Shown here piece after piece: positions 1 to 64,000 of a DNA stretch of 64,000 bases. This DNA is from Halorubrum hochsteinianum. GTDB lineage: Archaea > Halobacteriota > Halobacteria > Halobacteriales > Haloferacaceae. Position numbers and translations under genes: made by a program. The notes under the pieces are model-generated. The model saw only the letters and a list, made by a program, of their open reading frames with translations. It was not told the origin of the DNA and searched no databases. Location of the stretch: NCBI RefSeq assembly GCF_023702125.1, contig NZ_CP098415.1:1736001-1800000 (forward strand), written 5' to 3'. Each line of letters opens with the position of its first letter. Within the stretch, counting starts at the first letter, position 1.

Positions 1-1250
1 ACGAGCTGTTCGTCGACGTCCGCGAGCGCGTCGCGAGCGAGACCGAGCGGATTCAGGAACTCGCGGACGCGCTCGCCGAACTCGACGCGCTCGCCTCGCT
101 GGCGACGGTCGCGGTCGAACACGACTACGTCCGCCCCGAACTGCGGGGCGGTTCCGGGGCAGACGCAGACGCCGGGATCGCGATCGAAGGCGGTAGACAC
201 CCCGTCGTCGAGCGGACGGAGGAGTCGTTCGTCCCGAACGACGCGGACCTGCCGCGCGGCTCGGTCGCCGTGATCACGGGGCCGAACATGAGCGGGAAGT
301 CGACGTACATGCGGTCGGTCGCGCTCGCGGTCGTCCTGGCCCAGACGGGGTCGTTCGTCCCCGCGCAGGCCGCCTCTCTGCCCGTCTTCGACCGCGTGTT
401 CACCCGCGTTGGAGCCTCCGACGACATCGCCGGCGGCCAGTCGACGTTCATGCGCGAGATGAGCGAGCTGACGGAGATCCTCCACGACGCCGGGCCCGAC
501 TCGCTCGTCCTCCTGGACGAGGTCGGGCGGGGGACGGCCACCACCGACGGCCGCGCCATCGCCCGCGCGGCCGCCGAGTTCCTCCACGACGAACTGGGCG
601 CGACCGCGCTGTTCGCCACCCACTACCACGAGCTCACGGACCTCGCGGACGAGCGCGAGCGCGTCTTCAACCTCCATTTCACCGCCACCCGCGAGGACGG
701 CGACGTGACGTTCCTCCACCGGGTCGTCCCAGGAGCCTCCTCGTCGTCGTACGGCGTCGAGGTCGCGGAGCTCGCCGGTGTCCCCGGCCCGGTCGTCGAC
801 CGCGCCCGGGACCTCGTCGCCGCCGAGGAGGGCGACCGGCGGGGGGAGCCGGATGTGGTCGGGGTCGGGACCGGGGCCGGCGACCCGGCCGTCGACGGGG
901 CTTCGAGTCGGGGGCCTTCGAATCAGGAACCGCCGGACGAGGAGGACGAGGACGGGACCGACGACGGCGGGGACGGAACGGACGACACCGACGCGTCGCT
1001 GCGCGAGTTCCTCGCCGAGGAGTCCGCGGACGACCCGGGAGACGGCGAAGGCGGGCCGAGCGGCCGGAACGGCCGGGAGTCGGCCGGGAGTCGGGCGGAC
1101 GCCCCGGGCGACGCGGACCGGGCGGTCGCGCCCGACGCCGCCAGCGAGGTCGTGGCGGCGCTCCGCGACCTCGACCTCGCGCGGATGACGCCGATAGAGG
1201 CGCTGAACGCCCTCCACGACCTCCAGTCGCGAGCCGACGATGACGGGTGA
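1..1250 (+). CDS. mutS: DNA mismatch repair protein MutS, C-terminal part (5' end outside window)
   Basis: MutS is the mismatch-recognition ATPase of methyl-independent mismatch repair. The open frame enters from the left edge (first full codon at 3), so only the end of the core/clamp region and the ATPase domain are present. The Walker A motif [10 protein letters not shown] lies near 274-303 and the Walker B/signature [12 protein letters not shown] near 508-540, followed by ATHYHEL. After the ATPase there is a long Asp/Glu/Gly-rich linker (~850-1110), typical of halophile versions, and a short C-terminal helix region ending ALHDLQSR, probably the dimer/tetramer tail. The stop overlaps the mutL start by 11 nt, so the two are translationally coupled. 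The family assignment is secure; full length cannot be judged. Confidence 0.96.
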
Positions 1251-3084
1251 CCGGGACGGCGGGCGCGGGGTTTCCGGCGGCGACCGTGCCGACCGTGCCG
1301 GCGACGACGACCGCGCCGCCGACGACCGCGCCGCAGACGACGCGGACGGGAGCGACGCCGACGACCGCGTCCGCCGGCTCGACCGGGAGACGGTGGACCG
1401 GATCGCCGCCGGCGAGGTGGTGACGCGGCCGGCGCGGGTCGTCGGCGAACTCGTCGACAACGCGCTCGACGCCGGCGCGTCCCGGGTCGAGATCGCCGTC
1501 GACGGCGACGGCACCGACCGGATCCGCGTCGCGGATGACGGCCGGGGGATGACGCGGGCCGACGCGGCCCGCGCCGTCGAGCGCCACGCGACGAGCAAGC
1601 TACCGCCCGACGGCGACCCGGTCGGCGTCGAGTCGCTCGGCTTCCGCGGCGAGGCGCTCGCGGCGGTCGCCGAGGCCGCTCGGCTCGAACTCGTGACGAG
1701 TCCGGGCGACGGGGTCGGCACGCGGGTCGTCGTCGACGGGACGGCGGAGGCCGCCGGGAACCCGCAAGGGCCGGACCCCGCGGTCGAACCGGCGGGTCGC
1801 GCCCAAGGGACCACGGTCGTCGTCGAGGACCTGTTCGCGACGCGGCCGGCCCGCCGGGAGTCGCTGGCGGGCGCGAACGCCGAGTTCGCGCGGATCTCCT
1901 CGCTGGTCGCGGACTACGCGCTGGCGAACCCCTCGGTCGCGTTCTCGCTCGAACACGACGGCTCGACGACGCTGACGACGCCCGGCACCGACCGGACCGA
2001 CGCCCTGCTCGGCGTGTACGACCGCGACACCGCGAGCCGGTCGACGGCCGTCTCCGCCAGCGTCGAGATCGGCGGGGAGTCGGCCGGCGGTGGACCGGAG
2101 CCCGTCGACGTCGCCGTCTCGGGCGCGCTGGCGTACCCGTCGGTCACCCGGGCGACGCGAGACCACGTCCGCGTCTCGGTCAACGGCCGGCCGGTCCGGA
2201 ACGACCGGCTCGCGGCCGCGGTCCGCGAGGGGTACGGCCGCCTCCTCCCGGACGGTCGCGAGCCGGTCGCGGCGGTCGACGTGTCGCTCCCGCCCGGCCG
2301 CGTCGACCCGAACGTCCACCCGGCGAAGCGGGAGGTGGGGCTCCGCGACGCCGACGCGGTCGCGGACGCGGTGGCGTCCGTCGTCGCGGACGCGCTCACC
2401 GGCGCGGACCTCCGGCGCTCCGCGGGCGTGGCCACCGACCTCGAATCGGCGCTCGACCCGGTCGGCGACGAGGACGGCTCGCGGGCGGGCGCGTTCGCGG
2501 ACGCCGAGCCGATCGGCGCGTTCCGCGACCTGTACGTCCTCGTCGAGTCCGGCGACGACCTGCTCGTGATCGACGGGCACGCCGCCCACGAGCGCGTGAA
2601 CTACGAGCGGCTCGCCCGCGCGTTCGACGGCGAGCCGGTGCCGACCGCCGCGCTCGACCCGCCGGCGACCGTCTCGCTGTCGACCGACGAGGCGGCGGCC
2701 GCGCGGGCCCACGCCGACGACCTCGCCGCGCTCGGCTTCGAGACCGAGGCGTTCGGCGGCGGGACCCGCCGGTTGCGGACGGTCCCCGCGCCGTTCGGCC
2801 GGACCGCGGACGCGGACGCCTTCCGCGACGCGCTCGCGGCGCTGTCCGGGTCGGCCGGCGGCCGAGGCGCGTCGGGAGACGCGCGCGACGCCCTGCTCGC
2901 GGATCTGGCCTGTCACCCCTCGCTGAAGCGGGGGGACTTCGAGGACCTCGACGACGCCGACCTCCGGGACCTCCTCGACCGCCTCGGAGAGTGCGACCGC
3001 CCGTACGCCTGCCCGCACGGCCGTCCCACCGTCCTCTCCGTCGACGCGGCGACGTTCGCGGCCGGGTTCGGCCGGAACCGGTGA
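1240..3084 (+). CDS. mutL: DNA mismatch repair protein MutL
   Basis: MutL links MutS to strand incision. The N-terminal GHKL ATPase motifs are clear: [11 protein letters not shown] (~residue 70), DDGRGM (~100) and [10 protein letters not shown] (~130). The C-terminal domain carries [12 protein letters not shown] at ~445, matching the endonuclease motif DQHA(x2)E(x4)E with Gln replaced by Gly, plus [10 protein letters not shown] and CPHGRP (~590), the zinc-site motifs of nicking MutL proteins. I therefore infer a nicking MutL, as expected in an organism without MutH. The ATG at 1240 sits inside the end of mutS. Residues 1-45 form an acidic, low-complexity extension. Length is 614 aa. Confidence 0.96.
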
Positions 3085-3325
3085 CTCGGGGGTGAGCCCG
3101 CGGTGGCTCGGCGGCGGCCCGTCCGGGGTCGCTGCCGCGGTCCGAGACGAGTCCGGCACGCCGGATCCCACCGGATCTGACCGCTATTGAGAGGTATGGT
3201 CCGCTCATAGCAGCGTTCATTTAATCTCTGGTAGAGGGGAATCTCGTGGGACACCGCCCACGAGACGGACGGATCGGGTCACGGGACCCGCGAACGAACG
3301 CGACCGGAACCACGAGACAGAACGG

Positions 3326-4660
3326 ATGGACTCTGACACCGCGCGATCGACGGCATCGCCGGTCGCCGCGTCGAGTCGACGCTCCTTCGTCGGCGGCGTC
3401 GGCGCGGCGACCGGACTGGGATCGGTCTTCGAACGACTGGCGAGTCACCACGGCCCGGGAGGGAACGGCCCGGGGAACGGCGGTCCGGAGAGCGGCGGCC
3501 CGCCCCCGTCCGGCGAGACCTACCACGTGTACCGCTCGAACGGCAAGTACCGGGTCGCGAGCGGCGGAAGGGGCGGCGTCGAGTTCACCGTCAGGGCAGA
3601 CGGAAACGCCGAGGAGGCGTTCCAGTACGCCTTCGACGAGGTCCCCGAGGACGGCGGGACGGTCGTCGCCGACACGGACGAGTTCACGTTCGGCGGTCCC
3701 GCGGAGATGGGCGACGCGACGCTGTTGACCGGCGGCTCCGGCACCCGGTTCGTCGCGTCCGCGACGGGGTCGCGGGTCGGGTTCACCGAGCGCGAACTCG
3801 ACGTCGGCCACGACCTGATCCGGGTCCGCGGCGACGACGCCGCGGTGACCGGAATCGAGTTCGACGCGAACGGCACCCGCCTCGACAACCACGCGATACA
3901 GGCGGCGGGCTGCGACGGACTGCTGATCGCCGACAACCGGACGGTGAACGGGTTCCAGATGGCGCTGTCGTTCGCCGACTGCGAGAACGTCGTCGTCCGC
4001 GACAACGAGGTGATAGACCCCAACTGGTACGGGATCACCAGCCGCGGGGCCCGCGACGACCTCGACCTCCGGCGCTCGCGAGACGTGCTGATACGGGGCA
4101 ACCGCGTCAGCGACGTGACGTTCAACAACATCGCCCCGTACAACGCCGCGAACTTCGGCGTCGTCGGCAACGTCTGCTACCGCGGCGGCCACAGCCTCAT
4201 CGCCTGCTCGCCGTCTCAGCAGGGGACGATCGTCGGGAACGTCTGCCGCGACCTCGAACTGGAGCCGATCGCTGCCGACCCCGGCGGGGAGGCCGGCCTC
4301 GAGATCGAGTACAAGGAGACGCACCTGAGCGACGAGGTGGCCGGGACGACGGACGAGACCTCCCTCGACGTCACGGTCGCGAACAACCACGTCGAGAACT
4401 GCGGCGTCGGCTTCATCTCCCGGACCGTCCCCGTCGACGAGAGCGACGAGGAGGAGTACCGGCGGACGAAGCGCCCGTACAGCTTCACCGTCACCGGGAA
4501 CGCGATCAACGACTGCGACACCGGGGTCCTCGTCCGGTCGGGCGCGGACGGCGTCGTCGCGACGAACGCGCTCCGGGCCAACGACACGCAGATCGACGTC
4601 AGGGAGTCGCCGTTCGCGGAGAACGTGCGGACGGACCTGAACGTCACGCGCGACGCCTGA
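3326..4660 (+). CDS. Tat-exported parallel beta-helix protein
   Basis: A secreted protein of 444 aa. The N-terminus has a twin-arginine motif (SRRSFVGGVG, residues ~17-26) followed by a short hydrophobic stretch, so folded export is expected. A Gly/Pro-rich linker (~residues 45-60) leads into a domain with repeated short turns such as GLLIADNRTVNGF, NVVVRDNEVIDPNWYGI and DVLIRGNRVSDV. This is the periodic pattern of right-handed parallel beta-helices (PbH1/NosD-like), a fold used for polysaccharide binding or cleavage. No catalytic residues can be assigned, so the substrate is unknown. It stands alone, with no co-directional neighbour closer than 90 nt. Confidence 0.8.
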   Translation: MDSDTARSTASPVAASSRRSFVGGVGAATGLGSVFERLASHHGPGGNGPGNGGPESGGPPPSGETYHVYRSNGKYRVASGGRGGVEFTVRADGNAEEAFQYAFDEVPEDGGTVVADTDEFTFGGPAEMGDATLLTGGSGTRFVASATGSRVGFTERELDVGHDLIRVRGDDAAVTGIEFDANGTRLDNHAIQAAGCDGLLIADNRTVNGFQMALSFADCENVVVRDNEVIDPNWYGITSRGARDDLDLRRSRDVLIRGNRVSDVTFNNIAPYNAANFGVVGNVCYRGGHSLIACSPSQQGTIVGNVCRDLELEPIAADPGGEAGLEIEYKETHLSDEVAGTTDETSLDVTVANNHVENCGVGFISRTVPVDESDEEEYRRTKRPYSFTVTGNAINDCDTGVLVRSGADGVVATNALRANDTQIDVRESPFAENVRTDLNVTRDA

Positions 4661-4749
4661 ACCGGTGGCTCTCGACCGCGGGACCCCCACCGCGCTCGGT
4701 CGTGATCCCGACCGGTATCTATTAACACGATGAGACCGGGGGTACTCGT

Positions 4750-5268
4750 ATGGGAGAGCGGACCGAAGTGACGCGGGGGTCGCTGCCGCGGGAGCGGTCA
4801 GCGGGCCGCTTCTCGGCTCCTGACGGGCTGCGAGACCTCGTCCAGCGGCTGCTCACGTGGCTTCGGGAGCGACGCGGGGCGACGCTGGAGGGCGTCTCGA
4901 CGGCGACGACGATGCGGAACGTCGTCGACGCGGAGGCGCTCGCGGAGGAGACGCCGGCGAAGTGGAGCGTCCTCCACGACGTGGTCACCTACGGCGCGGA
5001 CTCGCTCACGGACGTGCTCGTGTTCCGACACGGGCCGACCAGACAGGACCTCGTGGTGATGCCCGAGCGCAACACCAGGCCGGAAGGGGAGATCAGCTTC
5101 TATCACGCCGACCGGACGAAGGGCGCGCGCCACCTGCTGTCCATCGGCGCGGACTCGCTCACTGCGGCGCTCAGCTACGTATTGGACCGCATCGAACAGT
5201 TCGAGCGGCTGTTCACCGGACGCGGCGCACAGCTTCCGAGCGGCTACACCGGTCCCTCCGACCGATAG
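4750..5268 (+). CDS. conserved-looking hypothetical protein (172 aa)
   Basis: I do not recognise a family. The protein is 172 aa with a basic N-terminal third (GLRDLVQRLLTWLRERRGA) and a mixed alpha/beta body (VLVFRHGPTRQDLVVMPER, then TAALSYVLDRIEQFERLF). No signal peptide, metal site or membrane segment is visible. The phrase 'GADSLTDVLVF' recurs in altered form as 'GADSLTAALSY', hinting at an internal two-fold repeat. An AT-rich box (TATCTATTAAC) lies ~35 nt before the ATG at 4750, fitting an archaeal TATA element and a short leader. GC and codon use match the surrounding chromosome. Confidence 0.6.
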   Translation: MGERTEVTRGSLPRERSAGRFSAPDGLRDLVQRLLTWLRERRGATLEGVSTATTMRNVVDAEALAEETPAKWSVLHDVVTYGADSLTDVLVFRHGPTRQDLVVMPERNTRPEGEISFYHADRTKGARHLLSIGADSLTAALSYVLDRIEQFERLFTGRGAQLPSGYTGPSDR

Positions 5269-5295
5269 CGAGGGCGGTCGGGTCGGCGGGTATTT

Positions 5296-6531
5296 TCAGG
5301 CCGGCCGGTCGCCCGACCGCCCGTCGGCCTCCTCGTCGATCCGCTCAACGCGCTCGACCGTCTCCGCTTCTTCCGCCGTCTCGGGCGGGTACGAGACCGT
5401 CAGCTGCGGGTACGGGATCGAGATGCCGGCGTCGGCGAAGCGGTCTTGGATCCGCTCGACCGCAATCGCCTTCGACCGCCACCGCGCCTGCGGCGTCGGC
5501 GGATCGATCCAGAAGCGGAGGTCGAGCAGGATCGCCGAGTCGCCGAACCCGGACGGGATCGCGTACGGCTGCGGGTTGTTGGCGATGGGGTCGATCCCGT
5601 CGAGGACCTCCTCGGCGATCTCCGCCGCCTCGTCGGGGTTGTCGTCGTAGCCGATCCCGACCTCCATGTGGATCCGGAGCCGGCCCTCGCGGCTCCGGTT
5701 CGTGATCGCCTGATTGGCGACGAGGTCGTTGGGCACCACGACGTACTCCCCGTCGAAGTTGCGCATGTGGGTGTTCATGATCGTGATGTCCGTGACGAAC
5801 CCCTCCTCGTTGCCGATCTCCACCCAGTCGCCGATCTCGAAGGGGCGGGCGAACATCAGGACGAAGCCGGCGATGAGCGACCCCAGCGTCTGCCGGGCCG
5901 CCATCCCGAGGACGATCCCGAGGAAGCCGGCTCCGACCAAGAGTCCGCCGAGGTTCACGCCCCAGATGCCGAGCACCGTTATCCCGGCGAGGATCAGCAG
6001 GCCGACCTGCGCGAGCCGGGTGAGGAGCTGTTCCTGATGCGCCGTGATCCGGTCGCTGTCGGCCGACATGTCGGCGACGTACGACTCCAGCGCGTCGCTG
6101 GCGACGTACGCCCCGCCGAGCAGCAGCGCCGAGACGAGCACCTGTCCCCCGACCCTGACGGCGTTCTCGGCGACCGGCAGGGCCGCGACCACGACGTCGA
6201 AGCGCCCCCACACCGTCAGGACGGCGACGGCGGCGAGCGCGAACAGCCCGAGCTGCGAGAGGCCGACCGCCATCCGCAGGAGGAACGACCCGGGAACGCC
6301 CTCGCGGAGCGTCTCGATCGCCCCGGCGGCGGAGCCGTCCATTCGCCCGTCGAGGAGCCGCTCGATCCACCCCGAGACCGTCCGCTCTCCGGCGCGCACG
6401 GCCTTGGGAAGCAGCAGCCAGCCGACCGCGAGCGTCACGAGGGCGATACCGGCGGTGACCGCTAGCCGCCCCCCCGTGGTCGAGATATCGCTCAACACCG
6501 CACCGACCCGCGTGCCCAGTCCGCCTATCAC
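5296..6531 (-). CDS. small-conductance mechanosensitive channel, MscS family
   Basis: An osmotic safety valve in the cytoplasmic membrane. The 411-aa protein has several N-terminal hydrophobic helices, then the pore-lining TM3 and beta domain: GAGFLGIVLGMAARQTLGSL, followed by FARPFEIGDWVEIGNEEGFV and NTHMRNFDGEYVVVPNDLVA, which are diagnostic MscS motifs. A cytosolic alpha/beta domain with DDNPDEAAEIAEEVLDGI closes it. The C-terminal tail is acidic (EEAETVERVERIDEEADG). It is transcribed toward, and separate from, the gene ending at 5268. The start at 6531 gives a short N-terminal helix before TM1 and is the best available. Confidence 0.93.
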   Translation of the reverse strand: MIGGLGTRVGAVLSDISTTGGRLAVTAGIALVTLAVGWLLLPKAVRAGERTVSGWIERLLDGRMDGSAAGAIETLREGVPGSFLLRMAVGLSQLGLFALAAVAVLTVWGRFDVVVAALPVAENAVRVGGQVLVSALLLGGAYVASDALESYVADMSADSDRITAHQEQLLTRLAQVGLLILAGITVLGIWGVNLGGLLVGAGFLGIVLGMAARQTLGSLIAGFVLMFARPFEIGDWVEIGNEEGFVTDITIMNTHMRNFDGEYVVVPNDLVANQAITNRSREGRLRIHMEVGIGYDDNPDEAAEIAEEVLDGIDPIANNPQPYAIPSGFGDSAILLDLRFWIDPPTPQARWRSKAIAVERIQDRFADAGISIPYPQLTVSYPPETAEEAETVERVERIDEEADGRSGDRPA

Positions 6532-6637
6532 GGTCGTGAGTTCGTCGCCGGCCGGATAACGCGTTCGACGCGAGTCTCAACGACGAGAATCGTGCCGGGC
6601 CCTTCGGCGCGGCGCGGTGCGGCGGCGACTCCCCCGG

Positions 6638-7999
6638 TCACCGGCCCCGCCGAAGCTCCTCGATAAGCTGCTCGATGAGGGTCGACTGCCGGTCGAGCCG
6701 CTCGGACTGCGCCTCGACGGTCCGCCGCAGCGCGGCGACCTCGCTCGCGAGGTCCGCGTCCTCGACGCCGGCGCTCTCGAACGGCGACCCGTCGAACGCG
6801 TCGTCGTCCGGGACCGCGTCGTCGTCCGGGACCGCGTCGCCGCCGACCGCTCCGGCCTCGGAGACGGGGTCGGCGGTCGCGGGGTCGTCGACCGCCGACG
6901 CGGCGTCGTCTCCCGGCTCCCGCTCGAGTTCCTCGGCGACGGACGCGGCCGTCGTCCCCTCCGCGTCGCCGGCGTCCGGTTCGGTGGCGTCGCCGGTGGC
7001 CGCGCCGTCGACGGTCGCGTCCGCGGCGAGCGGGTCCGCGTCCAGCGGGTCCCCGTCGAGCGGGTCGTCGTCGCCCGCTCCGGACGGTCCCGTGGTCGTC
7101 GAGTCGGCGGCGGACGGGTCGGGCCCGGACGGATCCGTGGCCGACGCCTCTCCGGGGTCGGCCTCCGCGGCGTCCGCCCCGGCGTCTACGGCCGGCTCCG
7201 ACCGGGACGCGGGGTCGGCGGCCCCGGACGCCTCGCCGGGGCCCGCCTCCGGTCCGTTGCTCTCCGCCTCCGCGTCGGCGACGGGGGACGCCGAGAGCGG
7301 GTCCGGTCCCTCGCCGAAGTCGGTCGTGCCGCTCGGGTCGGCGTCCGTCGCCGACTCTTCCCCCTCGGCGGCGACGCGGAACTCCTCTAGGCTGTCGACG
7401 CCGTGGAACGAACACACCGCGTCGGCGAGCGTCTCTCGGACCGCCCGGGCGGACTCGTTCGGTGCCTTGAACCGCTCCGAGCGCCCGCCGTGCGCGAGGA
7501 CGACTGCCGTGGCGACGGTCCCCTCCTCGAAGTCGAGGCCGGTGAGGTCCGCGTAGTGGAACTCCTCGAACTCGGAGTCCCAGACCGCCGACCCGACGTG
7601 TTTGACCAGCCGCTCGCTGGTGACGATCAGCGTGAGCTCGGAGAAGCGGAAGGTGCGCAGGACGGTCTCGCCCGCGCCCGTGACGCCGCTCTCCGAGAGG
7701 ACGCCGGCGAGGATCGGATGGAGGACGTCGTCGACGCGCTTCGCGGGGACCGAGAGGGTCTCGTCGCCGTCGAGACCGTACCCGAGGGTGATCTTCGCCT
7801 TGCGGCGGCCCGTCGAGACCTCGATGCGCTCGACGTCGTGGCCGTACTCGTCGACGGACTCGTCGGACAGGAGTCCGTCACCGCGGTAGACGAGGGTCCG
7901 GGTGGGCGTGACCGCGAGTCGATCGCCGCCGCCCAGCGGCACCTCGGCGACGACGCTCTCGTCGCCGACGGTCCCCGCGAGCAGTTCGGGAAGGCTCAT
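6638..7999 (-). CDS. DUF7115-like haloarchaeal protein with acidic linker and coiled coil
   Basis: A protein of ~453 aa of unknown function. The N-terminal ~230 residues look like two PH-like/beta-rich units (VTPTRTLVYRGDGLLSDESV, then FRFSELTLIVTSERLVKHVG), a pattern seen in haloarchaeal DUF7115 proteins; the family name is from memory. A very long Asp/Ala/Gly/Pro-rich region follows. The C-terminus is a short heptad-like coiled coil (ALRRTVEAQSERLDRQSTL). I chose the ATG at 7999 (MSLPELLAG) over one 27 nt upstream because it gives the compact N-terminus. The single copy is flanked by divergent or unrelated genes; no operon is evident. Confidence 0.7.
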   Translation of the reverse strand: MSLPELLAGTVGDESVVAEVPLGGGDRLAVTPTRTLVYRGDGLLSDESVDEYGHDVERIEVSTGRRKAKITLGYGLDGDETLSVPAKRVDDVLHPILAGVLSESGVTGAGETVLRTFRFSELTLIVTSERLVKHVGSAVWDSEFEEFHYADLTGLDFEEGTVATAVVLAHGGRSERFKAPNESARAVRETLADAVCSFHGVDSLEEFRVAAEGEESATDADPSGTTDFGEGPDPLSASPVADAEAESNGPEAGPGEASGAADPASRSEPAVDAGADAAEADPGEASATDPSGPDPSAADSTTTGPSGAGDDDPLDGDPLDADPLAADATVDGAATGDATEPDAGDAEGTTAASVAEELEREPGDDAASAVDDPATADPVSEAGAVGGDAVPDDDAVPDDDAFDGSPFESAGVEDADLASEVAALRRTVEAQSERLDRQSTLIEQLIEELRRGR

Positions 8000-8202
8000 A
8001 CGCCCGGGATGCGCCGCGCCCGGCATAAATCCGCTGGGTCGGCGGCGAACGCGACCGGACGTGGCCGCGATCCCGTCGGCGACCGCGGGTCGAATTTGAC
8101 CTGCCGATCCCCCGACGCGTCGCCCGCGGCGATCTGCGATCGGTTCACAACCTTCCGACGGATGGGAAGGTTAAAGAGTCTCATCGCGGTACGAAAGAGT
8201 AA

Positions 8203-8356
8203 GGCCGGGTGGCTTAGCTGGACATAGCGCCGCACTCATAGGGTTCAGAGATTCGGTGCGGTGACGCCTTGGAAGCGTCCGCGTCCTTCCCGTGGCTCCG
8301 CCGAGCCTCGGACCTGGGACATGCGGAGATCGTGGGTTCGGAGCCCACCCCGGCCA
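8203..8356 (+). tRNA. elongator tRNA-Met (anticodon CAT) with an 80-nt intron
   Basis: The acceptor arms GGCCGGG (8203-8209) and CCCGGCC (8349-8355) pair perfectly, with discriminator A8356. The D-arm is 8212-8228, the anticodon 5' arm CCGCA (8230-8234), the anticodon CAT at 8237-8239, the 3' arm TGCGG (8322-8326), and the T-arm GTGGG/TTCGGAG/CCCAC (8332-8348). The intron is 8241-8320, placed after position 37, the standard archaeal site for bulge-helix-bulge splicing. An intron in elongator tRNA-Met is known in haloarchaea. CCA is not encoded. Confidence 0.95.
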
Positions 8357-8436
8357 TATCTCGCTTCGCCATCGCGGCGGTCAAGGAACTTTTCGAGCGA
8401 CGGATCCGTCCGCAGAACGACCGCGTCGGCGTCGGT

Positions 8437-8709
8437 TCAGACTCCGGGCAGCTCCGAGAGGACGGTTCCGAGAAGAGTCAGACAGGCGGCACCGATCAAC
8501 AGCAAGAGGCCGCCCCCGGGAACGGTGAACTCCTCCGGATCGGTCCGCACCGATTCGTAGCCGGCGGTGGCGACCAACACGACTCCGCCTACCGCCGCGA
8601 GTAGCACCCCGACGCCGTGGTCGCCGGCAGCGAGCGATCGGATCGCCGGCATTCCGGTCGACAGCCCGATCACCGCGAGCGCGCCGCTGAAAACGTACAG
8701 TCGTTCCAT
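8437..8709 (-). CDS. small three-helix membrane protein
   Basis: A 90-aa protein that is almost entirely hydrophobic, with three predicted membrane helices: YVFSGALAVIGLSTGM, VGVLLAAVGGVVLVATAGY and GGGLLLLIGAACLTLLGTVL, separated by short charged loops (SVRTDPEEF). No family is recognised. It lies between tRNA-Met and the DUF457 gene without clear operon partners. Its codon use matches the chromosome, which supports a real gene, but short hydrophobic ORFs in GC-rich DNA carry some risk of being spurious. Confidence 0.6.
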   Translation of the reverse strand: MERLYVFSGALAVIGLSTGMPAIRSLAAGDHGVGVLLAAVGGVVLVATAGYESVRTDPEEFTVPGGGLLLLIGAACLTLLGTVLSELPGV

Positions 8710-8992
8710 GACCGTGTGTCAGACCCGTCGAGTCACCGCGAACGCTCCGCGCTCACACCGGTCCGACTCCGGACGGCTTCGACGGTTCGTTCGTTCGTTT
8801 GCCCGCACTCGGCCGGTCGACGACTCGTCGCGGTTGGTCATACGAAGAGGATCGGCTACTGGCAAGTAAACGTCATGTCCGATCCGCCGCCCAGTTTTCT
8901 GGTCCAGCCCGCCTCTCGGTCCAGTCCGCCTCTCGGTTCAGCCCGCTTCCCGGCCCTGCCCGCTTCTCGGTCCGCCGGGCGGCCGAACGACC
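8710..8992. other. intergenic stretch without gene
   Basis: About 280 bases between two leftward genes. A CTCTCGGTYCAGYCCGC-like pyrimidine-rich phrase repeats irregularly at ~8910-8975. No convincing reading frame or RNA is seen. Confidence 0.5.
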
Positions 8993-9487
8993 TCACACCG
9001 GAAGCGCTCCGCCGGCGACGAGCGCGACCGCGGCGGCGACGCCGCCGAGTCCGAGGAGCGCGTAGTTTGCGACCGGGTTCGCGGCCGTGACCAGATCGAG
9101 CGTGTACTCGGTGTCTCTCACGGGCGCGTACGGCCGGATCCCCATCGGCGTGAGCGCGTCGGCGAGGAGGTGCGAAGCGATCGTTCCCGCGCCGAACAGG
9201 AACCCGACGCCGCCGAATAGGAGGGCGTCGCCGATGCCGGTCTGAACCCCGAGCGCTAACCCGGGGACCTCGAACGCGGCCCCGACGAGCAGCGCGAACC
9301 AGACGGTGTGGGTGATCCCCCGGTGTTTCACGAGCGGGACGCGCACGTCGAGGTCCGGCACCGTCGCCATCGACGCCACGGCGAGCGCGCCGACCGCCCC
9401 GGTCTCGGCCGAGACGAGCGCGGCGACGAGAAAGCCGAACGGCGCGTAGAGGAGGAGCGACACCCCGACGTGGCCGTTGCGGTACAT
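8993..9487 (-). CDS. DUF457-family membrane-bound metal-dependent hydrolase
   Basis: A 164-aa membrane protein of the YdjM/DUF457 type. The family's metal-binding residues are visible: MYRNGHVGVSLLLY at the N-terminus, ATVPDLDVRVPLVKHRGITH with the DxD and HRGxTH signature, and SHLLADALTPMGI further on. Several hydrophobic helices separate these motifs. The biological substrate is not established for the family. I place the start at 9487 (MYRNGHVG), because the family begins at this histidine-containing motif; an upstream ATG would add an 18-residue polar extension. Confidence 0.85.
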   Translation of the reverse strand: MYRNGHVGVSLLLYAPFGFLVAALVSAETGAVGALAVASMATVPDLDVRVPLVKHRGITHTVWFALLVGAAFEVPGLALGVQTGIGDALLFGGVGFLFGAGTIASHLLADALTPMGIRPYAPVRDTEYTLDLVTAANPVANYALLGLGGVAAAVALVAGGALPV

Positions 9488-9585
9488 GTGATCGACTGGG
9501 TTCCCGCTGCGTAAGTCCGTTACGTCGGATTCCCGTCGCAACTTCTGGTCGAAACGACTACGGCCTCCCGCCGTGACCGTCCGCT

Positions 9586-10086
9586 ATGACGCTGACCGCC
9601 CGCGACCTGATGGAATCGGACGTGAAGACGGTGTCGCCGGACGACGATGTCGCCGAGGTGTTCAAGCGGTTCGCCCGCTACGAGTTCAGCGGGTTCCCCG
9701 TCGTCGACGACGACGAGCGGGTGGTCGGCGTGATCACCGAGTCCGACCTCGTGGACCTGTTCGAGCCCGAAGACGAGACGCTGTGGATCCCCATCGGCCT
9801 CCCGCCGTTCGTGGACACCCTCTCGTATCAGGTGAAGCGGCCGTGGGCCGACCTCGATCTCGGCGTCGACATGGTCCGCAACGCCGACCGCCCGATCTCC
9901 GAGGTGATGAGCGCGGACGTGGCGACGGTGACGCCCGACGCGAGCGTCGACGCCGTGCTGGACCTCCTCGTCGGAGACGACCCCGACATCAACCGCGTCC
10001 CCGTGGTCGACGACGAGGGACGGATCGTCGGTATCATCGCGCGACAGGACGTGATACGCGCGTTCCGCGACAAGCGACTGGACTGA
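9586..10086 (+). CDS. CBS-domain protein (tandem pair)
   Basis: A stand-alone Bateman module of 166 aa. The first CBS domain spans about residues 5-65 (ARDLMESDVKTVSPDDDVAE, then GFPVVDDDERVVGVITESDL) and the second ~100-160 (SEVMSADVATVTPDASV, then NRVPVVDDEGRIVGIIARQD). Between them is a ~30-residue insert (ETLWIPIGLPPFVDTLSYQV). CBS pairs bind adenosine nucleotides and usually regulate another protein. No output domain is fused here, so the partner must act in trans and is not evident from the neighbours. Confidence 0.9.
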   Translation: MTLTARDLMESDVKTVSPDDDVAEVFKRFARYEFSGFPVVDDDERVVGVITESDLVDLFEPEDETLWIPIGLPPFVDTLSYQVKRPWADLDLGVDMVRNADRPISEVMSADVATVTPDASVDAVLDLLVGDDPDINRVPVVDDEGRIVGIIARQDVIRAFRDKRLD

Positions 10087-10154
10087 GGGGACGAATTCGG
10101 CTCCGACGGGTTGGTCGCCCGATTCCGCGTGAGCGACGCTAACCCGATGGTGAA

Positions 10155-10407
10155 CACCGCCGAAGCCCCAGCCGGGAGGGCAGCGCACGCTCGGTGCGGT
10201 CCTCGCTCGTTCGCGTTGCTCACTCGCTGCGGTCCTGCCGTCGCCTGCGCTGCCCTCCCGGCTGCCCCTTCGATTCCCGCCCGGCACAGCACCGCACCTC
10301 ACACCCCCCCAGCCTCGCGGTTCGCGCCCTCCGGGCGCTCACCGCGTCCCTCGCGCGTGCTCCTCGCGGCCGCCTTCGGCGGCACGCTCGGAGGCACGCG
10401 CCACCGC
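10155..10407. repeat. dispersed ~250-bp repeat, copy A
   Basis: This non-coding block is the reverse complement of 21556-21806 with high similarity along its whole length. It opens with ACCGCCGAAGCCCCAGCC and closes with GGCACGCGCCACCGC. Shared inner phrases include CTGCCCCTTCGA, CAGCACCGCACCTCAC and GCGGCCGCCTTCGGCGG. Apparent reading frames through it are not protein-like. Both copies lie between genes. Confidence 0.85.
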
Positions 10408-10508
10408 CCGAGACGTGGTTTCGTCCCGATCAGTAGTCGGGACGCGGCTCGGCGGCCGGGCGTCGAACGGACAGCCTCTTATACACCGACCGACAGGAAC
10501 GGACGGAT

Positions 10509-11834
10509 ATGCTGATAGCCGGAACCGTCGTCGCCGACTCCGACACCGTCGTCCCCGACGGCGCTGTCGTCGTCGAGGGGAACACGATCGCCGCGGTCGG
10601 CGAGGAGAGCGCCCTCCGCGAGCGCTACCCCGACCACGAGCGCCGCGAGTTCGACATCGTCGCGCCGGGGCTCGTCGGCGGCCACGTTCACTCCGTCCAG
10701 TCGCTGGGGCGCGGGATCGCCGACGACGCCGCCCTGCTGGACTGGCTGTTCGACGCCGTGTTACCGATGGAGGCGGCGATGGACGCCGAGGCGACCCGGG
10801 CGGCCGCGGAGCTGGGCTACTTGGAGTGTCTCGAATCGGGGACGACGACCGTCGTCGATCACCTCTCGGTGAACCACGCCGCGGAGGCGTTCGAGGCCGC
10901 GATCGACACCGGGATCCGGGCCCGGCTCGGCAAGGTGCTGATGGACCGCGACTCGCCGGACGGGCTCTTAGAGGAGACCGACGCGGCGCTCGCCGAGAGC
11001 GAGGCCCTCATCCGGGAGTACCACGGCGCGGCGGACGGCCGCGTCCGGTACGCGGTCACGCCGCGGTTCGCCGTCACCTGTACCGAGGCGTGCCTGCGCG
11101 GCTGCCGCGAGCTGGTCGACCGGTACGACGGCGTGACGATCCACACCCACGCGAGCGAGAACGAGGACGAGATCGAGACGGTGGAGGCCGACACGGGGAA
11201 GCGGAACGTGCTCTGGCTCGACGAGGTCGGGCTGACGGGCCCGGACGTGACGCTCGCGCACTGCGTCCACACGGACGAGCGCGAGCGCGAGGTGCTCGCC
11301 GAGACGGACACGGTCGTCACCCACTGCCCCTCCTCGAACATGAAACTCGCCTCGGGGATCGCCCCGGTTCAGGACTACCTCGACCGGGGGATCACGGTCG
11401 CGCTCGGCAACGACGGCCCGCCGTGTAACAACACGCTCGACCCCTTCACCGAGATGCGGCAGGCGAGCCTCCTCGGGAAGGTCGACGCCCGCGACCCCAC
11501 GCGGCTCCCGGCCGCGACCGTGCTGGAGATGGCGACGGAGGGCGGCGCTCGCGCGGCCGGCTTCGACCGCCTCGGGACCCTCCGAGAGGGACAGCGCGCC
11601 GACGTGATCGGGATCACGACCGACCTGACCCGGGCGACGCCGCTCCACGATCCCCTCTCGCATCTGGTGTACGCCGCCCACGGCGACGACGTGGTCTTCA
11701 CGATGGTCGACGGCGAGGTCCGCTACGCCGACGGCGAACACGTCGGCGTCGACGCCGCCGCGGTCCGCGAGCGCGCCGCTCGGCAGGCGGAGCGCGTCGT
11801 CGAGAAGGCGGGGATCGAGACGGCGACGCTCTGA
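10509..11834 (+). CDS. amidohydrolase-family deaminase (5'-deoxyadenosine/SAH deaminase-like)
   Basis: A 441-aa metal-dependent amidohydrolase of the ATZ/TRZ (S-adenosylhomocysteine/5'-methylthioadenosine/5'-deoxyadenosine deaminase) group. Visible metal and substrate motifs in order: PGLVGGHVHS (the usual HxH metal pair), HTHASENEDE, TLAHCVHTD, HCPSSNMKLASG and LGNDGPPCNN with the catalytic Asp. A C-terminal composite beta domain (LREGQRADVIGI) follows. The likely reaction is hydrolytic deamination of a purine nucleoside by-product in S-adenosylmethionine recycling; the exact substrate is inferred only to this level. A TATA-like CTTATAC lies ~30 nt upstream of the ATG. Confidence 0.88.
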   Translation: MLIAGTVVADSDTVVPDGAVVVEGNTIAAVGEESALRERYPDHERREFDIVAPGLVGGHVHSVQSLGRGIADDAALLDWLFDAVLPMEAAMDAEATRAAAELGYLECLESGTTTVVDHLSVNHAAEAFEAAIDTGIRARLGKVLMDRDSPDGLLEETDAALAESEALIREYHGAADGRVRYAVTPRFAVTCTEACLRGCRELVDRYDGVTIHTHASENEDEIETVEADTGKRNVLWLDEVGLTGPDVTLAHCVHTDEREREVLAETDTVVTHCPSSNMKLASGIAPVQDYLDRGITVALGNDGPPCNNTLDPFTEMRQASLLGKVDARDPTRLPAATVLEMATEGGARAAGFDRLGTLREGQRADVIGITTDLTRATPLHDPLSHLVYAAHGDDVVFTMVDGEVRYADGEHVGVDAAAVRERAARQAERVVEKAGIETATL

Positions 11835-11960
11835 CCGACCCGGACTCGACGGACTCGGGACGAACGACCGCGAACGACGCGCAAAACGGGCTTGATCCGC
11901 GTGAAATCGGACAGAGGAACTCGATTTTATACCCGTGTGGAGCCCCTTCGGTGAGTCACC

Positions 11961-13046
11961 ATGACGGACCGACCGCGGACGACAGGCGGCGACCGCACGC
12001 AGGACGACTCGACCGACCGCTTCCGGCGACGCGAGTTCGTGGCCCTCGGTGCCGGCGCGAGCGCGACGCTGCTCGCGGGCTGTGCCGGAGCGGACGAAAC
12101 CGCTCCGTCCGACGGTTCGGACGGCTCCGACGGCTCCGAGACGCTCACCGGCAACTTCCGGCTGCTCATCAGCGACGCGCCCGCCGACATCGGCGACTTC
12201 GACGAACTGAACGTCACCCTCTCGGAGGCCCGGATCTTCGAGTCGCAGGACGACGCGGAGGACGATGACGAAAATGAGGGGGACGACGAAGGGGATGCGG
12301 AGGACGACGAGACCGAAGACGACGAAGACGTCGGGGGCAACGAGTCCGATCCGACCGGTAATGAGACCGAGACGGGGGGCGACTCGCCGAACGGGACCGA
12401 GGAGGCGGACGAGGACGACGAGGAGGAAGCCGACGGTGACGGAGACGAGGAGGAAGGAGGCGACGAGGAGGAAGCAGACGGTGACGGAGACGAGGCGGGC
12501 GACCGCGGCTACGCGGTCGTCGACCTCGACGGCGCGACCGTCGACCTCACGCAGGTGATCGAGGACGACGCGATCGCCGTGTTCGACGGTGAGCTCCCGG
12601 CGGGAAGCTACGAGAAGATCGAACTCGACGTCTCCGACGTTCAGGGGATCGTCGACGGGAACGAGGTCGAGGTGAAGCTCCCGAGCGAGAAGCTCCAGAT
12701 CACGAACGGCTTCGAGGTCACCCCCGACGAGCCGGTCAGTTTCGTCTTCGACATCAACGTCGTCAAGCGCGGGCCGAACAACGGCTACATCCTCAGGCCC
12801 GTGATCTCGGGCAGCGGCGTCGCGGGGCGGGACGTCGAGGTCAACGAGATCGACGAGGAGGACGACGAGGACGAAGAATCAGAGCAGGACGAGGAATCCG
12901 AAGAGGACGACCCCGAGGAAGACGACGCTACCGGCGGAAACCAGACCGACGACGGCGGAAACCAGACCGACGACGGCGGAAACCAGACCGACGACGGCGG
13001 AAACCAGACCGACGACGGCGGAAACCAGACCGCGAGCGGGAACTGA
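11961..13046 (+). CDS. DUF4382 Tat lipoprotein with highly acidic regions
   Basis: A surface lipoprotein of 361 aa. The N-terminus has RRREFVALGAG followed by a lipobox ending LLAGC, so Tat export and lipid anchoring are expected. The DUF4382 domain is seen on both sides of a long insertion: GNFRLLISDAPADIGDFDEL at the start, then DGELPAGSYEKIEL, SVSFVFDINVV-like text and GYILRPVISG. The insertion (~residues 95-175) is nearly all Asp/Glu. The C-terminus is another acidic run and then five tandem GGNQTDD-type units, each with an N-x-T sequon, so dense N-glycosylation is plausible. A TATTTTAT-type promoter box (GATTTTATACC) lies ~35 nt upstream. Confidence 0.85.
   Translation: MTDRPRTTGGDRTQDDSTDRFRRREFVALGAGASATLLAGCAGADETAPSDGSDGSDGSETLTGNFRLLISDAPADIGDFDELNVTLSEARIFESQDDAEDDDENEGDDEGDAEDDETEDDEDVGGNESDPTGNETETGGDSPNGTEEADEDDEEEADGDGDEEEGGDEEEADGDGDEAGDRGYAVVDLDGATVDLTQVIEDDAIAVFDGELPAGSYEKIELDVSDVQGIVDGNEVEVKLPSEKLQITNGFEVTPDEPVSFVFDINVVKRGPNNGYILRPVISGSGVAGRDVEVNEIDEEDDEDEESEQDEESEEDDPEEDDATGGNQTDDGGNQTDDGGNQTDDGGNQTDDGGNQTASGN
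12933..13031 (+). repeat. 21-bp tandem coding repeat (GGNQTDD units)
   Basis: Four essentially identical 21-bp units plus one partial unit at the 3' end of the DUF4382 gene. Each encodes Gly-Gly-Asn-Gln-Thr-Asp-Asp with one N-glycosylation sequon. Near-perfect identity suggests recent slippage and variable length between strains. Confidence 0.9.
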
Positions 13047-13448
13047 CTACGAGGATGTCTCGGCCGACGAGGCGATCCGCGACGGGCACTTCGCCCACCG
13101 CAGCGCCGCGTCGTCGTTGTTGAACGCCTCCGTGTCGACTCCTTCGACGTCGATGGTCCGCTTGAGGTACCGGCGCTTGGAGCGCTGGCCGACGACGGCG
13201 AAGCGGTCGACGCCGCGGGCGACGGCGATCTGCGCGGACTCGCGGAGCGCCCGCCGCCCGGCGTCCGAACACGCCCGGCTCGTCCGCACGACGATCACGA
13301 CGGCCTCGACCGCGTCGGAGGTGGCCGCCTCCCGCCACCGATCGAGCAGCGCCTCGCCGTCCGCGGGGCTCAGTCCAGTCCCGTGAGGGAACTCGACGAC
13401 GAGGACGCCGTCCTCGACCCGCAGCAGCCAGCGCTCGCTCGGTTCCAT
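13047..13448 (-). CDS. hypothetical protein, possibly STAS-like (133 aa)
   Basis: A small soluble alpha/beta protein. The alternating pattern WLLRVEDGVLVVEFPHG, AVEAVVIVVRTSRACSDAG and GVDRFAVVGQRSKRRYLKR resembles a STAS/SpoIIAA-like fold, but I cannot confirm homology. The ATG at 13448 was chosen because a TTTTATAATC box (reverse strand, ~13475-13484) sits about 30 nt upstream, fitting a leaderless archaeal transcript; the open frame extends further but without protein-like sequence. It converges with the DUF4382 gene, the stop codons being adjacent. Confidence 0.6.
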   Translation of the reverse strand: MEPSERWLLRVEDGVLVVEFPHGTGLSPADGEALLDRWREAATSDAVEAVVIVVRTSRACSDAGRRALRESAQIAVARGVDRFAVVGQRSKRRYLKRTIDVEGVDTEAFNNDDAALRWAKCPSRIASSAETSS

Positions 13449-13690
13449 GCCCTTCGATATCATACTCTTGATTATAAAACCGCGGCTCGGAATATCACTA
13501 CTGATATCTGGGGTTAGACACGCTGACTCCGCGAACAGAGCGTATAGCCTCCGAATACGGGTTCTCCCGCGACCGTTCACGAGCCCGCCGAGTCCCGTTT
13601 TCGCCCGAGAGATTCGGAACCGACGATCGGTTCGCGGACGTGTCGCCTCTGCGGTACGTCGACCAGACCGACCGCGACGGGCGAACGGGG

Positions 13691-14467
13691 CTACCGTTGG
13701 TCGGGGTCGGCGTCGCCTCCGCTCTCGCCGTCGAGCGCGTCGACGACCGCGGTCGCGAGCGCCTCGAACGACGCCTCGTCGGGGACGACGTCGACTTCGA
13801 CGCCGTTCTCGGCGGCCGTCTCGGCGGTCGGCGGACCGATCGCCCCGACGACCGCGTCCGTCAGTCCGGCGCGCGCCTCGTCGCCGACGCCGCGGTCGGC
13901 GGCCGCCGCGAGGAAGTTCTCGACCGTCAGCGAAGAGGTGAACGCGACCGCGTCGAGATCGCCGGCCGCCGCCGACTCCGCCGAGCCGCCGGCGTCCGCC
14001 GGCCGAGAGAGCCGGTACAACACGGTCTCGGTCACGTCAGCGCCGGCCTCGCGGAGCCCGTCGAGCAGCACGTCGCTCCCGTGATCGGAGCGGGCGACGA
14101 CGACGCGCTCGCCCGCGACGCGCCCTTCGAGCGCCGCGACGAGCCCGGCGGAGGTGTACTCCTCGGGAACCACGTCGACGGTCCAGCCGGCCTCGCGGGC
14201 GGCCGCCGCCGTCGCCGGCCCGATGGCGGCGAAGTCGGCGTCGCCGGGGTTCCAGCCCGCCTCGGCGGCCAGTTCGACCCCGGTCTTGCTCGTGAGGACG
14301 ACGAGCGGCGCGTCGGCCGGGACGGCCCCCGTCGGCTCGACTTCGAGCATCGGGTCCGCGACCGGCTCCGCGCCGAGCGACCGGAGCAGTTCGACCGCCG
14401 ACTCGATCCGCTCGTCGTCGGGGCGGAAGACGGCCACGCGCGGCCCGCGATCTCCGCCGCTGCTCAC
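13691..14467 (-). CDS. hemD: uroporphyrinogen-III synthase
   Basis: HemD cyclises hydroxymethylbilane with inversion of ring D to give uroporphyrinogen III. The 258-aa protein shows the weakly conserved family landmarks: RVAVFRPDDERIESAVELL at the N-terminus, PLVVLTSKTGVELAAEAG, AAIGPATAAAAREAGW, VARSDHGSDVLLDGLREAG and VAFTSSLTVENFL. Context is strong: it is the last gene of a leftward run hemC-cobA-hemD, overlapping the SUMT stop by 4 nt. All three act in succession from porphobilinogen to precorrin-2. Confidence 0.92.
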   Translation of the reverse strand: MSSGGDRGPRVAVFRPDDERIESAVELLRSLGAEPVADPMLEVEPTGAVPADAPLVVLTSKTGVELAAEAGWNPGDADFAAIGPATAAAAREAGWTVDVVPEEYTSAGLVAALEGRVAGERVVVARSDHGSDVLLDGLREAGADVTETVLYRLSRPADAGGSAESAAAGDLDAVAFTSSLTVENFLAAAADRGVGDEARAGLTDAVVGAIGPPTAETAAENGVEVDVVPDEASFEALATAVVDALDGESGGDADPDQR

Positions 14468-15378
14468 GCCCCGTCACCCCCGCCGGTCGGTGTATCGTCT
14501 CCGTCGTCCGCCGCGCCTTCTGCCCCACTCGCCGACCGGACCGGCGCGGAGCCGGCGTTTTCGAGGAACGTCACGACGCGGTCGCGGGTCGCGGCCACGT
14601 CGCCGATCACGGTGATCGCGGGCGGCTCGATCCCCGCCTCGTCGCGGGCGTTGACGATGGTGTCGAGCGTGCCGGTCGCGACCCGCATGTCGGGCCAGGT
14701 GGCGCGCTCGACGAGGGCGACCGGCGTGTCGCCGTCGAGGCCGGCGTCGCGGAGCTCGGCGGTGTACGCCGGCAGCTTGCCGACGCCCATCAGCACGACG
14801 ATGGTTCCCCCGGTCGCCGCGAGCGCGTCCCAGTCCACGGCGGACTCGTCCTTCGTCGGGTCCTCGTGGCCCGTGACGAAGGAGACGGAGGAGGCGTGAT
14901 CGCGGTGCGTGACGGGGATCCCGGCGACCGCCGGCCCGGCGATGGCGGAGGTGACGCCGGGGACGACCTCGAAGGGGACCCCCGCCTCGGCGAGGTGTTC
15001 GGCCTCCTCGCCGCCCCGACCGAAGACGAACGGGTCGCCGCCCTTCAGCCGGACGACGCGGTTCCCTTCCTCGGCCAGTTCGACCATGCGCCGGTTCGTG
15101 TACTCCTGCGGCGTCCACTCGCCGCCGGCGCGCTTCCCCACGTCCTCGCGTTTCGCCTCGGGGATCTCGCTGAGGATCTCGGGGCCGGGGAGCTTGTCGT
15201 GGAGGACCACGTCGGCCGACTCGATCAGCCGCTTCGCCTTCACCGTCAGCAGGTCCGGGTCCCCCGGCCCGGAGCCGACGAGGAAGACGGTGCCGACCGC
15301 GTCGTCGCGGCCGCGGGTCGGCGGCTCGTCGCCGCCGGCCCCCGGTCCGGTTCCCGCGCCGCTGTCGCCCTCACTCAT
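14464..15378 (-). CDS. cobA: uroporphyrinogen-III C-methyltransferase (SUMT)
   Basis: SUMT transfers two methyl groups from S-adenosylmethionine to uroporphyrinogen III, giving precorrin-2 for cobalamin or siroheme. Diagnostic motifs: VFLVGSGPGDPDLLTVKA near the N-terminus, RLKGGDPFVFGRGGEEAEHL, VVPGVTSAIAGPAVAGIPVT and VLMGVGKL. Length is ~304 aa with an acidic 25-residue N-terminal extension and an acidic tail. I chose the ATG at 15378 because it overlaps the hemC stop by 8 nt (coupled translation); an ATG 24 nt upstream would add only RRGR-type residues. Confidence 0.95.
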   Translation of the reverse strand: MSEGDSGAGTGPGAGGDEPPTRGRDDAVGTVFLVGSGPGDPDLLTVKAKRLIESADVVLHDKLPGPEILSEIPEAKREDVGKRAGGEWTPQEYTNRRMVELAEEGNRVVRLKGGDPFVFGRGGEEAEHLAEAGVPFEVVPGVTSAIAGPAVAGIPVTHRDHASSVSFVTGHEDPTKDESAVDWDALAATGGTIVVLMGVGKLPAYTAELRDAGLDGDTPVALVERATWPDMRVATGTLDTIVNARDEAGIEPPAITVIGDVAATRDRVVTFLENAGSAPVRSASGAEGAADDGDDTPTGGGDGA

Positions 15379-16525
15379 CGCTCTCCGCCCCCGCCTCTTC
15401 ACGCGCCTCGGCGATCAGGTCGTCCGCGCCGCGGTCCGCGAGGTCGGCGGCGAACTCCGCGGCGGCCGTCGCGTGCGAGCGGATCGGGAGGTCGTGGGTG
15501 TCGACCACCTCCTCGGTCCCGTCCGTCGAGAGAATTCGCGCCCGGACGTGGACGTGCTCGCCCTTGACGAGCGCGGAGACGCCGATCGGCGCGACGCAGC
15601 CGCCGTTGAGTTCGCCGAGGATCGTCCGCTCGACGGTGACGGCCACGCGGGTCCGCGGGTGGTCGACCGCCTCGCGCACCGCCTCGATCACGTCGGGGTC
15701 GCTCGCGGTGACCGCGATCGCGCCCTGCCCCGCCGCGGGGACGAACTCCTCGCGCGGGAGCCGCGTCGTCTCCACCTCGTGGAAGAGGTTCGAGCGACGG
15801 AGGCCGGCCTCCGCGAGGACGAGCGCGTCGTACTCCGTCTCGACCTTCCGCTCCATCGCGGCGCGTTCGAGGTCCGACAGCGAGTCGAACCACTCCTCGA
15901 CGCTCTCGTCGAACTCCTCGTCCGACTCCTCGCCGTCGTCGTCTCCGTCGCCTTCGTCCGCCTCGCCCCCGGACTCCTCGCCCTCCGCCGTCTCCGCGGC
16001 GATCTCGCCGGCGGCGATCAGCCGTCGCTCGTGTTCCGCCTGGAGGCCCGGCGCGAGCAGCTTCTCCAGTCGGGTGTCGACGTTACCGCGGATCGGTTCG
16101 ACCGTGAGGTCCGGCCGGGCCGCCCGGATCTGCGCGCCGCGGCGGAGCGAGCCGGTGCCGACGACGGCCCCCGAGGGGAGGTCCTCGATGCCGAGTCCGT
16201 CGGGGGTGACGACCACGTCCCCAGAGGGGGCGCGCTCGGGGACGGCCGCGACGACTAAGTCCTCCATCTCCTCGGTCGGGAGGTCCTTCAGCGAGTGGAC
16301 GGCGAGGTCGGCGTCGCCGGCGAGCACCTCCTCGTCGAGGGCGCGCACGAACGCCCCCGTCTTCCCGAGGCGGTGGATCAGTTCGTCGGGGATCTGGTCG
16401 CCGCGCGTCTCCACCTGCCGGAGTTCGACGTCGCGGCGACGGCTCGACAGCGCCTCGCGGACGGTCTCGGCCTGTCGGAGGGCGAGATCCGACCCGCGGG
16501 TCGCGAGCCTGAGCGTTTCGGTCAT
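15371..16525 (-). CDS. hemC: hydroxymethylbilane synthase with acidic insertion
   Basis: HemC condenses four porphobilinogen molecules into hydroxymethylbilane. Visible landmarks are LRLATRGSDLALRQAETV at the start, GAFVRALDEEVL, AVHSLKDLPTE, GTGSLRRGAQIRAARPDL, AAGQGAIAVTA and LNGGCVAPIGV, whose Cys carries the dipyrromethane cofactor. At ~384 aa it is longer than the usual ~310 because of a ~60-residue, almost purely acidic insertion (~15890-15995) just before EYDALVLAEAGLRR. The start at 16525 begins the canonical MTETLRLATRGS sequence. It is the first gene of the leftward tetrapyrrole operon. Confidence 0.95.
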   Translation of the reverse strand: MTETLRLATRGSDLALRQAETVREALSSRRRDVELRQVETRGDQIPDELIHRLGKTGAFVRALDEEVLAGDADLAVHSLKDLPTEEMEDLVVAAVPERAPSGDVVVTPDGLGIEDLPSGAVVGTGSLRRGAQIRAARPDLTVEPIRGNVDTRLEKLLAPGLQAEHERRLIAAGEIAAETAEGEESGGEADEGDGDDDGEESDEEFDESVEEWFDSLSDLERAAMERKVETEYDALVLAEAGLRRSNLFHEVETTRLPREEFVPAAGQGAIAVTASDPDVIEAVREAVDHPRTRVAVTVERTILGELNGGCVAPIGVSALVKGEHVHVRARILSTDGTEEVVDTHDLPIRSHATAAAEFAADLADRGADDLIAEAREEAGAESDE

Positions 16526-16658
16526 ACGCGGAGTGAGGTCCCCCGCGTTCAAAAGCGCACCAGTTCGGCCGCCTCGGTGTCGGCGTCACGGGAATTCCGT
16601 GGCAACTCCCGCCACGGTCACGACCCCTTTATCAGTCCGCCCGTAACGTCGGGACGAG

Positions 16659-17759
16659 ATGGCACGCGCGAGCGTCGGGGCGCGGCTCCACTTCGGCTTC
16701 TGTAACCTCAGCCTCTCGCACGAGCGGCTCTACGGCGCGCTCGGGGTCGGGCTCGCGGAGCCGCGGGTCGTCGTCGACGCGGAGTCCGACTTGGCGGTCG
16801 GCGTGACGGTCGAAGCGGCGGCCGCGGAGCCGTCCGAGTCCGCCAGCGCCGTGCGAGAGGACGTCCGCGGGTACGCGACCGCCGCGACCGACCTGCTCGG
16901 CGTCGACGGCGCGCGGGTCGCGGTCCGCGAGTCGCTCCCGCGGCACGCCGGACTCGGCAGCGGGACCCGGCTCGCGGCGGCGACGCTCGCGGCGGTCGCG
17001 ACCGCCCACGGCGAGCCGGCCCGGGTACGCGAGCGCGCCCCGGCGCTCGGCCGCGGCGGGCGCTCCGGCGTCGGCGTCGCGACGTTCGAGGAGGGCGGGT
17101 TCGTCCTCGACGCCGGCCACCCGACCGCGCGCTTCACCACCGACCGCCCGGCGGACGGCGAGTGGACCGTCCCGCCGGTGGCGGCCCGCCACGCCGTCCC
17201 CGACGACTGGCGGTTCCTTCTCGTCGAGCCGGACGCGGACGCCGGCCGGAGCGGGGCGGTCGAGGACGACGCGATGCGGACCGCGGTCGAGCGCGCCGAC
17301 CCGGGGATCGCCGACCGGATCGGCGGGATCGTCACCCGGCGCGTCCTCCCGTCGATCGCGACGGGGAACGCGGAGGCGTTCGGCGCGGCTGTCGCCGAGG
17401 TCGGCCGGCTCAACGGCGCGTGGTACGCCGACGAGCAGGGGGGCGTCTACCGGCCGCCGGTGGGCGAGGTCGTCGCGTCGCTGTCGGGAGCCTCGGCGGT
17501 GTTCGGCGCGGGCCAGTCCTCGTGGGGACCGACGGTGTACGGCGTCACCGACGCGGCCCACGCCGACGCCGCGGCCGAAGCCGGCGAGCGCGCGCTCGAC
17601 GCGGCCGGCGTCGGGGGGTCGGTGTCGGTGTTCCGGGCGACGAACGAGGGCGCGAGGGTCGCCGACGACGGCGCGCGGATCACCGACGGGAGCGGGGCGG
17701 ACCCGCGATCGACCGACTCGGAGAGGGGTAACACTAAGCCCCGCGACGACGGGGCGTAA
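16659..17759 (+). CDS. beta-ribofuranosylaminobenzene 5'-phosphate synthase family protein (GHMP fold)
   Basis: In methanogens this enzyme joins p-aminobenzoate to PRPP with loss of CO2, the first committed step to methanopterin. Here 366 aa show the family N-terminus ARLHFGFCNLS, the GHMP-type loop LPRHAGLGSGTRLA (~residue 90-103), ALGRGGRSGVGVATFEEGGF and GAGQSSWGPTVYGV near the C-terminus. Haloarchaea use folates rather than methanopterin, so the product in this organism is uncertain. A TATA-like CCTTTATCAG lies ~30 nt upstream. The stop is 3 nt before the next gene, so they are co-transcribed. Confidence 0.85.
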   Translation: MARASVGARLHFGFCNLSLSHERLYGALGVGLAEPRVVVDAESDLAVGVTVEAAAAEPSESASAVREDVRGYATAATDLLGVDGARVAVRESLPRHAGLGSGTRLAAATLAAVATAHGEPARVRERAPALGRGGRSGVGVATFEEGGFVLDAGHPTARFTTDRPADGEWTVPPVAARHAVPDDWRFLLVEPDADAGRSGAVEDDAMRTAVERADPGIADRIGGIVTRRVLPSIATGNAEAFGAAVAEVGRLNGAWYADEQGGVYRPPVGEVVASLSGASAVFGAGQSSWGPTVYGVTDAAHADAAAEAGERALDAAGVGGSVSVFRATNEGARVADDGARITDGSGADPRSTDSERGNTKPRDDGA

Positions 17760-17762
17760 ACC

Positions 17763-18599
17763 ATGGCACGTCTTCCGTTCGGGGTCGCGCGTCTCGACTC
17801 CATCCTCGGCGGCGGCGCGCCCCCGGGGAGCGTCGTCCTGCTCGCGGGCGAGGCGGGGGCCGGCGCTCGGGAGTTCGCGTACACCAGCGCGGCGATGAAC
17901 GCCTTGGCGCGCGCCGACGAGGAGCTGTTCGACCTGTACTACGGGGACATCGACGCGGACGCGTCCGTCCCCGAGTCGGTCCACTACATCTCCTTCACGG
18001 CCGATACCGGCGCTATCACCCGGGAGATGGGGTACACGATGGCCGACGAGATCGTCGACGCGGCGGTCTCGGAGATCGAGTTCCGCGACCTCTCGCCCGA
18101 GTACTTCCAGCTGTCGCCGGTGCCGCGCGACTGGTACGAGACGGCGACCGCCTCGATCACTGAACTCGGCGAGCGCGGCGAGTACGAGGACGTGCTCACC
18201 GCGTTCGGCGACTACCTCTCCGAGCACGGGCGGGGGAGCCTCGTCTGTATCGACTCCGTCACCGACCTCGTCTCGATGGTCTCCGACGACACCGACTGGA
18301 GCGACGTGGCGATGGTGATGAAGGGGCTGAAGAAGGCGGCCTACGAGTGGGACGCCCTGGTCCTCGTGTTGGTGAACGCCGACGCGCTCCGCGACCGCGA
18401 GTTCGGCACGCTGATGGACGCCGCCGGCGGCACCCTCCAGTTCTCGTGGGAGAGCGGCGGCTCCCAGCGCGCCCGGACCATGTTCGTCCGCGAGTTCCGC
18501 GGCGTGCTCTCCCGGTTGGAGGCCGAGAACATCGTCCGCTTCGAGACCGAGATCCACGAGGGCGGGTTCGACATCAGCGACGTGCGCAAGATCCGGTAG
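17763..18599 (+). CDS. RecA/KaiC-like (RAD55-type) protein with degenerate Walker A
   Basis: A 278-aa protein of the RadA/KaiC superfamily. It begins PFGVARLDSILGGGAPPGSV, the standard lead-in to the P-loop. The loop itself reads LAGEAGAGAREFAY: the glycines are kept but the GK[ST] is replaced by G-A-R, so ATP hydrolysis is doubtful. The Walker B-like strand GSLVCIDSVTDLVS keeps its Asp. The C-terminal part (TLQFSWESGGSQRARTMFV, then ISDVRKIR) matches KaiC-like 'reporter' domains of archaea. It directly follows the beta-RFAP synthase homologue, suggesting shared expression; the functional link is unknown. Confidence 0.82.
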   Translation: MARLPFGVARLDSILGGGAPPGSVVLLAGEAGAGAREFAYTSAAMNALARADEELFDLYYGDIDADASVPESVHYISFTADTGAITREMGYTMADEIVDAAVSEIEFRDLSPEYFQLSPVPRDWYETATASITELGERGEYEDVLTAFGDYLSEHGRGSLVCIDSVTDLVSMVSDDTDWSDVAMVMKGLKKAAYEWDALVLVLVNADALRDREFGTLMDAAGGTLQFSWESGGSQRARTMFVREFRGVLSRLEAENIVRFETEIHEGGFDISDVRKIR

Positions 18600-18728
18600 C
18601 GAACGCCGCCCCGTCGGCCGATTCGAACCGTCCTCTCGCTCCCCGCGCCGAGTATCGATCCGGAGAACGCCGCGGCAGGTTACTTAACCCTCGCGGCGCA
18701 ACAGCACGTAGATGACGGAGGACCCGCG

Positions 18729-19715
18729 ATGAGCGACCCCGACCCGGCGGCGGCCGCCCTCGACGCCGCCGCGGAGGACGCCGACGTGAGCCGCGAGGAG
18801 CTCCTCAAGCGCGCGCTCGTCGCCCTCGCGGACTCCGAGGGGATCGACGTCCCGGACGCCGAGGAGGTGGCGGCGCTCGAGGCGCGCCTCGACGACCTCG
18901 ACGCGGACCTCGACGCGAAGGTGGCCGACCTCCGCGAGCGGTTCGTCGACCTCTACCGCGAGGTGGAGTCGCTCGAAGCCGGTTCGGACGCGGACGGCGA
19001 CGGCGACGCGGCGGACGCGGACCGACTCGACGAACTCGCCGACGAACTGGAGGCGACCGCCGCCCGGCTGGACCGCTTCGACGCGGCGATCGCCGACTCG
19101 GCCACCTCGGAGCGCGTCGACGCCCTCGACGAGCGGATCGACGCCCTCGACCAGCGGATCGACGACTTGGACGCCGTCCGCGAGCGGATCGACGCCCTCG
19201 ACGGTCGGATCGACGGTGTCGACGGCCGGACCGACGACCTTGACGCTCGGATCGACGGCCTCGACGACCGCGTGGCGAGCGTCGAGTCCGAGGTGGCCGG
19301 CATCTCCGCCGACGACCTGTCCGATATCGGCGACAAGCTCTCGCGGGTCGCGAACGCCGTCGTCAAGGTCAAACGCCGGCTCGACGCCGCGGAGCGCGAC
19401 CGCGCCGACCGCGAGCGGCTGGACGCGCTGACGCGGACGGCGAACCGGCACGGCGTGCGGACCGCCGACTGCGACCACTGCGGCGGGGGCGTGGAGCTCG
19501 GCCTGCTGTCGACGCCGGAGTGCCCCCACTGCGGGCGTCGCTTCGAGGACTTGGAGCCGAACACCGGATTCCTCGGCACGTCGCGGCTCCTCGTCGCCGA
19601 CCGCCCCGCCATCGACGGCGACGTCGCGGACGGCGACCCCGACGGGACGAGCCGGTCGACCGACGGGGCGAACGCCGCCGCGAGCGACGGCGGACCCGAC
19701 GGGGACCGCCGATGA
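18729..19715 (+). CDS. coiled-coil protein with C-terminal zinc ribbon
   Basis: A 328-aa protein without a named family. Residues ~1-40 form a small helical head (SREELLKRALVALADSEGI). Residues ~45-230 are a long coiled coil with repeated (I/L)DxLDxR(I/V)D units such as RIDALDQRIDDLDAVRERID. A zinc ribbon follows (CDHCGGGVELGLL and CPHCGRRFEDLEP, four Cys). The tail is acidic and disordered. It may be a scaffold or DNA-binding dimer. The stop overlaps the next gene's ATG (ATGA), so the two are translated together. A TTACTTAACC promoter-like box lies ~50 nt upstream. Confidence 0.75.
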   Translation: MSDPDPAAAALDAAAEDADVSREELLKRALVALADSEGIDVPDAEEVAALEARLDDLDADLDAKVADLRERFVDLYREVESLEAGSDADGDGDAADADRLDELADELEATAARLDRFDAAIADSATSERVDALDERIDALDQRIDDLDAVRERIDALDGRIDGVDGRTDDLDARIDGLDDRVASVESEVAGISADDLSDIGDKLSRVANAVVKVKRRLDAAERDRADRERLDALTRTANRHGVRTADCDHCGGGVELGLLSTPECPHCGRRFEDLEPNTGFLGTSRLLVADRPAIDGDVADGDPDGTSRSTDGANAAASDGGPDGDRR

Positions 19716-20350
19716 GCGGCGAGCGTTCGGACGACGACTCCGAGGCCGACGCCGGGGAGCGTCCCGACCGCGACCCCTTCGACGACGACCTCCTCGAAGA
19801 CGATCGCCTCGACGACGACGGTCCCGACGACGACCCCTTCGCGGCGCTCGGCGACGAGGGCGTCGACGACGCGGGCCTCGACGCGTCCTCGCGCGCGAAC
19901 GCAGAATCGGACGCGGACCCGGGCGCGCCGGCGGACGACCCGTTCGACGAACTGGACGCCGACTCGGGCGACGCGGCCGGTGAGGGGGACCCCTTCGAGT
20001 CGATGGACGTCGGGGACGTCGGTGAGGAGGACGTGTGGGAGGCGCTCGACGAGGAGGCCCCGGTCGGTGGCGACGCGACCGAGTTCGACGCCGGGGTCGC
20101 GGGCGGCGACGAGACCGCCGACGCGGCGACGCGGTCCGTCGGTTCGGGGCCGGGAGCCGCGACGGCCGGCGACGAGCGCGTGATCGACAAGCGGAGCTAC
20201 TGCCAGCAGTGTCCGCACTTCTCCGAACCGCCGGAGACGGCGTGTACCCACGAGGGGACCGAGATCGTCGAGTCGGTCGACTTCTCCCGGTTCCGGGTCC
20301 GGAACTGTCCGATCGCCGACGCGGACGACCCCGCCTTCGACGGGGAGTAG
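19712..20350 (+). CDS. acidic protein with C-terminal Cys-rich motif
   Basis: A protein of 212 aa. The first ~145 residues are extremely acidic and low in complexity (repeats of DDPFxxLD type such as DDPFDELDADSG and GDPFESMDVGDVG). The last ~60 residues form a compact folded unit with YCQQCPHFSEPPETACTHEG and FRVRNCPIAD; five Cys and two His suggest a metal site. No family is recognised. It is coupled to the coiled-coil/zinc-ribbon gene by an ATGA overlap, so the two may form a complex. The start at 19712 is fixed by that overlap; an open frame further upstream is a shadow of the preceding gene. Confidence 0.72.
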   Translation: MSGERSDDDSEADAGERPDRDPFDDDLLEDDRLDDDGPDDDPFAALGDEGVDDAGLDASSRANAESDADPGAPADDPFDELDADSGDAAGEGDPFESMDVGDVGEEDVWEALDEEAPVGGDATEFDAGVAGGDETADAATRSVGSGPGAATAGDERVIDKRSYCQQCPHFSEPPETACTHEGTEIVESVDFSRFRVRNCPIADADDPAFDGE

Positions 20351-20456
20351 CGAGCCCGCCGGACGTAACTCGAAACGGTTTCTTCGGAGACGCCGAGTGA
20401 CCCCGGCCGATTTCTGAACACGTTCAAGCCCGCTCGTCCGATAAGGCGGATATCAC

Positions 20457-21545
20457 GTGACAGCATCCGCTTCCGAGGGGCGTCGGTCAGTCGCGTTCGG
20501 ACCCGGGGCCGTCACCGGCGCGATAGGGGATTCGATTACCGTCATCCCGCTCGTCGTCGCGCTGGCGCTCCTGACCGATGTCTCGCTGCCGCACGCGCTG
20601 GTCGCGTTCGGCGTCTTCCAGGTCGTCTGGGGGCTCCGGTACGGCCTGCCGGTGTCGGTAGAGCCGATGAAGGCGCTGGCCGCGCTCGCCATCGCCGGCG
20701 CGCTCACCTACGCCGAACTCGCGCTCGCGGGGCTGATCCTCGGGATACTGCTGCTCGCGATCGGTCTCACGGGGACGCTCGCGTCCGTCGAGCGGTGGAT
20801 CGGCGAGCCGGTGATCCGCGGGGTCCAGTTCGCGGTGGGGCTCGTCCTCTTGGAGACGGGGATCGGACTCGCCGTCGACGACCCGGCGGTGGCGCTCGTC
20901 GGCGTCGCCATCGCCGCCGCGCTCGCGCTCGCGGGCCACGGGAAGGCGAGCGCGCTGGCGGTCGCGCTCGTCGGGGTCGCGACCGCGCTCGTCGTCGCCG
21001 GCGTGCCGACCCCCCGCCTCCCCGGCGCGCCGCCGACGCCCGCGTTCGGCCCGGCGGTCACGCGCGCCACGCTCGACGGCGTGGTCGCGCAGCTGGCGAT
21101 GACCATTGGGAACGCGGCTCTCGCGACGTCGCTCCTCTTCGCCGACCTGCTCGACGCCGAGGTGACGCCGGACGAGCTGTCGACGAGCATGGGGATCACG
21201 AACCTGATCGCGGTCCCGCTGGGCGGGATCCCGATGTGTCACGGCTGCGACGGCGTGGCCGGCAAGCACGCGTTCGGCGCGCGTACCGGCGGCGCGAACC
21301 TCGTGCTGGGTGCCGGCTACCTTGTCGCCGCCCTCTTCGCCACGCCCGCGCTGATCGCCGCCTTCCCGCTGGCGATGCTGGGCGCGCTGCTCGCCATCGT
21401 CGCCGTCTCGCTCGCGCGAAACGTCACCGATTCCGGGAACCGTGCGCTCTCGGTCGGCATCGGGCTGCTCGCGATAGCGACGAACCTCGGCGTCGCGTTC
21501 GTCGCCGGCATCGTCGTTCACCTCGCGTGGGAACAGATGACATAA
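20457..21545 (+). CDS. molybdate/sulfate transporter, MOT1 family
   Basis: A polytopic membrane protein of 362 aa with about ten hydrophobic segments. It carries the two signature motifs of MOT1-type oxyanion transporters: LPVSVEPMKALAALAIA in the first half and GGIPMCHGCDGVAGKHAFGA in the second. The N-terminus FGPGAVTGAIGDSITVIPLV is also typical. It is expected to import molybdate (or sulfate) for molybdopterin enzymes. The start codon is GTG at 20457. No ABC molybdate genes are nearby. Downstream lies copy B of the dispersed repeat. Confidence 0.88.
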   Translation: MTASASEGRRSVAFGPGAVTGAIGDSITVIPLVVALALLTDVSLPHALVAFGVFQVVWGLRYGLPVSVEPMKALAALAIAGALTYAELALAGLILGILLLAIGLTGTLASVERWIGEPVIRGVQFAVGLVLLETGIGLAVDDPAVALVGVAIAAALALAGHGKASALAVALVGVATALVVAGVPTPRLPGAPPTPAFGPAVTRATLDGVVAQLAMTIGNAALATSLLFADLLDAEVTPDELSTSMGITNLIAVPLGGIPMCHGCDGVAGKHAFGARTGGANLVLGAGYLVAALFATPALIAAFPLAMLGALLAIVAVSLARNVTDSGNRALSVGIGLLAIATNLGVAFVAGIVVHLAWEQMT

Positions 21546-21555
21546 TCGAGATTCC

Positions 21556-21806
21556 GCGGTGGCGCGTGCCTGCGAGCGCGCCGCCGAAGGCGGCCGCCAG
21601 GAGCACGCGCGAGGGAGTCGCGAACGCCCGCAGGGCGTGAGCGACGAGGCTGGGGAGGCGTGAGGTGCGGTTGCTGTGCTGGGCGGGACTCGAAGGGGCA
21701 GCCGCGAGAACGAAGACGCGCGACGCAAGGACCGCAGGAGCGAACGGAGTGAGCGACGAGGACCGCAGCGAGCGCATCGAGTTCTCGCGGCTGGGGCTTC
21801 GGCGGT
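21556..21806. repeat. dispersed ~250-bp repeat, copy B (inverted relative to copy A)
   Basis: The reverse complement aligns with 10155-10407 over the full length. It starts GCGGTGGCGCGTGCCTGCG and ends GGCTGGGGCTTCGGCGGT. The block directly follows the transporter stop. The two copies are 11 kb apart in opposite orientation, so recombination between them would invert the 10-21 kb segment. Confidence 0.85.
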
Positions 21807-21942
21807 CGTGCCGTCGGTAACGACCGTCTCGTACCGATCGCCCGCGACTTCGACGGTCGTCACCGTGACCTCAACGTTCCGCCGTCGAAAGCCCCCGACA
21901 GTCATCGGACCTAAACCGCTCGCACCCGTGTCTCCTCAGTAT

Positions 21943-22272
21943 ATGCAGTTCTGTGACGACTGCGGCTCGATGATGGTCTCTCGCGACGGGGAGATGGTGT
22001 GTCAGAACGACGACTGCGGCGGCACCGCCGAGCGTGACGAGGGGCTCGCCGCCGAGTTCGAGTCGACCACCGAACAGACCGGCGACGAGGTGATCGAGAC
22101 GGAGGAGGGCGCGAACTTCGAGGGGAAACCCACCGCGAACGACGTCGTCTGCGACGAGTGCGGCCACGGCGAGGCGTGGTACACGATCAAACAGACCGGC
22201 GCGGCCGACGAGCCGCCGACGCGCTTCTTTAAATGCAAGGAGTGCGGCCACCGCTGGCGGGGATACAACTGA
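21943..22272 (+). CDS. tfs: transcription factor S (TFS), RNA polymerase transcript-cleavage factor
   Basis: TFS is the archaeal homologue of TFIIS/RPB9/RPC11 and rescues backtracked RNA polymerase by stimulating RNA cleavage. The 109-aa protein has the two expected zinc ribbons: MQFCDDCGSMMVSRDGEMVC at the N-terminus, with a further CxxxxC pair, and CDECGHGEAWYTIKQTGAAD followed by PTRFFKCKECGHRW at the C-terminus. The acidic cleavage dipeptide region of the C-terminal ribbon reads A-D-E, in keeping with the family. The start at 21943 is chosen because the protein begins exactly with the first ribbon. Confidence 0.94.
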   Translation: MQFCDDCGSMMVSRDGEMVCQNDDCGGTAERDEGLAAEFESTTEQTGDEVIETEEGANFEGKPTANDVVCDECGHGEAWYTIKQTGAADEPPTRFFKCKECGHRWRGYN

Positions 22273-22277
22273 CCGCG

Positions 22278-22817
22278 ATGGCGGCATCCGAGCGACCGGC
22301 TCGCCGGTGGCCGCGCACGCTGCGCGCCCTCGCCGTCCTCGCGGCGACGCTCCCCGCCGCCTTCCTCGTCGGTCGCGCGCTCGGGTTCTGGCGGGCGCGG
22401 CTCGCGCTCGGCAGGCTGCTCGCGCTGCTGCCCGACGAGGGCGCTCCCGACCACGTTCAGGTGCTCCCGCCGCCGGACGACGAGTTCGCGGGGACGCTGC
22501 CGACGACGCCGGCCGAGACCCGCGAGCGACTCCCCGAGCAGGGATTCTCCGAGCTCGTCCGGGCGTACTTCCACGCGTACGACCGCGACGGCGAAACGGT
22601 CCACGAGGTCGGCAGCTTCGTCCACCGGCCCGAGGGACTCACCGGCGACTGGCAGGTCCACGTTCGCCTCTTTCCCGCCCCCGACGGCTCGACGGAGGTG
22701 TGGGCCCACTGGGAGCGGAACCCGTACGTGGCACCGCTCGCGCACCTGCGAATGGAGGGGTACGACCCCGCCCGCGGCGAGCGGATGGCCGCCGAACTGA
22801 TCGACGACCTGCGGTGA
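22278..22817 (+). CDS. membrane-anchored hypothetical protein (179 aa)
   Basis: The N-terminus (RTLRALAVLAATLPAAFLVG) is a single hydrophobic helix preceded by Arg residues, so an anchored or exported protein is likely. The soluble part contains a conserved-looking beta-rich block (VHEVGSFVHRPEGLTGDWQV, then EVWAHWERNPYVAPLAHLRM). No family is recognised. It begins 6 nt after TFS and is probably co-transcribed with it. Its stop faces the alpha/beta hydrolase gene 6 nt away, which is convergent. Confidence 0.68.
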   Translation: MAASERPARRWPRTLRALAVLAATLPAAFLVGRALGFWRARLALGRLLALLPDEGAPDHVQVLPPPDDEFAGTLPTTPAETRERLPEQGFSELVRAYFHAYDRDGETVHEVGSFVHRPEGLTGDWQVHVRLFPAPDGSTEVWAHWERNPYVAPLAHLRMEGYDPARGERMAAELIDDLR

Positions 22818-22823
22818 ACGCTC

Positions 22824-23447
22824 TCAGGCGTCCCGCAGCCGCGGCGCGAGGAACGCCGCGACGGCCTCCCCAACGCGCCCCGCCCGCCCGACGAAGAAGT
22901 GGTCCGACTCGAACCCCTCCGTCTCGATCCCCAGTTCCCCCGCGCGCTCGACGACGGGCTCCCAGTCGGCGGTCGAGTCCCGCGTCGCGTACAGCACTCG
23001 GACTGGCACCCCCAGTTCGGCGAGGCCGTCGAGCGCCGCGACCGCGTCGACGTCGGGGTTCAGGCGCGCGGTCGGGGCGAGCGCGCAGACGCCCGCGAGG
23101 TCGGGCCGGGACGCGGCCGCGACGAGCGCGACCGTGCCGCCGAACGAGAAGCCGAACAGCCCGACGCGGTCGTAGCGCTCTACGGCCCACGAGACCGCCG
23201 CGTCCGCGTCGGTGCTCTCGCCGTACCCCTCGTCCCAGTCGCCGTAGTCGAACCGGAGGCAGTCGACCCCGCGGTCGGTCAGGGCGTCGCTCGCGGCCAC
23301 CAGCCGCTCGTCGCCGCGGTGGCCGCGCTGCTGGGGATGGGGCGGGCAGGCGACGACGGCCGCGTCGGCGCGGGAGCCGTCGCTCGCGGCGGTGTCGAGG
23401 GTCGCGCGCACGTCGCGGCCGCCGGGGATCAGGACGGTGTCGCTCAC
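22824..23447 (-). CDS. alpha/beta hydrolase (dienelactone-hydrolase-like)
   Basis: A 207-aa serine hydrolase. The nucleophile elbow is GLFGFSFGG (Ser at about residue 108), preceded by a strand VDCLRFDYGDWDEGYGE that carries the oxyanion-side loop. The likely catalytic Asp lies in VLYATRDSTADW and the His in FESDHFFVGR, giving a complete triad. The short length and CPPHPQQRGHRGDERL near the start fit the small archaeal 'alpha/beta hydrolase superfamily' (KANL3/Tex30-like) group. The substrate is unknown. It is followed downstream by convergent genes; no partner is suggested. Confidence 0.85.
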   Translation of the reverse strand: MSDTVLIPGGRDVRATLDTAASDGSRADAAVVACPPHPQQRGHRGDERLVAASDALTDRGVDCLRFDYGDWDEGYGESTDADAAVSWAVERYDRVGLFGFSFGGTVALVAAASRPDLAGVCALAPTARLNPDVDAVAALDGLAELGVPVRVLYATRDSTADWEPVVERAGELGIETEGFESDHFFVGRAGRVGEAVAAFLAPRLRDA

Positions 23448-23472
23448 GAATCTCGAAGGGTCCGCCGCCCGG

Positions 23473-23871
23473 TCAGGGAACCTGCGTCACGCGGTCGACG
23501 TCGTCGAGGGCGGCGAGGTCGGCCGCGAGCGCCTCCTGATCGACGTTCGCCTCGTAGTAGAACACGATGTCGAACGCCCCGTCCCGCAGCAGCTGTTGAC
23601 ACTCCCAGACGAACTCCTCGTCGTCGAGGGTGAGCCCCTGGAACTGGTTCGACGAGAAGTCCGTGTCGTCGTTTCCGGCCTCGATGTACGTCTCGCCTTT
23701 CCCCGCGTGGTCGGCGATGACCTCGTTGGCGGCGACCGTCAGCTCGTGCATCTCCAGGTCCTGCTGGCCGTCGAGGGTCGTGTGGACGATACAGCCCACC
23801 AGCTCGATGTCGCCCGGCTCCAAGAGGGCCTTCGTACGGGTGTACAGGTCCGAATCGACGGTCTCGCTCAT
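23473..23871 (-). CDS. DUF5778-like haloarchaeal protein
   Basis: A 132-aa soluble acidic protein. It begins MSETVDSDLYTRTKALLEPG and contains IELVGCIVHTTLDGQQDLEM, a pattern I associate with the haloarchaea-specific DUF5778 family; this is from memory and not checked. No catalytic motif is visible. The start at 23871 is chosen because the family begins there; the longer open frame upstream is rich in Arg and not protein-like. It lies between the hydrolase and the broken mutY, all leftward, with 25-75 nt gaps. Confidence 0.7.
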   Translation of the reverse strand: MSETVDSDLYTRTKALLEPGDIELVGCIVHTTLDGQQDLEMHELTVAANEVIADHAGKGETYIEAGNDDTDFSSNQFQGLTLDDEEFVWECQQLLRDGAFDIVFYYEANVDQEALAADLAALDDVDRVTQVP

Positions 23872-23944
23872 GACTCTCCCTTCCGGCTCCCGTAATAAAC
23901 GGGTGACGGTTCCCGCGGCGGACCGACCCCCGGACCCGACCCCC

Positions 23945-24400
23945 TCAGCGACGCAGCGAGACGACGACACCCCCGTCCGCCGTCTCGGTCTCGACCAGTC
24001 CGTCGTCGACCAAGTCGTCGACGAGCCCGCGCAGCCACTCGCGGCCGTGTTCGCCGTCCGGGGCGTAGTCCACGCGGATCCGGTGGCCGAGCGCGTCCAG
24101 CTCCATCCCGTCGCGCTCGCCGAGCAGCCGCACGATCCGCCCGCGGAACTGCCGCCGGCTCCCCTCGAAGCTCGGCTGTTCGGGCACGTCCGGCGCGGTG
24201 AAGTCGCCGGTCTGATACGCGTGACACCACTCGCGCCACGGGCAACCGGCCTCGTCGCAGCGAGGGGACTTCCCGCAGGCGACGCCGCCGAGTTCCATGA
24301 CCGCGTTGTTCCACACCCGCGACTCGCCCGCCGGCATGAGCTCCGAGGCGGCCCGCTCGAACGCGTCGTCGTCGTCCGGCACGTCGAACGCGCGGTGAAG
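23945..24400 (-). pseudogene. mutY: mutY (A/G-specific adenine glycosylase), C-terminal half only
   Basis: MutY removes adenine mispaired with 8-oxoguanine. This remnant starts mid-protein at LHRAFDVPDDDDAFERAA, which in intact haloarchaeal MutY follows the VDTNVxR segment of the catalytic domain. It continues with WNNAVMELGGVACGKSPRCD and PWREWC, the iron-sulfur cluster Cys region (spacing C-x5-C-x4-C-x5-C), and the usual C-terminal helical domain. Upstream of CTT at 24400 the frame turns into AT-rich unrelated sequence. The helix-hairpin-helix and catalytic Glu/Asp region are absent from the whole window. A GTG at 24382 could start a 145-aa product, but it would lack catalysis. Confidence 0.88.
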
Positions 24401-24529
24401 GGAGAAATCTATTATATCGGCGTCTGTTATATCAGCGATTCCTCTATGACAAGAGGCACGACGAAATCTTAACGCGCTTCAGTAAGCTCTATACTCATTC
24501 GTAGTCGTTGGCACTGTCCCACTTGAATG
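24401..24529. other. left junction of the island, non-coding
   Basis: An AT-rich stretch (e.g. CTATTATATCGGCGTCTGTT) between the mutY break and the integrase stop. It should contain the left attachment site. TATATCGG and TATATCAG are near-repeats at ~24413 and ~24429. No gene is seen. Confidence 0.5.
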
Positions 24530-25553
24530 TCAAATATTAAACTTATAGAGGTCTCTTCGGAATTGATCCTCTATATCCTCGTATCGCGCATGGATGTACG
24601 AATCAATGGCTTCTCTCGTAGATTTAAGCTCGCCACCGCTTTGTAGGTCTCCCCGGAGGTACTTGAGCCGATCCCGCTGCCATCTTTTTTCGATGCGGAA
24701 CCAGGTTGTGAATCGGTGCCGACCGTAATGGGAACTCACGCCCCTGTATTCTTCTGTCGGCCCGTATTTGGGTCGGAAGTACTTCTTCCACACATCGTTG
24801 ATATTCGTATGGTCCATCTTCCTCGCTCCTGATTTCGACAAGAACAACCAAGGGCGATCATTGTCCGGTCTACAGAGCAAGTACTCAATGAGCACTCGAC
24901 GGAGCTCCTCATCAAGCGGCAGAACACGGGGGCGTTTTGACTTGTTCATATCACGGGTGTGCGGAATGTAGATTGCGTTTGGCCGTCCACTGAGAACGGG
25001 ATCCGTCCCGAGTGTATCGTAATGATCCTGTAACTCTGAATTCGTGAGATGGATCTCGCTTAATTTGATGTTCGAGACTTCCGATGCGCGAAGGCCGAGC
25101 TTGATCTGGATGATTATCAGAGCACGATCCCGGATGTGTTTCACCTCTGTATTGATGAACTCTCTCAGGTCGTCAAGCGGTATTGGGTAGAAATCCTTAG
25201 GATCATCCTCACTCAGATTCAGCTTGTCTTTGCCGGACTCGAACGGGCTGTAGTTTTCAGGATGCGGAAACGACGGTTCATTCTGAAAATAGCTATACGC
25301 TTGATCTAATGTCGATAGCTTTGCTGCGACAGTACCGTCACTGTTGTGTCGCTCATTCAGATAGTATTTGCCGAACTCCTTCACATGTTCTGTCGTTGGC
25401 ACCACCGGATGACGGTCATATCTGGACCACATGAAATTGCACCACTGATCCACCCGACGTTCGATAGCGACTATCGTGCGATCAACGTAGTCGCTGTCAT
25501 AGACTGCTTCATCTAACCAAAGCTGGAACGGGTCTGACTCGATCGCTTTGAAT
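24530..25553 (-). pseudogene. tyrosine integrase (XerC/D-like), 5' end cut off by an IS
   Basis: A site-specific recombinase, the likely integrase of the island. The SAM-like core-binding domain (PFQLWLDEAVYDSDYVDR onward) and the catalytic domain are both present: first Arg in KLGLRASEVSNIKL, the HxxR box in HYGRHRFTTWF and the Tyr in IDSYIHARYEDI. The coding frame continues upstream of the GTG at 25453 to the IS boundary at 25553 without an ATG/GTG, so the true start was separated by the IS at 25554-26493. Beyond the IS a compatible frame resumes (…SCRIEASLK, ~26494-26598). The protein is therefore probably no longer made at full length. Its stop faces the mutY junction. Confidence 0.82.
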
Positions 25554-26493
25554 GGCTGTGTTGAATCGCCATACGGCGGCAGGGTAGGTCGCTAAATCAA
25601 AGGCGTTGAAGCGGGAAGATTCGGTTGCCTATGACACAAATCTCCCGCTTCATCGGGGAGGTTGTGCCGGTTGCTCAAAGAGTTACTGGCGATGGAGGCG
25701 AATCCGCCGCCCCGGAAGGCGGCGGCGGATTCGCCGACTACGCACTCGTTTCCCTCCACTGTCTGCGAATTTACCTCGATACATCGTACCGCATGACGAT
25801 CGGCCTGCTCAAAGAGATGCCACAAATAACCGGGGAGATCGGCCTTAGCGCGGCCGATCTCCCTGCGCCGTCCACGTTGTGTAAGGCGTTCGACCGGATC
25901 AGTATGAGTGTTTGTCGAGTGCTGCTGCGCCAGTCGGCGCAGCTGCACGATCTCTCCGAACACGCCGCGATCGACGCCACATTCTACGACCGCTCACCAG
26001 CCAGCCGCCACTACTGCCAGCGAATCAGCTACCGCGTTCAAAAGCTGAAAGTCACGAAACTCGTCGATACAGCGTCGCAAGCTGTCCTTGACGTTCACTG
26101 CTCGACGAACCGAGAAGGAAGTGACGCAGATCTCGCTGAGCAGATCGCCCGCCGGAACGCGGGCGATCTGCGGTCTCTTGCGGCCGATAAGGGCTACGAC
26201 AAGAAATCGCTCCGCGAAGGATTACGCGATCTTGGGATCAGACCGCTGATCAAGCACCGCATCTTCGCGCCGTACGACCACGCACACAACGCCAGAATCG
26301 ACGATAATCGCTACAATCAGCGCTCTATGACCGAAACCGTGAACTCGGCTGTGAAGCGCTCGCTCGGCTTCGCCGTGCGAGCGCGGTCCTGGTTCCGTGA
26401 GTTCCGCGAGATCGCTCTGATGTGTATGGTCTACAACATCAAGCGCTTCGTCAAACAGTGAATCTCTACGCCTTACAGCGATTCAACACAGCC
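25554..26493 (+). mobile_element. IS5-family insertion sequence in the integrase gene
   Basis: A 940-bp element with 16-bp terminal inverted repeats, GGCTGTGTTGAATCGC at the left and its complement GCGATTCAACACAGCC at the right. The flanks are CTTTGAAT and CTTTAGAG, only 5 of 8 identical, so a clean 8-bp target duplication as seen for the sister element at 55812 is missing. It carries one transposase gene. Confidence 0.88.
25631..26461 (+). CDS. IS5-family transposase
   Basis: A DDE transposase of ~276 aa. The catalytic residues are placed as in IS5/ISH relatives: Asp in AIDATFYDRSPASRHY, Asp in LAADKGYDKKSL and Glu in NQRSMTETVNSAVKR. The conserved LPAPSTLCKAFDRI and C-terminal SWFREFREIALMCMVYNIK are also present. 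The frame is intact, so the element may be active. The DNA is unusual: several long perfect inverted repeats lie within the gene (25697-25735, 25833-25863, 25919-25948, 26140-26171). The ATG at 25631 is preferred to an upstream TTG. Confidence 0.93.
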   Translation: MTQISRFIGEVVPVAQRVTGDGGESAAPEGGGGFADYALVSLHCLRIYLDTSYRMTIGLLKEMPQITGEIGLSAADLPAPSTLCKAFDRISMSVCRVLLRQSAQLHDLSEHAAIDATFYDRSPASRHYCQRISYRVQKLKVTKLVDTASQAVLDVHCSTNREGSDADLAEQIARRNAGDLRSLAADKGYDKKSLREGLRDLGIRPLIKHRIFAPYDHAHNARIDDNRYNQRSMTETVNSAVKRSLGFAVRARSWFREFREIALMCMVYNIKRFVKQ

Positions 26494-26525
26494 CTTTAGA
26501 GATGCCTCGATGCGGCAAGAGCCAC

Positions 26526-26568
26526 CGTCGCGCCGCGAACCTACTGTAGCAGGTTCGCTGGCGCGACG
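26526..26568. other. long imperfect palindrome (stem-loop)
   Basis: Arms CGTCGCGCC + GCGAACCT pair with AGGTTCGC + GGCGCGACG, 17 bp with one bulged T and an 8-nt loop. A second perfect 10-bp hairpin (GGGTGACGCG/CGCGTCACCC) follows at 26607-26628. They lie between the IS and an integrase fragment. Their role is unknown; on the leftward strand they would fall in the 5' coding part of the broken integrase. Confidence 0.7.
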
Positions 26569-26658
26569 CTCCGAGACGAACGTCTTGGTGGAGAACATCG
26601 CTCATCGGGTGACGCGGTCGCGTCACCCTTGCCTGCTGTGACATCCAACTCCAACTGA

Positions 26659-26859
26659 GAACTCACCACCAATCCTCTACCCAAGAGCGCTAGTACGTTT
26701 ACGCCGCACTGGTTCCGTTCCTTCTTCAACACGAATATACATCCCAGAAGTGGACACCACGAGCAGTCAGTGCTGCCTACGGTGGTGAAGTACATCCGAG
26801 GCGACGTGGGGACAGCAACAGATAGCAAGAGAAGAGACATCATGGACGTGTATAAATAG
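26659..26859 (+). pseudogene. tyrosine recombinase, C-terminal fragment
   Basis: An open stretch after a stop codon at 26656 encodes FTPHWFRSFFNTNIHPRSG and then VLPTVVKYIRGDVGTATDSK and a stop at 26857. This matches the end of haloarchaeal tyrosine recombinases: the HxxR box (here HWFR) followed by the KYLRGD-type segment before the catalytic Tyr region. The N-terminal domain and start are missing. It probably marks an earlier integration event next to the present integrase. Identification rests on motif resemblance only. Confidence 0.6.
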
Positions 26860-26918
26860 GACTAGGAGAATCAAGTTGCCGACGCGTATACAAAAGAACA
26901 TCAACCACCTCGGCATCT

Positions 26919-27476
26919 ATGACTGACAATATTCGGGACGACTGGCCGACACCCGGCCCAAACGAGCCTGTCCCGGCGTGGAACGAGTACGAGCAGCTGC
27001 GCGAGGCCGTCCACAACTATCTCGATCACCAGCCAGACGACCCGACGTGGGACGACATCTGGCGGGCACTCGGGGCAATCATGGGCGAGTACCAGCGGGA
27101 TGCATTCGCCGGGGCGTTCGGCCTCGACGAGCCTGCCGAGACAGCCTGCATCCGCCGCCTCATCACAGGCGAGGCCGAATGCCTCCATTCCCCACTCGAA
27201 GCCGACAGCGACCCGTCTGGGCCGCCTCATAAGCCACCTGCCAGCGACCACGCGACACTTTGGCTCGATAACGGCGAGCCTGCGGTCTACTCGATGCACG
27301 TGTATCCGGGCAATATCGAACGGTTCGACGCCGACGATCCGCCCTACAACCTCTGGTTCAACATCTTCGAGTTTGCTGCTGAGTGGGGACTTGAGGTGTC
27401 GGTTCTCCCTAAATCGTGGTACAACCTTGGATCAACAGTCCACGTCGTCTTCTACCCACCAGAGCGGCACCGTTGA
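26919..27476 (+). CDS. hypothetical protein (185 aa)
   Basis: A soluble acidic protein without a recognised family. The N-terminal half is helical (NEYEQLREAVHNYLDHQPDD, then WRALGAIMGEYQRDAFAGAF). The C-terminal half looks like a beta-rich domain (DNGEPAVYSMHVYPGNIERF and STVHVVFYPPER). Codon use is haloarchaeal, with GC higher than the surrounding spacers, so the gene is convincing. The TATA-like box CGTATACAAAAG lies ~30 nt upstream. Neighbours are small plasmid-type genes. Confidence 0.65.
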   Translation: MTDNIRDDWPTPGPNEPVPAWNEYEQLREAVHNYLDHQPDDPTWDDIWRALGAIMGEYQRDAFAGAFGLDEPAETACIRRLITGEAECLHSPLEADSDPSGPPHKPPASDHATLWLDNGEPAVYSMHVYPGNIERFDADDPPYNLWFNIFEFAAEWGLEVSVLPKSWYNLGSTVHVVFYPPERHR

Positions 27477-27537
27477 GTTCTAAGAGCCATCTATAGCCGC
27501 TGCTCGGCGCTACTGAACTCTCGTCAAAGCAATAGTG

Positions 27538-27702
27538 CTACTCGTTGACGTCGACGACGGTTGCCTCTTCAGTCGGCGCGATATCGAACTCGGCAGCGCC
27601 GCGCTCGATCTCTTCGGGCGTCGTCCCCTCAGCATCGGCAAGCAGCTCGGTGAGCTCCTCGTCCGAGATCGTGTCGGCGTCGATCGGGGCTTCGCGGCTC
27701 AT
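27538..27702 (-). CDS. small acidic protein (54 aa)
   Basis: An ATG at 27702 opens MSREAPIDADTISDEELTEL, continuing to TTPEEIERGAAEFDIAPTEE and VNE-stop. The amino-acid composition (Asp/Glu-rich) and third-position GC bias are those of real haloarchaeal genes. No family is recognised. ATAATTAAC just upstream of the start could be part of a promoter for a leaderless transcript. Confidence 0.6.
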   Translation of the reverse strand: MSREAPIDADTISDEELTELLADAEGTTPEEIERGAAEFDIAPTEEATVVDVNE

Positions 27703-27801
27703 AATTAACATCTAGCTGCCGGGAAGTGATATTTGTGACTGTCGGAACCTCTTGACTTCGCTCTTAACCAACACAGTAGACCGATATTGCCCATCTATTG
27801 G

Positions 27802-27963
27802 TTAAGATTCGCCGCGTTCCCACCAGTCGTCGACGGCCTGTTCGTCGATGTTGACGCTGAAGGTAATGCCGCAACTACAGTGGACACCGATCTGGTTCGC
27901 GGTCGTCGTCATGTGTTCTTTCGAGACCCCGCACCCGGGACAGTCGACGGCGAACGTGGCCAT
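27802..27963 (-). CDS. small zinc-ribbon protein (53 aa)
   Basis: An ATG at 27963 starts MATFAVDCPGCGVSKEHMTT, followed by QIGVHCSCGITFSVNIDEQA. The two CxxC pairs 19 residues apart form a typical minimal zinc ribbon. Such small zinc-finger proteins are abundant in haloarchaea and some regulate transcription or biofilm formation; the role here is unknown. The frame extends upstream of 27963, but the zinc-ribbon start gives the compact protein. Confidence 0.68.
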   Translation of the reverse strand: MATFAVDCPGCGVSKEHMTTTANQIGVHCSCGITFSVNIDEQAVDDWWERGES

Positions 27964-28020
27964 ACAGATGCTTGGTTGCGAGGGGTGAAAACGGTGGAGT
28001 TCCACACGTCAGGATAGTTC

Positions 28021-28373
28021 ATCATATCCGGATGCCCGGACCGATAACAACATGCTATCGGCTGTAGCTCGACCTATCATACAGACGATCGCGGATCGCT
28101 ACGTTGGCCGGCTCGACGCAGTCGCCGTGAGTTGCTCGCCAATCTCTGTGACGATGTTCGTGGAAATGTCGAACGTGAATTCGATCCGGTCTGGATATAA
28201 ATATCAGTACCTTAATAAATAGTAGGGTTAATCTCTATCGACTCTATAAAAACATCGTTTAAACTGAGGGAAGACTCTATGACATTTTAAATCGGATAGA
28301 GATAGACGACCGTTCTAACTGTTCCAAAGAGATTGATGATTTCGGTGTCTTCTACTTCTTGAGAGAGTTAATT
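28021..28373. other. AT-rich spacer
   Basis: No gene is supported. On the minus strand near 28090-28200 there is a short protein-like stretch (YPDRIEFTFDISTNIVTEIG) that runs into a stop, perhaps a remnant. The left arm of a 15-bp inverted repeat lies at 28232-28246. Confidence 0.5.
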
Positions 28374-28812
28374 CTAGTAGAAACGATCTAATGTTGATTG
28401 CTCGTCTTCTGGGTGTTGCTCGTCGTCCTGAGGTGTATTTAACCCTTCATCAGCGAGTGGGCGGCCCTCCCAAGGCCAACGATCATCAAATAGATTGACC
28501 TGTTTTGTGTCTGTCTCATCTTGCGAGCGGGGGTTCTGGCTCATTTGTGAGTTTAGCTGCGGCTAGTCAGTTGTCTCTCAGCCCCTTTCGACGCCTCGTG
28601 GCTTGTACGTAGGGTCTGGAAGCGTTACAGCAAAACCGCGAGTGCGATGGATTATAAATAGGTGGGCGCAAGGAAATCAGACTGAGATTGCCTTGCCTGC
28701 GGATCTTTCACTCTCGTGACGGTCGTCTGACACGCTCTCTTTCGCTATCCGATTGAGAATTTCACTGGCTCCTCCCGTAATTTGGAGGGTGTTTCTGTAG
28801 AGTCGATAGAGA
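28232..28812. repeat. segment bounded by a perfect 15-bp inverted repeat
   Basis: TCTCTATCGACTCTA at 28232-28246 recurs as its exact complement TAGAGTCGATAGAGA at 28798-28812. Similarity extends a few bases further inward on both sides. The 580-bp interior holds one small gene (28374-28544). It may be a miniature transposable element or a deleted IS; no target duplication is obvious. Confidence 0.6.
28374..28544 (-). CDS. small hydrophilic protein (56 aa)
   Basis: An ATG at 28544 opens MSQNPRSQDETDTKQVNLFD, then DRWPWEGRPLADEGLNTP and an acidic tail ending LDRFY. No family is recognised. The charged, Gln/Asp-rich composition is typical of small haloarchaeal plasmid genes. It lies inside the segment bounded by the inverted repeats at 28232-28246 and 28798-28812. 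Confidence 0.55.
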   Translation of the reverse strand: MSQNPRSQDETDTKQVNLFDDRWPWEGRPLADEGLNTPQDDEQHPEDEQSTLDRFY

Positions 28813-28932
28813 ATTGTCCGCTTACTGTATTCAGCGTATCATGAATGAGCCATGTGCGAAGCAGTAGGATGAGAACAGATACAAGACGACAGTGATTGCG
28901 ATAATAGCTTAAGCCTCCTAGTGAGCGTCTGA
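28545..28932. other. spacer without gene
   Basis: About 390 bases of mixed composition. Apart from the right arm of the inverted repeat (28798-28812) nothing is recognised. CGATTGAGAATTTC and CGATAGAGAATTG are loosely similar. Confidence 0.45.
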
Positions 28933-28967
28933 CTTAATCTTAAGGTTAGGGATATTCTTAGGGATAA
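28933..28967. promoter_or_regulatory. CTTAAG-centred palindromic site upstream of the AAA ATPase
   Basis: The sequence CTTAATCTTAAGGTTAGG is followed by ATATTCTTAGGGATAACC, directly before the ATG at 28975. Related sites occur at 29903, 32416, 32611, 35448 and 37201. The position suggests an operator or a partition/centromere-like site. Confidence 0.65.
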
Positions 28968-28974
28968 CCGTATC

Positions 28975-29904
28975 ATGGCAGATCAATTCACGGCGGCACT
29001 CGATGACGCCGAAGAAGCCCACGCTCGGTATGCTGAGCAGTTAGGGCTCATCGAGGACCGCACACCGTTCGCGGCGGAATCACTCCCTGACACGCGGATC
29101 GCCGTCCGGGTTAACGACGACCTTCTCCAAGAGGTGGCCTCGCACATCCTCACCCGAGCTGGCCACGTCTCGGTGATCGACAAGCGAGGCGCTGGGAAGA
29201 CGCACTTCCGAGAGCTCGTGTACGACGCGCTGAGCGAGGGACCACGCAGCGACGAGTTCGCCATCGCCCGCATCCGCGAGGTCGAGAGTATCACCACACG
29301 CCGGCTCTACACGCGGCTGCTCGATGAACTCGATGCGTACGATGAGTTGAATATCCCCGAGACCTACCCGCGGGCGACCGACGAGGTCCGACAGGTCGTC
29401 GAGGACGTCGCCGAGCAGTTGGAGGCGGCGGATCTCACGTGTATCGTCCAGGTGGATCAGCTCGAGGACGCGGCGCGGAACACGCGTACCTTTGAGCAGC
29501 TGCTCGCCGGGCTCCAGAGTATCGGCGATCTCGGCGAAACTGGACCCGCGTTCATCCTCTTCCTGTTCGGGACACCCGACGCCGGTGACCGACTCGACGA
29601 GCTGCGGGAGACGTTGTCGTCGCGGCTGGTCGCCAAGGACCGGTCGCTCGAACGCTTCGAGTTCGCCGAGACTGAGGAGCTGATCGCCCGGTGGCTGGCG
29701 TGGGCCCGCGACGAGGAGTACACCGACGGCTATCTCTCCGATCCGTACACGGCCTCGGCGATCCGGACGATCGTTGAGCGCTCGGATGGGACGCCACGAT
29801 CAGTTCGCCAAGAGTGCTACCACGCCTATCGTGCCGGTGCCCAACAGTTCGCCGCCGGCGACGGCGTCGAGATCACTGACAAGACAATCGAGACGTACGC
29901 CTAA
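28975..29904 (+). CDS. AAA-type ATPase (309 aa)
   Basis: A P-loop ATPase of unknown cellular role. Walker A is KRGAGKTHFREL at ~residue 68-79, and the Walker B-like strand is CIVQVDQLEDAARN at ~155. The C-terminal part (RSDGTPRSVRQECYHAYRAG) resembles the lid of ORC1/Cdc6 or STAND-type ATPases, but the winged-helix domain of Orc1 is absent. The gene is framed by CTTAAG palindromes on both sides and followed by a small protein gene 22 nt downstream. A partition, replication or segregation role for the element is an inference. A deleted second copy exists at 32456. Confidence 0.75.
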   Translation: MADQFTAALDDAEEAHARYAEQLGLIEDRTPFAAESLPDTRIAVRVNDDLLQEVASHILTRAGHVSVIDKRGAGKTHFRELVYDALSEGPRSDEFAIARIREVESITTRRLYTRLLDELDAYDELNIPETYPRATDEVRQVVEDVAEQLEAADLTCIVQVDQLEDAARNTRTFEQLLAGLQSIGDLGETGPAFILFLFGTPDAGDRLDELRETLSSRLVAKDRSLERFEFAETEELIARWLAWARDEEYTDGYLSDPYTASAIRTIVERSDGTPRSVRQECYHAYRAGAQQFAAGDGVEITDKTIETYA

Positions 29905-29925
29905 GCTTAAGCTTAAGGTTAAATC
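29903..29925. promoter_or_regulatory. CTTAAG repeat site between the two cassette genes
   Basis: AAGCTTAAGCTTAAGGTTAA occupies the gap between the ATPase stop and the next ATG (29927). It contains two overlapping CTTAAG cores and matches the site at 32611 in the decayed cassette. Confidence 0.65.
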
Positions 29926-29926
29926 T

Positions 29927-30247
29927 ATGAGCGATAACCCAATGACGGACGCATTTGACGCAGCGGAAGACGAACAGGACGAGACGAACGAGGGCGACAC
30001 CGGAGACGACTTCGACGTCGAACAGTACTTCGACGCGCTGAACAGCGACAGCGCTCCGAAAGATAAGACAGTCGGCGTCGCGGTGACGACCGAGACACAC
30101 GCGTTCTACCACGAACTTCAGAACGCCGATGAGGTCGAGGTGAACCCAGCCCAGTCAATTCGGGATCATTTGGAGAAGCTGGCTCACCGCCACCCGAAGG
30201 TCTTCGAGCGGGCGATGCGGAAGCTCGAGATTGAGCGTGAATTTTGA
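29927..30247 (+). CDS. small acidic partner protein of the AAA ATPase (106 aa)
   Basis: The N-terminal half is acidic and probably disordered (DAAEDEQDETNEGDTGDDFD). The C-terminal half is compact and positively patched: VGVAVTTETHAFYHELQNAD, then SIRDHLEKLAHRHPKVFERA and MRKLEIEREF. This layout would suit a small DNA-binding adaptor such as a ribbon-helix-helix or ParB-like partner, but no motif proves it. It is co-directional with the ATPase with the palindrome between them. The decayed copy at 32634-32945 keeps the same gene order. Confidence 0.68.
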   Translation: MSDNPMTDAFDAAEDEQDETNEGDTGDDFDVEQYFDALNSDSAPKDKTVGVAVTTETHAFYHELQNADEVEVNPAQSIRDHLEKLAHRHPKVFERAMRKLEIEREF

Positions 30248-30385
30248 AGGAGACTATTCGACTACTGGCTTTGAACCAGCGTTGAATCTCCGAAATCGTC
30301 CAAAGAACCGGTTCGGTATGATGTACAGTAGTGAGAGATAGATTCTGACCGGGGGTAAGAGTATGAATTCGTCTGTTGTGATTTG

Positions 30386-30417
30386 GCCCCAACGATAAAG
30401 TTTAAATTCGTTGGGGC
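30386..30417. promoter_or_regulatory. palindromic operator over the TATA box of the first TumE-like module
   Basis: Perfect 10-bp arms GCCCCAACGA and TCGTTGGGGC flank a 12-nt centre holding TTTAAAT, a good archaeal TATA element. It ends 22 nt before the ATG at 30440. This is the expected place for autorepression by a toxin-antitoxin pair. Confidence 0.8.
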
Positions 30418-30439
30418 TGTATCCCAACATAGGAGAACG

Positions 30440-30748
30440 ATGCCAGCAACGGTCGTGTACCGGGAAGAAGATGAGAAATCCGACGGGAGTCGGTACGAGA
30501 TGGTCGCATGGCAGGTCCCGGTGACTGAGGACTTCCCGCAGGGACTGAAGTACAGCTTCCAGTACATGGACGCTGACGGCGACACGCTCCTGCGGTACGA
30601 CAACTCACCGTACCACCTAGACGTCGGCCGGCATCATCGACACCCACCCGATGGCGAAATCACCAAACTGGAGTTCACGGGTCTCTCCGACCTGATCGAC
30701 GAGTTCCAGAATGAGGTAAACGAGATCTATGAGCAACGAACCCACTGA
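30440..30748 (+). CDS. TumE/DUF6516-family toxin-like protein
   Basis: A 102-aa protein. The pattern GLKYSFQYMDADGDTLLRYD followed by NSPYHLDVGRHHRHPPDGE, a histidine-rich 'RYDN..HH.H' block, is typical of the TumE (DUF6516) family, regarded as the toxin half of TumE/TumA modules. The ATG at 30440 follows the operator palindrome. The reading frame overlaps the downstream HVO_A0114-like gene by 20 nt, which implies coupled expression. Toxicity is not demonstrated here and the name rests on family resemblance. Confidence 0.78.
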   Translation: MPATVVYREEDEKSDGSRYEMVAWQVPVTEDFPQGLKYSFQYMDADGDTLLRYDNSPYHLDVGRHHRHPPDGEITKLEFTGLSDLIDEFQNEVNEIYEQRTH

Positions 30749-31196
30749 CACCGAACCCACGCACGACGAGTTTACGCCCGACCCGGATGAGGTTGAGTAC
30801 CCTTCGACCCTCCGCATCACGTCGCTTCCAGCGGAGCAGGCGCAGGCTGCGGCAATTGAACGCGCCGAACAGTGGGAAGACGGCGAGGAGGTGCCGCACG
30901 TCGTCAACTTTGAGGACCGAGCTCGGCTCCGCCAGCTACTCACCGACCGACGGATGGAGCTGCTCGAAGTGGTGATGGATCATCCGCCCGAAAGTATTCG
31001 AGCGTTGGCCGACCGCCTCGAGCGCGACGTCCACGACGTCCACGACGATCTACACCTCTTAGCCGAGTACGAAATCATCCACTTCGAAGAGGACGGTCGC
31101 GCAAAGAAGCCGTACGTCCCCTACGACACGGTCCGGCTTGAGGTTGAGTTTGGCCTGCCGCGTGGCGAGGGGTCAGGATCGGCCGCATCCGCGTAA
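30729..31196 (+). CDS. HVO_A0114-family winged-helix DNA-binding protein (antitoxin/regulator)
   Basis: A 155-aa predicted transcriptional regulator. The winged helix is visible in MELLEVVMDHPPESIRALAD, RLERDVHDVHDDLHLLAEY and EIIHFEEDGRAKKPYVPYDT, the pattern of the haloarchaeal HVO_A0114 family. The N-terminus contains FEDRARLRQLLTDRRMELL, also conserved in that family. It overlaps the TumE-like gene and is expected to act as its antitoxin and to bind the upstream palindrome. A paralogous pair is at 36233-36997. Confidence 0.8.
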   Translation: MSNEPTDTEPTHDEFTPDPDEVEYPSTLRITSLPAEQAQAAAIERAEQWEDGEEVPHVVNFEDRARLRQLLTDRRMELLEVVMDHPPESIRALADRLERDVHDVHDDLHLLAEYEIIHFEEDGRAKKPYVPYDTVRLEVEFGLPRGEGSGSAASA

Positions 31197-31539
31197 TCGG
31201 TTTTAATGCTTCTGTTGAAATCTTCAGAGGATGATATGTTCTTGTGGTCGTGCTGAATATAGAGGGTAAGTTCAGCAGAGGTCGGTGTTCGTTTCAACGG
31301 ATCAACGGTGAGCCGATTCGTTAGAACGAACGGGCGTTTCTATCGCTGACACGGAGGGGCAAGCACGCCCACAACTCGAAGACCAATCGGTGTACAGAAC
31401 CAGACAGTGAATTGAATCGGTCAGAGCCGACACCAGGCCTGCTTCCCTGGCGGTGTTTCGAACCAGTTGAGCCCGAGCGGTTGAGGATACCAGACTCTCA
31501 GACCATCAGCATCTTATATCCAACTATAGAATACCATGT
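31197..31539. other. spacer with a solo IS end
   Basis: No gene is supported. GCTTCTGTTGAAATCTTCAG at 31208 resembles the left end of the IS at 32996 and is probably a leftover. A TATA-like CTTATATCC at ~31511 lies ~25 nt before the GDT1 gene. Confidence 0.55.
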
Positions 31540-32196
31540 ATGGTTGGTTGGCTCGATATCTTGATTACTTCATTTGTGCTGCAGCTTCTTGCTCTTCCCG
31601 GTGAAAAAGGACAGATAGTGATCGCTGCACTCGCCACGAAGTACGACCCGTACGTGGTCGTGGCCGGCGCAGCAACCGCATTCGGTGGCTGGACAGTTCT
31701 GGAAATTCTGCTCGGGAATGCGCTGAAAGGCGCACTCCCCGAAGCGTTCCTCGACGGCCTCACTGCGGCGTTGTTCTTCATCTTCGCTGCGTGGGTCCTC
31801 TATACATCACAGTTAGACTTCGAGGACGACACGAGTGACGAGCAACCGATTACCGATGGGAGTTCAGGGGTTGTTGATGACGCAGTTGATGTCGTTCCAT
31901 CTCGCTTCGCGGGGTTTGTTCCGTCATTTTCGTTGATGGTGTTCGGCGAGTTCGGGGATAAAACACAACTGATCACGATCGGCCTCGCAGTCCAGTATGG
32001 CGCTCATCCGGCTATTTGGTTGGGAGAGATGCTTGCCATCATTCCTGTGAGCTTGGTGACGGCGCTGTTTTTCTCGCGCAGTTCGGCCTACATCAACACG
32101 AAGTGGGTGCGGTACGTCTCGGCGAGCTTGTTCGCGCTATTTGGGCTCGATATCATGGCGAAATACCTCCTCGGCTTTCACTTCCTCCCATTTTAA
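31540..32196 (+). CDS. GDT1/TMEM165-family (UPF0016) membrane cation transporter
   Basis: A 218-aa membrane protein with about six to seven helices arranged as two halves. The second half carries the signature ExGD[KR][TS] as GEFGDKTQLITIGL. In the first half the matching position reads LALPGEKGQIVIAALA, so the acidic signature is changed. Family members exchange Ca2+ or Mn2+ for H+; the ion here is unknown. A hydrophilic acidic loop (residues ~95-115) links the halves. It is flanked by IS remnants, so it may have been carried in as cargo. Confidence 0.85.
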   Translation: MVGWLDILITSFVLQLLALPGEKGQIVIAALATKYDPYVVVAGAATAFGGWTVLEILLGNALKGALPEAFLDGLTAALFFIFAAWVLYTSQLDFEDDTSDEQPITDGSSGVVDDAVDVVPSRFAGFVPSFSLMVFGEFGDKTQLITIGLAVQYGAHPAIWLGEMLAIIPVSLVTALFFSRSSAYINTKWVRYVSASLFALFGLDIMAKYLLGFHFLPF

Positions 32197-32415
32197 CGGC
32201 GGATGAGAGAGACGGCTGCCCCGGTTCATTTCCTGATGTGAATAAAGTTCACAGACGAAACCGTTAATCCAGTGGTGACCCTGACTTTCGCGGCTTGATG
32301 ACCAAATCAACAGCCGTCGAGATTTAACGACACGTCTGCCACTCCCCCATGCCCGACTCGCGCTCTGTATTCAGCACACTGTTTATATCAAATTCAGATG
32401 ATTTCAACAGAGATA

Positions 32416-32444
32416 CTTAATCTTAAGATTAGCCCTAACCTTAG
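32416..32444. promoter_or_regulatory. CTTAAG palindromic site of the decayed cassette
   Basis: CTTAATCTTAAGATTAG followed by CCTAACCTTAGG, in the same position relative to the ATPase remnant as the site at 28933. The palindromes have decayed less than the genes. Confidence 0.65.
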
Positions 32445-32455
32445 GTACGAACGTG

Positions 32456-32612
32456 TCATTGCCGACCCGTTCACGGCGGCGCTCGATGCGACCGAAGGAG
32501 CCCACAGTTGGTGTGCCAGGAGTACTACCACACCTATGGCACTAGCGCCCAACAGTTCGCCGCCGGCGACGGCGTCGAGCTCACTGACGAGACAACCGGG
32601 ACGCACATCTAA
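32456..32612 (+). pseudogene. AAA ATPase remnant (internal deletion)
   Basis: The first ~65 bases match the start of the ATPase gene at 28975 (GACCCGTTCACGGCGGCGCT versus GATCAATTCACGGCGGCACT). They then jump directly to sequence matching the last ~100 bases (GCCCAACAGTTCGCCGCCGG, shared exactly). Roughly 0.75 kb including both Walker motifs is missing. Confidence 0.88.
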
Positions 32613-32636
32613 GGTTAAGATTAAGATCAAACCTAT
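32611..32636. promoter_or_regulatory. inter-gene palindromic site of the decayed cassette
   Basis: AAGGTTAAGATTAAGATCAA, equivalent in position to 29903-29925 between the two cassette genes. Confidence 0.55.
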
Positions 32637-32945
32637 GTTTGACGGCCTAATAAGGGTGTATTTGACATGGCGGGAGACAAACGGGCCAGGACGAACGAGA
32701 ACGATATCGGTAACGACTTCGACATCGGCCGGTACCTCGATGCGTTCGACAGCGCAGCAAAAATAAGATAGTCGGCGTTGAGGTGAACCGAGACACATGC
32801 GTTCTATCACGAACTCTAGAGCGCAGATGAGGCCGAAGTGATCCCAGTCCAGTCGGTTCGAGATCACATAGAGAAACTGTTCAACTGTCACCCGGGGGTC
32901 TTCGGGCGGTCGATGCGGAAACTTGAGATCGAGCGTGAATTCTGA
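32634..32945 (+). pseudogene. decayed copy of the small cassette protein
   Basis: Aligns along its length with 29927-30247: for example AACGACTTCGACATCGGCCG, CGATGCGGAAACTTGAGATC and GAGCGTGAATTCTGA match CGACTTCGACGTCGAACAG, CGATGCGGAAGCTCGAGATT and GAGCGTGAATTTTGA. Frameshifts and stop codons (e.g. GCAGCAAAAATAAGATAG) break the frame. The flanking palindromes are kept. Confidence 0.85.
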
Positions 32946-33086
32946 CGCTGTGTTGTAGGGACTTAACCAACATTCAGACGGAACTGCGCCCAGTGGGCTC
33001 TGTTGAAATCCTCAGAGAGTTACATGTTTGTCTTGGCTCTGTTGAAATCCTCAGAGAGTTACATGTTCGTCCTGTGATTCCATGAG

Positions 33087-33923
33087 ATGAAGACCCTCCC
33101 GAAGTCACAGATTCTCCGTTTTACTGAGAAGGCGATCCACCTAGCACGCCGAGCAGTATCTCGATACTCCTCGAAGTTTTCTAAACACCGCTACACACTC
33201 CCCCAGCACGTTGTTCTGTTGTGTCTCAAAGTTAGGAAGAACACGACCTATCGTGGTTTACTCGACGAATTGATCGAGATGCCACGCATTCGTCGAGCTC
33301 TTGGATTAGCTGAACTACCTACGCCATCAACGCTCTGTAAGGCGTTCAATCGGCTTGATATGGCTGTATGGCGTGTTATATTGACTCTCTCAGCGACGTT
33401 CCTTCCGACGAGTGGAATCGTTGGAGTTGATGCGTCAGGGTTCGACCGGAGTCACGCCTCTAAACACTACACGAAACGTGCTGAACTCACGATTCAGCAG
33501 CTCAAGGTGACGCTGCTGGTCGATGCGAAGGTGAACGCAATTCTCGATCTACACGTGACGACAACTCGAAAACACGATAGCCAGATCGCTCCGTCGTTGA
33601 TCAAGCGTAACCCCGAGTGTATCGATATTCTGCTCGGTGACAAAGGCTACGACGATCAGAAAATCAGACGGCTCGCCCGGCAACACGAGGTTCGGCCACT
33701 GATTAAGCATCGTGAGTTCACATCGCTCCACAAGGCATGGAACGCTCGCTTAGACGCTGACCTCTACGGACAACGGAGCCAATCTGAGACCGCGAACTCA
33801 ACGCTCAAACGAAAATACGGTGTTCGTCCGCTCACGACGCTGGTGGAAGCAGTTCCGCGAACTCACCATCGCCTGTCTCTGTCACAATATCGACCGATCA
33901 CTCTGAGCGGTCAAGACAGGTGA
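33087..33923 (+). pseudogene. IS5-family transposase, frameshifted near the C-terminus
   Basis: A DDE transposase related to the other two IS5 copies but more distant. Catalytic Asp in GVDASGFDRSHASKHY, second Asp in LLGDKGYDDQKI and Glu in GQRSQSETANSTLKRKYG are intact. After KYG (near 33830) the frame shifts: the expected end, WWKQFRELTIACLCHNIDRS and stop, is encoded in the next frame at ~33838-33907. The frame in hand instead runs on as VRPLTTLVEAVPRTHH. The element is therefore probably inactive by itself. Confidence 0.88.
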
Positions 33924-33977
33924 GGCACGGATGGCTCGCCACAAGGGCTTTACTCCAGAATTATACAATCATTGAAC

Positions 33978-34424
33978 ATGAACCGAAGGTGGTTCGCTAC
34001 TTGCTTCTGTTCAGTATTAATCCCTCTATCGGGGTGTACCACCGATGAGGAGTCAACTGGGAATCCGGACCAGATGTCAGAAGACCCGCCGGAATGGTTG
34101 AGTGGCACAGTTGATTGTGTACCAGTATACGGTGTTCTTGAGTTGTCTGAAGTTCGTGATTCCGTGAAAAATTCAGCAGAAACACTTGATTACAGTGAAT
34201 TTTCAAACACATCTCAAATGATAATCGATTTTGCAATCAACAATCAAGCAGCAAAAACATGCTCAAGTAAGGGTGGTAGTGAATTTCAAGTACTTCAAGG
34301 AAGGATAACTGATCTCATACCCGCAGAAGATCGGAATAACTTACCGAACAGTATTGCGATTCAAGTTAAATCAAACTACTATTACATAACCGAAATGAGA
34401 TCATTCGATGCGATACTTATCTAG
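33978..34424 (+). CDS. putative lipoprotein, low GC, IS passenger
   Basis: A 148-aa protein with a lipoprotein-type N-terminus, RRWFATCFCSVLIPLSGC, where the final Cys is the predicted lipid-attachment site. The rest is a small soluble domain with two further Cys and a beta-rich end (IAIQVKSNYYYITEMRSFDA). Codon use is strongly AT-rich, unlike neighbouring genes, indicating recent transfer. The ATG at 33978 is preferred over TTG at 33972. It lies between the transposase and the right IS end, so it moves as cargo. No family is recognised. Confidence 0.6.
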   Translation: MNRRWFATCFCSVLIPLSGCTTDEESTGNPDQMSEDPPEWLSGTVDCVPVYGVLELSEVRDSVKNSAETLDYSEFSNTSQMIIDFAINNQAAKTCSSKGGSEFQVLQGRITDLIPAEDRNNLPNSIAIQVKSNYYYITEMRSFDAILI

Positions 34425-34623
34425 TAGTCTATTTGCTCAGATTATTTGAGACCATGCGCAAGCGTGATCTTACGTTTAATTGAACTGGACACCCCGGAAG
34501 TATCGCCCGCAGTTCGTTCAGCATGCACTCTTCAGCGACCAGCTGTTTCATCCTATTTTGTGTCTGATGAATAGGATTTCAACAAAGCCGTCCAGTGTTA
34601 ATTAGTAGCGATACTCACCGCAG

Positions 34624-35220
34624 TCAAATCGTCTCGAAGTGGTCGTACTCGCGTTCGGTCGTGAGAAGTGAGGCGTGGCGGAGACGATTTCGGACATCGT
34701 AGAGCGTGTTTCCCTCTTCGATCCGCAGCATCCGCCAGGCAACGCTGTGGCGAAGTGTGTGTGCGGAGACATCCTCGGGTCGGCCTCGTCCCGAGAAGCA
34801 GTAGGGACGGACACCAGCGCGACGAGCGGCTCGCTGGACGACGTCGTTGATTCCCTTGCCGGTCATCCGACCGGCCTTCTGGCTGGGCACCAGAGCGGGA
34901 TCGTCGTCGACTCGAGCCTCGAGGAACTCTCGAAGCGTCGTGATGGTCTTCAGGGAGTTGTCCCGATCGAGCTCGAAGGTCACAGGCGGCGGGGTGCTGT
35001 CGTTGGGGTAGTCCTTCTGGACTGACGTTGGGAGCCGAAGCAGACCATCGTTGAGGTCAACCATCTCGCGGTCCACGTGGGCGAGCTCGCCGCGACGGAG
35101 CCCAGTGTCGTAGAGAAGGGTGGTGATCGCGTCGTCACGCCGGGGGTGCCGTCCCTCACGAGCCGCGTCGCGCATCGCCTCGACTTGTTCGGGCTTCACC
35201 CAGTGCTTCTCATCACCCAT
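34624..35220 (-). CDS. short tyrosine recombinase (catalytic-domain only)
   Basis: A 198-aa site-specific recombinase. The catalytic residues are present: Arg in LLYDTGLRRGELAHVD, HxxR in SAHTLRHSVAWRML and the Tyr near TEREYDHFETI at the very end. The N-terminal SAM-like DNA-binding domain found in full integrases is absent: the protein starts MGDEKHWVKPEQVEAMRDAA, which is the lead-in to the catalytic domain. Such short recombinases occur on haloarchaeal plasmids and pleomorphic-virus-like elements. Start at 35220 chosen as the first ATG before this conserved lead-in. It may serve dimer resolution or integration of an ancestral element. Confidence 0.85.
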   Translation of the reverse strand: MGDEKHWVKPEQVEAMRDAAREGRHPRRDDAITTLLYDTGLRRGELAHVDREMVDLNDGLLRLPTSVQKDYPNDSTPPPVTFELDRDNSLKTITTLREFLEARVDDDPALVPSQKAGRMTGKGINDVVQRAARRAGVRPYCFSGRGRPEDVSAHTLRHSVAWRMLRIEEGNTLYDVRNRLRHASLLTTEREYDHFETI

Positions 35221-35549
35221 CTGTGGACTGTGCCTCTCTGGGAGCGGTCTAAAAATGTTCAATTCTATTGGTAGATTCGAACGCTTCTATAGTCGATCAG
35301 CCTCAACCCGCTACCGTCTGGTGGTTTTGTCTCGTGGAAGGTGGTCCTCAAGGTGCCAACCCCAGGGGTAGCATGCCGATCAGAGCGGGCAAAACGCGAT
35401 CTGATAAACTTGTGAATGCTATATCTTCTCTCTGGGGCCGCTTCGATCCTAAGAGAATTAATCTTAAGATTAATCTTAGGAATAGGCCGGTGGTTTCTCC
35501 GGGAGGAGTAGCTGCGAGCTGAGTATCAGGGCGCGTCGCTGTTTTGTGG
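35221..35549. other. spacer with orphan palindrome
   Basis: No gene is supported. It contains the orphan CTTAAG palindrome described separately at 35448-35485. Confidence 0.5.
35448..35485. promoter_or_regulatory. orphan CTTAAG-centred palindrome
   Basis: CCTAAGAGAATTAATCTT is followed by AAGATTAATCTTAGG, the most symmetric of the six related sites, centred on CTTAAG at 35463. No cassette gene is attached. It lies past the 3' end of the leftward four-gene cluster. Confidence 0.7.
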
Positions 35550-35771
35550 TCACCAGCCAGTGGCCATGTCCCAGAGGAGGGCGACGTCGACGACACCGAG
35601 GATAACCCCAGCCAGTAGCCACGCATCAAGTAACGATGTGAGGTCAAAGATCGGGCCAGAAACTGCGAGCTCGAAGGCCGACACCAAACTCGTCACCTCA
35701 AAGAAGAGCACCCCGAAGATGGCCCAGAGCACAGTCGCACCAGCGGCGATGAGAAGCTTGCTCTCGCTCAT
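35550..35771 (-). CDS. small two-helix membrane protein (73 aa)
   Basis: Two predicted membrane helices, KLLIAAGATVLWAIFGVLFF and AWLLAGVILGVVDVALLWDM, joined by a short loop. No family is recognised. It is the last gene of a leftward cluster (36997 to 35550) with a 24-nt gap to the zinc-finger gene, so it is probably co-transcribed with the toxin-antitoxin-like pair. A membrane partner or a phage-type small protein is possible. Confidence 0.65.
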   Translation of the reverse strand: MSESKLLIAAGATVLWAIFGVLFFEVTSLVSAFELAVSGPIFDLTSLLDAWLLAGVILGVVDVALLWDMATGW

Positions 35772-35795
35772 CTTTGACGCCCTAGCGACACCCAG

Positions 35796-36215
35796 CTACT
35801 GTCCATCGTACCAGGGCGGCGCACCGAACGCGTCGGCGTAGCAGTCCGGGTGACACGGTCGCTTCCGGTTGTCCGGCCATGCCCTGTCGAGCGGGACCTG
35901 CTCACCACAGAGGCCACACTCGGCGGTGTGGCCTGCCTGTCGGGCATCGGGAGAGAGATTCCGCGCCTCGATGTAGAGTTCGTGGAGCGCCCACGGCGTG
36001 AGGCGAACGGCGACACGCTCGGCCGGCTCGGGATCGCCGTCCGATGTCGTGGCCGAGAGCGTGAGCACCCAGTTGTCGCCCGGCTCGCCATCGGTCGCCG
36101 GTCCCAAGGCGATCGTCCCTGCGAGGTCGTCGTCGACGTAGTACCAGTCTGCGTCCCGGTCGACGTGGTAGTGACCATCGGGGCGCGGATCCTCGGGATC
36201 GACGTCGTCGCCCAT
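35796..36215 (-). CDS. zinc-finger-like protein of the second TumE-like cluster (139 aa)
   Basis: The N-terminal part contains DPRPDGHYHVDRDADWYYVD and a beta-rich block (GDNWVLTLSATTSDGDPEPA). The C-terminal part has a four-Cys/His cluster: ECGLCGEQVPLDRAWPDN followed by CHPDCYADAFG, a treble-clef-like metal site. No family is named. The ATG at 36215 lies 18 nt after the stop of the HVO_A0114-like gene, so the genes form one operon. The open frame upstream of 36215 only shadows that gene. Confidence 0.7.
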   Translation of the reverse strand: MGDDVDPEDPRPDGHYHVDRDADWYYVDDDLAGTIALGPATDGEPGDNWVLTLSATTSDGDPEPAERVAVRLTPWALHELYIEARNLSPDARQAGHTAECGLCGEQVPLDRAWPDNRKRPCHPDCYADAFGAPPWYDGQ

Positions 36216-36232
36216 CGTGTGTCCTCGCTGGG

Positions 36233-36628
36233 TCAGGCGTTTGCCTTCCGCCCCTGTCCCGACCCGGTCGTGAGCGGGATGTCGGCGTCGATTTCGTCGT
36301 ACCACACGACCGGCCGCTTCGCCTGGCCATCCTCTTCGAGTTCGACGAGGCCGTAGTCAGCCAGCTCGTTCACGTTCTCGAGAACCTCTGGCGGGTTCCG
36401 GTCAACGAGGCGCGCGAGCTCGCGGATACTCCCCGGCTCGTGTTCGACGATCGCCTCCAAGAGCTCGAGGTTGGTCGAGCGGAAGACGCGACCGAACGTT
36501 TCGAGGTTCTCGATCGACAGCGTCGGCTCGCTGGGGTCGACGTCCTCGCCGGCGTCGATCGCTTCGAGACGCTCTTCGAGGCCGCTACGGTCGGCAGACT
36601 TGATCTGAACGTGGAGTGTCTGGGTCAT
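36233..36628 (-). CDS. HVO_A0114-family winged-helix protein, second copy
   Basis: A 131-aa regulator paralogous to the one at 30729. The winged helix reads NLELLEAIVEHEPGSIRELA, RLVDRNPPEVLENVNELADY and GLVELEEDGQAKRPVVWYDE, matching the first copy position by position. The N-terminus differs, being shorter and carrying SIENLETFGRVFRSTN. It follows the TumE-like gene by 72 nt and should be its antitoxin/autoregulator. Confidence 0.82.
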   Translation of the reverse strand: MTQTLHVQIKSADRSGLEERLEAIDAGEDVDPSEPTLSIENLETFGRVFRSTNLELLEAIVEHEPGSIRELARLVDRNPPEVLENVNELADYGLVELEEDGQAKRPVVWYDEIDADIPLTTGSGQGRKANA

Positions 36629-36700
36629 GGGTGGTGGGGTGTGGGGTCGTGGGTTGGAATTAGTCGCGGGTCTGTACGTCGGTCACCGTGCTCGAACGGA

Positions 36701-36997
36701 CTACCAGTCGTCGCGCTTCTCTTCTGGGAGCGCCGCCCGCCAGGCGCGGAAGATCTCCGCGAGGCCAGGGTAGTCAATCTCGAATGTCTCGCCCCCGAGG
36801 TGGAGCTCGTGGACGCCGTGGTGGTTGTCGAACCGGATGATTGGGTCGTCCGCACCGGCTTCGCCGTAGTGGTAGGCGTACTTGATCCCGTCCTCGAATC
36901 GCTCCGATGTCGGGACTGAGAGCACACGCACCCGCGCCACGGTGCCGTCGGCGTAGGCTTCAATCTCGTCTTCGAGTACGGTGACATCATCGCTCAT
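36701..36997 (-). CDS. TumE/DUF6516-like toxin, second copy
   Basis: A 98-aa protein resembling the product at 30440: RVLSVPTSERFEDGIKYAYH, then YGEAGADDPIIRFDNHHGVH and LHLGGETFEIDYPGLAEIFR. The 'RFDN.HG.HE' block corresponds to RYDN..HH of the first copy but has fewer histidines. The start is taken at 36997 (MSDDVTVLEDE); an ATG two codons upstream is also possible. The operator palindrome at 37032-37051 lies 35 nt upstream. First gene of the leftward cluster. Confidence 0.75.
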   Translation of the reverse strand: MSDDVTVLEDEIEAYADGTVARVRVLSVPTSERFEDGIKYAYHYGEAGADDPIIRFDNHHGVHELHLGGETFEIDYPGLAEIFRAWRAALPEEKRDDW

Positions 36998-37031
36998 CCA
37001 CACACGTGTCGACGTACCCTGGTCCGATAAG

Positions 37032-37051
37032 TGTTAGGGAAAACCCTAACA
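37032..37051. promoter_or_regulatory. palindromic operator of the second TumE-like module
   Basis: Perfect 8-bp arms TGTTAGGG and CCCTAACA around AAAA, just upstream of the toxin-like gene. The GTTAGGG/CCTAAC half-site also resembles the outer part of the CTTAAG sites (e.g. GGTTAGGG at 28943). Confidence 0.75.
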
Positions 37052-37200
37052 AGAGCAAAGGAACAGATAGCGCCCACAATGGCAACACCGAGCGATCATT
37101 CTGTCAGCTGTGAGGCTACACCCAGATGTGGCTGATGCGGTACTACTCGTCGCCGAGGTCGTTATCGACAGAGACTTGCGGGACATTTGAAGCGACAAAA

Positions 37201-37233
37201 GTTAATCTTAATCTTAACTATAGCATTAATCTG
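37201..37233. promoter_or_regulatory. orphan TTAATCTTAA-type site
   Basis: GTTAATCTTAATCTTAACTA with ATTAATCTG following; direct repeats of TTAATCTTAA. Related to the other cassette sites but less symmetric. It lies between the PadR stop and the TumE-like operon. Confidence 0.55.
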
Positions 37234-37329
37234 AAATACTCTGTATACGAGGTCTAGCGACGCTAAGCAGAGTTCACACGAGAAGAGCGTGAAATACTAG
37301 AGTCAAACAGTCCGAACGCAGGGATTCGA

Positions 37330-37611
37330 TCAGCTGTCGTGATCAATGTACTCGGCTTCCCATTCAGTTCGAGCTTCAATCTCTCTAGAGCCTCGGCGAG
37401 TAGTGGTGTACTCGTTGGTCCGGCGGTCGCGCTGGCTCTTCTCGATAAGTCCCTTCTCAACGAGCGTATCGAGATTTGGATAGAGCCGGCCATGATGGAT
37501 CTCCTTTTCGTAGTAGTCCTCGAGCTCGTCTTTGATCGCGAGTCCGTGGGGGTTATCGAGTCCGGAAACTACGTAAAGCAGATCGCGCTGAAAGCCAGTG
37601 AGGTCATACAT
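37330..37611 (-). CDS. PadR-family transcriptional regulator
   Basis: A 93-aa winged-helix protein. LTGFQRDLLYVVSGLDNPHG, followed by KDELEDYYEKEIHHGRLYPN and LDTLVEKGLIEKSQRDRRTN, is the standard PadR DNA-binding domain with the conserved G.LYP.L..L...GLI block. The C-terminal coiled coil is short, as in the small PadR subgroup common in haloarchaeal plasmids. No neighbouring transporter identifies a target. It may control the adjacent cluster. Confidence 0.88.
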   Translation of the reverse strand: MYDLTGFQRDLLYVVSGLDNPHGLAIKDELEDYYEKEIHHGRLYPNLDTLVEKGLIEKSQRDRRTNEYTTTRRGSREIEARTEWEAEYIDHDS

Positions 37612-37678
37612 GTCGCAATTTGCTCATTCGAGTTTTGAAATACTATTGATCTGGTCCTGTATGGAGCCAAGGGATTCA

Positions 37679-38086
37679 TCACTCTCGCCGTGGGTCACCA
37701 ACTGGTATTTCACCATATTCTGGACAAGAGACCCATCCCTGTCCGAATGCCCCACCCATCCCTTGGTCCGGGCTCCATTCGTGTTCATCCCCACAATGTG
37801 GACAATCTACTAGCGGAGGGTCAATCTCAACTGCCTCTTGCTGGATGAAATGATTTCCTTGGTAAGAGTCACAGTGCTGACAGACGTTTCCCCAGACTTT
37901 CTTGCCGAGAGTATTGCTGTAGACCCGCTCAACAGGGGTTTCGTAATTCGCTAATATATCTCCGAGAGGCGTATCAAGATGATCTCCTCGTGGCCAGACC
38001 ACAGGCGTTTGCTCGCCACACTGCCAGCATTCTGTTTCCCACGACAGCAACTTCTGGCGATCAACTGGGAGATCGTCTGGGAGCAT
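37679..38086 (-). CDS. CxxC zinc-ribbon protein (135 aa)
   Basis: Three Cys pairs are visible: ECWQCGEQTPVVWP, NVCQHCDSYQGNHFIQ and DCPHCGDEHEW, plus a fourth partial site SCPEYGEI where the second Cys of a CPxCG knuckle has become Tyr. Two knuckles probably form one ribbon and the third is left with an incomplete partner. The central YSNTLGKKVWGNVCQHCDSY is a pattern seen in various mobile-element zinc proteins, but I cannot name a family. Confidence 0.68.
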   Translation of the reverse strand: MLPDDLPVDRQKLLSWETECWQCGEQTPVVWPRGDHLDTPLGDILANYETPVERVYSNTLGKKVWGNVCQHCDSYQGNHFIQQEAVEIDPPLVDCPHCGDEHEWSPDQGMGGAFGQGWVSCPEYGEIPVGDPRRE

Positions 38087-38231
38087 GATGATTAAATCCT
38101 ACTCTGATTGACTATTTGATTCTTTGTCTCTGGATGTGTTAGATTCCGTGTTTCGCCTACCGATACGCCCCGCTCCGCACCCAAATCGCCCCCTTGCTCT
38201 CCCGATTCTACATGTTCTGTTGTAGGTTTAA

Positions 38232-38510
38232 GCAGTAGAAACTACTATTCACCTCGACTATCATCCCGAGCGAGAAGGCACGAAGCGTGTCTGGCTCAAC
38301 CAGACCGACGTGAACGACGAGGCTGAACCTCTAATTGATGAAGCGCAGTCCGGATAAAGAGAGTCTTCTTTCGACTCGGCAGACAGGCCGGCCTCCGGCG
38401 TGAGGAGACCGCGAGCGTCACGACGGAAATAGGACGGGTTCGGCTCACAGATACGCTCAGAAGCACCGAGGAGGATGGGACCCCCGGTACCATGCCGTCC
38501 CTATGGGATG
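38232..38510 (+). pseudogene. tyrosine recombinase fragment, frameshifted
   Basis: The first frame gives TIHLDYHPEREGTKRVWLNQ and then TDVNDEAEPLIDEAQSG before a stop at 38355. A second frame resumes with RVFFRLGRQAGLRREETASV, which resembles the LxLGxxxGLRxxE box around the first catalytic Arg of haloarchaeal integrases. Frameshift and loss of later motifs indicate a dead gene. The assignment is by pattern only. Confidence 0.5.
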
Positions 38511-38614
38511 GAGCTACCACCCATAGAAGACGTGAGAGGCAGATTGTATTGATGTTTCGGAAGGTGGTAAGCTGTCCTTCGCGGTGGGCCTTCGACGTGA
38601 TCGCCACAGCTACC

Positions 38615-38658
38615 GTTACAGATTCAAATACAGTTACAGACTCTATTAGTTGTTACAG
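38615..38658 (+). repeat. GTTACAG triplet, copy 1
   Basis: GTTACAG occurs at 38615, 38633 and 38652, spaced 18 and 19 bp. The same triplet with the same spacing is at 40463. It lies ~370 bp before the first DUF1102 gene. Confidence 0.7.
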
Positions 38659-39028
38659 ATCTTAATACATATTACTATTCTATCAAATGAAGATCTCAAC
38701 TGTTAAGCGAAGACACGGGTACGAGAATAAATTCGGCGAGTAGATACCTGTTGAACAGGAACTGAAAGTACCACAATTCGAGATAGAAGTCGAGATCGCT
38801 GGTGAGTGGTCCCATTGTACGGCTCTCCCTGCTCTATCCATTTTTGTGGTGGTCTGAGGAGGTTTCAGGCAGTTGCTGAGGATTTTCAATCATCTCGAGA
38901 ATTGTTTCTGGCGTGTCAATACGATATGGGATGCGTCCCATGGGTGAAGTAGAGCGACCTGGGGTGACACGGGATGTCTCGTGTTCCCGAAGGCGGGTCG
39001 CGTGCGGACACAACGAGGTTACACAACT

Positions 39029-39601
39029 ATGGCAAAACGACGTAAGTTCCTCGCCGGTCTGGGCGCATTGGCAAGTGGAAGCGCGGCTGCGGTTGGTACT
39101 GGGGCGTTCACATCCGCAAGTACTGGTGACCGTACAGTGAATGTCAATACGGCAGCAGACAGTGGGTCTTTCCTGACTATAGAACCGTCTGGGGGCTCCA
39201 ACGGAGACTACGCTGAAGAATCAGATGGGACACTTCAGCTGAATTTCAATGAAAACAACGACACCGGATCTGGCACTCTATTCAAAGGTGAAGGTGTGAA
39301 CGAAGGTTCAGAATATACGTTTGACAACGTATTTGTGATTAACAACCAAGGGAACACAGAAGTCGACACTTGGGTCACAACCAGTGGGCTCTCGGGTGTT
39401 CAATTCTATCAGGACGGTAATCCCGACGATCGGCTCGAAGAAGAACTCTGGTCTACTGGAGGTACTAAATCGAATCTTAATATCTCCCAGCAGGGTGTCA
39501 AAGTTGGTGTCAAAATCATCGAAGAGGATTTGGACAGTGACAGTGTCTCAGGCAGTGTCACAATCCACGCTGAAGACTCACCAGCCAGCATTAGAGACTA
39601 A
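39029..39601 (+). CDS. DUF1102-family exported protein, first of a pair
   Basis: A 190-aa secreted protein. The signal region is KRRKFLAGLGALASGSAAAV, a twin-arginine-like start, followed by GTGAFTSASTGDRTVNVNTA, the hallmark lead-in of DUF1102 proteins. The mature part is beta-rich, acidic and rich in Asn/Ser/Gly. Related domains in other organisms form surface or fibre structures, so a cell-surface polymer is possible but unproven. The ATG at 39029 gives the standard signal peptide. GC is lower than the chromosome. The second copy starts 72 nt downstream. Confidence 0.8.
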   Translation: MAKRRKFLAGLGALASGSAAAVGTGAFTSASTGDRTVNVNTAADSGSFLTIEPSGGSNGDYAEESDGTLQLNFNENNDTGSGTLFKGEGVNEGSEYTFDNVFVINNQGNTEVDTWVTTSGLSGVQFYQDGNPDDRLEEELWSTGGTKSNLNISQQGVKVGVKIIEEDLDSDSVSGSVTIHAEDSPASIRD

Positions 39602-39673
39602 CCCTGTTACTCTGTAGGAATCGATTCCCCCCTATCCATTGAGACAGTTCAAAAATAGCCGACAGATCAAAAC

Positions 39674-40288
39674 ATGAACCGTCGAACCTATTTACTGGGT
39701 TTGGCTGCTGGTACTGGCAGCGCTGTATCAGTGCTTGGAACCGGGGCTTTCACCAGTGTAAAACTTTCACGGCAGGTTTCTATTGAGGTAGTCCCCGACA
39801 ATCAGGCGTTGCTAGCGTTGAAAATCCCCTACTCAGGAGACGCAATTCAAGTTGACGAGGGCAAGTTCACTATTGATGCCACAAAAGGGGGGAACAGTGA
39901 GGGAATCAAAGCTGGTTCAACCCGTGACTTTGGTGATTGGAACCCATCTGGTAAAGTGAAGGAACCTGCCCTACAAGTGGTGAATAAAGGATCACAGCCT
40001 CAAGCTGTCGAGTTCGCATACAGTTGGGACTCAGACGAAATTGGTGGGTCCTCTATGAAGTGGTTCCTTAGTTGGCAACCAACGGGGCAGAATAAGAAAC
40101 ACTTCGTGGTGGATCACACGCGCGAAGAGGCGAGTATAACAGCTCAATATATACCGCCTGGGAAGGCGATCAATATCGCGTTTCGCGTTGATGCGGGTGA
40201 AGCAGGTGACAAACTCTCTGGAGAAATTGCTCTGGAGAGCACGGCAGTAGAAGATGAGCAGTCAAGTCCCGGAAATTCAGATAAATAG
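39674..40288 (+). CDS. DUF1102-family exported protein, second of a pair
   Basis: A 204-aa secreted protein. NRRTYLLGLAAGTGSAVSVL then GTGAFTSVKLSRQVSIEVVP parallels the first DUF1102 gene closely at the N-terminus, while the mature regions have diverged. SQPQAVEFAYSWDSDEIGG and IPPGKAINIAFRVDAGEAGD suggest a beta-sandwich. Both genes probably form one transcription unit. No signal peptidase W-type gene, often seen beside such surface proteins, is adjacent. GTTACAG triplets flank the pair. Confidence 0.8.
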   Translation: MNRRTYLLGLAAGTGSAVSVLGTGAFTSVKLSRQVSIEVVPDNQALLALKIPYSGDAIQVDEGKFTIDATKGGNSEGIKAGSTRDFGDWNPSGKVKEPALQVVNKGSQPQAVEFAYSWDSDEIGGSSMKWFLSWQPTGQNKKHFVVDHTREEASITAQYIPPGKAINIAFRVDAGEAGDKLSGEIALESTAVEDEQSSPGNSDK

Positions 40289-40740
40289 GGTGGTCCCGAA
40301 TACTGAACCCAGCGCACTCTCGCCGGCAGCCGTCAACCTCGACGTCCTCTTGCGTGTTTAATTCAATATATAACTACTAGAGATATATCTGACACGGGAT
40401 CGTCGATGGATATGTCTGAAAAGATATTTTTGCGAGCATTGACCCCCCCCCACGTGTTCGCTGTTACAGTTCCGAAGATTGTTACAGGTTCTAAGACGTG
40501 TTACAGTCTATTCGTTGATGCCGTCGCACCCATCACGGGTAATAGCTTGTTAATTGTAGTCTTCAAATCACTCGCTCCTGCAGAACAGATAAGCAACTCT
40601 CCGAGGAAAAAGTGGTATCAGTAATTATCAACGCCCTCGTGTAGCAACTGTTGACTTCAGAGAGTAGCCCACGCGAGGGCTAAACCTCAACGAGTGGGAG
40701 TCTTAGAGCCGGTGAGCCCTGATCATACTGTGGACTGTGT
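40289..40740. other. non-coding region containing GTTACAG copy 2
   Basis: No gene is supported. It is AT-rich near 40360-40400 and contains a run of ten C at 40443. The GTTACAG repeats are at 40463-40506. Confidence 0.5.
40463..40506 (+). repeat. GTTACAG triplet, copy 2
   Basis: GTTACAG occurs at 40463, 40481 and 40500, again 18 and 19 bp apart and in the same orientation as copy 1. Sequence between the units is not conserved, so the repeats look like protein-binding sites rather than a duplicated block. Confidence 0.7.
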
Positions 40741-41538
40741 TCAGTCAAGATTCTCAACCTTCTGTTCGAGTCGCTTGAGTCGCTCGTTGAAATCTTCAGG
40801 AGGCTCAGCAGCGGGCTCGCTCAGTGGGCGAACATCCTCGAGGGCGGCGTCAACGCGATCGTCGTCAGCCTCGCCGCGGAGATATAGCTCTGCGCGGTCG
40901 TTATACAGCTCTCGGAGTGTACTCGCAGAGACACCAATGTCGTCGGCGACGTCGGCGAGTGACTCGCCGCCGGCGACTCGTTCCATACCGGCACGGACCC
41001 TAAGGTACTCTTCGGGGTTGACCCGGAGATACCCATCGACGACCTCAAAGCCAGTCGGCGGCCGGCCAGTCCACTTACCAGCCTCTTGCGCAGCGTCGAT
41101 CCCTGATTGGATCCGGCGGACTTTCTGTTTCTGTTCGATCCGAGCGAGGTCTCCCATGAGCCCGGCTATCATCTGGGTGACCGCCTGATCGACCATACTG
41201 TCGTCGACATCAAGCTCGAGTCCGACCTCGAGGTCTCGGACGCTCGTCTCATGCTCAAGGGCGTGTTGGAGGAAGTTGTGGATCTCGCCACCACCGAGCC
41301 GGGAGAGCCGCGACAGCTCATGAACAACGACGATATCGACTTCTCCATCGGCAACCGCTTCGCGAAGCCGGCGATACTCTGCGCCACCTTCTTCGTCAGT
41401 CCCAGAAATAACATCGGCGAACCGTTCGACACTCGCGTCGGGATACTCCTCAGCGACAAATTCCTCGAGCTCGCGGATCTGTCGCTGGTGGTCTTGGCGA
41501 TCGGTTGAGACGCGGGCGTATAGCGCGACGTGAGTCAC
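40741..41538 (-). CDS. serine recombinase (resolvase/invertase family)
   Basis: A 265-aa small serine recombinase. The catalytic Ser is in VALYARVSTDRQDHQRQI (residue ~11). VDIVVVHELSRLSRLGGGEI and MIAGLMGDLARIEQKQKVRR are the conserved core and helix-E regions, and GKWTGRPPTGFEV leads into the DNA-binding part. A helix-turn-helix (GESLADVADDIGVSASTLRE) and an acidic coiled tail follow. It likely resolves or inverts DNA in the mobile element. The frame is intact. Confidence 0.92.
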   Translation of the reverse strand: MTHVALYARVSTDRQDHQRQIRELEEFVAEEYPDASVERFADVISGTDEEGGAEYRRLREAVADGEVDIVVVHELSRLSRLGGGEIHNFLQHALEHETSVRDLEVGLELDVDDSMVDQAVTQMIAGLMGDLARIEQKQKVRRIQSGIDAAQEAGKWTGRPPTGFEVVDGYLRVNPEEYLRVRAGMERVAGGESLADVADDIGVSASTLRELYNDRAELYLRGEADDDRVDAALEDVRPLSEPAAEPPEDFNERLKRLEQKVENLD

Positions 41539-41682
41539 ACTTTCCGTTTCACCCCGGTTAGTATATAGTGAATGGGTACTTTTCGTGGTTGTCTTTTACC
41601 AGTACCTTCTCGACACATCTCATTTCGGATTCTAGCAGACAATGATACTTTTTGGATCAGACATACTACTCAGACGAAACAG

Positions 41683-42141
41683 ATGGAACGAACTCAAGTA
41701 TGTGACAGGTTAACTAACATGAGCCCAGTAGAATTAGTTTCTGTTATTTCATTCATGGGTTCTGGAATAATAATGTTCACTTTACCTATAGCACAACTCC
41801 AGATCCACTTTTGGGTTGTCTTGGTTGTCGGATTCCTCGGAGACACCATCACTACTGGATACTTGGGGAAGTTCGATTTAGAGGAGCAAAATAGAGGCTA
41901 TACTCGCTGGGCTTGCGGATCTGAGCCAACACTGACTTGTGCGGCAGGTACCAGAGTGATTCTCCTCGGTGCTATTCTTTTGCCGTATCTCTCTGTAGTT
42001 AGATACGGTTTTCTTCAGGAATACTATCCGGTTTACCTAACAGCTCTTTTGACTCCCATCGTCATCGGACTGATGGCTGCTGGGGCAACACTAGCCAATA
42101 CTTACGGGATATGGAACGCCAATCGCAGATCTCCATCATAG
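41683..42141 (+). CDS. low-GC membrane protein (about 150 aa)
   Basis: Four predicted membrane segments: ELVSVISFMGSGIIMFTLPI, HFWVVLVVGFLGDTITTGYL, TRVILLGAILLPYLSVVRYG and YLTALLTPIVIGLMAAGATL. The segment between helices 2 and 3 is polar (EEQNRGYTRWACGSEPTLTC). No family is recognised. Codon use is AT-rich compared with the neighbours, suggesting separate acquisition. The start is uncertain: ATG at 41683 (MERTQVCD) or at 41719; the longer frame from 41572 has no obvious signal. Confidence 0.55.
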   Translation: MERTQVCDRLTNMSPVELVSVISFMGSGIIMFTLPIAQLQIHFWVVLVVGFLGDTITTGYLGKFDLEEQNRGYTRWACGSEPTLTCAAGTRVILLGAILLPYLSVVRYGFLQEYYPVYLTALLTPIVIGLMAAGATLANTYGIWNANRRSPS

Positions 42142-42648
42142 TTGGATGTGGGTCCTCTGTAAGGTCACCTGTGCAGTACGGTGACTAACTCCCTACCGGC
42201 TACTAGATCCACTCAAATAGATATTCAGTAAGTTGAACGAACACCGCCTCCGATATTATTATTAGACAGGTCTCTCAAGCCCCCATATGGGAATTGTTCT
42301 GGTGTAGCACATTGTTGATGGACTGCGGTCTTGTGATTTGCGGGTGCGTGAATCAAATTGGGAGTTCACGGTAGGGGTACTTAGAAAGTCGATTGGTGTT
42401 CCCACTCAGCTAGCAACGACTGGATCAACAATCTCCTACAGAAGAGCGTATTCCTTTTCCAACCCAGCTATAATGAGGTTGTTCGAGGGTCTCAATAGTG
42501 AGTCAATCATCGCCCATGACTACATCTACAAACTGATAGATTTTATTGAGGTCTATCTCTGTAGGGTGATAGATTAAAAACCGGGGCATTGCTCTCTTTA
42601 GACTAAGTAAAGGTTATAACATTCCCGTCAGGTGATGTGAGTATCCAG
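42142..42648. other. spacer upstream of the defence-like operon
   Basis: About 500 AT-rich bases without a supported gene. A TATA-like GGTTATAACA at ~42612 lies ~35 nt before the first operon ATG and is the probable promoter. Confidence 0.6.
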
Positions 42649-42876
42649 ATGACTCAGAAGACAATCGGACAGAACACCGGCCAATCGGGCCGGGTGAATC
42701 TGTCAGGACCCGAACTCGACCAATTCGATGCGGAGGTTGGGGACGCGATCAAGGTCGATGTCGCCGAGTCGAAGGGGATCGCCAAGGCGCTTATCGAGAA
42801 CAGCACGGAGTGTGAATTCGTTATCGTATCCAAACCAGAATCTGATTCCTCATCCACAGGGGAACACAATGAGTAG
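42649..42876 (+). CDS. small AbrB/SpoVT-like protein, first gene of the operon
   Basis: A 75-aa protein. SGRVNLSGPELDQFDAEVGD followed by AIKVDVAESKGIAKALIE has the swapped-hairpin pattern of AbrB/MazE-type DNA-binding proteins (strand, Gly turn, DxFxxExGD loop). It probably regulates the operon. The ATG at 42649 is preferred to GTG at 42637. The stop overlaps the DUF499 start by 8 nt, so the two are coupled. The acidic C-terminal tail is disordered. Confidence 0.7.
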   Translation: MTQKTIGQNTGQSGRVNLSGPELDQFDAEVGDAIKVDVAESKGIAKALIENSTECEFVIVSKPESDSSSTGEHNE

Positions 42877-45800
42877 TGAGTATCCCCCTCTCTTCGAGAG
42901 CTGTAAGCCACGAGATGATGTCTTAGACGGCTCACTTCAGGAAGACCAATTCGCCGCAAGTTTAGCTACGGTTGCCCACGACCCTAATAAGGCCGCACCA
43001 AACTACCGCCAGGCCTCCCGATTCTTTGAGATGACCTACCCGACCGAGGGTCTGAAGACGCTTTTGAGCAATCTGACCGGGCGCTTCCTCGCGAGTGGGA
43101 CCGGACAAGCGACAGACTACACCTCCAGCATTCTCTGTCTCGACACGCGCTTTGGTGGTGGGAAAACCCACGACCTCATCGCCTCATACCATCTGGCTGA
43201 ACACGCCGGCGATATTGAGAACCTGGGAGACCATCTTCTACCAAATGACGAGCGTAGCGCAGAAGCCTATCAGAAAGCCGTAAATGATGGACTCTCAGTC
43301 GACTCGGCGGTCTTCGTCGGTGGGCACGTCGACGCCCGGAACGCCCGAAGCGACCGGAACGATCCAAACGCCCCGAACACGAAGACGATGTGGGGCGAGA
43401 TCGCCTACCAGCTCTACGGTGCAGAAGGCTACGAGGAACTGAAAGAGTACGACCAGAATCGGAACGCTCCCGGACAAAACAAGCTCAAAGACCTCTTCGA
43501 ACTCGGCGCTGGCCCCGCACTTGTCCTCATCGACGAGATTGCTGCCTACTTGGAAAGTGCGTCGGCCGTCGAGGTCGGCAGCGCAACGCTGGCCAGCCAG
43601 ACGCTAAGCTTCGTTCTCTCACTCCTGGAGACGGCGTCCGAGTCCGATGATGTCACCATCGTCTACTCAATCGCGGACACCGCGTTCGAGGAGGAAGCCG
43701 AGGACGTCCGTGGGCTTATCGACGAGCTCAACCAGATTGGACGCCGTCAGCATAAGACGGTCACACCAACCGACGAGAGCGAGGTGGGGCAGGTGCTCCA
43801 GCATCGTCTCTTCGAGGATATCGACGATGAGGCCGCATCTGAGGTGTCCCAGTCGTACTTCCAGTTGTACACCAACAGCGAGCGGCAGTTCCCCCAGGAG
43901 GCGACGGACGCGAGCTACGTCGACCGGCTCGAACGAGAGTACCCGTTCCACCCGACGGTCATCGATACGCTCACGGAGAAGATCGACACGATTCCGAAGT
44001 TCCAGCGAACCCGTGGGGCGCTGAAGCTCCTTGCGCGGGCTGTCTACTATCGATGGAACAACCGCCCGGACCACTACGAGCGTCACTGGGTGCGACTCTA
44101 CGACCTCACACCGTCGGACGACGCTCCGAGCGGGAGTATCAGTTCGACCCTCCATGAGTCGTTGTTCGAGTTTGTCGACCTCAGTTCGGCTGTCTCCGCA
44201 GACATCTACAACGATGACGGGACTGCCCACGCACAACTCGAGGATCGCAAGTGGACAGAGAAGGGAATCCCGGCACTCGGCTCACACATGACCACCGCCG
44301 TTCTCTGGCATAGCCTGGCCTACGGAGAACAGGCGACCGGGATCACCCGGGCCGAGATGAACGAAACGCTGGGTCACCCGGACATTCGCTTTGACAACTA
44401 CGACTCGGCCCTCGATGCGCTGGCGGGCTCGGACATGAGCGTCGCGTGCTACTACCTCTACGACGAGGAGCGGGTTCGATTCAAGTCCGATCCGAACCTC
44501 ATCAGAATCATCGACCAGCGCGTCGACAATACCCCCGACGCGCAAGCGCGCTCGCGATTCGAAGCCAGACTGGAGAGCGAAACCGGGACTGGTGCGTTCG
44601 AACCAGTCTCCTACCCAGAATCGCCGGCCGATCTCCCGGACAAGGCGTCGACGCCACAGCTCGCCGTGATGCACATGGACACGGCGCCGGTCACTAAGGA
44701 ATTACTCGAAGACGAATCGAACCCGGAGTCCGTCCCCGAGAAGGTTCAATCACTGTACCAGAAGTCAGCCACGAAGCAGGGCGGCGATGTCCAGAGTCGA
44801 GTCTACAAGAACTACGTCCTGTTCCTCGCCCCAGACGACGAGCGCGTGCGTAGTGCCGTCGACGAAGCCCGACACCTCGAAGCCATCGAAGCGCTCCTCG
44901 ATGACTCTCAGCAGACCGCAGACCTCTCAGAGGACCAAATCGAGGAGCTTCGCGAGCGCCAGGACAAGAAGTACGGGCTACTCGGTGAGCTCGTCCGCGG
45001 GGTCTATCGCCATCTCTACTACGTCGACCGCGATGGGCTCACCCACATTACGATCAACGCGACCGAGGCGAACGGCGGCACCTCGCTCGTCAATGCCGTC
45101 GAGGAAACCCTCGACGACCGCCTGATCCGCGCCGACGCCGACGCGAAGGGTGTCGCGTTCTTCAAGCAGAAACTCTGGCAGCGGACGCAGGACTCGATGA
45201 CGACGCAGCAGCTCGTCGAACAGTTCGCCAAGAAGCCGGGACTCCCGTACCTCCTGAGCACAAAGCCGCTGCGCAAGACCGTCGCGAAGATGGTCGACGA
45301 GAGCGGCTACACCTACTGGGACGCCGAAACTGAGACCGCCTACTGGGACGGCGACGCCGATGACCACCCCGAGAACTGGCGGAAGCGGGAGCCATTCGCT
45401 GACGCACCGGACGTTCGTACCTCGATCAAGGATACCGACGTGAAGATCGGGAACGACTACGTCGTCTATACGGGCATCGAAGCTCTCCTCGACGTCCACC
45501 ACGACTCGATCCGACCGCCCGAAGCTACAGAGGTCGAGTGCGCCGAGGACGGCTGTACGACGATGGTTGAGCCGTCTGATGACGGCCCAGCGTATTGTGA
45601 GGAACACCGAAAGCCCCCAGAGAAGGCTCGCTGTCAGAGCTGCGGCGAGCAGTACGACGAGAGCGAACTGAACGCCCAGGGGATCTGCCCCGACTGTGCG
45701 CAGCCTTCGGGCTGGGACACGGCGACGAGCCAGATGGCGGCGTCGCGGGCGTTCAACGAGGTACGAACCCACGCGCTCTCGAAAGCGGCGTCGGGGGGCG

Positions 45801-46195
45801 CACCAGGCGTCTCGCAGGCCACGGTCGAAGTGGTGGGCGAGGATCGGCTCTCGAAGGGATCGTTCATCGCTCAGCGAGATGCCTTCACCGACCGGTCGGA
45901 CGCGGTCTCGGTCCGGATGAGCTACGACGTGAAGACTTCGACGGGGTCGAGCTACAGCGCGGACTACCAGGGAAGTCTCGACGACTTCTCGCGCGTGACG
46001 AACCAGCCCGACCCGTTCGGCGAGTCGGTCAACGTCACGCTGAAGTTCCGTGTCGACTTCGACGAGCCCGAACGAATAACTGACGCCGAGGACGACGTGC
46101 TCGCAGAGTTACAGGCGGGCCTCGGCCAGACCAATATCGACGTGAAAGTTCAAGCCAGAGGACCGACCGAAGTACCCCCTGAGGCAACCCAATGA
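42869..46195 (+). CDS. DUF499-family P-loop ATPase (BrxC/PglY-like role)
   Basis: A 1108-aa protein. Walker A lies in LDTRFGGGKTHDLIASYH (~residue 95-105) and Walker B in PALVLIDEIAAYLE (~215-228). DUF499 ATPases occur in antiviral loci beside DUF1156 methyltransferases and helicases and are thought to act like the large BREX ATPase BrxC/PglY. The middle is helical. Near residue 920 there is a zinc ribbon (RCQSCGEQYDESELN, then GICPDCAQ) preceded by another Cys cluster (CAEDGCTTMV, CEEHR). The C-terminal ~170 residues form a beta-rich domain. The stop overlaps the next ATG (ATGA). Confidence 0.88.
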   Translation: MSSEYPPLFESCKPRDDVLDGSLQEDQFAASLATVAHDPNKAAPNYRQASRFFEMTYPTEGLKTLLSNLTGRFLASGTGQATDYTSSILCLDTRFGGGKTHDLIASYHLAEHAGDIENLGDHLLPNDERSAEAYQKAVNDGLSVDSAVFVGGHVDARNARSDRNDPNAPNTKTMWGEIAYQLYGAEGYEELKEYDQNRNAPGQNKLKDLFELGAGPALVLIDEIAAYLESASAVEVGSATLASQTLSFVLSLLETASESDDVTIVYSIADTAFEEEAEDVRGLIDELNQIGRRQHKTVTPTDESEVGQVLQHRLFEDIDDEAASEVSQSYFQLYTNSERQFPQEATDASYVDRLEREYPFHPTVIDTLTEKIDTIPKFQRTRGALKLLARAVYYRWNNRPDHYERHWVRLYDLTPSDDAPSGSISSTLHESLFEFVDLSSAVSADIYNDDGTAHAQLEDRKWTEKGIPALGSHMTTAVLWHSLAYGEQATGITRAEMNETLGHPDIRFDNYDSALDALAGSDMSVACYYLYDEERVRFKSDPNLIRIIDQRVDNTPDAQARSRFEARLESETGTGAFEPVSYPESPADLPDKASTPQLAVMHMDTAPVTKELLEDESNPESVPEKVQSLYQKSATKQGGDVQSRVYKNYVLFLAPDDERVRSAVDEARHLEAIEALLDDSQQTADLSEDQIEELRERQDKKYGLLGELVRGVYRHLYYVDRDGLTHITINATEANGGTSLVNAVEETLDDRLIRADADAKGVAFFKQKLWQRTQDSMTTQQLVEQFAKKPGLPYLLSTKPLRKTVAKMVDESGYTYWDAETETAYWDGDADDHPENWRKREPFADAPDVRTSIKDTDVKIGNDYVVYTGIEALLDVHHDSIRPPEATEVECAEDGCTTMVEPSDDGPAYCEEHRKPPEKARCQSCGEQYDESELNAQGICPDCAQPSGWDTATSQMAASRAFNEVRTHALSKAASGGAPGVSQATVEVVGEDRLSKGSFIAQRDAFTDRSDAVSVRMSYDVKTSTGSSYSADYQGSLDDFSRVTNQPDPFGESVNVTLKFRVDFDEPERITDAEDDVLAELQAGLGQTNIDVKVQARGPTEVPPEATQ

Positions 46196-46812
46196 AGACG
46201 GGACTCGACTCAACGCAAGCCAGCGCGGCGACTGAGGACGCACCGGCGCCCTCCTTCGGGAGTAGCGTCTACGGCGGCCGACCGACGTTCGCGATGACGC
46301 GCCGCGAGGGCTCGAACGGCGGCGAGGTTACGCTGTACGAACTCCTCCCCGAAGACCAGGCGGCCGCCCGTCGTGACAGACTCGAACGCCGCGGGCGTTC
46401 GCTCACCGGCGAGTCCTTCGAAGAGGTCTTGGACGATTCGTCGGCTGAGGGTGCGACGCGCTGGGACTGGGAAGGATGGACGGCGGTGAAGATCGCGCGT
46501 CTCGACGGCGGTCGCTTCCGTGCTCTCTCCCCACTCATCAAGGAGACTGTCGACGGCGCGGAACTCGACGCCACCACCGTGACCACCAGCGGTGCCGGCG
46601 ACCTCTTCCTCCCGGAGGCCGTCGGCGTTCGCCTGGCGCTCGCGTTCCGCGGCATCAAACCGCTCCAGCGTGTCGACCGGATGCGTGCCCTGTGCCGCGG
46701 CATCACCCGCATGGGTGACGAGGAGTGTTACTACTGGCACGCGAAGTGTCGCGCCCCGTCCAGCCCGAACGGCGAAAAAGCACTGCGGACCCTACTGACT
46801 GACCACCTATGA
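46192..46812 (+). CDS. unknown protein of the defence-like operon (206 aa)
   Basis: A soluble protein with no recognised family. It contains FAMTRREGSNGGEVTLYELL and WDWEGWTAVKIARLDGGRFR, then FLPEAVGVRLALAFRGIKPL and EECYYWHAKCRAPSSPNGEK. The last part has a basic, Cys-containing end that could contact nucleic acid. It overlaps both neighbours by 4 nt (ATGA at each end), so its product is made in strict ratio with the ATPase and methyltransferase and is probably a complex subunit. Confidence 0.75.
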   Translation: MKTGLDSTQASAATEDAPAPSFGSSVYGGRPTFAMTRREGSNGGEVTLYELLPEDQAAARRDRLERRGRSLTGESFEEVLDDSSAEGATRWDWEGWTAVKIARLDGGRFRALSPLIKETVDGAELDATTVTTSGAGDLFLPEAVGVRLALAFRGIKPLQRVDRMRALCRGITRMGDEECYYWHAKCRAPSSPNGEKALRTLLTDHL

Positions 46813-49673
46813 GTGAACACGACGACGATCTGAAACCGCTCGCTATCGAAGGACAGCTTCCGTTGAAAGCGGTGGGAATCGAGAATCTGCGTGAAGCTAA
46901 CCCTCAGTATCTCCCACCTCATCGCTATCTCCATCCGTGGTTTGCACGCCGACCCACCCCAGCCTCCCGATTGGCGATTCTAGCCTCAGTTCTTCCAGAG
47001 GGGGTTGAATCTGACGACCTGCTCCGCTGGATGCAGATTGGCCCAAAGGAGGGGATTGAGGGGGATATAGCGAGTTATGTCGAGCGGAAGAAAGCTACCG
47101 AAAATGAACGAAGTGGAAATCTGGAAAGCCACTATCGATACCCCCGTCCGTTCACCCGTTCGCCAAGTAAGACGCAACGGGAAGAACTACACGAGACACT
47201 GAGACAGCACTGGGATGGGGAACTTCCGTCTGTCTTAGATCCGACAGCAGGAGGCGGCGTAATTCCTTATGAGTCACTACGCTATGAACTTCCGACTCAT
47301 GCTAACGAACTCAATCCAGTTCCCTCCCTAATTCTCAAAGTGATGTTGGAGTATGCGCCGGAGGTAGGGGGCATTGAGTCCCAAGTATCTCGATGGGCCG
47401 AAGAAGTCAACAGTATCGCGTCTAATGAGATTGAGGACTATTTCCCCAGTAGCGAGAGAGGGCAAAAGCCGGACAACTACGTCTGTACATACAGCGTTCA
47501 GTGTAACTCCTGTGGCGCCAGTATTCCGCTCGTCCCGAAATGGTGGATTCGAACTAGGAGCGACGGAATAGACGTAGTTTCCAAACCGACAATTGGCGAG
47601 GACGGCTCAACCAGCTACGAGGTTATTGTCAATCCCAGCGAGGATGACTTAGAGGGGTTCGATCCAAGTGAAGGCCCCGTCTCTCGTGGCGGAGACGCCG
47701 AGTGTCTGAACTGTGGGGTCGTCACAGAAGATGACGAAGTACGTGCAAACTTCCAAAATGGTGATTTCGAGTATGAAGTGTACTGCGTCCGCTTTGTCAC
47801 CGACGATGGGGACCATGGGTTCCGGTCACCGACGGAAGAAGACGAGGCCGCGTTCGAAGCCGCCAAGGAAAGGATAGACTCGGACTTTGAGCTATCTACC
47901 TTTCTCACCGATCCAATTCCGGAAGGGAACAAAACGTCAGAGCCACAGAATTATGGGATGAAAGAATGGCGAGACCTGTTTTCGCCTCGCCAATTAGTCT
48001 GTAACTATGAATACGTCAGGGCGATCAACCAGCTTGAGCCGTCTATCCGCGAAGAGCACGACGCACAAACTGCTGAGGCGATTTGTACGTTATTGGTTCT
48101 TGCATTCACAAAACTAATTGATCGGAACATTCGGTTGGCGGATTGGGATACAACAAAGGGTTATCCAAATCCCATGTTCAAGGGCAAAAACTTCGCCTTT
48201 AAGCGTGTATTTGTAGAGAACAACATCTCGGTTGGTGGACTCGACTTCCTGTCAAGTGTTGATAAAATCTATGACTCCTATTCAGAGTTAGTAGATTATC
48301 TGCCGGACGGGTCACAACCCGCATCGCTCTCAATTGGCGATGCCCGTGATCTGCCACAGGACAGTAACAGCATTTCGGCCGTCATTGCTGATCCCCCATA
48401 TTACAGCAGTATACAGTACGCAGAGCTCTCCGACGTGTTCTATGTCTGGATGCGGGAGTGTCTCCAAGGTGTTTTCCCAGACATGTTCTCGCGCTCTCTC
48501 ACAGATAAGGACGCCGAGGCAGTGGCCAATCCCGACCGCTTCACCGACGTCGCCGGAGAGGAAGCCTCAAAACGTGAATTAGCAAACCAGGACTACGAGC
48601 AGAAGATGAGCGACATTTTCTCGGAACTCTATCGGGTCTTGGAACCTGGCGGCGTAATGACGGTCATGTTCACGCACAAAGAGACGGACGCTTGGGATAC
48701 GTTGACGATGTCGCTTATCAACTCCGGGTTTGTTATCACCTCAACTCATCCGATTACGAGTGAGATGCCCCAGCGAGCGGGAATGAAGAACAGCGCCTCC
48801 GCAGACTCTACCCTCCTCCTCACGGGCCGTAAACCACACGAAGAACGCGATCCCGAGAATGCGGTCCCGACTCTCTGGAGCGACGTCGAGGCCGACACGA
48901 GAAAGGCCGCGAAGGAGGCTGCCCGCGACCTCCTCGAGTCCGGTGTCTCCCTGACCAAGACCGACGTCATCATCTCTGCGTTCGGCCCGACGCTACGGGT
49001 CTTCGCCGACGCCTATCCCGTTGTTGACGATCAGGACGAAGAGGTCCCGCCACGGAAGGCTCTCGAAACAGCACGGGAGGCCGTGACTCAGATCCTCGTC
49101 GACGAGTATCTAGAGGGGATGGACGTCGACAACCTCGACGACATCACCGAGTGGTACATCCTCTGCTGGCTCGTCCACGAGGCCGAAACGTTCTCCTACG
49201 ACGACGGTCGCCAGCTCGGGCTGGGTATCGGCGTCGACATCGACGAGATCAAGCGCTCGACGAAGACCTGGCGCAAGAGCCGTGGCGACATCAGCCTTCG
49301 CGGGCACGACGGCCGCGTGCAGAACATCAACGAGAAGCCCGAAGACCGGTCCAGTCGCCTGCCTGTTGACCCCGACGACCTCTCTTTCCCGCGTTCGCTG
49401 GACGCCGTCCACGCCGCAATGCACGTCTACGACAAGCGCGGCGAGACCGAGACTATCGAGTGGCTTCGGGAGCGCAACTTCGACTCGGACAGCCAATTCA
49501 AGGCGACGCTGAAGGCGCTGCTCCAGGTGCTGCCGCATAACCACGAGGACTGGGAACTTGCTCGGGACCTCGCCGTCGGTCGCACGAGCGATGTGCTTGA
49601 TTTGGACTTCAGCCCCAACGTCTTCGCCGAGGACGGCGACGAGACGAAACAGAGCACGCTCGGTGGGCACTAA
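46809..49673 (+). CDS. DUF1156-family DNA methyltransferase
   Basis: A 954-aa predicted N6-adenine (or N4-cytosine) DNA methyltransferase. DUF1156 is at the N-terminus (PPHRYLHPWFARRPTPASRL, ~residues 36-56). A split catalytic core follows: SVLDPTAGGGVIPYESLRYE (~140-160) contains the AdoMet loop and IADPPYYSSIQYAELSD (~525) the DPPY motif. Zinc-ribbon pairs (CNSCGASIPL and CLNCGVVTED) lie in between. The C-terminal ~280 residues are helical and acidic. The 5' ~2 kb is AT-richer than the 3' end and neighbours, a mosaic. It should protect self DNA, as in BREX PglX. Confidence 0.9.
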   Translation: MSEHDDDLKPLAIEGQLPLKAVGIENLREANPQYLPPHRYLHPWFARRPTPASRLAILASVLPEGVESDDLLRWMQIGPKEGIEGDIASYVERKKATENERSGNLESHYRYPRPFTRSPSKTQREELHETLRQHWDGELPSVLDPTAGGGVIPYESLRYELPTHANELNPVPSLILKVMLEYAPEVGGIESQVSRWAEEVNSIASNEIEDYFPSSERGQKPDNYVCTYSVQCNSCGASIPLVPKWWIRTRSDGIDVVSKPTIGEDGSTSYEVIVNPSEDDLEGFDPSEGPVSRGGDAECLNCGVVTEDDEVRANFQNGDFEYEVYCVRFVTDDGDHGFRSPTEEDEAAFEAAKERIDSDFELSTFLTDPIPEGNKTSEPQNYGMKEWRDLFSPRQLVCNYEYVRAINQLEPSIREEHDAQTAEAICTLLVLAFTKLIDRNIRLADWDTTKGYPNPMFKGKNFAFKRVFVENNISVGGLDFLSSVDKIYDSYSELVDYLPDGSQPASLSIGDARDLPQDSNSISAVIADPPYYSSIQYAELSDVFYVWMRECLQGVFPDMFSRSLTDKDAEAVANPDRFTDVAGEEASKRELANQDYEQKMSDIFSELYRVLEPGGVMTVMFTHKETDAWDTLTMSLINSGFVITSTHPITSEMPQRAGMKNSASADSTLLLTGRKPHEERDPENAVPTLWSDVEADTRKAAKEAARDLLESGVSLTKTDVIISAFGPTLRVFADAYPVVDDQDEEVPPRKALETAREAVTQILVDEYLEGMDVDNLDDITEWYILCWLVHEAETFSYDDGRQLGLGIGVDIDEIKRSTKTWRKSRGDISLRGHDGRVQNINEKPEDRSSRLPVDPDDLSFPRSLDAVHAAMHVYDKRGETETIEWLRERNFDSDSQFKATLKALLQVLPHNHEDWELARDLAVGRTSDVLDLDFSPNVFAEDGDETKQSTLGGH

Positions 49674-49678
49674 GCAGA

Positions 49679-50650
49679 ATGCGAGCGTTCGGCGACCTCA
49701 CCGCGGTTCACCTCGCTCTCTGGGAGCATGGTGATGGGTCGCCGACGAAGCTACATGTTCCGCTTCCCGCCGATCAGTGGCACGCCGCGATTATCGACCT
49801 CTGCTGGCGACGGTTCCAGTATTGTCTTCACGCCCATAACGAAGCCATGTCGGTCTACGAAACCGACATCGAACGCCGCCGTTCATTTGATGGGCGAGTC
49901 CTCGACCCGCTACCAGTACGGCTCAGCTGGGGAATGGGAGAGGTCGCCGATCTCCTCAGCAGCTTCGAGTCGACCTTCGATGCGTTCACTGCGTCCATAG
50001 ATGCGTGCCGGCAGCGAGCGACGTTCGGAAACGAAACCAGCTACGAACTCCTGTCACGCCGCTGGCTGCGGGAGTCACGAGAGCTTCGCGACCGAATCGA
50101 ATTCTCGCTTCAGACGTCGATGTGGGTCCAGTGGATTAGCGAAAGCGTCTGGCAAGCCGGTGAGCTGTCGACACATTTGCGGGACGAAGACTCGCGCTAT
50201 CTACAACAGTACGGCCCCGACATGTTCAGCTATATTGCGCATCCACCGTTGCTCGTGGCCGTCCTGACCAGTGCGGCGATGGTCGAGGAAGTTGGAGCGG
50301 TCACAGTGAAAGAGCTTGATACAGGTATCGACCCAAATTTGGACGAAACCACGCTTGAGGAAGTTATTGGGTGGGTTCGAGACGAAGGATTTGCACCAGA
50401 GAGCGTCGACTTAGAGGTTCTTGACGACACACTCCGGGAGGCACGAAACGATCTCTCTCACTCGATGACGGCACGAGGGACGACAGTAACCTTGGACACG
50501 TTCGAGACGTACATCGAAGCAGTCCAGATAGCAGTAGGATTGGCCCTGAGTCTCGCTGACCGGCTGGCTACCGATGTGCTGGCAGACTTGGCCGATCTAT
50601 CCCTGACTCCGAACCGGGACAATAGCGGAGCGACTGGAGTGATTAAGTAG
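49679..50650 (+). CDS. unknown operon protein with a C-terminal HEPN-like motif (323 aa)
   Basis: A mainly helical protein without an assigned family. The N-terminal part contains VHLALWEHGDGSPTKLHVPL and WRRFQYCLHAHNEAMSVYET. Near residue 255 the sequence LREARNDLSHSMTARG holds R-N-D-L-S-H, matching the RNxxxH catalytic motif of HEPN ribonucleases, within a helical setting that fits the fold. If real, this would be an RNase effector in the defence operon. It starts 5 nt after the methyltransferase stop. The motif is short, so chance is possible. Confidence 0.68.
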   Translation: MRAFGDLTAVHLALWEHGDGSPTKLHVPLPADQWHAAIIDLCWRRFQYCLHAHNEAMSVYETDIERRRSFDGRVLDPLPVRLSWGMGEVADLLSSFESTFDAFTASIDACRQRATFGNETSYELLSRRWLRESRELRDRIEFSLQTSMWVQWISESVWQAGELSTHLRDEDSRYLQQYGPDMFSYIAHPPLLVAVLTSAAMVEEVGAVTVKELDTGIDPNLDETTLEEVIGWVRDEGFAPESVDLEVLDDTLREARNDLSHSMTARGTTVTLDTFETYIEAVQIAVGLALSLADRLATDVLADLADLSLTPNRDNSGATGVIK

Positions 50651-50682
50651 CACCAGACTGAGATAGTCAAATAAGCTCACTA

Positions 50683-53600
50683 ATGGCTGACCTTCAGACC
50701 TATTCTTGGGACTCGATTTACGAGAGCCAGCCTTCGACGAGCGGTTCTCATCTTGTTGACGAATTCTATGTTCCAGCCCTCGAACGAAGCGTTCGCTACG
50801 ACCGAGTAGCAGGATACTTCTCTAGCAGTGCTCTCGCCGTTGCAGCTCGCGGTGTCCACGCACTCGTGGAAAACGATGGGGAGATGCGACTCATCGTCGG
50901 CGCTGAACTCTACGAGACCGACCGTCCTGTTCTGGAAGCGCTCTCCGACGAACTCAGCGAGGGCCTTGACGAACTCGACGACGAACGGCTCGACGCCCAG
51001 CTCCAACTCCTCGCGCAACTGCTTCGAGAGGATCGGCTCACGATCAAGGTCGCTGTACCACGGCGAGGGAACTGGGGCATCTTCCACCCGAAGGTCGGCG
51101 TCTTCCATGCCGACCATGGGAACTCGCTGTCGTTTGAGGGCAGCGTCAACGAGACAGCCGGCGGCTGGGAGCGCAATTACGAGCGCTTCAAGGTCCACCG
51201 AGAGTGGCGCGATGGACAGCGGGAATACGTCGAAGGCGACGTCGACACGTTCGACCGTCTCTGGGACAACGATCACACCTACGTCGAAGTCTACGACCTC
51301 CCCGAGGCCATCGAAGAGGAGATTATCCACTGGAAGGCTCCCGACTCCGATACTGAGATCGACACCGCCATCCAGATTGCACGCGGCGAGGCACCCCCGA
51401 CCGAGCGCGACAAAGCAAACATTATCGCTGACGGCTCGCTCGCTCCCGGCGGATTGGCTCTTGCTGAAGAGGGTAGTACGATCACGCCCTGGCCCCACCA
51501 GCGCGTCGTTTCGGACACACTGGTCAACACCTATCCGAACAGTTTCCTCCTGTGTGACGAAGTCGGCCTCGGGAAGACGATCGAGGCTGGTCTGACGCTC
51601 TCTCGGCTTGGGCTAACAGACGATTTGGACACTGGTCTCCTTCTCGTCCCCGCAAGCCTGAGGATTCAGTGGCAAGAGGAGCTCTGGGAGAAGTTCAACA
51701 TCAACGCCTACCGCTTCGATCGGGGGAGCGGAAATCAGTACGTCTTCCACGATGCATTCGGCCGTGAGCACGCGCCACCCTCTGCTGCAAGTCTCGACCT
51801 CGACGCCGACGAGCGGTCGAAAGCGTGGGTCGAGAGTCCAATCTGGCGGTTCCTCCATGACCAGCAGTCCGACGACCAAACCGACGGCCCATCGATCGTC
51901 GTAATGTCGTGGCACACCGCCCGGCTTGATGACCGCTGGGATCAGGTCGCTCCCCGCGACGAAGGCGATGTACGTACTCGCGACGATGTCCCAGCGAGCG
52001 CACGCGGACGCGACACAACCCGTCGTGAGGGCGTCTGGGACGCCGTCATCATCGACGAGGCACACAACGCCCGCTCCGGAAGCAAGTTCTACACGCTCCT
52101 CGAGCGGCTACGTGAACATACCCAGACGTACTACCTGTTGACCGCGACGCCGATGCAGCTGCACGCCGGCGAACTCTACGATTTGATGGCGTTACTGGAC
52201 CTCCCTGGCGAGTGGGACCGGAAAGACCAGTTCGTCGAGTTCTTTGAGACTCGGCAGGCCCTCAATCAGGCGCTAAAAGAACAGGTCGAGAGCGGTGGAG
52301 GGTCTTCAGGGGGATCCTGGTCGGCACAAGCCACCTTGGACGAACAGCGGTACCAGGATCGGCTCCCAAACGAACGAAGGCTCTCCGATAGGGTCTTCGA
52401 CGCGGTCGCGGAGAAACTCGAGATCAACGATGAACAGCACGCACGCGGAATCGCGAAACAGCGTGTACTCGAAGCGTGCAATCTTGCTTCGAACTACGGG
52501 GACCAGTACGACGGGTACGTCGAACGGTTCGAAACGGCGGTACAGGAGTACAACGTCGACCCATTCGAAGCGAACGAGGACGAGAAGCTCAAATACCTCC
52601 TCTATCCGGATTGGAAGGCCGAGGAAGAGTGGCTCACCTACTCACGGAACGATCAACTCAGTGCCCTCGATGATCTCTCAGAAGCTGGCTGGCGAGTCGT
52701 TCGAGACGTTCTCGCGGAATCGACGCCCGTCGACGCCCTCATCCACCGGAATACGCGTGATACCCTGCGGAAGTACGAGAAAGTCGGACTACTGGATGAG
52801 ACCGTTCCGAACAGAAACCCGGAGCAGCGGAAGATCGAACTGACAGACGAAACGCGAGACGTCTACGACCGCATCGACGAGTACACGAGCAAGTTCTACA
52901 AGCTCGCCCAGCAGTCCGATGAGGCTGAGACCAGGGCGATTGGCTTCGTGATGACTACCTACCGCCAGCGACTCACGAGCAGCGTCTACGCGATTTCACA
53001 GAGTCTGCAAACCCGCCTCGAAACCCTTCGAGCACAGCGAACCGTGCTGAAGGGGAAACAACGTGCCACCAATCCCGACCGTTCTCAAGGTAAGTCCAGC
53101 CAAACCCTCTTCGAATCCCTCTCTGAGTACGAACTGGACGACCTCGACACGATTGACGAGGTTAGTGGTGACCTCGAAGACGCCGACCTCGCCGAGATTA
53201 TCCCGAATGTCACCGACCAGGGAATCAATCTACTCGAACAGGAGATCGAAGAGCTGGAGTCGTTCGTTAATGATCTCAAGCGTATCGACGAAGACCCGAA
53301 GGTTAGTCGACTCATCAGCGACCTGGGGAAACTGGACCGTGAAGGACATAATCGAGTCATAATCTTCACGCAGTACACCGATACGATGGACTTCATCCGG
53401 AACAGCTTGACGTCCATCCACGGCGCAACGGTCGCAACGTACTCTGGTCGCGGTGGCGAGATGTATGACCTCGACAGCGAGGGCTGGACGACCGTTGGTA
53501 AAGAGCGTGTGAAGCGAGAGTTCGCTGACGACGACGGTCAAGTCGATATACTCGTATGCACTGACTCAGCCAGTGAAGGGCTGAACCTTCAGGAGTGTGG

Positions 53601-54618
53601 GGCCCTCATCAACTATGATCTCCCGTGGAACCCGATGCGGGTCGAACAGCGTATCGGACGAATCGACCGTATCGGACAGCGGTATGACGAGGTCACGATT
53701 CTCAACTACAGTTACGAAGATACTGTTGAGACAGACATCTACGACCGCCTCGACGACCGGATTGGTCTATTCGAGAAAGTGGTGGGCGATATGCAACCCA
53801 TCCTCTCGGGTGTGAGCAAACAGATACGAGACGCCACCCTGAACGCCGATTCTGACGACCGTCAGGAGACGGTTAAAAAAGCGGATGAACAGCTATCAAA
53901 GGATATCGAGCACCAGAAGGAGGACGACCGCGTCGACGTCGGCGAGTCCCTTGATGACGTTGACGAGCTTGTAACACAGGATGTCCTCGATGAAGCAAAA
54001 CTTGATGCGTGGCAGTCCTACAGCCACCCGGATCTAGTCGATGTTGGGGAGGAGGAATACGAGTATCAACCTCCGTTCGAGACACCAAGTCTCCAGTCAG
54101 TGTTGGTCGATAACGACGCGCTTGCTGAGGCCGGTGTCGAATTCACCCCGGTTCACGAGATCGACTTCGAGTACAATGACGGGGAGTTCGACTTTGCGGA
54201 CAGCACATACCGCCTCTCAGTAGGTGACGTACCGATTGAGGTCCCAGCTAGGGATGGGGAACAGACGATTGCACAGACTATTGCGACTGCTGCTGATGAA
54301 GTGGCAGTAACGTTCTCGGCAGAGTGTGCTGACGAGTTCCCATCGGTTCAGCATCTTGCACCAGGTCATCCACTTCTAGGACAGCTCCTCACAGTACTGC
54401 AGGATGTGAGTGAAGATACGTCGCGACTCCAACAGCGAATCATGACTCGACCCGACCAAGACCAAGAGCCAATCGTGTGTGCGTGGGGGCGGGACGGCGT
54501 GTTTACCCGGATTGCAGGCGATGGGACTGTGGCTGAAAATGGACCGATGGATTCCCTTCCGACGTGGTGTGATCAATTCCTCGATAACCGAGAGAAGTCA
54601 ACAAAGCAGCCACAGTAG
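50683..54618 (+). CDS. SNF2-type helicase with N-terminal phospholipase-D-like domain
   Basis: A 1311-aa protein. Residues ~1-200 form a PLD-like nuclease domain: GIFHPKVGVFHADHG (HxK) with SLSFEGSVNETAGG. The helicase core follows: Walker A in DEVGLGKTIEAGLTL (~290), DEAH in AVIIDEAHNARSG (~455), LLTATPMQLHAGEL, and in the second lobe DSASEGLNLQECGALINYDL and VEQRIGRIDRIGQRYD (~985). This architecture is found with DISARM (DrmD-like), BREX type 3 and related anti-phage loci. Coiled-coil inserts separate the lobes. It is expected to translocate on and process invading DNA. It is separated from the upstream gene by 32 nt. Confidence 0.92.
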   Translation: MADLQTYSWDSIYESQPSTSGSHLVDEFYVPALERSVRYDRVAGYFSSSALAVAARGVHALVENDGEMRLIVGAELYETDRPVLEALSDELSEGLDELDDERLDAQLQLLAQLLREDRLTIKVAVPRRGNWGIFHPKVGVFHADHGNSLSFEGSVNETAGGWERNYERFKVHREWRDGQREYVEGDVDTFDRLWDNDHTYVEVYDLPEAIEEEIIHWKAPDSDTEIDTAIQIARGEAPPTERDKANIIADGSLAPGGLALAEEGSTITPWPHQRVVSDTLVNTYPNSFLLCDEVGLGKTIEAGLTLSRLGLTDDLDTGLLLVPASLRIQWQEELWEKFNINAYRFDRGSGNQYVFHDAFGREHAPPSAASLDLDADERSKAWVESPIWRFLHDQQSDDQTDGPSIVVMSWHTARLDDRWDQVAPRDEGDVRTRDDVPASARGRDTTRREGVWDAVIIDEAHNARSGSKFYTLLERLREHTQTYYLLTATPMQLHAGELYDLMALLDLPGEWDRKDQFVEFFETRQALNQALKEQVESGGGSSGGSWSAQATLDEQRYQDRLPNERRLSDRVFDAVAEKLEINDEQHARGIAKQRVLEACNLASNYGDQYDGYVERFETAVQEYNVDPFEANEDEKLKYLLYPDWKAEEEWLTYSRNDQLSALDDLSEAGWRVVRDVLAESTPVDALIHRNTRDTLRKYEKVGLLDETVPNRNPEQRKIELTDETRDVYDRIDEYTSKFYKLAQQSDEAETRAIGFVMTTYRQRLTSSVYAISQSLQTRLETLRAQRTVLKGKQRATNPDRSQGKSSQTLFESLSEYELDDLDTIDEVSGDLEDADLAEIIPNVTDQGINLLEQEIEELESFVNDLKRIDEDPKVSRLISDLGKLDREGHNRVIIFTQYTDTMDFIRNSLTSIHGATVATYSGRGGEMYDLDSEGWTTVGKERVKREFADDDGQVDILVCTDSASEGLNLQECGALINYDLPWNPMRVEQRIGRIDRIGQRYDEVTILNYSYEDTVETDIYDRLDDRIGLFEKVVGDMQPILSGVSKQIRDATLNADSDDRQETVKKADEQLSKDIEHQKEDDRVDVGESLDDVDELVTQDVLDEAKLDAWQSYSHPDLVDVGEEEYEYQPPFETPSLQSVLVDNDALAEAGVEFTPVHEIDFEYNDGEFDFADSTYRLSVGDVPIEVPARDGEQTIAQTIATAADEVAVTFSAECADEFPSVQHLAPGHPLLGQLLTVLQDVSEDTSRLQQRIMTRPDQDQEPIVCAWGRDGVFTRIAGDGTVAENGPMDSLPTWCDQFLDNREKSTKQPQ

Positions 54619-54649
54619 CTGGGTAGTTTTGTAAGTATGGACTTCCCAG

Positions 54650-55810
54650 ATGAACCAATCGATGCCAAATACTGCTCTTGAAGCAAATCTCCGCGCTATC
54701 GGGGACGGTGCGAGACTCGAACAGTTAGCTGTTGACTTGCTTGGTCGAGAAGGGTATGATGTCGATCCAACCGGCGTGAGGGGTCCGGATGGCGGGAGGG
54801 ATGCGCTTCTTGAGCGTTCGGGAAAATCTGGTGTGCTCCACTGTAGCGTGACCTCGAGTGATATCGAGGAGAAGATCCGTTCAGATGCAAATTCAGCTGC
54901 TGACTATCCGGAGGAGTTCGATTTCTTCATATTTGCTACCACCACGGAGATTGCCGGGGTCAAACGGGACCGATTAGAGAACGAATTGGCGGATACGTAC
55001 GGCTGGCGCGTCCATATCAAGGATTTTGCCCGATTGAGAAAAGACCTGATGGATGTCGACAACCACGATCTCGCACAAGAACATCTCCATGTTAACCCTC
55101 AGAATGCTCTCGACGATCCAGAACAGGATATCGACGAATTATATGAGGCTCAACTCGACCGATTACGGAATCGACGGCCACGCCACGGTGACATAGTAGA
55201 TGAAGAACCGATTGTGGCGGTTCATGTCATTCCCGTTGAGTCGGTTTCGAATCCTCCTGGAATGATCGCAACCGATCTCCCTGACCCACCAAAATTCCAC
55301 TCACGGTCGGCTGGTACCGAGGGTTTCGGTGATTTTGCAATTACAGCTCCGTATACGGGGCTGTCTGAAGGGAAATTCACCGAGTACGTCTGTTTAGACG
55401 GTAATGGCTGGGTAGAAGCTGTAACAACCAAGCTGACTATAGAGCGGAACGGGAGGCACGGGATAGCGTGGTACATCGATAAAGAGATCGTCTCCCTAAT
55501 CGACCGCCTCCGGGAAATGTACCAGACTGTGGGCATCTACCCGCCGTTGTACGTATATATCACGATAATCGATGCAGCGAACTATCCGATTGAAAAACCC
55601 CAGTCAGTTTTTGGACCAGATACCACCCGTCCGATCAACGAGAATGTCTTCCAATTGAAACGGGTGAAGATTGAAGATTGGGACTCTAACATCGCGTTGG
55701 CCCTCCGCAAACCCCTCTATCAGCTCTGGAACCGTATTGGCTGGCGAAACGGTTCAATACACTACTCGAAGTGTGAGGATGGTTTTGAATGGAATCCTTA
55801 TAGGACATAA
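54650..55810 (+). CDS. restriction-endonuclease-like protein, last gene of the operon
   Basis: A 386-aa protein. The N-terminal ~110 residues resemble Mrr-type PD-(D/E)xK endonucleases: RLEQLAVDLLGREGYDVDPT, then GPDGGRDALLERSG with the conserved Asp. The next strand, expected as QxK/ExK, reads VLHCSVTSSDIEEK, so the catalytic Lys is displaced or lost. The C-terminal part is a beta-rich unknown domain (TEYVCLDGNGWVEAVTTKLT). AT-richer than the operon front. An IS inserted just after the stop, which falls in the target duplication, so the gene end is intact. ATG at 54650 or 54662. Confidence 0.72.
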   Translation: MNQSMPNTALEANLRAIGDGARLEQLAVDLLGREGYDVDPTGVRGPDGGRDALLERSGKSGVLHCSVTSSDIEEKIRSDANSAADYPEEFDFFIFATTTEIAGVKRDRLENELADTYGWRVHIKDFARLRKDLMDVDNHDLAQEHLHVNPQNALDDPEQDIDELYEAQLDRLRNRRPRHGDIVDEEPIVAVHVIPVESVSNPPGMIATDLPDPPKFHSRSAGTEGFGDFAITAPYTGLSEGKFTEYVCLDGNGWVEAVTTKLTIERNGRHGIAWYIDKEIVSLIDRLREMYQTVGIYPPLYVYITIIDAANYPIEKPQSVFGPDTTRPINENVFQLKRVKIEDWDSNIALALRKPLYQLWNRIGWRNGSIHYSKCEDGFEWNPYRT

Positions 55811-55811
55811 G

Positions 55812-56746
55812 TGCTTTGTTGAATCCGATGACGGCGCGGGGATCACTGTTTGAGAGCTTGTTCGAGGTTGTAGACTGCGGCGGTCACCACGAGTTCGCGG
55901 AACTCGCGGTACCAAGCGCGAGGGTGGACAGCGGGGCCGAACCGACGCTTGATGGCCGAAAAGACGGTCTCGGCCATCCACCGCTGGCCGTATAGCTCGC
56001 TGTCCAACCGTGCGTTGTGCGCGTGATCGTACGTAGCGAACAACCGGTGACGCAGCAACGGCCGGACGCCCTCTGAACGGAGGGCGTCCCGGAGAGATTG
56101 GTCATCATAGCCTTTGTCGCCGGCGAGACTCTCGATTTTGTTGGTGTTACGAAGGGCAACTCGACGGCCAGTTTGGGTGTCGTGAGGCCAGTGTGCCGAG
56201 CAGTGGAGATCGAGGATGGCACACGAATCTGTATCGACGAGCGCCGTCGTTTTGAGCGTGCGTATGTGGCGATCCGAGCGGTGTTGGTAGTGTCTCGATG
56301 CCGTTTCGCGGTCAAAGAATGTGGCATCGATGGCACCGTGCGAGCCCGGATCGCAGATGGTCGCAGACTCCCGAAGGAACCCGCGCCACACGGACATGGG
56401 CACCCTCTCAAACGACCGGTACAGCGTTGAGGGTGCGGGAAATGCCGTTCGAGCGAGCTGTAACAGACCACGAACACGATCCATCTCACTCGCCCAATCG
56501 ACGATCTCGCGGTACGTCGCGTCCATGTGAACCCGCAAAAAGTGGAGCGTGACATGCTTCCACCCGGGAAATCCGTTGCCAGTCGGATCACTCACCGCCG
56601 TTGGACTGGCGGCACAGCGCTTTTGAGCCAGCGACGCGGCTTGCTTAACGAAGCGGAAGAGTAGGTTAGTCACATTCGGCTCTTCCGCTTCGCTTCCACC
56701 TTCAGAGCGACGCTATCCCGCCGCCTTCTGCGGATTCAACAGAGCA
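55812..56746 (-). mobile_element. IS5-family insertion sequence with 8-bp target duplication
   Basis: A 935-bp element with terminal inverted repeats TGCTTTGTTGAATCCG (left) and TGCTCTGTTGAATCCG (right, read inward), one mismatch. GACATAAG is duplicated at 55804-55811 and 56747-56754. Both observations define the ends precisely. It sits directly behind the defence-like operon and could end its transcription. Confidence 0.93.
55843..56673 (-). CDS. IS5-family transposase
   Basis: An intact 276-aa DDE transposase. Catalytic residues: Asp in GAIDATFFDRETASRHY, Asp in LAGDKGYDDQSL and Glu in GQRWMAETVFSAIKRRFG. TAFPAPSTLYRSFERVP and AWYREFRELVVTAAVYNL are conserved with the copy at 25631, to which it is clearly related though far from identical. 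The start is GTG at 56673. A 10-bp inverted repeat (GGACGCCCTC/GAGGGCGTCC, 56064-56089) lies in the gene. Confidence 0.94.
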   Translation of the reverse strand: MTNLLFRFVKQAASLAQKRCAASPTAVSDPTGNGFPGWKHVTLHFLRVHMDATYREIVDWASEMDRVRGLLQLARTAFPAPSTLYRSFERVPMSVWRGFLRESATICDPGSHGAIDATFFDRETASRHYQHRSDRHIRTLKTTALVDTDSCAILDLHCSAHWPHDTQTGRRVALRNTNKIESLAGDKGYDDQSLRDALRSEGVRPLLRHRLFATYDHAHNARLDSELYGQRWMAETVFSAIKRRFGPAVHPRAWYREFRELVVTAAVYNLEQALKQ

Positions 56747-56780
56747 GACATAAGTAGTTTTGCGACACAAAATTTCCTGC

Positions 56781-56840
56781 TCGTGATTATTGCGCTAATT
56801 CCGCCCACTCGAGAGCATAGCAGACCCGAAACGGGCGTTT
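56781..56840. repeat. 60-bp repeat, copy 1 (downstream of the deoxyhypusine synthase gene)
   Basis: TCGTGATTATTGCGCTAATT leads to CCCGAAACGGGCGTTT and is ~80% identical to 59284-59342. It contains a CCCG/CGGG hairpin and, on the leftward strand, immediately follows the stop at 56847, so part of it may terminate transcription. Confidence 0.7.
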
Positions 56841-56846
56841 GAGAGG

Positions 56847-57821
56847 TTATTGTTTGAATGCTTTCGCCACAAGCAGTGGGAAGACAAGTGTTGCCTCTGC
56901 TTCGACTTGTGTGTAGTTCGTCTGATTTTCTTTAATCTTCCCCCAAGAGACTGCCTCATTCGGTGGTGCACCCGATAATGACCCATCACCCTCCATCCCC
57001 GTTGAAATATACACCACGTAATCCGCTCCTCCCCGAAAGAGGTTCGTCATGATTGCATGGTGTTTCGGTACTCCACCCCCCACCGCGATGAGCCCCGTCG
57101 AGTCCGCGAGCAGCCCATCTTCAATTAGCGAGTCATAGTCGTCCAAAATCTCAATACCCACTTCTGAATCGTACCCTTGCCGATAGTAGTAGAGGAAGTT
57201 CCCGACCTCGGAGTCCGTCAACGCTGGACAGTACACCGGTACGTCGTTGTCCGCCGCCTGCTTCAGAACCGAGTCCTCATCCTCAAGAGTTTCACCTAAC
57301 TCGCGTGCGAACGACGTCGGTGTTCTCACTTTCTCCTCTGCGAAAAAATCCTCAAAGAAATTATACAGATACTCTTCCAACCACACATACCGGTCAGAAG
57401 GAACGAAGAGATTCCCGAGCCGATTGATCCCGCGCTCACGGAGTGATGCCTCGTCTGCGTCCCATTTTCCCATCTTGAATGGCTTTGCCGTCTTGATCAC
57501 GTCCTCGGTCAGCGATCCAGACGTCGTAATAACTACGTCTACATACCCCTCTCGAACGAGATACGCGACGGTCTCGCGCAGCCCCGACGAGATGATGTTT
57601 GACGTGAACGTGAGGTAGACAGTAGCGTCCGCCTCCTGCATGCGTTCGGCGATGTCGATTGCCTCTGCGAGCTGCGTCGCCTGGAACCCCGTTGTCCCAT
57701 ACGCGTCGAGCATCTCGTCAAAATCAAATTCTCCGCGAAAGTCGTAGCCACCAACATCCGGCGTGTCGGGTTCCTCATCACTCCCAGGAACGACGTCGCT
57801 GTGAGAGTCGTCTGTGTCCAT
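56847..57821 (-). CDS. dys: deoxyhypusine synthase (mobile-island copy)
   Basis: Deoxyhypusine synthase transfers the aminobutyl group of spermidine (or uses agmatine in some archaea) to a Lys of translation factor aIF5A. The 324-aa protein keeps key motifs: ATVYLTFTSNIISSGLRETV, VDVVITTSGSLTEDVIKTA, IAVGGGVPKHHAIM and NEAVSWGKIKENQTN, whose Lys in the SWGKI block is the catalytic residue. An acidic N-terminal tail (~25 aa) is haloarchaeal. Its presence on an island between an IS and an RDD gene is unusual for a normally single-copy housekeeping gene. The gene looks intact. Confidence 0.92.
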   Translation of the reverse strand: MDTDDSHSDVVPGSDEEPDTPDVGGYDFRGEFDFDEMLDAYGTTGFQATQLAEAIDIAERMQEADATVYLTFTSNIISSGLRETVAYLVREGYVDVVITTSGSLTEDVIKTAKPFKMGKWDADEASLRERGINRLGNLFVPSDRYVWLEEYLYNFFEDFFAEEKVRTPTSFARELGETLEDEDSVLKQAADNDVPVYCPALTDSEVGNFLYYYRQGYDSEVGIEILDDYDSLIEDGLLADSTGLIAVGGGVPKHHAIMTNLFRGGADYVVYISTGMEGDGSLSGAPPNEAVSWGKIKENQTNYTQVEAEATLVFPLLVAKAFKQ

Positions 57822-57871
57822 ACTACTGGATAATCTGACGCCGGTTTGAAGAACTCGGAATTGGTCTTCAA

Positions 57872-57894
57872 GCCGTTGTTGAAATCCTCAGCAG
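57872..57894 (+). repeat. solo IS end
   Basis: GCCGTTGTTGAAATCCTCAG resembles the left end of the IS at 32996 (GGCTCTGTTGAAATCCTCAG). No transposase follows. It is a leftover end in the gap between two leftward genes. Confidence 0.55.
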
Positions 57895-57952
57895 TTGAGA
57901 GTTTTCACCCCAATCGCTCAGTACAAGTCAAGCAGATACCGACCCGTTCCGG

Positions 57953-58381
57953 TTACTGTTGCTTGACGACGACTGTATCTCCAACGAGGTCACCGACCCG
58001 TTGGTTGTCGTCTGTAAGCAGTATTGATACCATTGCGACGAGATTGAACGTCGGGAGTGCATCAACGATCCATAACAAGTTCCGTAGTATTGACGCGCCG
58101 ATCGTACAGTTTGAGCCGTCGGACTTGATAACGACCAGTCCAAGTAGGTATTTACCTGGTGTGTACCCGTATAGTCCCTCAAGGAGAAACCCGTAAACCA
58201 ATGTTGCGACCAGTCCCGCGGACGCCAGAACGAGGAAACCGAGGTCACCAAGAGCTGCCCCGACAATTATAACGGGAACCCAGATTAGCCCCATGAGAAT
58301 CGAGTCGATGAAGAATGCTCCGACTCGGTGCCAGATCACATCTCCGTTCGTCCCTCGCTGCGGTTGCGGATGCTTTTCCAT
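57953..58381 (-). CDS. RDD-family membrane protein
   Basis: A 142-aa protein with three membrane segments. The family signature is visible: WHRVGAFFIDSILMGLIWVP (the R..A..ID block), YGYTPGKYLLGLVVIKSDG and ILRNLLWIVDALPTFNLVAM, then the closing RVGDLVGDTVVV. RDD proteins are poorly understood; some move ions or act as accessory membrane factors. It is AT-richer than the chromosome. No partner gene is evident. Confidence 0.9.
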   Translation of the reverse strand: MEKHPQPQRGTNGDVIWHRVGAFFIDSILMGLIWVPVIIVGAALGDLGFLVLASAGLVATLVYGFLLEGLYGYTPGKYLLGLVVIKSDGSNCTIGASILRNLLWIVDALPTFNLVAMVSILLTDDNQRVGDLVGDTVVVKQQ

Positions 58382-58862
58382 ATCCCACTTCTGTTACCCA
58401 TCACTTATTAATCTTTGATAGTTCTGGAACGAATTTATAGAACAGCTCGCAGCCCTCGTCGACTGGCTGTTGCAGACGAGAATGTGTCTGGAAAATTGGA
58501 TATCAACACAGCAGTAGTCGCTTGTTCTCTAGTGAATAGCTTCGGACATGGTGGTGTGCGGGTTCCCACGATTGCTCGTCAACGAAAGCTTCGGAAACGG
58601 TGGAGGGACAGTATTGAACTCACACACCACTGCTTCAAGTGAAATAACAGACTCCACTGGCGATGAGTTTTTTCAGCAGTTCTCCATGAGAGTGAGCGAT
58701 ATTAACCAACATGCTGGACGGTTCCCCCCGATCTACGTTGGTTAAACAACGACCTCGTGTGTTGATTATCGGTGTAATCAGCGAACTCCCTATGCGAGAG
58801 ATTCCAATACAAAAGTATGAGAGTTGGTGACTAAGAGCTGTCAGAAGCCCTCGAGAGCAGAG
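58382..58862. other. spacer without supported gene
   Basis: About 480 AT-rich bases. Short frames exist on the plus strand (around 58415-58740), but their composition is not haloarchaeal protein-like. Nothing else is recognised. Confidence 0.5.
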
Positions 58863-59216
58863 TCACTCTTCTTCGTATGTGAGGTTCATCAGCCATTGGG
58901 AGAAGGCGTCTGACTGCGGATCGATTTCTTCCTCACCGATAAATGGCGAGAGCATGTCACCCGCCATTAGCAGTGAAAAGTCACGATCAGATGCTGTTGG
59001 TTCGAGATAGTAGGTCCGTTGACCTCCGTACACCGTTTCCTCACGCTGAATCAGCCCGGCACTCTCAAGCCCTTCGACTAGTCGGCTTCCTTTTCGCGAA
59101 GAGACGCCCAGCTCTTTCCAAAAATCGCTCTGATGAATCCCACCCGTCTCGCGGATCAGTTCAAGACCCGCACGTTCGTCCTCCGAGAGATCGGTTTCAC
59201 CCTGTGACGCGCTCAT
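58863..59216 (-). CDS. winged-helix transcriptional regulator (117 aa)
   Basis: The DNA-binding domain reads SEDERAGLELIRETGGIHQS, DFWKELGVSSRKGSRLVEGL and ESAGLIQREETVYGGQRTYY, a MarR/TrmB-like winged helix frequent in haloarchaea (DUF7343-like). A short C-terminal tail (FSLLMAGDMLSPFIGEEEID) may mediate dimerisation or ligand sensing. The start is ATG 59216. The second copy of the 60-bp repeat lies ~70 nt upstream of the start. No target is evident. Confidence 0.8.
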   Translation of the reverse strand: MSASQGETDLSEDERAGLELIRETGGIHQSDFWKELGVSSRKGSRLVEGLESAGLIQREETVYGGQRTYYLEPTASDRDFSLLMAGDMLSPFIGEEEIDPQSDAFSQWLMNLTYEEE

Positions 59217-59628
59217 ATTCCAACAGCTAACGTGTGTCCATTATAATCGTTCTTTTTATTGCTCACACTTGTTATGGTATCGGTCGTGATTATTGTGCCA
59301 ATTCTCCCACTCGGTAGCACGACAAACCCGCAACGGGCGTTTTTCGGTTTCGTTCAATCGACATTGTAAACCAATTCCTTATGTAGAAATCCGGGAACAA
59401 GGAACGGTAAATGTTACATAAGAAAGCAGCCGTCGCGGACAAGCGAATCCAGAGCCCACATCATGTCGATGTCAACCCTGGCCTGTCTATCGATTTCGTC
59501 ACATCGCCAGTTGTAGAGCGGAACGGCTCATTCAGTACCGAAATCAGCCTAAGAAGCCTGTTCGCCTCTGAGTTTTTCGGGGACAAATTTATAACGAACG
59601 AATATGTAGGTTTTGATAGGTGGTATGT
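59217..59628. other. spacer with 60-bp repeat copy 2
   Basis: Apart from the repeat (59284-59342), an inverted CTTATGTA/TACATAAG pair near 59381-59420 is visible. A frame at 59411-59632 has no protein-like features and is not called. Confidence 0.5.
59284..59342. repeat. 60-bp repeat, copy 2
   Basis: TCGTGATTATTGTGCCAATT leads to ACCCGCAACGGGCGTTTTT. It is similar to 56781-56840. The end forms a small hairpin followed by a T run, terminator-like on the plus strand. Confidence 0.68.
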
Positions 59629-59898
59629 ATGACCACACCAAGCTATGCGGGCGCAGAGTCGCACCACCACCCAGATCGCGGCATTGAGACGGGTGACACC
59701 GCAGTCTGGCCACTCCTTGAGTGCCTCGGTGGGAGCGTAGGGGCCGGCATTATTTTTCTCCTCTCACTCCCTGTGTTAGCCGATGTCATGAGTCCGCTTG
59801 GAGCCCTGTCTCCAACTGGGCTCCTCGTCGTGTTTCTGTTCTCATGGCTGTTCTTGTGGCTGCTCATCGCTGTGACTCGCGAGCGAGTCACCGACTGA
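59629..59898 (+). CDS. small membrane protein (89 aa)
   Basis: Two predicted membrane helices: LGGSVGAGIIFLLSLPVLAD and TGLLVVFLFSWLFLWLLIAV. The N-terminus is soluble and His-rich (GAESHHHPDRGIETGDTA). No family is recognised. The start is ATG at 59629 (MTTPSYAG). TTTTGATAGGTGG lies just upstream. It stands between unrelated small genes. Confidence 0.6.
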   Translation: MTTPSYAGAESHHHPDRGIETGDTAVWPLLECLGGSVGAGIIFLLSLPVLADVMSPLGALSPTGLLVVFLFSWLFLWLLIAVTRERVTD

Positions 59899-59927
59899 GT
59901 GGTCACAGAACAGTGTCCACACTACCC

Positions 59928-60206
59928 TCAGTCGAACACGTTCGTAAAGTCCTGAAGAATCTCTTGTGACGATTTTCCATCAGCACGAGAGTGGATCGGA
60001 CCTTCCCAGCATTCGATCTCGAGTGAGTAGGCAGTCGAGACCGAATCCGGCTCCGTTGTCACATTAAAAATCGCCGTCTGATAGATCGCAAGGATGCGGC
60101 GATCATGAACACTAACGTGATCGATGCCAGCTCGATTCAGGACTGCTGGGATATCCGTGGGACCAGAAAGAGAGACTGAGACAGTTGGTGAATCTGAGCC
60201 ACCCAT
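59928..60206 (-). CDS. hypothetical protein, HalOD1-like architecture possible (92 aa)
   Basis: A small soluble protein: SPTVSVSLSGPTDIPAVLNR, then AGIDHVSVHDRRILAIYQTA and SLEIECWEGPIHSRADGKSS. It has an alpha/beta look with the C-terminal helix QEILQDFTNVFD. I cannot name the family. The start is set at ATG 60206 (MGGSDSPT). GC is intermediate. Confidence 0.55.
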   Translation of the reverse strand: MGGSDSPTVSVSLSGPTDIPAVLNRAGIDHVSVHDRRILAIYQTAIFNVTTEPDSVSTAYSLEIECWEGPIHSRADGKSSQEILQDFTNVFD

Positions 60207-60362
60207 AGCTTCAGTTCTCACATCACACTGATAAACGATCCGTGCGTGAGAAAACTGGTCTCCGAGTAGGCTACCACGCTGCTCGGTAGCTCAGGAACAC
60301 CCATCTCAGAGTTGGTATCGACCGTGGCTGGTCCATTCACCTCGTCACATCGCCGGACCGAC

Positions 60363-61355
60363 TCACCGGTCGGCACTCGAGCGCGTGTGATACGAGTGTC
60401 CCGACTTGAATTCGGTCAACTCTTCGATCCGCGATTCGAGCTCTTCGACTTCGTCGCGAAGCTGGTCGGCGTCGTCAGCATCGCTCGCCGCAAGTTGGTC
60501 TTTCAGCCCTTGGAGCCGTGTCTCCTTGCGATCTTCGTCCACCTCGGCTTTCCGAACGTACTCGGTTTCTTCAGTCTCGAAGACGTCGCTTTCGGCGACG
60601 TCAGTCACCTCAAGAGCATCATCAACCTTCCCACGATCAACGCTCACTACCCGGCTACGGTCGATTCCGGCTGCTTCGAGCGTGTCCAGCACCTCGTCGT
60701 CGTCTTTGAGCGAGCGGTTCGTCCGAGCAGTCCGCTGGACTGAGCCGTACGAGCCCGAGACGGGTCGATCGTGATGGAGTCGGTCTAAGAGCATGTCGGC
60801 GATCTCCTTCCGGAGGTCGTTGGCGTTCCGTTGGACGTCCGAGAGCAAGGTATACAAGTCGATGAGTGTCCCTGTCTCGACTCCTTCGAGCGCCTCCACC
60901 TCGTGGCGTTCCAGCGCGTCGACGAGCAAGAGCGCATCCGCATAGACGTCGAGATCGGGTTCTGTCCGTTCGTCTGGAGCAGAGTCAGAGGACGGGTCCT
61001 CGTCGAGTAACAGCGAGGTGGTCGGCTCTTCCGTCTTGATGATCACACCCCGGTCGTCATTCACCTCGAATCGTGGATGGAGACTCAATATCGTCGGGTA
61101 TGGATCCGCATCGGGTGGGAGTCGATCGAGGTCGAACCCATCGGTAGAGTCGGAGACACGTCGATACAGTGTCTCGAACTGGTCTTTTTGAAGCGGTCGC
61201 GACTCACCGCTATCGGTGAATCTGATGATGACACGGTGTTCCTGGACGCCAGTGATCTGAAACAGGTTGTTCGAGAGTGGTGTCCGGAGCGTCGCTCCTT
61301 CTGAGAGGTCATCTAACCGCTCAAGAAGATTGTGCCAGCTGACCCGAAACGACAT
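60363..61355 (-). CDS. haloarchaeal mobile-element protein of unknown function (330 aa)
   Basis: The N-terminus MSFRVSWHNLLERLDDLSEG, followed by TPLSNNLFQITGVQEHRVII and DQFETLYRRVSDSTDGFDLD then RLPPDADPYPTILSLHPRFE, looks strongly conserved and recalls proteins I have seen on many haloarchaeal plasmids; no function is known to me. The middle has helical DALERHEVEALEGVETGTLI. The C-terminus is a charged coiled coil (RLQGLKDQLAASDADDADQL). Start at 61355 because the conserved part begins there; the longer frame upstream is Ser-rich and unlike haloarchaeal protein. Confidence 0.72.
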   Translation of the reverse strand: MSFRVSWHNLLERLDDLSEGATLRTPLSNNLFQITGVQEHRVIIRFTDSGESRPLQKDQFETLYRRVSDSTDGFDLDRLPPDADPYPTILSLHPRFEVNDDRGVIIKTEEPTTSLLLDEDPSSDSAPDERTEPDLDVYADALLLVDALERHEVEALEGVETGTLIDLYTLLSDVQRNANDLRKEIADMLLDRLHHDRPVSGSYGSVQRTARTNRSLKDDDEVLDTLEAAGIDRSRVVSVDRGKVDDALEVTDVAESDVFETEETEYVRKAEVDEDRKETRLQGLKDQLAASDADDADQLRDEVEELESRIEELTEFKSGHSYHTRSSADR

Positions 61356-61520
61356 GTTCGTACTGAGACCGGTGGACGCTAAATGTTTGAGGCTGTTTAC
61401 AGAGTTCACAGTTGTATCCGAGTGCGTGGACTCTGATCGGATGAATTCGCAGGAGGGCTCCGACGCGGAACTCACCCTAATTGCCAGTTACCCGCTTTAG
61501 AGGGGTGTAAATCACCTGAA

Positions 61521-61604
61521 TACGGACACCGAGACGAAGTAACAATAATTGTATGTATGTCTGACGCTCGGCGTGAGTATTAAGACGGAGGCCGGCGCAA
61601 CATC
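61521..61604. promoter_or_regulatory. probable promoter region of the candidate RNA
   Basis: AT-rich leader with GAGTATTAAGA (~61574), a TATA-like box ~25-30 nt before the start of the hairpin-rich block. Confidence 0.4.
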
Positions 61605-61890
61605 GCAGTATGCACGGCTAGGCGATGTTTAGAAAGGGGGGAAGTTCCCCTGTTGGCAGCAGGGGCCGCTTGGGAAGGGACAGGATGGCACCTGTCCGAG
61701 GATATCTCCTATTCCTCATTTCTTCCGAAGTGGTCTTAATGGTTGCGGTGGTGAGAGTCATCTCCGGCTTTCGCCGATAACCTTGCCTGCTGTCTCTGAG
61801 GCGGCCGATTACCCGATTTCGGCCGTAGCGTCGAGCACGTGCGCGGAGAGCGCACTATGCAGGACCACCCGGCTCATGGAGGTGTGCCAG
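61605..61890 (+). ncRNA. candidate structured RNA or long structured leader
   Basis: A non-coding stretch with at least five local hairpins in series: CCCCTG/CAGGGG (61647-61665), GGACAGG/CCTGTCC (61678-61697), CGGC/GCCG (~61765-61776), CGGCCGA/TCGGCCG (~61802-61824) and GTGCGC/GCGCAC (~61839-61855). No reading frame explains them. It could be a free RNA or a regulatory leader of the gene at 61895. I could not match it to RNase P, SRP RNA or another known class. Confidence 0.5.
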
Positions 61891-61894
61891 CGGC

Positions 61895-64000
61895 GTGAGT
61901 CGCTTCGCTGTCGTTGGCTGTTCCAACTGTAGTCAACACTGGGTCATCGAGGACGCCGTCAGTAGTGAAGCTGCTACCGCTCGTGAGTGCCCCCGGTGTG
62001 GGAGTCAGTATTCAGATGGCCAGTTGCGACGTCGAGCGAGAGCGGACACGTGGGAGAACGCTGTTGAGCAACGGTCGGCGCTTCTCGCGACCACTCGCAA
62101 CGCCAGCGCTGAGTTCGACGAGGTTGGCCGCTACGGCGATCTTGAAGACGAGTGGGACCGCGACCTCGTCGGCCAACCGCTCGGCGTACAAGTGCTTACA
62201 GGAGCCTTCTCAGACGATCAGCACCTCGACACAGCAGAGCGAGAGACATCCGACAAATCCGATCAGATCTCTCGTCAGCTTGGAGATCTCCGTTGTGATG
62301 AGGACGCAGGTCTCTGGATGGTTCAGCAGTACCCGGCTGTGTCGTCTGGGACAGTCCACCTCGATAAGGAGAGTCGGCCGGGTGAACTCTGGCAGCGTCT
62401 TGTTGGGGTCCTCGAAGCCGATATTGCGCTCGCCGTGCGCGAACTCGTCGGTGGCGTCGCTGATGGGGTCGCCTGGCAGAGGCTTGAATCGATTATCGAC
62501 GATCGGTTCGGGACAGTCGACCGAGAGGCCCTTCCAGACGCGGAGAGTCTGAACGGGTCGATCGTTGCGTCGACGCTGTTGAGCTTGTGTAAGGACGTTG
62601 AGTCCGAGCAGCACCAGCAGGCGCTCGAACTGCTCGAGAGCTTTGGGAGCGCAGAGTTCGGCCCGCTTGGCATCGGGTTCCCTGGTGAGCTTGCGGATGT
62701 TCGCCGGGTTGTGAAGCCGTTGCTCGCAGCCGCAGACCATACGCCGACACTCACTGTGCGGATCGATGAGTCATTCCGGGAGATCGGCCACGCCGACCAA
62801 CGCCGGCGGATGGTCCAGCTGCTCAGTTGGCTTGGCCACGGTGTGGACGTCCGGGTCGTGTTTGAGTCGTCCATCTGGATGCGGCGCTTTGCTTGGAGTT
62901 ATGATCCGGAAATCGGCGTCGACGAGTTGGATGGGAACGTCCCGGACGTGGCAGCGTTCGATGTGAGTTCACAATGCGATACAGGCCAGCGCGCTCACGG
63001 AACTGTCGACGACCATGTCGCAGCCGCGTGTGAGGCGCTTGAGGCGGACGGCGAGGTTGTCGCAACCCTCGCCCGTATTGGTGCGGAAGCCGGCCAGACA
63101 GCTAGCTACGAGGCGCTCTATGAGGCTGCTCCGTACGACGACCCCGACCAGTCCCGGAACAACGTCGCGTACCACCTGCGCCAGCTTCGCAAACACGAAC
63201 TCGTGACCGATCGCATCGCGACTAGCGACGGGAGCAAAGTCGCAATTCGCCCGGCTGGGGTACAATTCCTCGAAGAAATCGGCCGATCTGGAACGCGACA
63301 GAAACCTCTTCAAAATTTTGTGAGTCGGACCGGAAAATCCGCCGACAATCTGGAGTCTAGACCCGCGCACACACGTGAGGGGGGGACCGGCTGGAGCCGC
63401 GACCGCCTCCCAGCACTCCACACCATCCAGCCGCTTCCCCGCTCTACGTACCAGGCCGCCGTCGCGGCGACCCCCGAGAATGGCGTCGCAACTGTCGATG
63501 CGGCGGTCTCCGAGTGGGACGATCGAGCGGCTCCGCGCCGCTACATGGACTGGGACGAGAATCGCCTCGCTGTGGCCGCCGAGGTCGATAATCCGATGCA
63601 GTGGGCGGTCTGTACTGCTCGCTCGTTGGCTGATACATTTGTCTGGGACAATCTGCTAACTGACGACCGGCTCGACGAGAATGGCGACTTCCGCCGACTC
63701 CTCCAAGAGGCACCTGGAGTTCTCCAAAATAGTGCGTGCCTCGGGTGGATCGCTGAGGAAGACGAGCTGGTTGATGATATCGGTGAGTTTGGCGACCGAA
63801 TACAAGCTGTTCTCGAGGAGATTTGCGAAATGACGCGGGACATGACTCACGGCGAGTACCGCGAGTATAACTCTCGGACAGCCTTCCGGACGAAGATTCT
63901 CACCGAGTCTCTCGGTGTGATCGGCGTGATGACCCGATTACTGGACTTCGCCGGTGTCGACATCCTTCGAATCGGTCAGATGCCCCGGTTGAAGAGTGAT
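61895..64000 (+). CDS. large DUF5817-type zinc-finger protein (3' end outside window)
   Basis: A continuous frame from GTG 61895 to the window edge (over 700 codons). The N-terminus SRFAVVGCSNCSHHWVIEDA, followed by ARECPRCGSQYSDGQLRRRA, is a four-Cys zinc finger matching haloarchaeal DUF5817. A long alpha/beta region follows (DEDAGLWMVQQYPAVSSGTV, TLTVRIDESFREIGHADQRR). Around 63010-63250 there is a winged helix (VVATLARIGAEAGQTASYEA, then NNVAYHLRQLRKHELVTDRI). The end seen so far is helical. The protein is probably a DNA-associated regulator or replication/segregation protein of the element; this is an inference. No stop in the window. Confidence 0.8.
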   Translation, partial: MSRFAVVGCSNCSQHWVIEDAVSSEAATARECPRCGSQYSDGQLRRRARADTWENAVEQRSALLATTRNASAEFDEVGRYGDLEDEWDRDLVGQPLGVQVLTGAFSDDQHLDTAERETSDKSDQISRQLGDLRCDEDAGLWMVQQYPAVSSGTVHLDKESRPGELWQRLVGVLEADIALAVRELVGGVADGVAWQRLESIIDDRFGTVDREALPDAESLNGSIVASTLLSLCKDVESEQHQQALELLESFGSAEFGPLGIGFPGELADVRRVVKPLLAAADHTPTLTVRIDESFREIGHADQRRRMVQLLSWLGHGVDVRVVFESSIWMRRFAWSYDPEIGVDELDGNVPDVAAFDVSSQCDTGQRAHGTVDDHVAAACEALEADGEVVATLARIGAEAGQTASYEALYEAAPYDDPDQSRNNVAYHLRQLRKHELVTDRIATSDGSKVAIRPAGVQFLEEIGRSGTRQKPLQNFVSRTGKSADNLESRPAHTREGGTGWSRDRLPALHTIQPLPRSTYQAAVAATPENGVATVDAAVSEWDDRAAPRRYMDWDENRLAVAAEVDNPMQWAVCTARSLADTFVWDNLLTDDRLDENGDFRRLLQEAPGVLQNSACLGWIAEEDELVDDIGEFGDRIQAVLEEICEMTRDMTHGEYREYNSRTAFRTKILTESLGVIGVMTRLLDFAGVDILRIGQMPRLKSD

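Follow-up and report, generated by a model that had tools for sequence, protein, structure and literature searches.

A mobile element encoding a tyrosine integrase very probably used a short core in the middle of mutY as its integration site, rebuilt the gene with a 3′ half of its own, and displaced the original 3′ half. The window (the whole 64 kb stretch of DNA that was analysed, genome C1:1736001-1800000) contains the displaced half, and the complete gene is situated at the island's opposite end. The features at the two junctions are as follows.

23945..24394, minus strand: displaced host mutY 3′ half, 149 codons and a stop, without its own start
24387..24396, minus strand: shared core ACCGCGCGTT at the window junction, whose 10 bases recur identically 57,792 bp away in the chimeric gene (junctions compared directly)
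23473..23871, minus strand: conserved gene found right after mutY in insertion-free relatives, typically 60–90 bp behind it
C1:1817734-1818750 (L009:17734-18750), minus strand: complete chimeric mutY, 338 aa, 58 kb from the displaced half and on the same strand

The displaced half encodes the C-terminal part of MutY together with its Fe-S region (match to TIGR01084 with E 5e-7, over profile positions 161-214), and its first codons specify R-A-F. The original prediction, that only the C-terminal half of mutY is present and is cut off at AT-rich DNA carrying an integrase gene, was borne out; the fragment is real, but its homology to MutY stops at about 24396 and not at 24400, as first given. Beyond this point, upstream of the displaced half, the DNA is AT-rich and unrelated, and the GC content drops from about 72% to 55%. 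No MutY catalytic half is present in the 64-kb window. The displaced half has retained an open frame, and its dN/dS of 0.09 against the displaced half of a near relative (G150) gives no sign of relaxed selection, so that the insertion in this genome is, by this measure, probably recent. The four cysteines of haloarchaeal MutY, both native and island-type, are spaced C-x5-C-x4-C-x5-C (window 24186-24300; L009:17734-18186), which differs from the C-x6-C-x2-C-x5-C spacing of E. coli MutY.

A genome search with the displaced half as query matched 100% of the query at the displaced half itself, and gave a second mutY match within an open frame of 346 residues. The gene there is 338 aa long and continues in frame through the junction with no stops, the target having been rebuilt by island sequence. 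The mutY 5′ half was found at this other junction, on the same strand, in agreement with the claim that the catalytic half lies outside the window.

Relatives without the insertion have mutY contiguous with both its upstream and its downstream gene, while here these neighbours are split, the upstream gene adjoining the chimera and the downstream gene adjoining the displaced half. Joining the host 5′ half to the displaced 3′ half gives an unbroken alignment across the junction with five relatives, at 83–87% identity. The GC3 values are 97% for the 5′ half of the chimera and 93% for the displaced half, compared to 66% for the 3′ half of the chimera, and the dS values against G150 are 0.14, 0.26 and 1.5, respectively. 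The split neighbours, the GC3 and dS values, and the continuity of the joined halves lead to the conclusion that a complete gene was rebuilt by the island.

Trees of the two halves were inferred from short alignments, with limited support for single branches. The 15 genes labelled as island-type are scattered in the 5′ tree (13 changes, against a shuffled mean of 13.8) and clustered in the 3′ tree (4 changes, against a shuffled mean of 14.1, with none of 500 shuffles as low). Displaced halves fall among native 3′ halves; the one described here groups with the native 3′ halves of the genus, and in G148 the 5′ half and the displaced 3′ half belong to one native group. Most island-borne 3′ halves start with RAF-x-EI[HR]N-x-DDPDYE, where they are two residues longer than native ones.

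The proposed mechanism builds on features read directly from the sequences, i.e., the chimera, the displaced half, the shared core, the empty sites, the recurrence in other genera and the differing histories of the two halves. An element with a tyrosine integrase would recombine at a core of about 10 bp that falls within the mutY codons specifying [Y/H]-R-A-F, immediately after the catalytic Asp motif VVDTNV. Beside its own core, the element would carry an in-frame, promoterless mutY 3′ half of about 450 bp. The host promoter, start and glycosylase half would become joined to the Fe-S/C-terminal half of the element, giving one complete chimeric MutY, and the original 3′ half would be pushed to the far end of the element as a remnant lacking a start. 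On excision, the original gene would be regained. The exchange is presumably catalysed by the integrase clade represented on the island, and would be reversible with an intact integrase. Counterpoints to this mechanism are that the core is only 10 bp, that the island's own integrase is truncated, and that many small insertions carry no integrase.

The island and its cargo comprise the following features.

24395..64000, no strand: part of the island within the window, as judged from the GC shift, the second junction and the gene order of relatives; continues to C1:1818186
24530-25453, minus strand: tyrosine recombinase (integrase), PF00589, 136 bp from the junction
25554-26493, plus strand: IS5-family insertion sequence (NF033579, E 2e-70), bounded by terminal inverted repeats of 16 bp and located at the integrase gene's 5′ end
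42728..55810, plus strand: Hma-like defence operon (cargo), from Pfam and PADLOC family matches
L009:13682-15315: AbiEi/AbiEii pair (cargo), from family assignment

The island has a core-to-core length of 57,792 bp, of which 39.6 kb lie in the window, consistent with the predicted size of more than 39 kb, and the same core is found at both ends, with the displaced target fragment at the far end. About 33 codons are missing from the N-terminus of the integrase (relatives are 368 aa), and homology of the frame persists as far as the IS at about 25553. The missing start was not found directly beyond the IS, and a deletion may have accompanied IS insertion. With the 5′ end of the integrase gene lost at the IS, this copy of the island is probably no longer mobile by itself. 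A search for excised circles or free forms in plasmids, phage records and IMG/VR found none; the exception was a full mutY on a 987-kb Natrinema replicon. A tRNA gene was rejected as the integration target, the sole tRNA of the window being at 14529. The Hma-like operon encodes a DUF499 ATPase, a DUF1156 methylase, a PLD/SNF2 helicase and, at its end, a restriction-nuclease-like protein, with two proteins in between that have no match. The functions of this operon and of the AbiE pair are putative. The island also carries a second deoxyhypusine synthase gene (56847-57821; PF01916, E 4e-101), the other copy being at C1:1697458-1698378.

G041, G038 and G081 each have an integrase with 66–68% identity to that of the island in the vicinity of a displaced mutY half (4.2 kb from the integrase in G081), and further integrases of the clade are so placed in Salinibaculum litoreum and Halovenus rubra (another family group), making five records from other genera and two families. 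In Salinibaculum the cores are about 112 kb apart. Several of the clade-integrase loci have a similar AT-rich arm beside the core. The remaining, mostly more distant integrases of the search had no mutY half within 1.5 kb, and no tRNA was present at any of the 30 loci. Those of G352 (L155) and G001 (L158), 62–63% identical to the mutY clade and with no mutY half in the fetched DNA, may form a sister group that uses a different target.

Every locus examined has its break point at the same nucleotide, after VVDTNVxRVx[Y/H] and before RAF. The earlier view that integration struck mid-mutY is supported, the integration being site-specific. An extra mutY 3′ half (counted at E 1e-25) was detected in 17 of 392 genomes of an order-wide sample, belonging to family groups f1, f4 and f7. 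The mutY site is, by these sequence comparisons, reused repeatedly in at least three haloarchaeal families. The position within the gene, which had been called unusual, was confirmed as mid-mutY, but it is not a one-off.

Displaced halves contain stops in G107, G115 and G226, and a deletion or frameshift in G114, G071 and G121; their dN/dS is about 0.3 in G148 and 0.6 in G071. Two genomes without an insertion (G110 and G143; downstream gene 73–77 bp from mutY) have a mutY that is of island type for roughly 60 bases after the core and native in its remainder, and in G110 the island-type stretch is 97% identical to the island described here compared to 48% to the native G123. The reverse mosaic is seen in G121 and G054. 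The patterns in G110 and G143 suggest homologous recombination between both 3′ halves, which would leave such a trace. In G105, G111, G118, G124-G127, G133, G140 and G151, a native-type mutY is followed by 1–4 kb before the usual next gene, with no recognisable displaced half in this interval; these are possibly older insertions.

Several insertions at the mutY site are only about 2–5 kb, with no integrase seen. G148 and G415, which are from different families, share a unit of identical length, 2,327 bp from core to core, that consists of a mutY 3′ half, AbiEi and AbiEii.

G148 L110:1773-4100 and G415 L217/L220: AbiE cassette, bounded by the same cores and without an integrase

Identity is 89–93% inside the cassette, but falls to 76% and 74% in the mutY DNA outside, with the change at the cores, which points to a recent, site-specific movement. 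Judging from the shared core, it would have been mobilised in trans by the integrase of a related element. A protein of 282 aa recurs in small mutY insertions (G150, L102:3424-4272; G107; G121); it has no Pfam or PADLOC match, and carries a Fic-like motif (HALPNANHRTS), judged by eye only. A wider proposal, tentative and given a little less than an even chance, is that haloarchaea harbour exchangeable mutY 3′-half cassettes of at least 2.3 kb, with no integrase of their own and with a promoterless half plus toxin-antitoxin or other cargo, which would cross families into the same mutY nucleotide by means of an integrase in trans, and that later homologous recombination would permanently remodel the host mutY.

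The integrase-less insertions and the mosaics bear on an alternative in which the architecture is as described but owes its origin to a different recombinase, or to homologous recombination of mutY copies, and not to the clade of the 24530-25453 integrase. It is unlikely, although it would accommodate the truncation of the island's own integrase, a different tyrosine recombinase near the site in G115, and the indication from G110, G143, G121 and G054 that homologous recombination also acts. Intact integrases of the clade lie beside a displaced mutY half in the five other records from two families, however, and the AT-rich arm at the core is common to several; homologous recombination alone would not place the edges exactly at the core between families.

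Integration with rebuilding of the target, the preferred reading, also differs from the original prediction in its consequence for the host. That prediction held that integration had broken mutY and that the host, deficient in MutY, could be a mutator unless another copy existed, as might be expected from a window holding only a 3′ half with neither start nor catalytic half. This is now very improbable, given the complete in-frame MutY 58 kb away, in which the host 5′ half is fused to the island-borne 3′ half. Its profile score is similar to those of native MutY of relatives (204 versus 200 bits), with the chimera and native haloarchaeal MutY alike scoring below the curated cut-off of TIGR01084. 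The motifs SEVM, GVGPYT and VVDTNV are present in its first half and the cysteine cluster in its second, residues 50-261 align to solved MutY structures, and it is the only one of six HhH-GPD proteins in the genome to match the mutY fragment. A full-length mutY is also present in each of the 17 genomes with an extra 3′ half. The intact chimera, 338 aa and complete, rules out a loss of mutY at the sequence level, an outcome that the prediction had itself named as refuting it, and there is therefore no ground to expect a mutator. By all sequence indications, the chimera is the genome's only MutY, and it presumably has normal activity.

It is extremely unlikely that a whole second mutY was acquired by gene duplication and the old copy decayed from its 5′ end; this would provide two mutY-like stretches on one strand with about 76% identity, as seen between the island-borne and displaced 3′ halves, but both sequence and neighbouring gene mark the complete gene's 5′ half as the host's own, foreign sequence is confined to the 3′ half and starts at the core, and a break at this very nucleotide recurs in three family groups. 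An assembly artefact or strain mixture is just as improbable, as both junctions sit on one 2.96-Mb contig and the same structure occurs on single contigs of independent genomes, complete records included.

This family of mobile elements would leave a widely conserved repair gene whole while exchanging almost half of its sequence, and would do so time and again in different families. Such exchange would explain the mutY fragments and the conflicting mutY trees in haloarchaeal genomes, and cautions that a split repair gene need not mean a mutator. Archaeal genetics gains a natural, conserved site for integration in the mutY core, and the minimal cassettes suit tests of mobilisation in trans.

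A literature search with poor coverage of subscription journals returned no paper that names mutY as a site of integration in haloarchaea. The principle of rebuilding is known. As far as could be checked, there is no description of a repair gene targeted at its middle, of a replaced half this large, of repeated use of one site in several families or of cassettes that lack an integrase. Prophages of the icd type, such as e14, are likewise gene-restoring. Islands in tRNA and tmRNA genes (Islander, PMC4383910) split their target, rebuild it, and leave a displaced fragment marking the far end, as seen here, and rebuilding is the rule for tRNA islands (PMC4383910). In contrast to both, the target here is a repair gene entered mid-gene, and about 45% of the protein (about 150 aa) is replaced rather than a short 3′ end. 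Archaeal elements integrated in protein genes (PMC6563490, PMC8371274) share the tyrosine recombinase and short att sites, and frame rebuilding is known among them, but those described from Thaumarchaeota occupy 3′-distal sites with few bases replaced, and mutY is not among the targets named in the portions consulted. Integrase-less, att-bounded units similar to the 2,327-bp AbiE cassette of G148 and G415 are known as cis-mobilizable elements (CIMEs; named in PMC5704250), although the cassette differs in being archaeal and in carrying half a host gene at its end. The dusA-associated integrases (PMC4482086) are also a family tied to one protein-coding target in many hosts, but they use the 5′ end of dusA in bacteria, whereas the site here is mid-gene, in archaea, with half of the gene replaced. 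SpyCI of Streptococcus pyogenes (PMC3430984, PMC4689407) is another site-specific island in a DNA-repair gene, mutL; there, integration at the 5′ end silences the gene and gives a switchable mutator, while the mutY island does not abolish its target but rebuilds the full gene, leaving a complete chimeric MutY.
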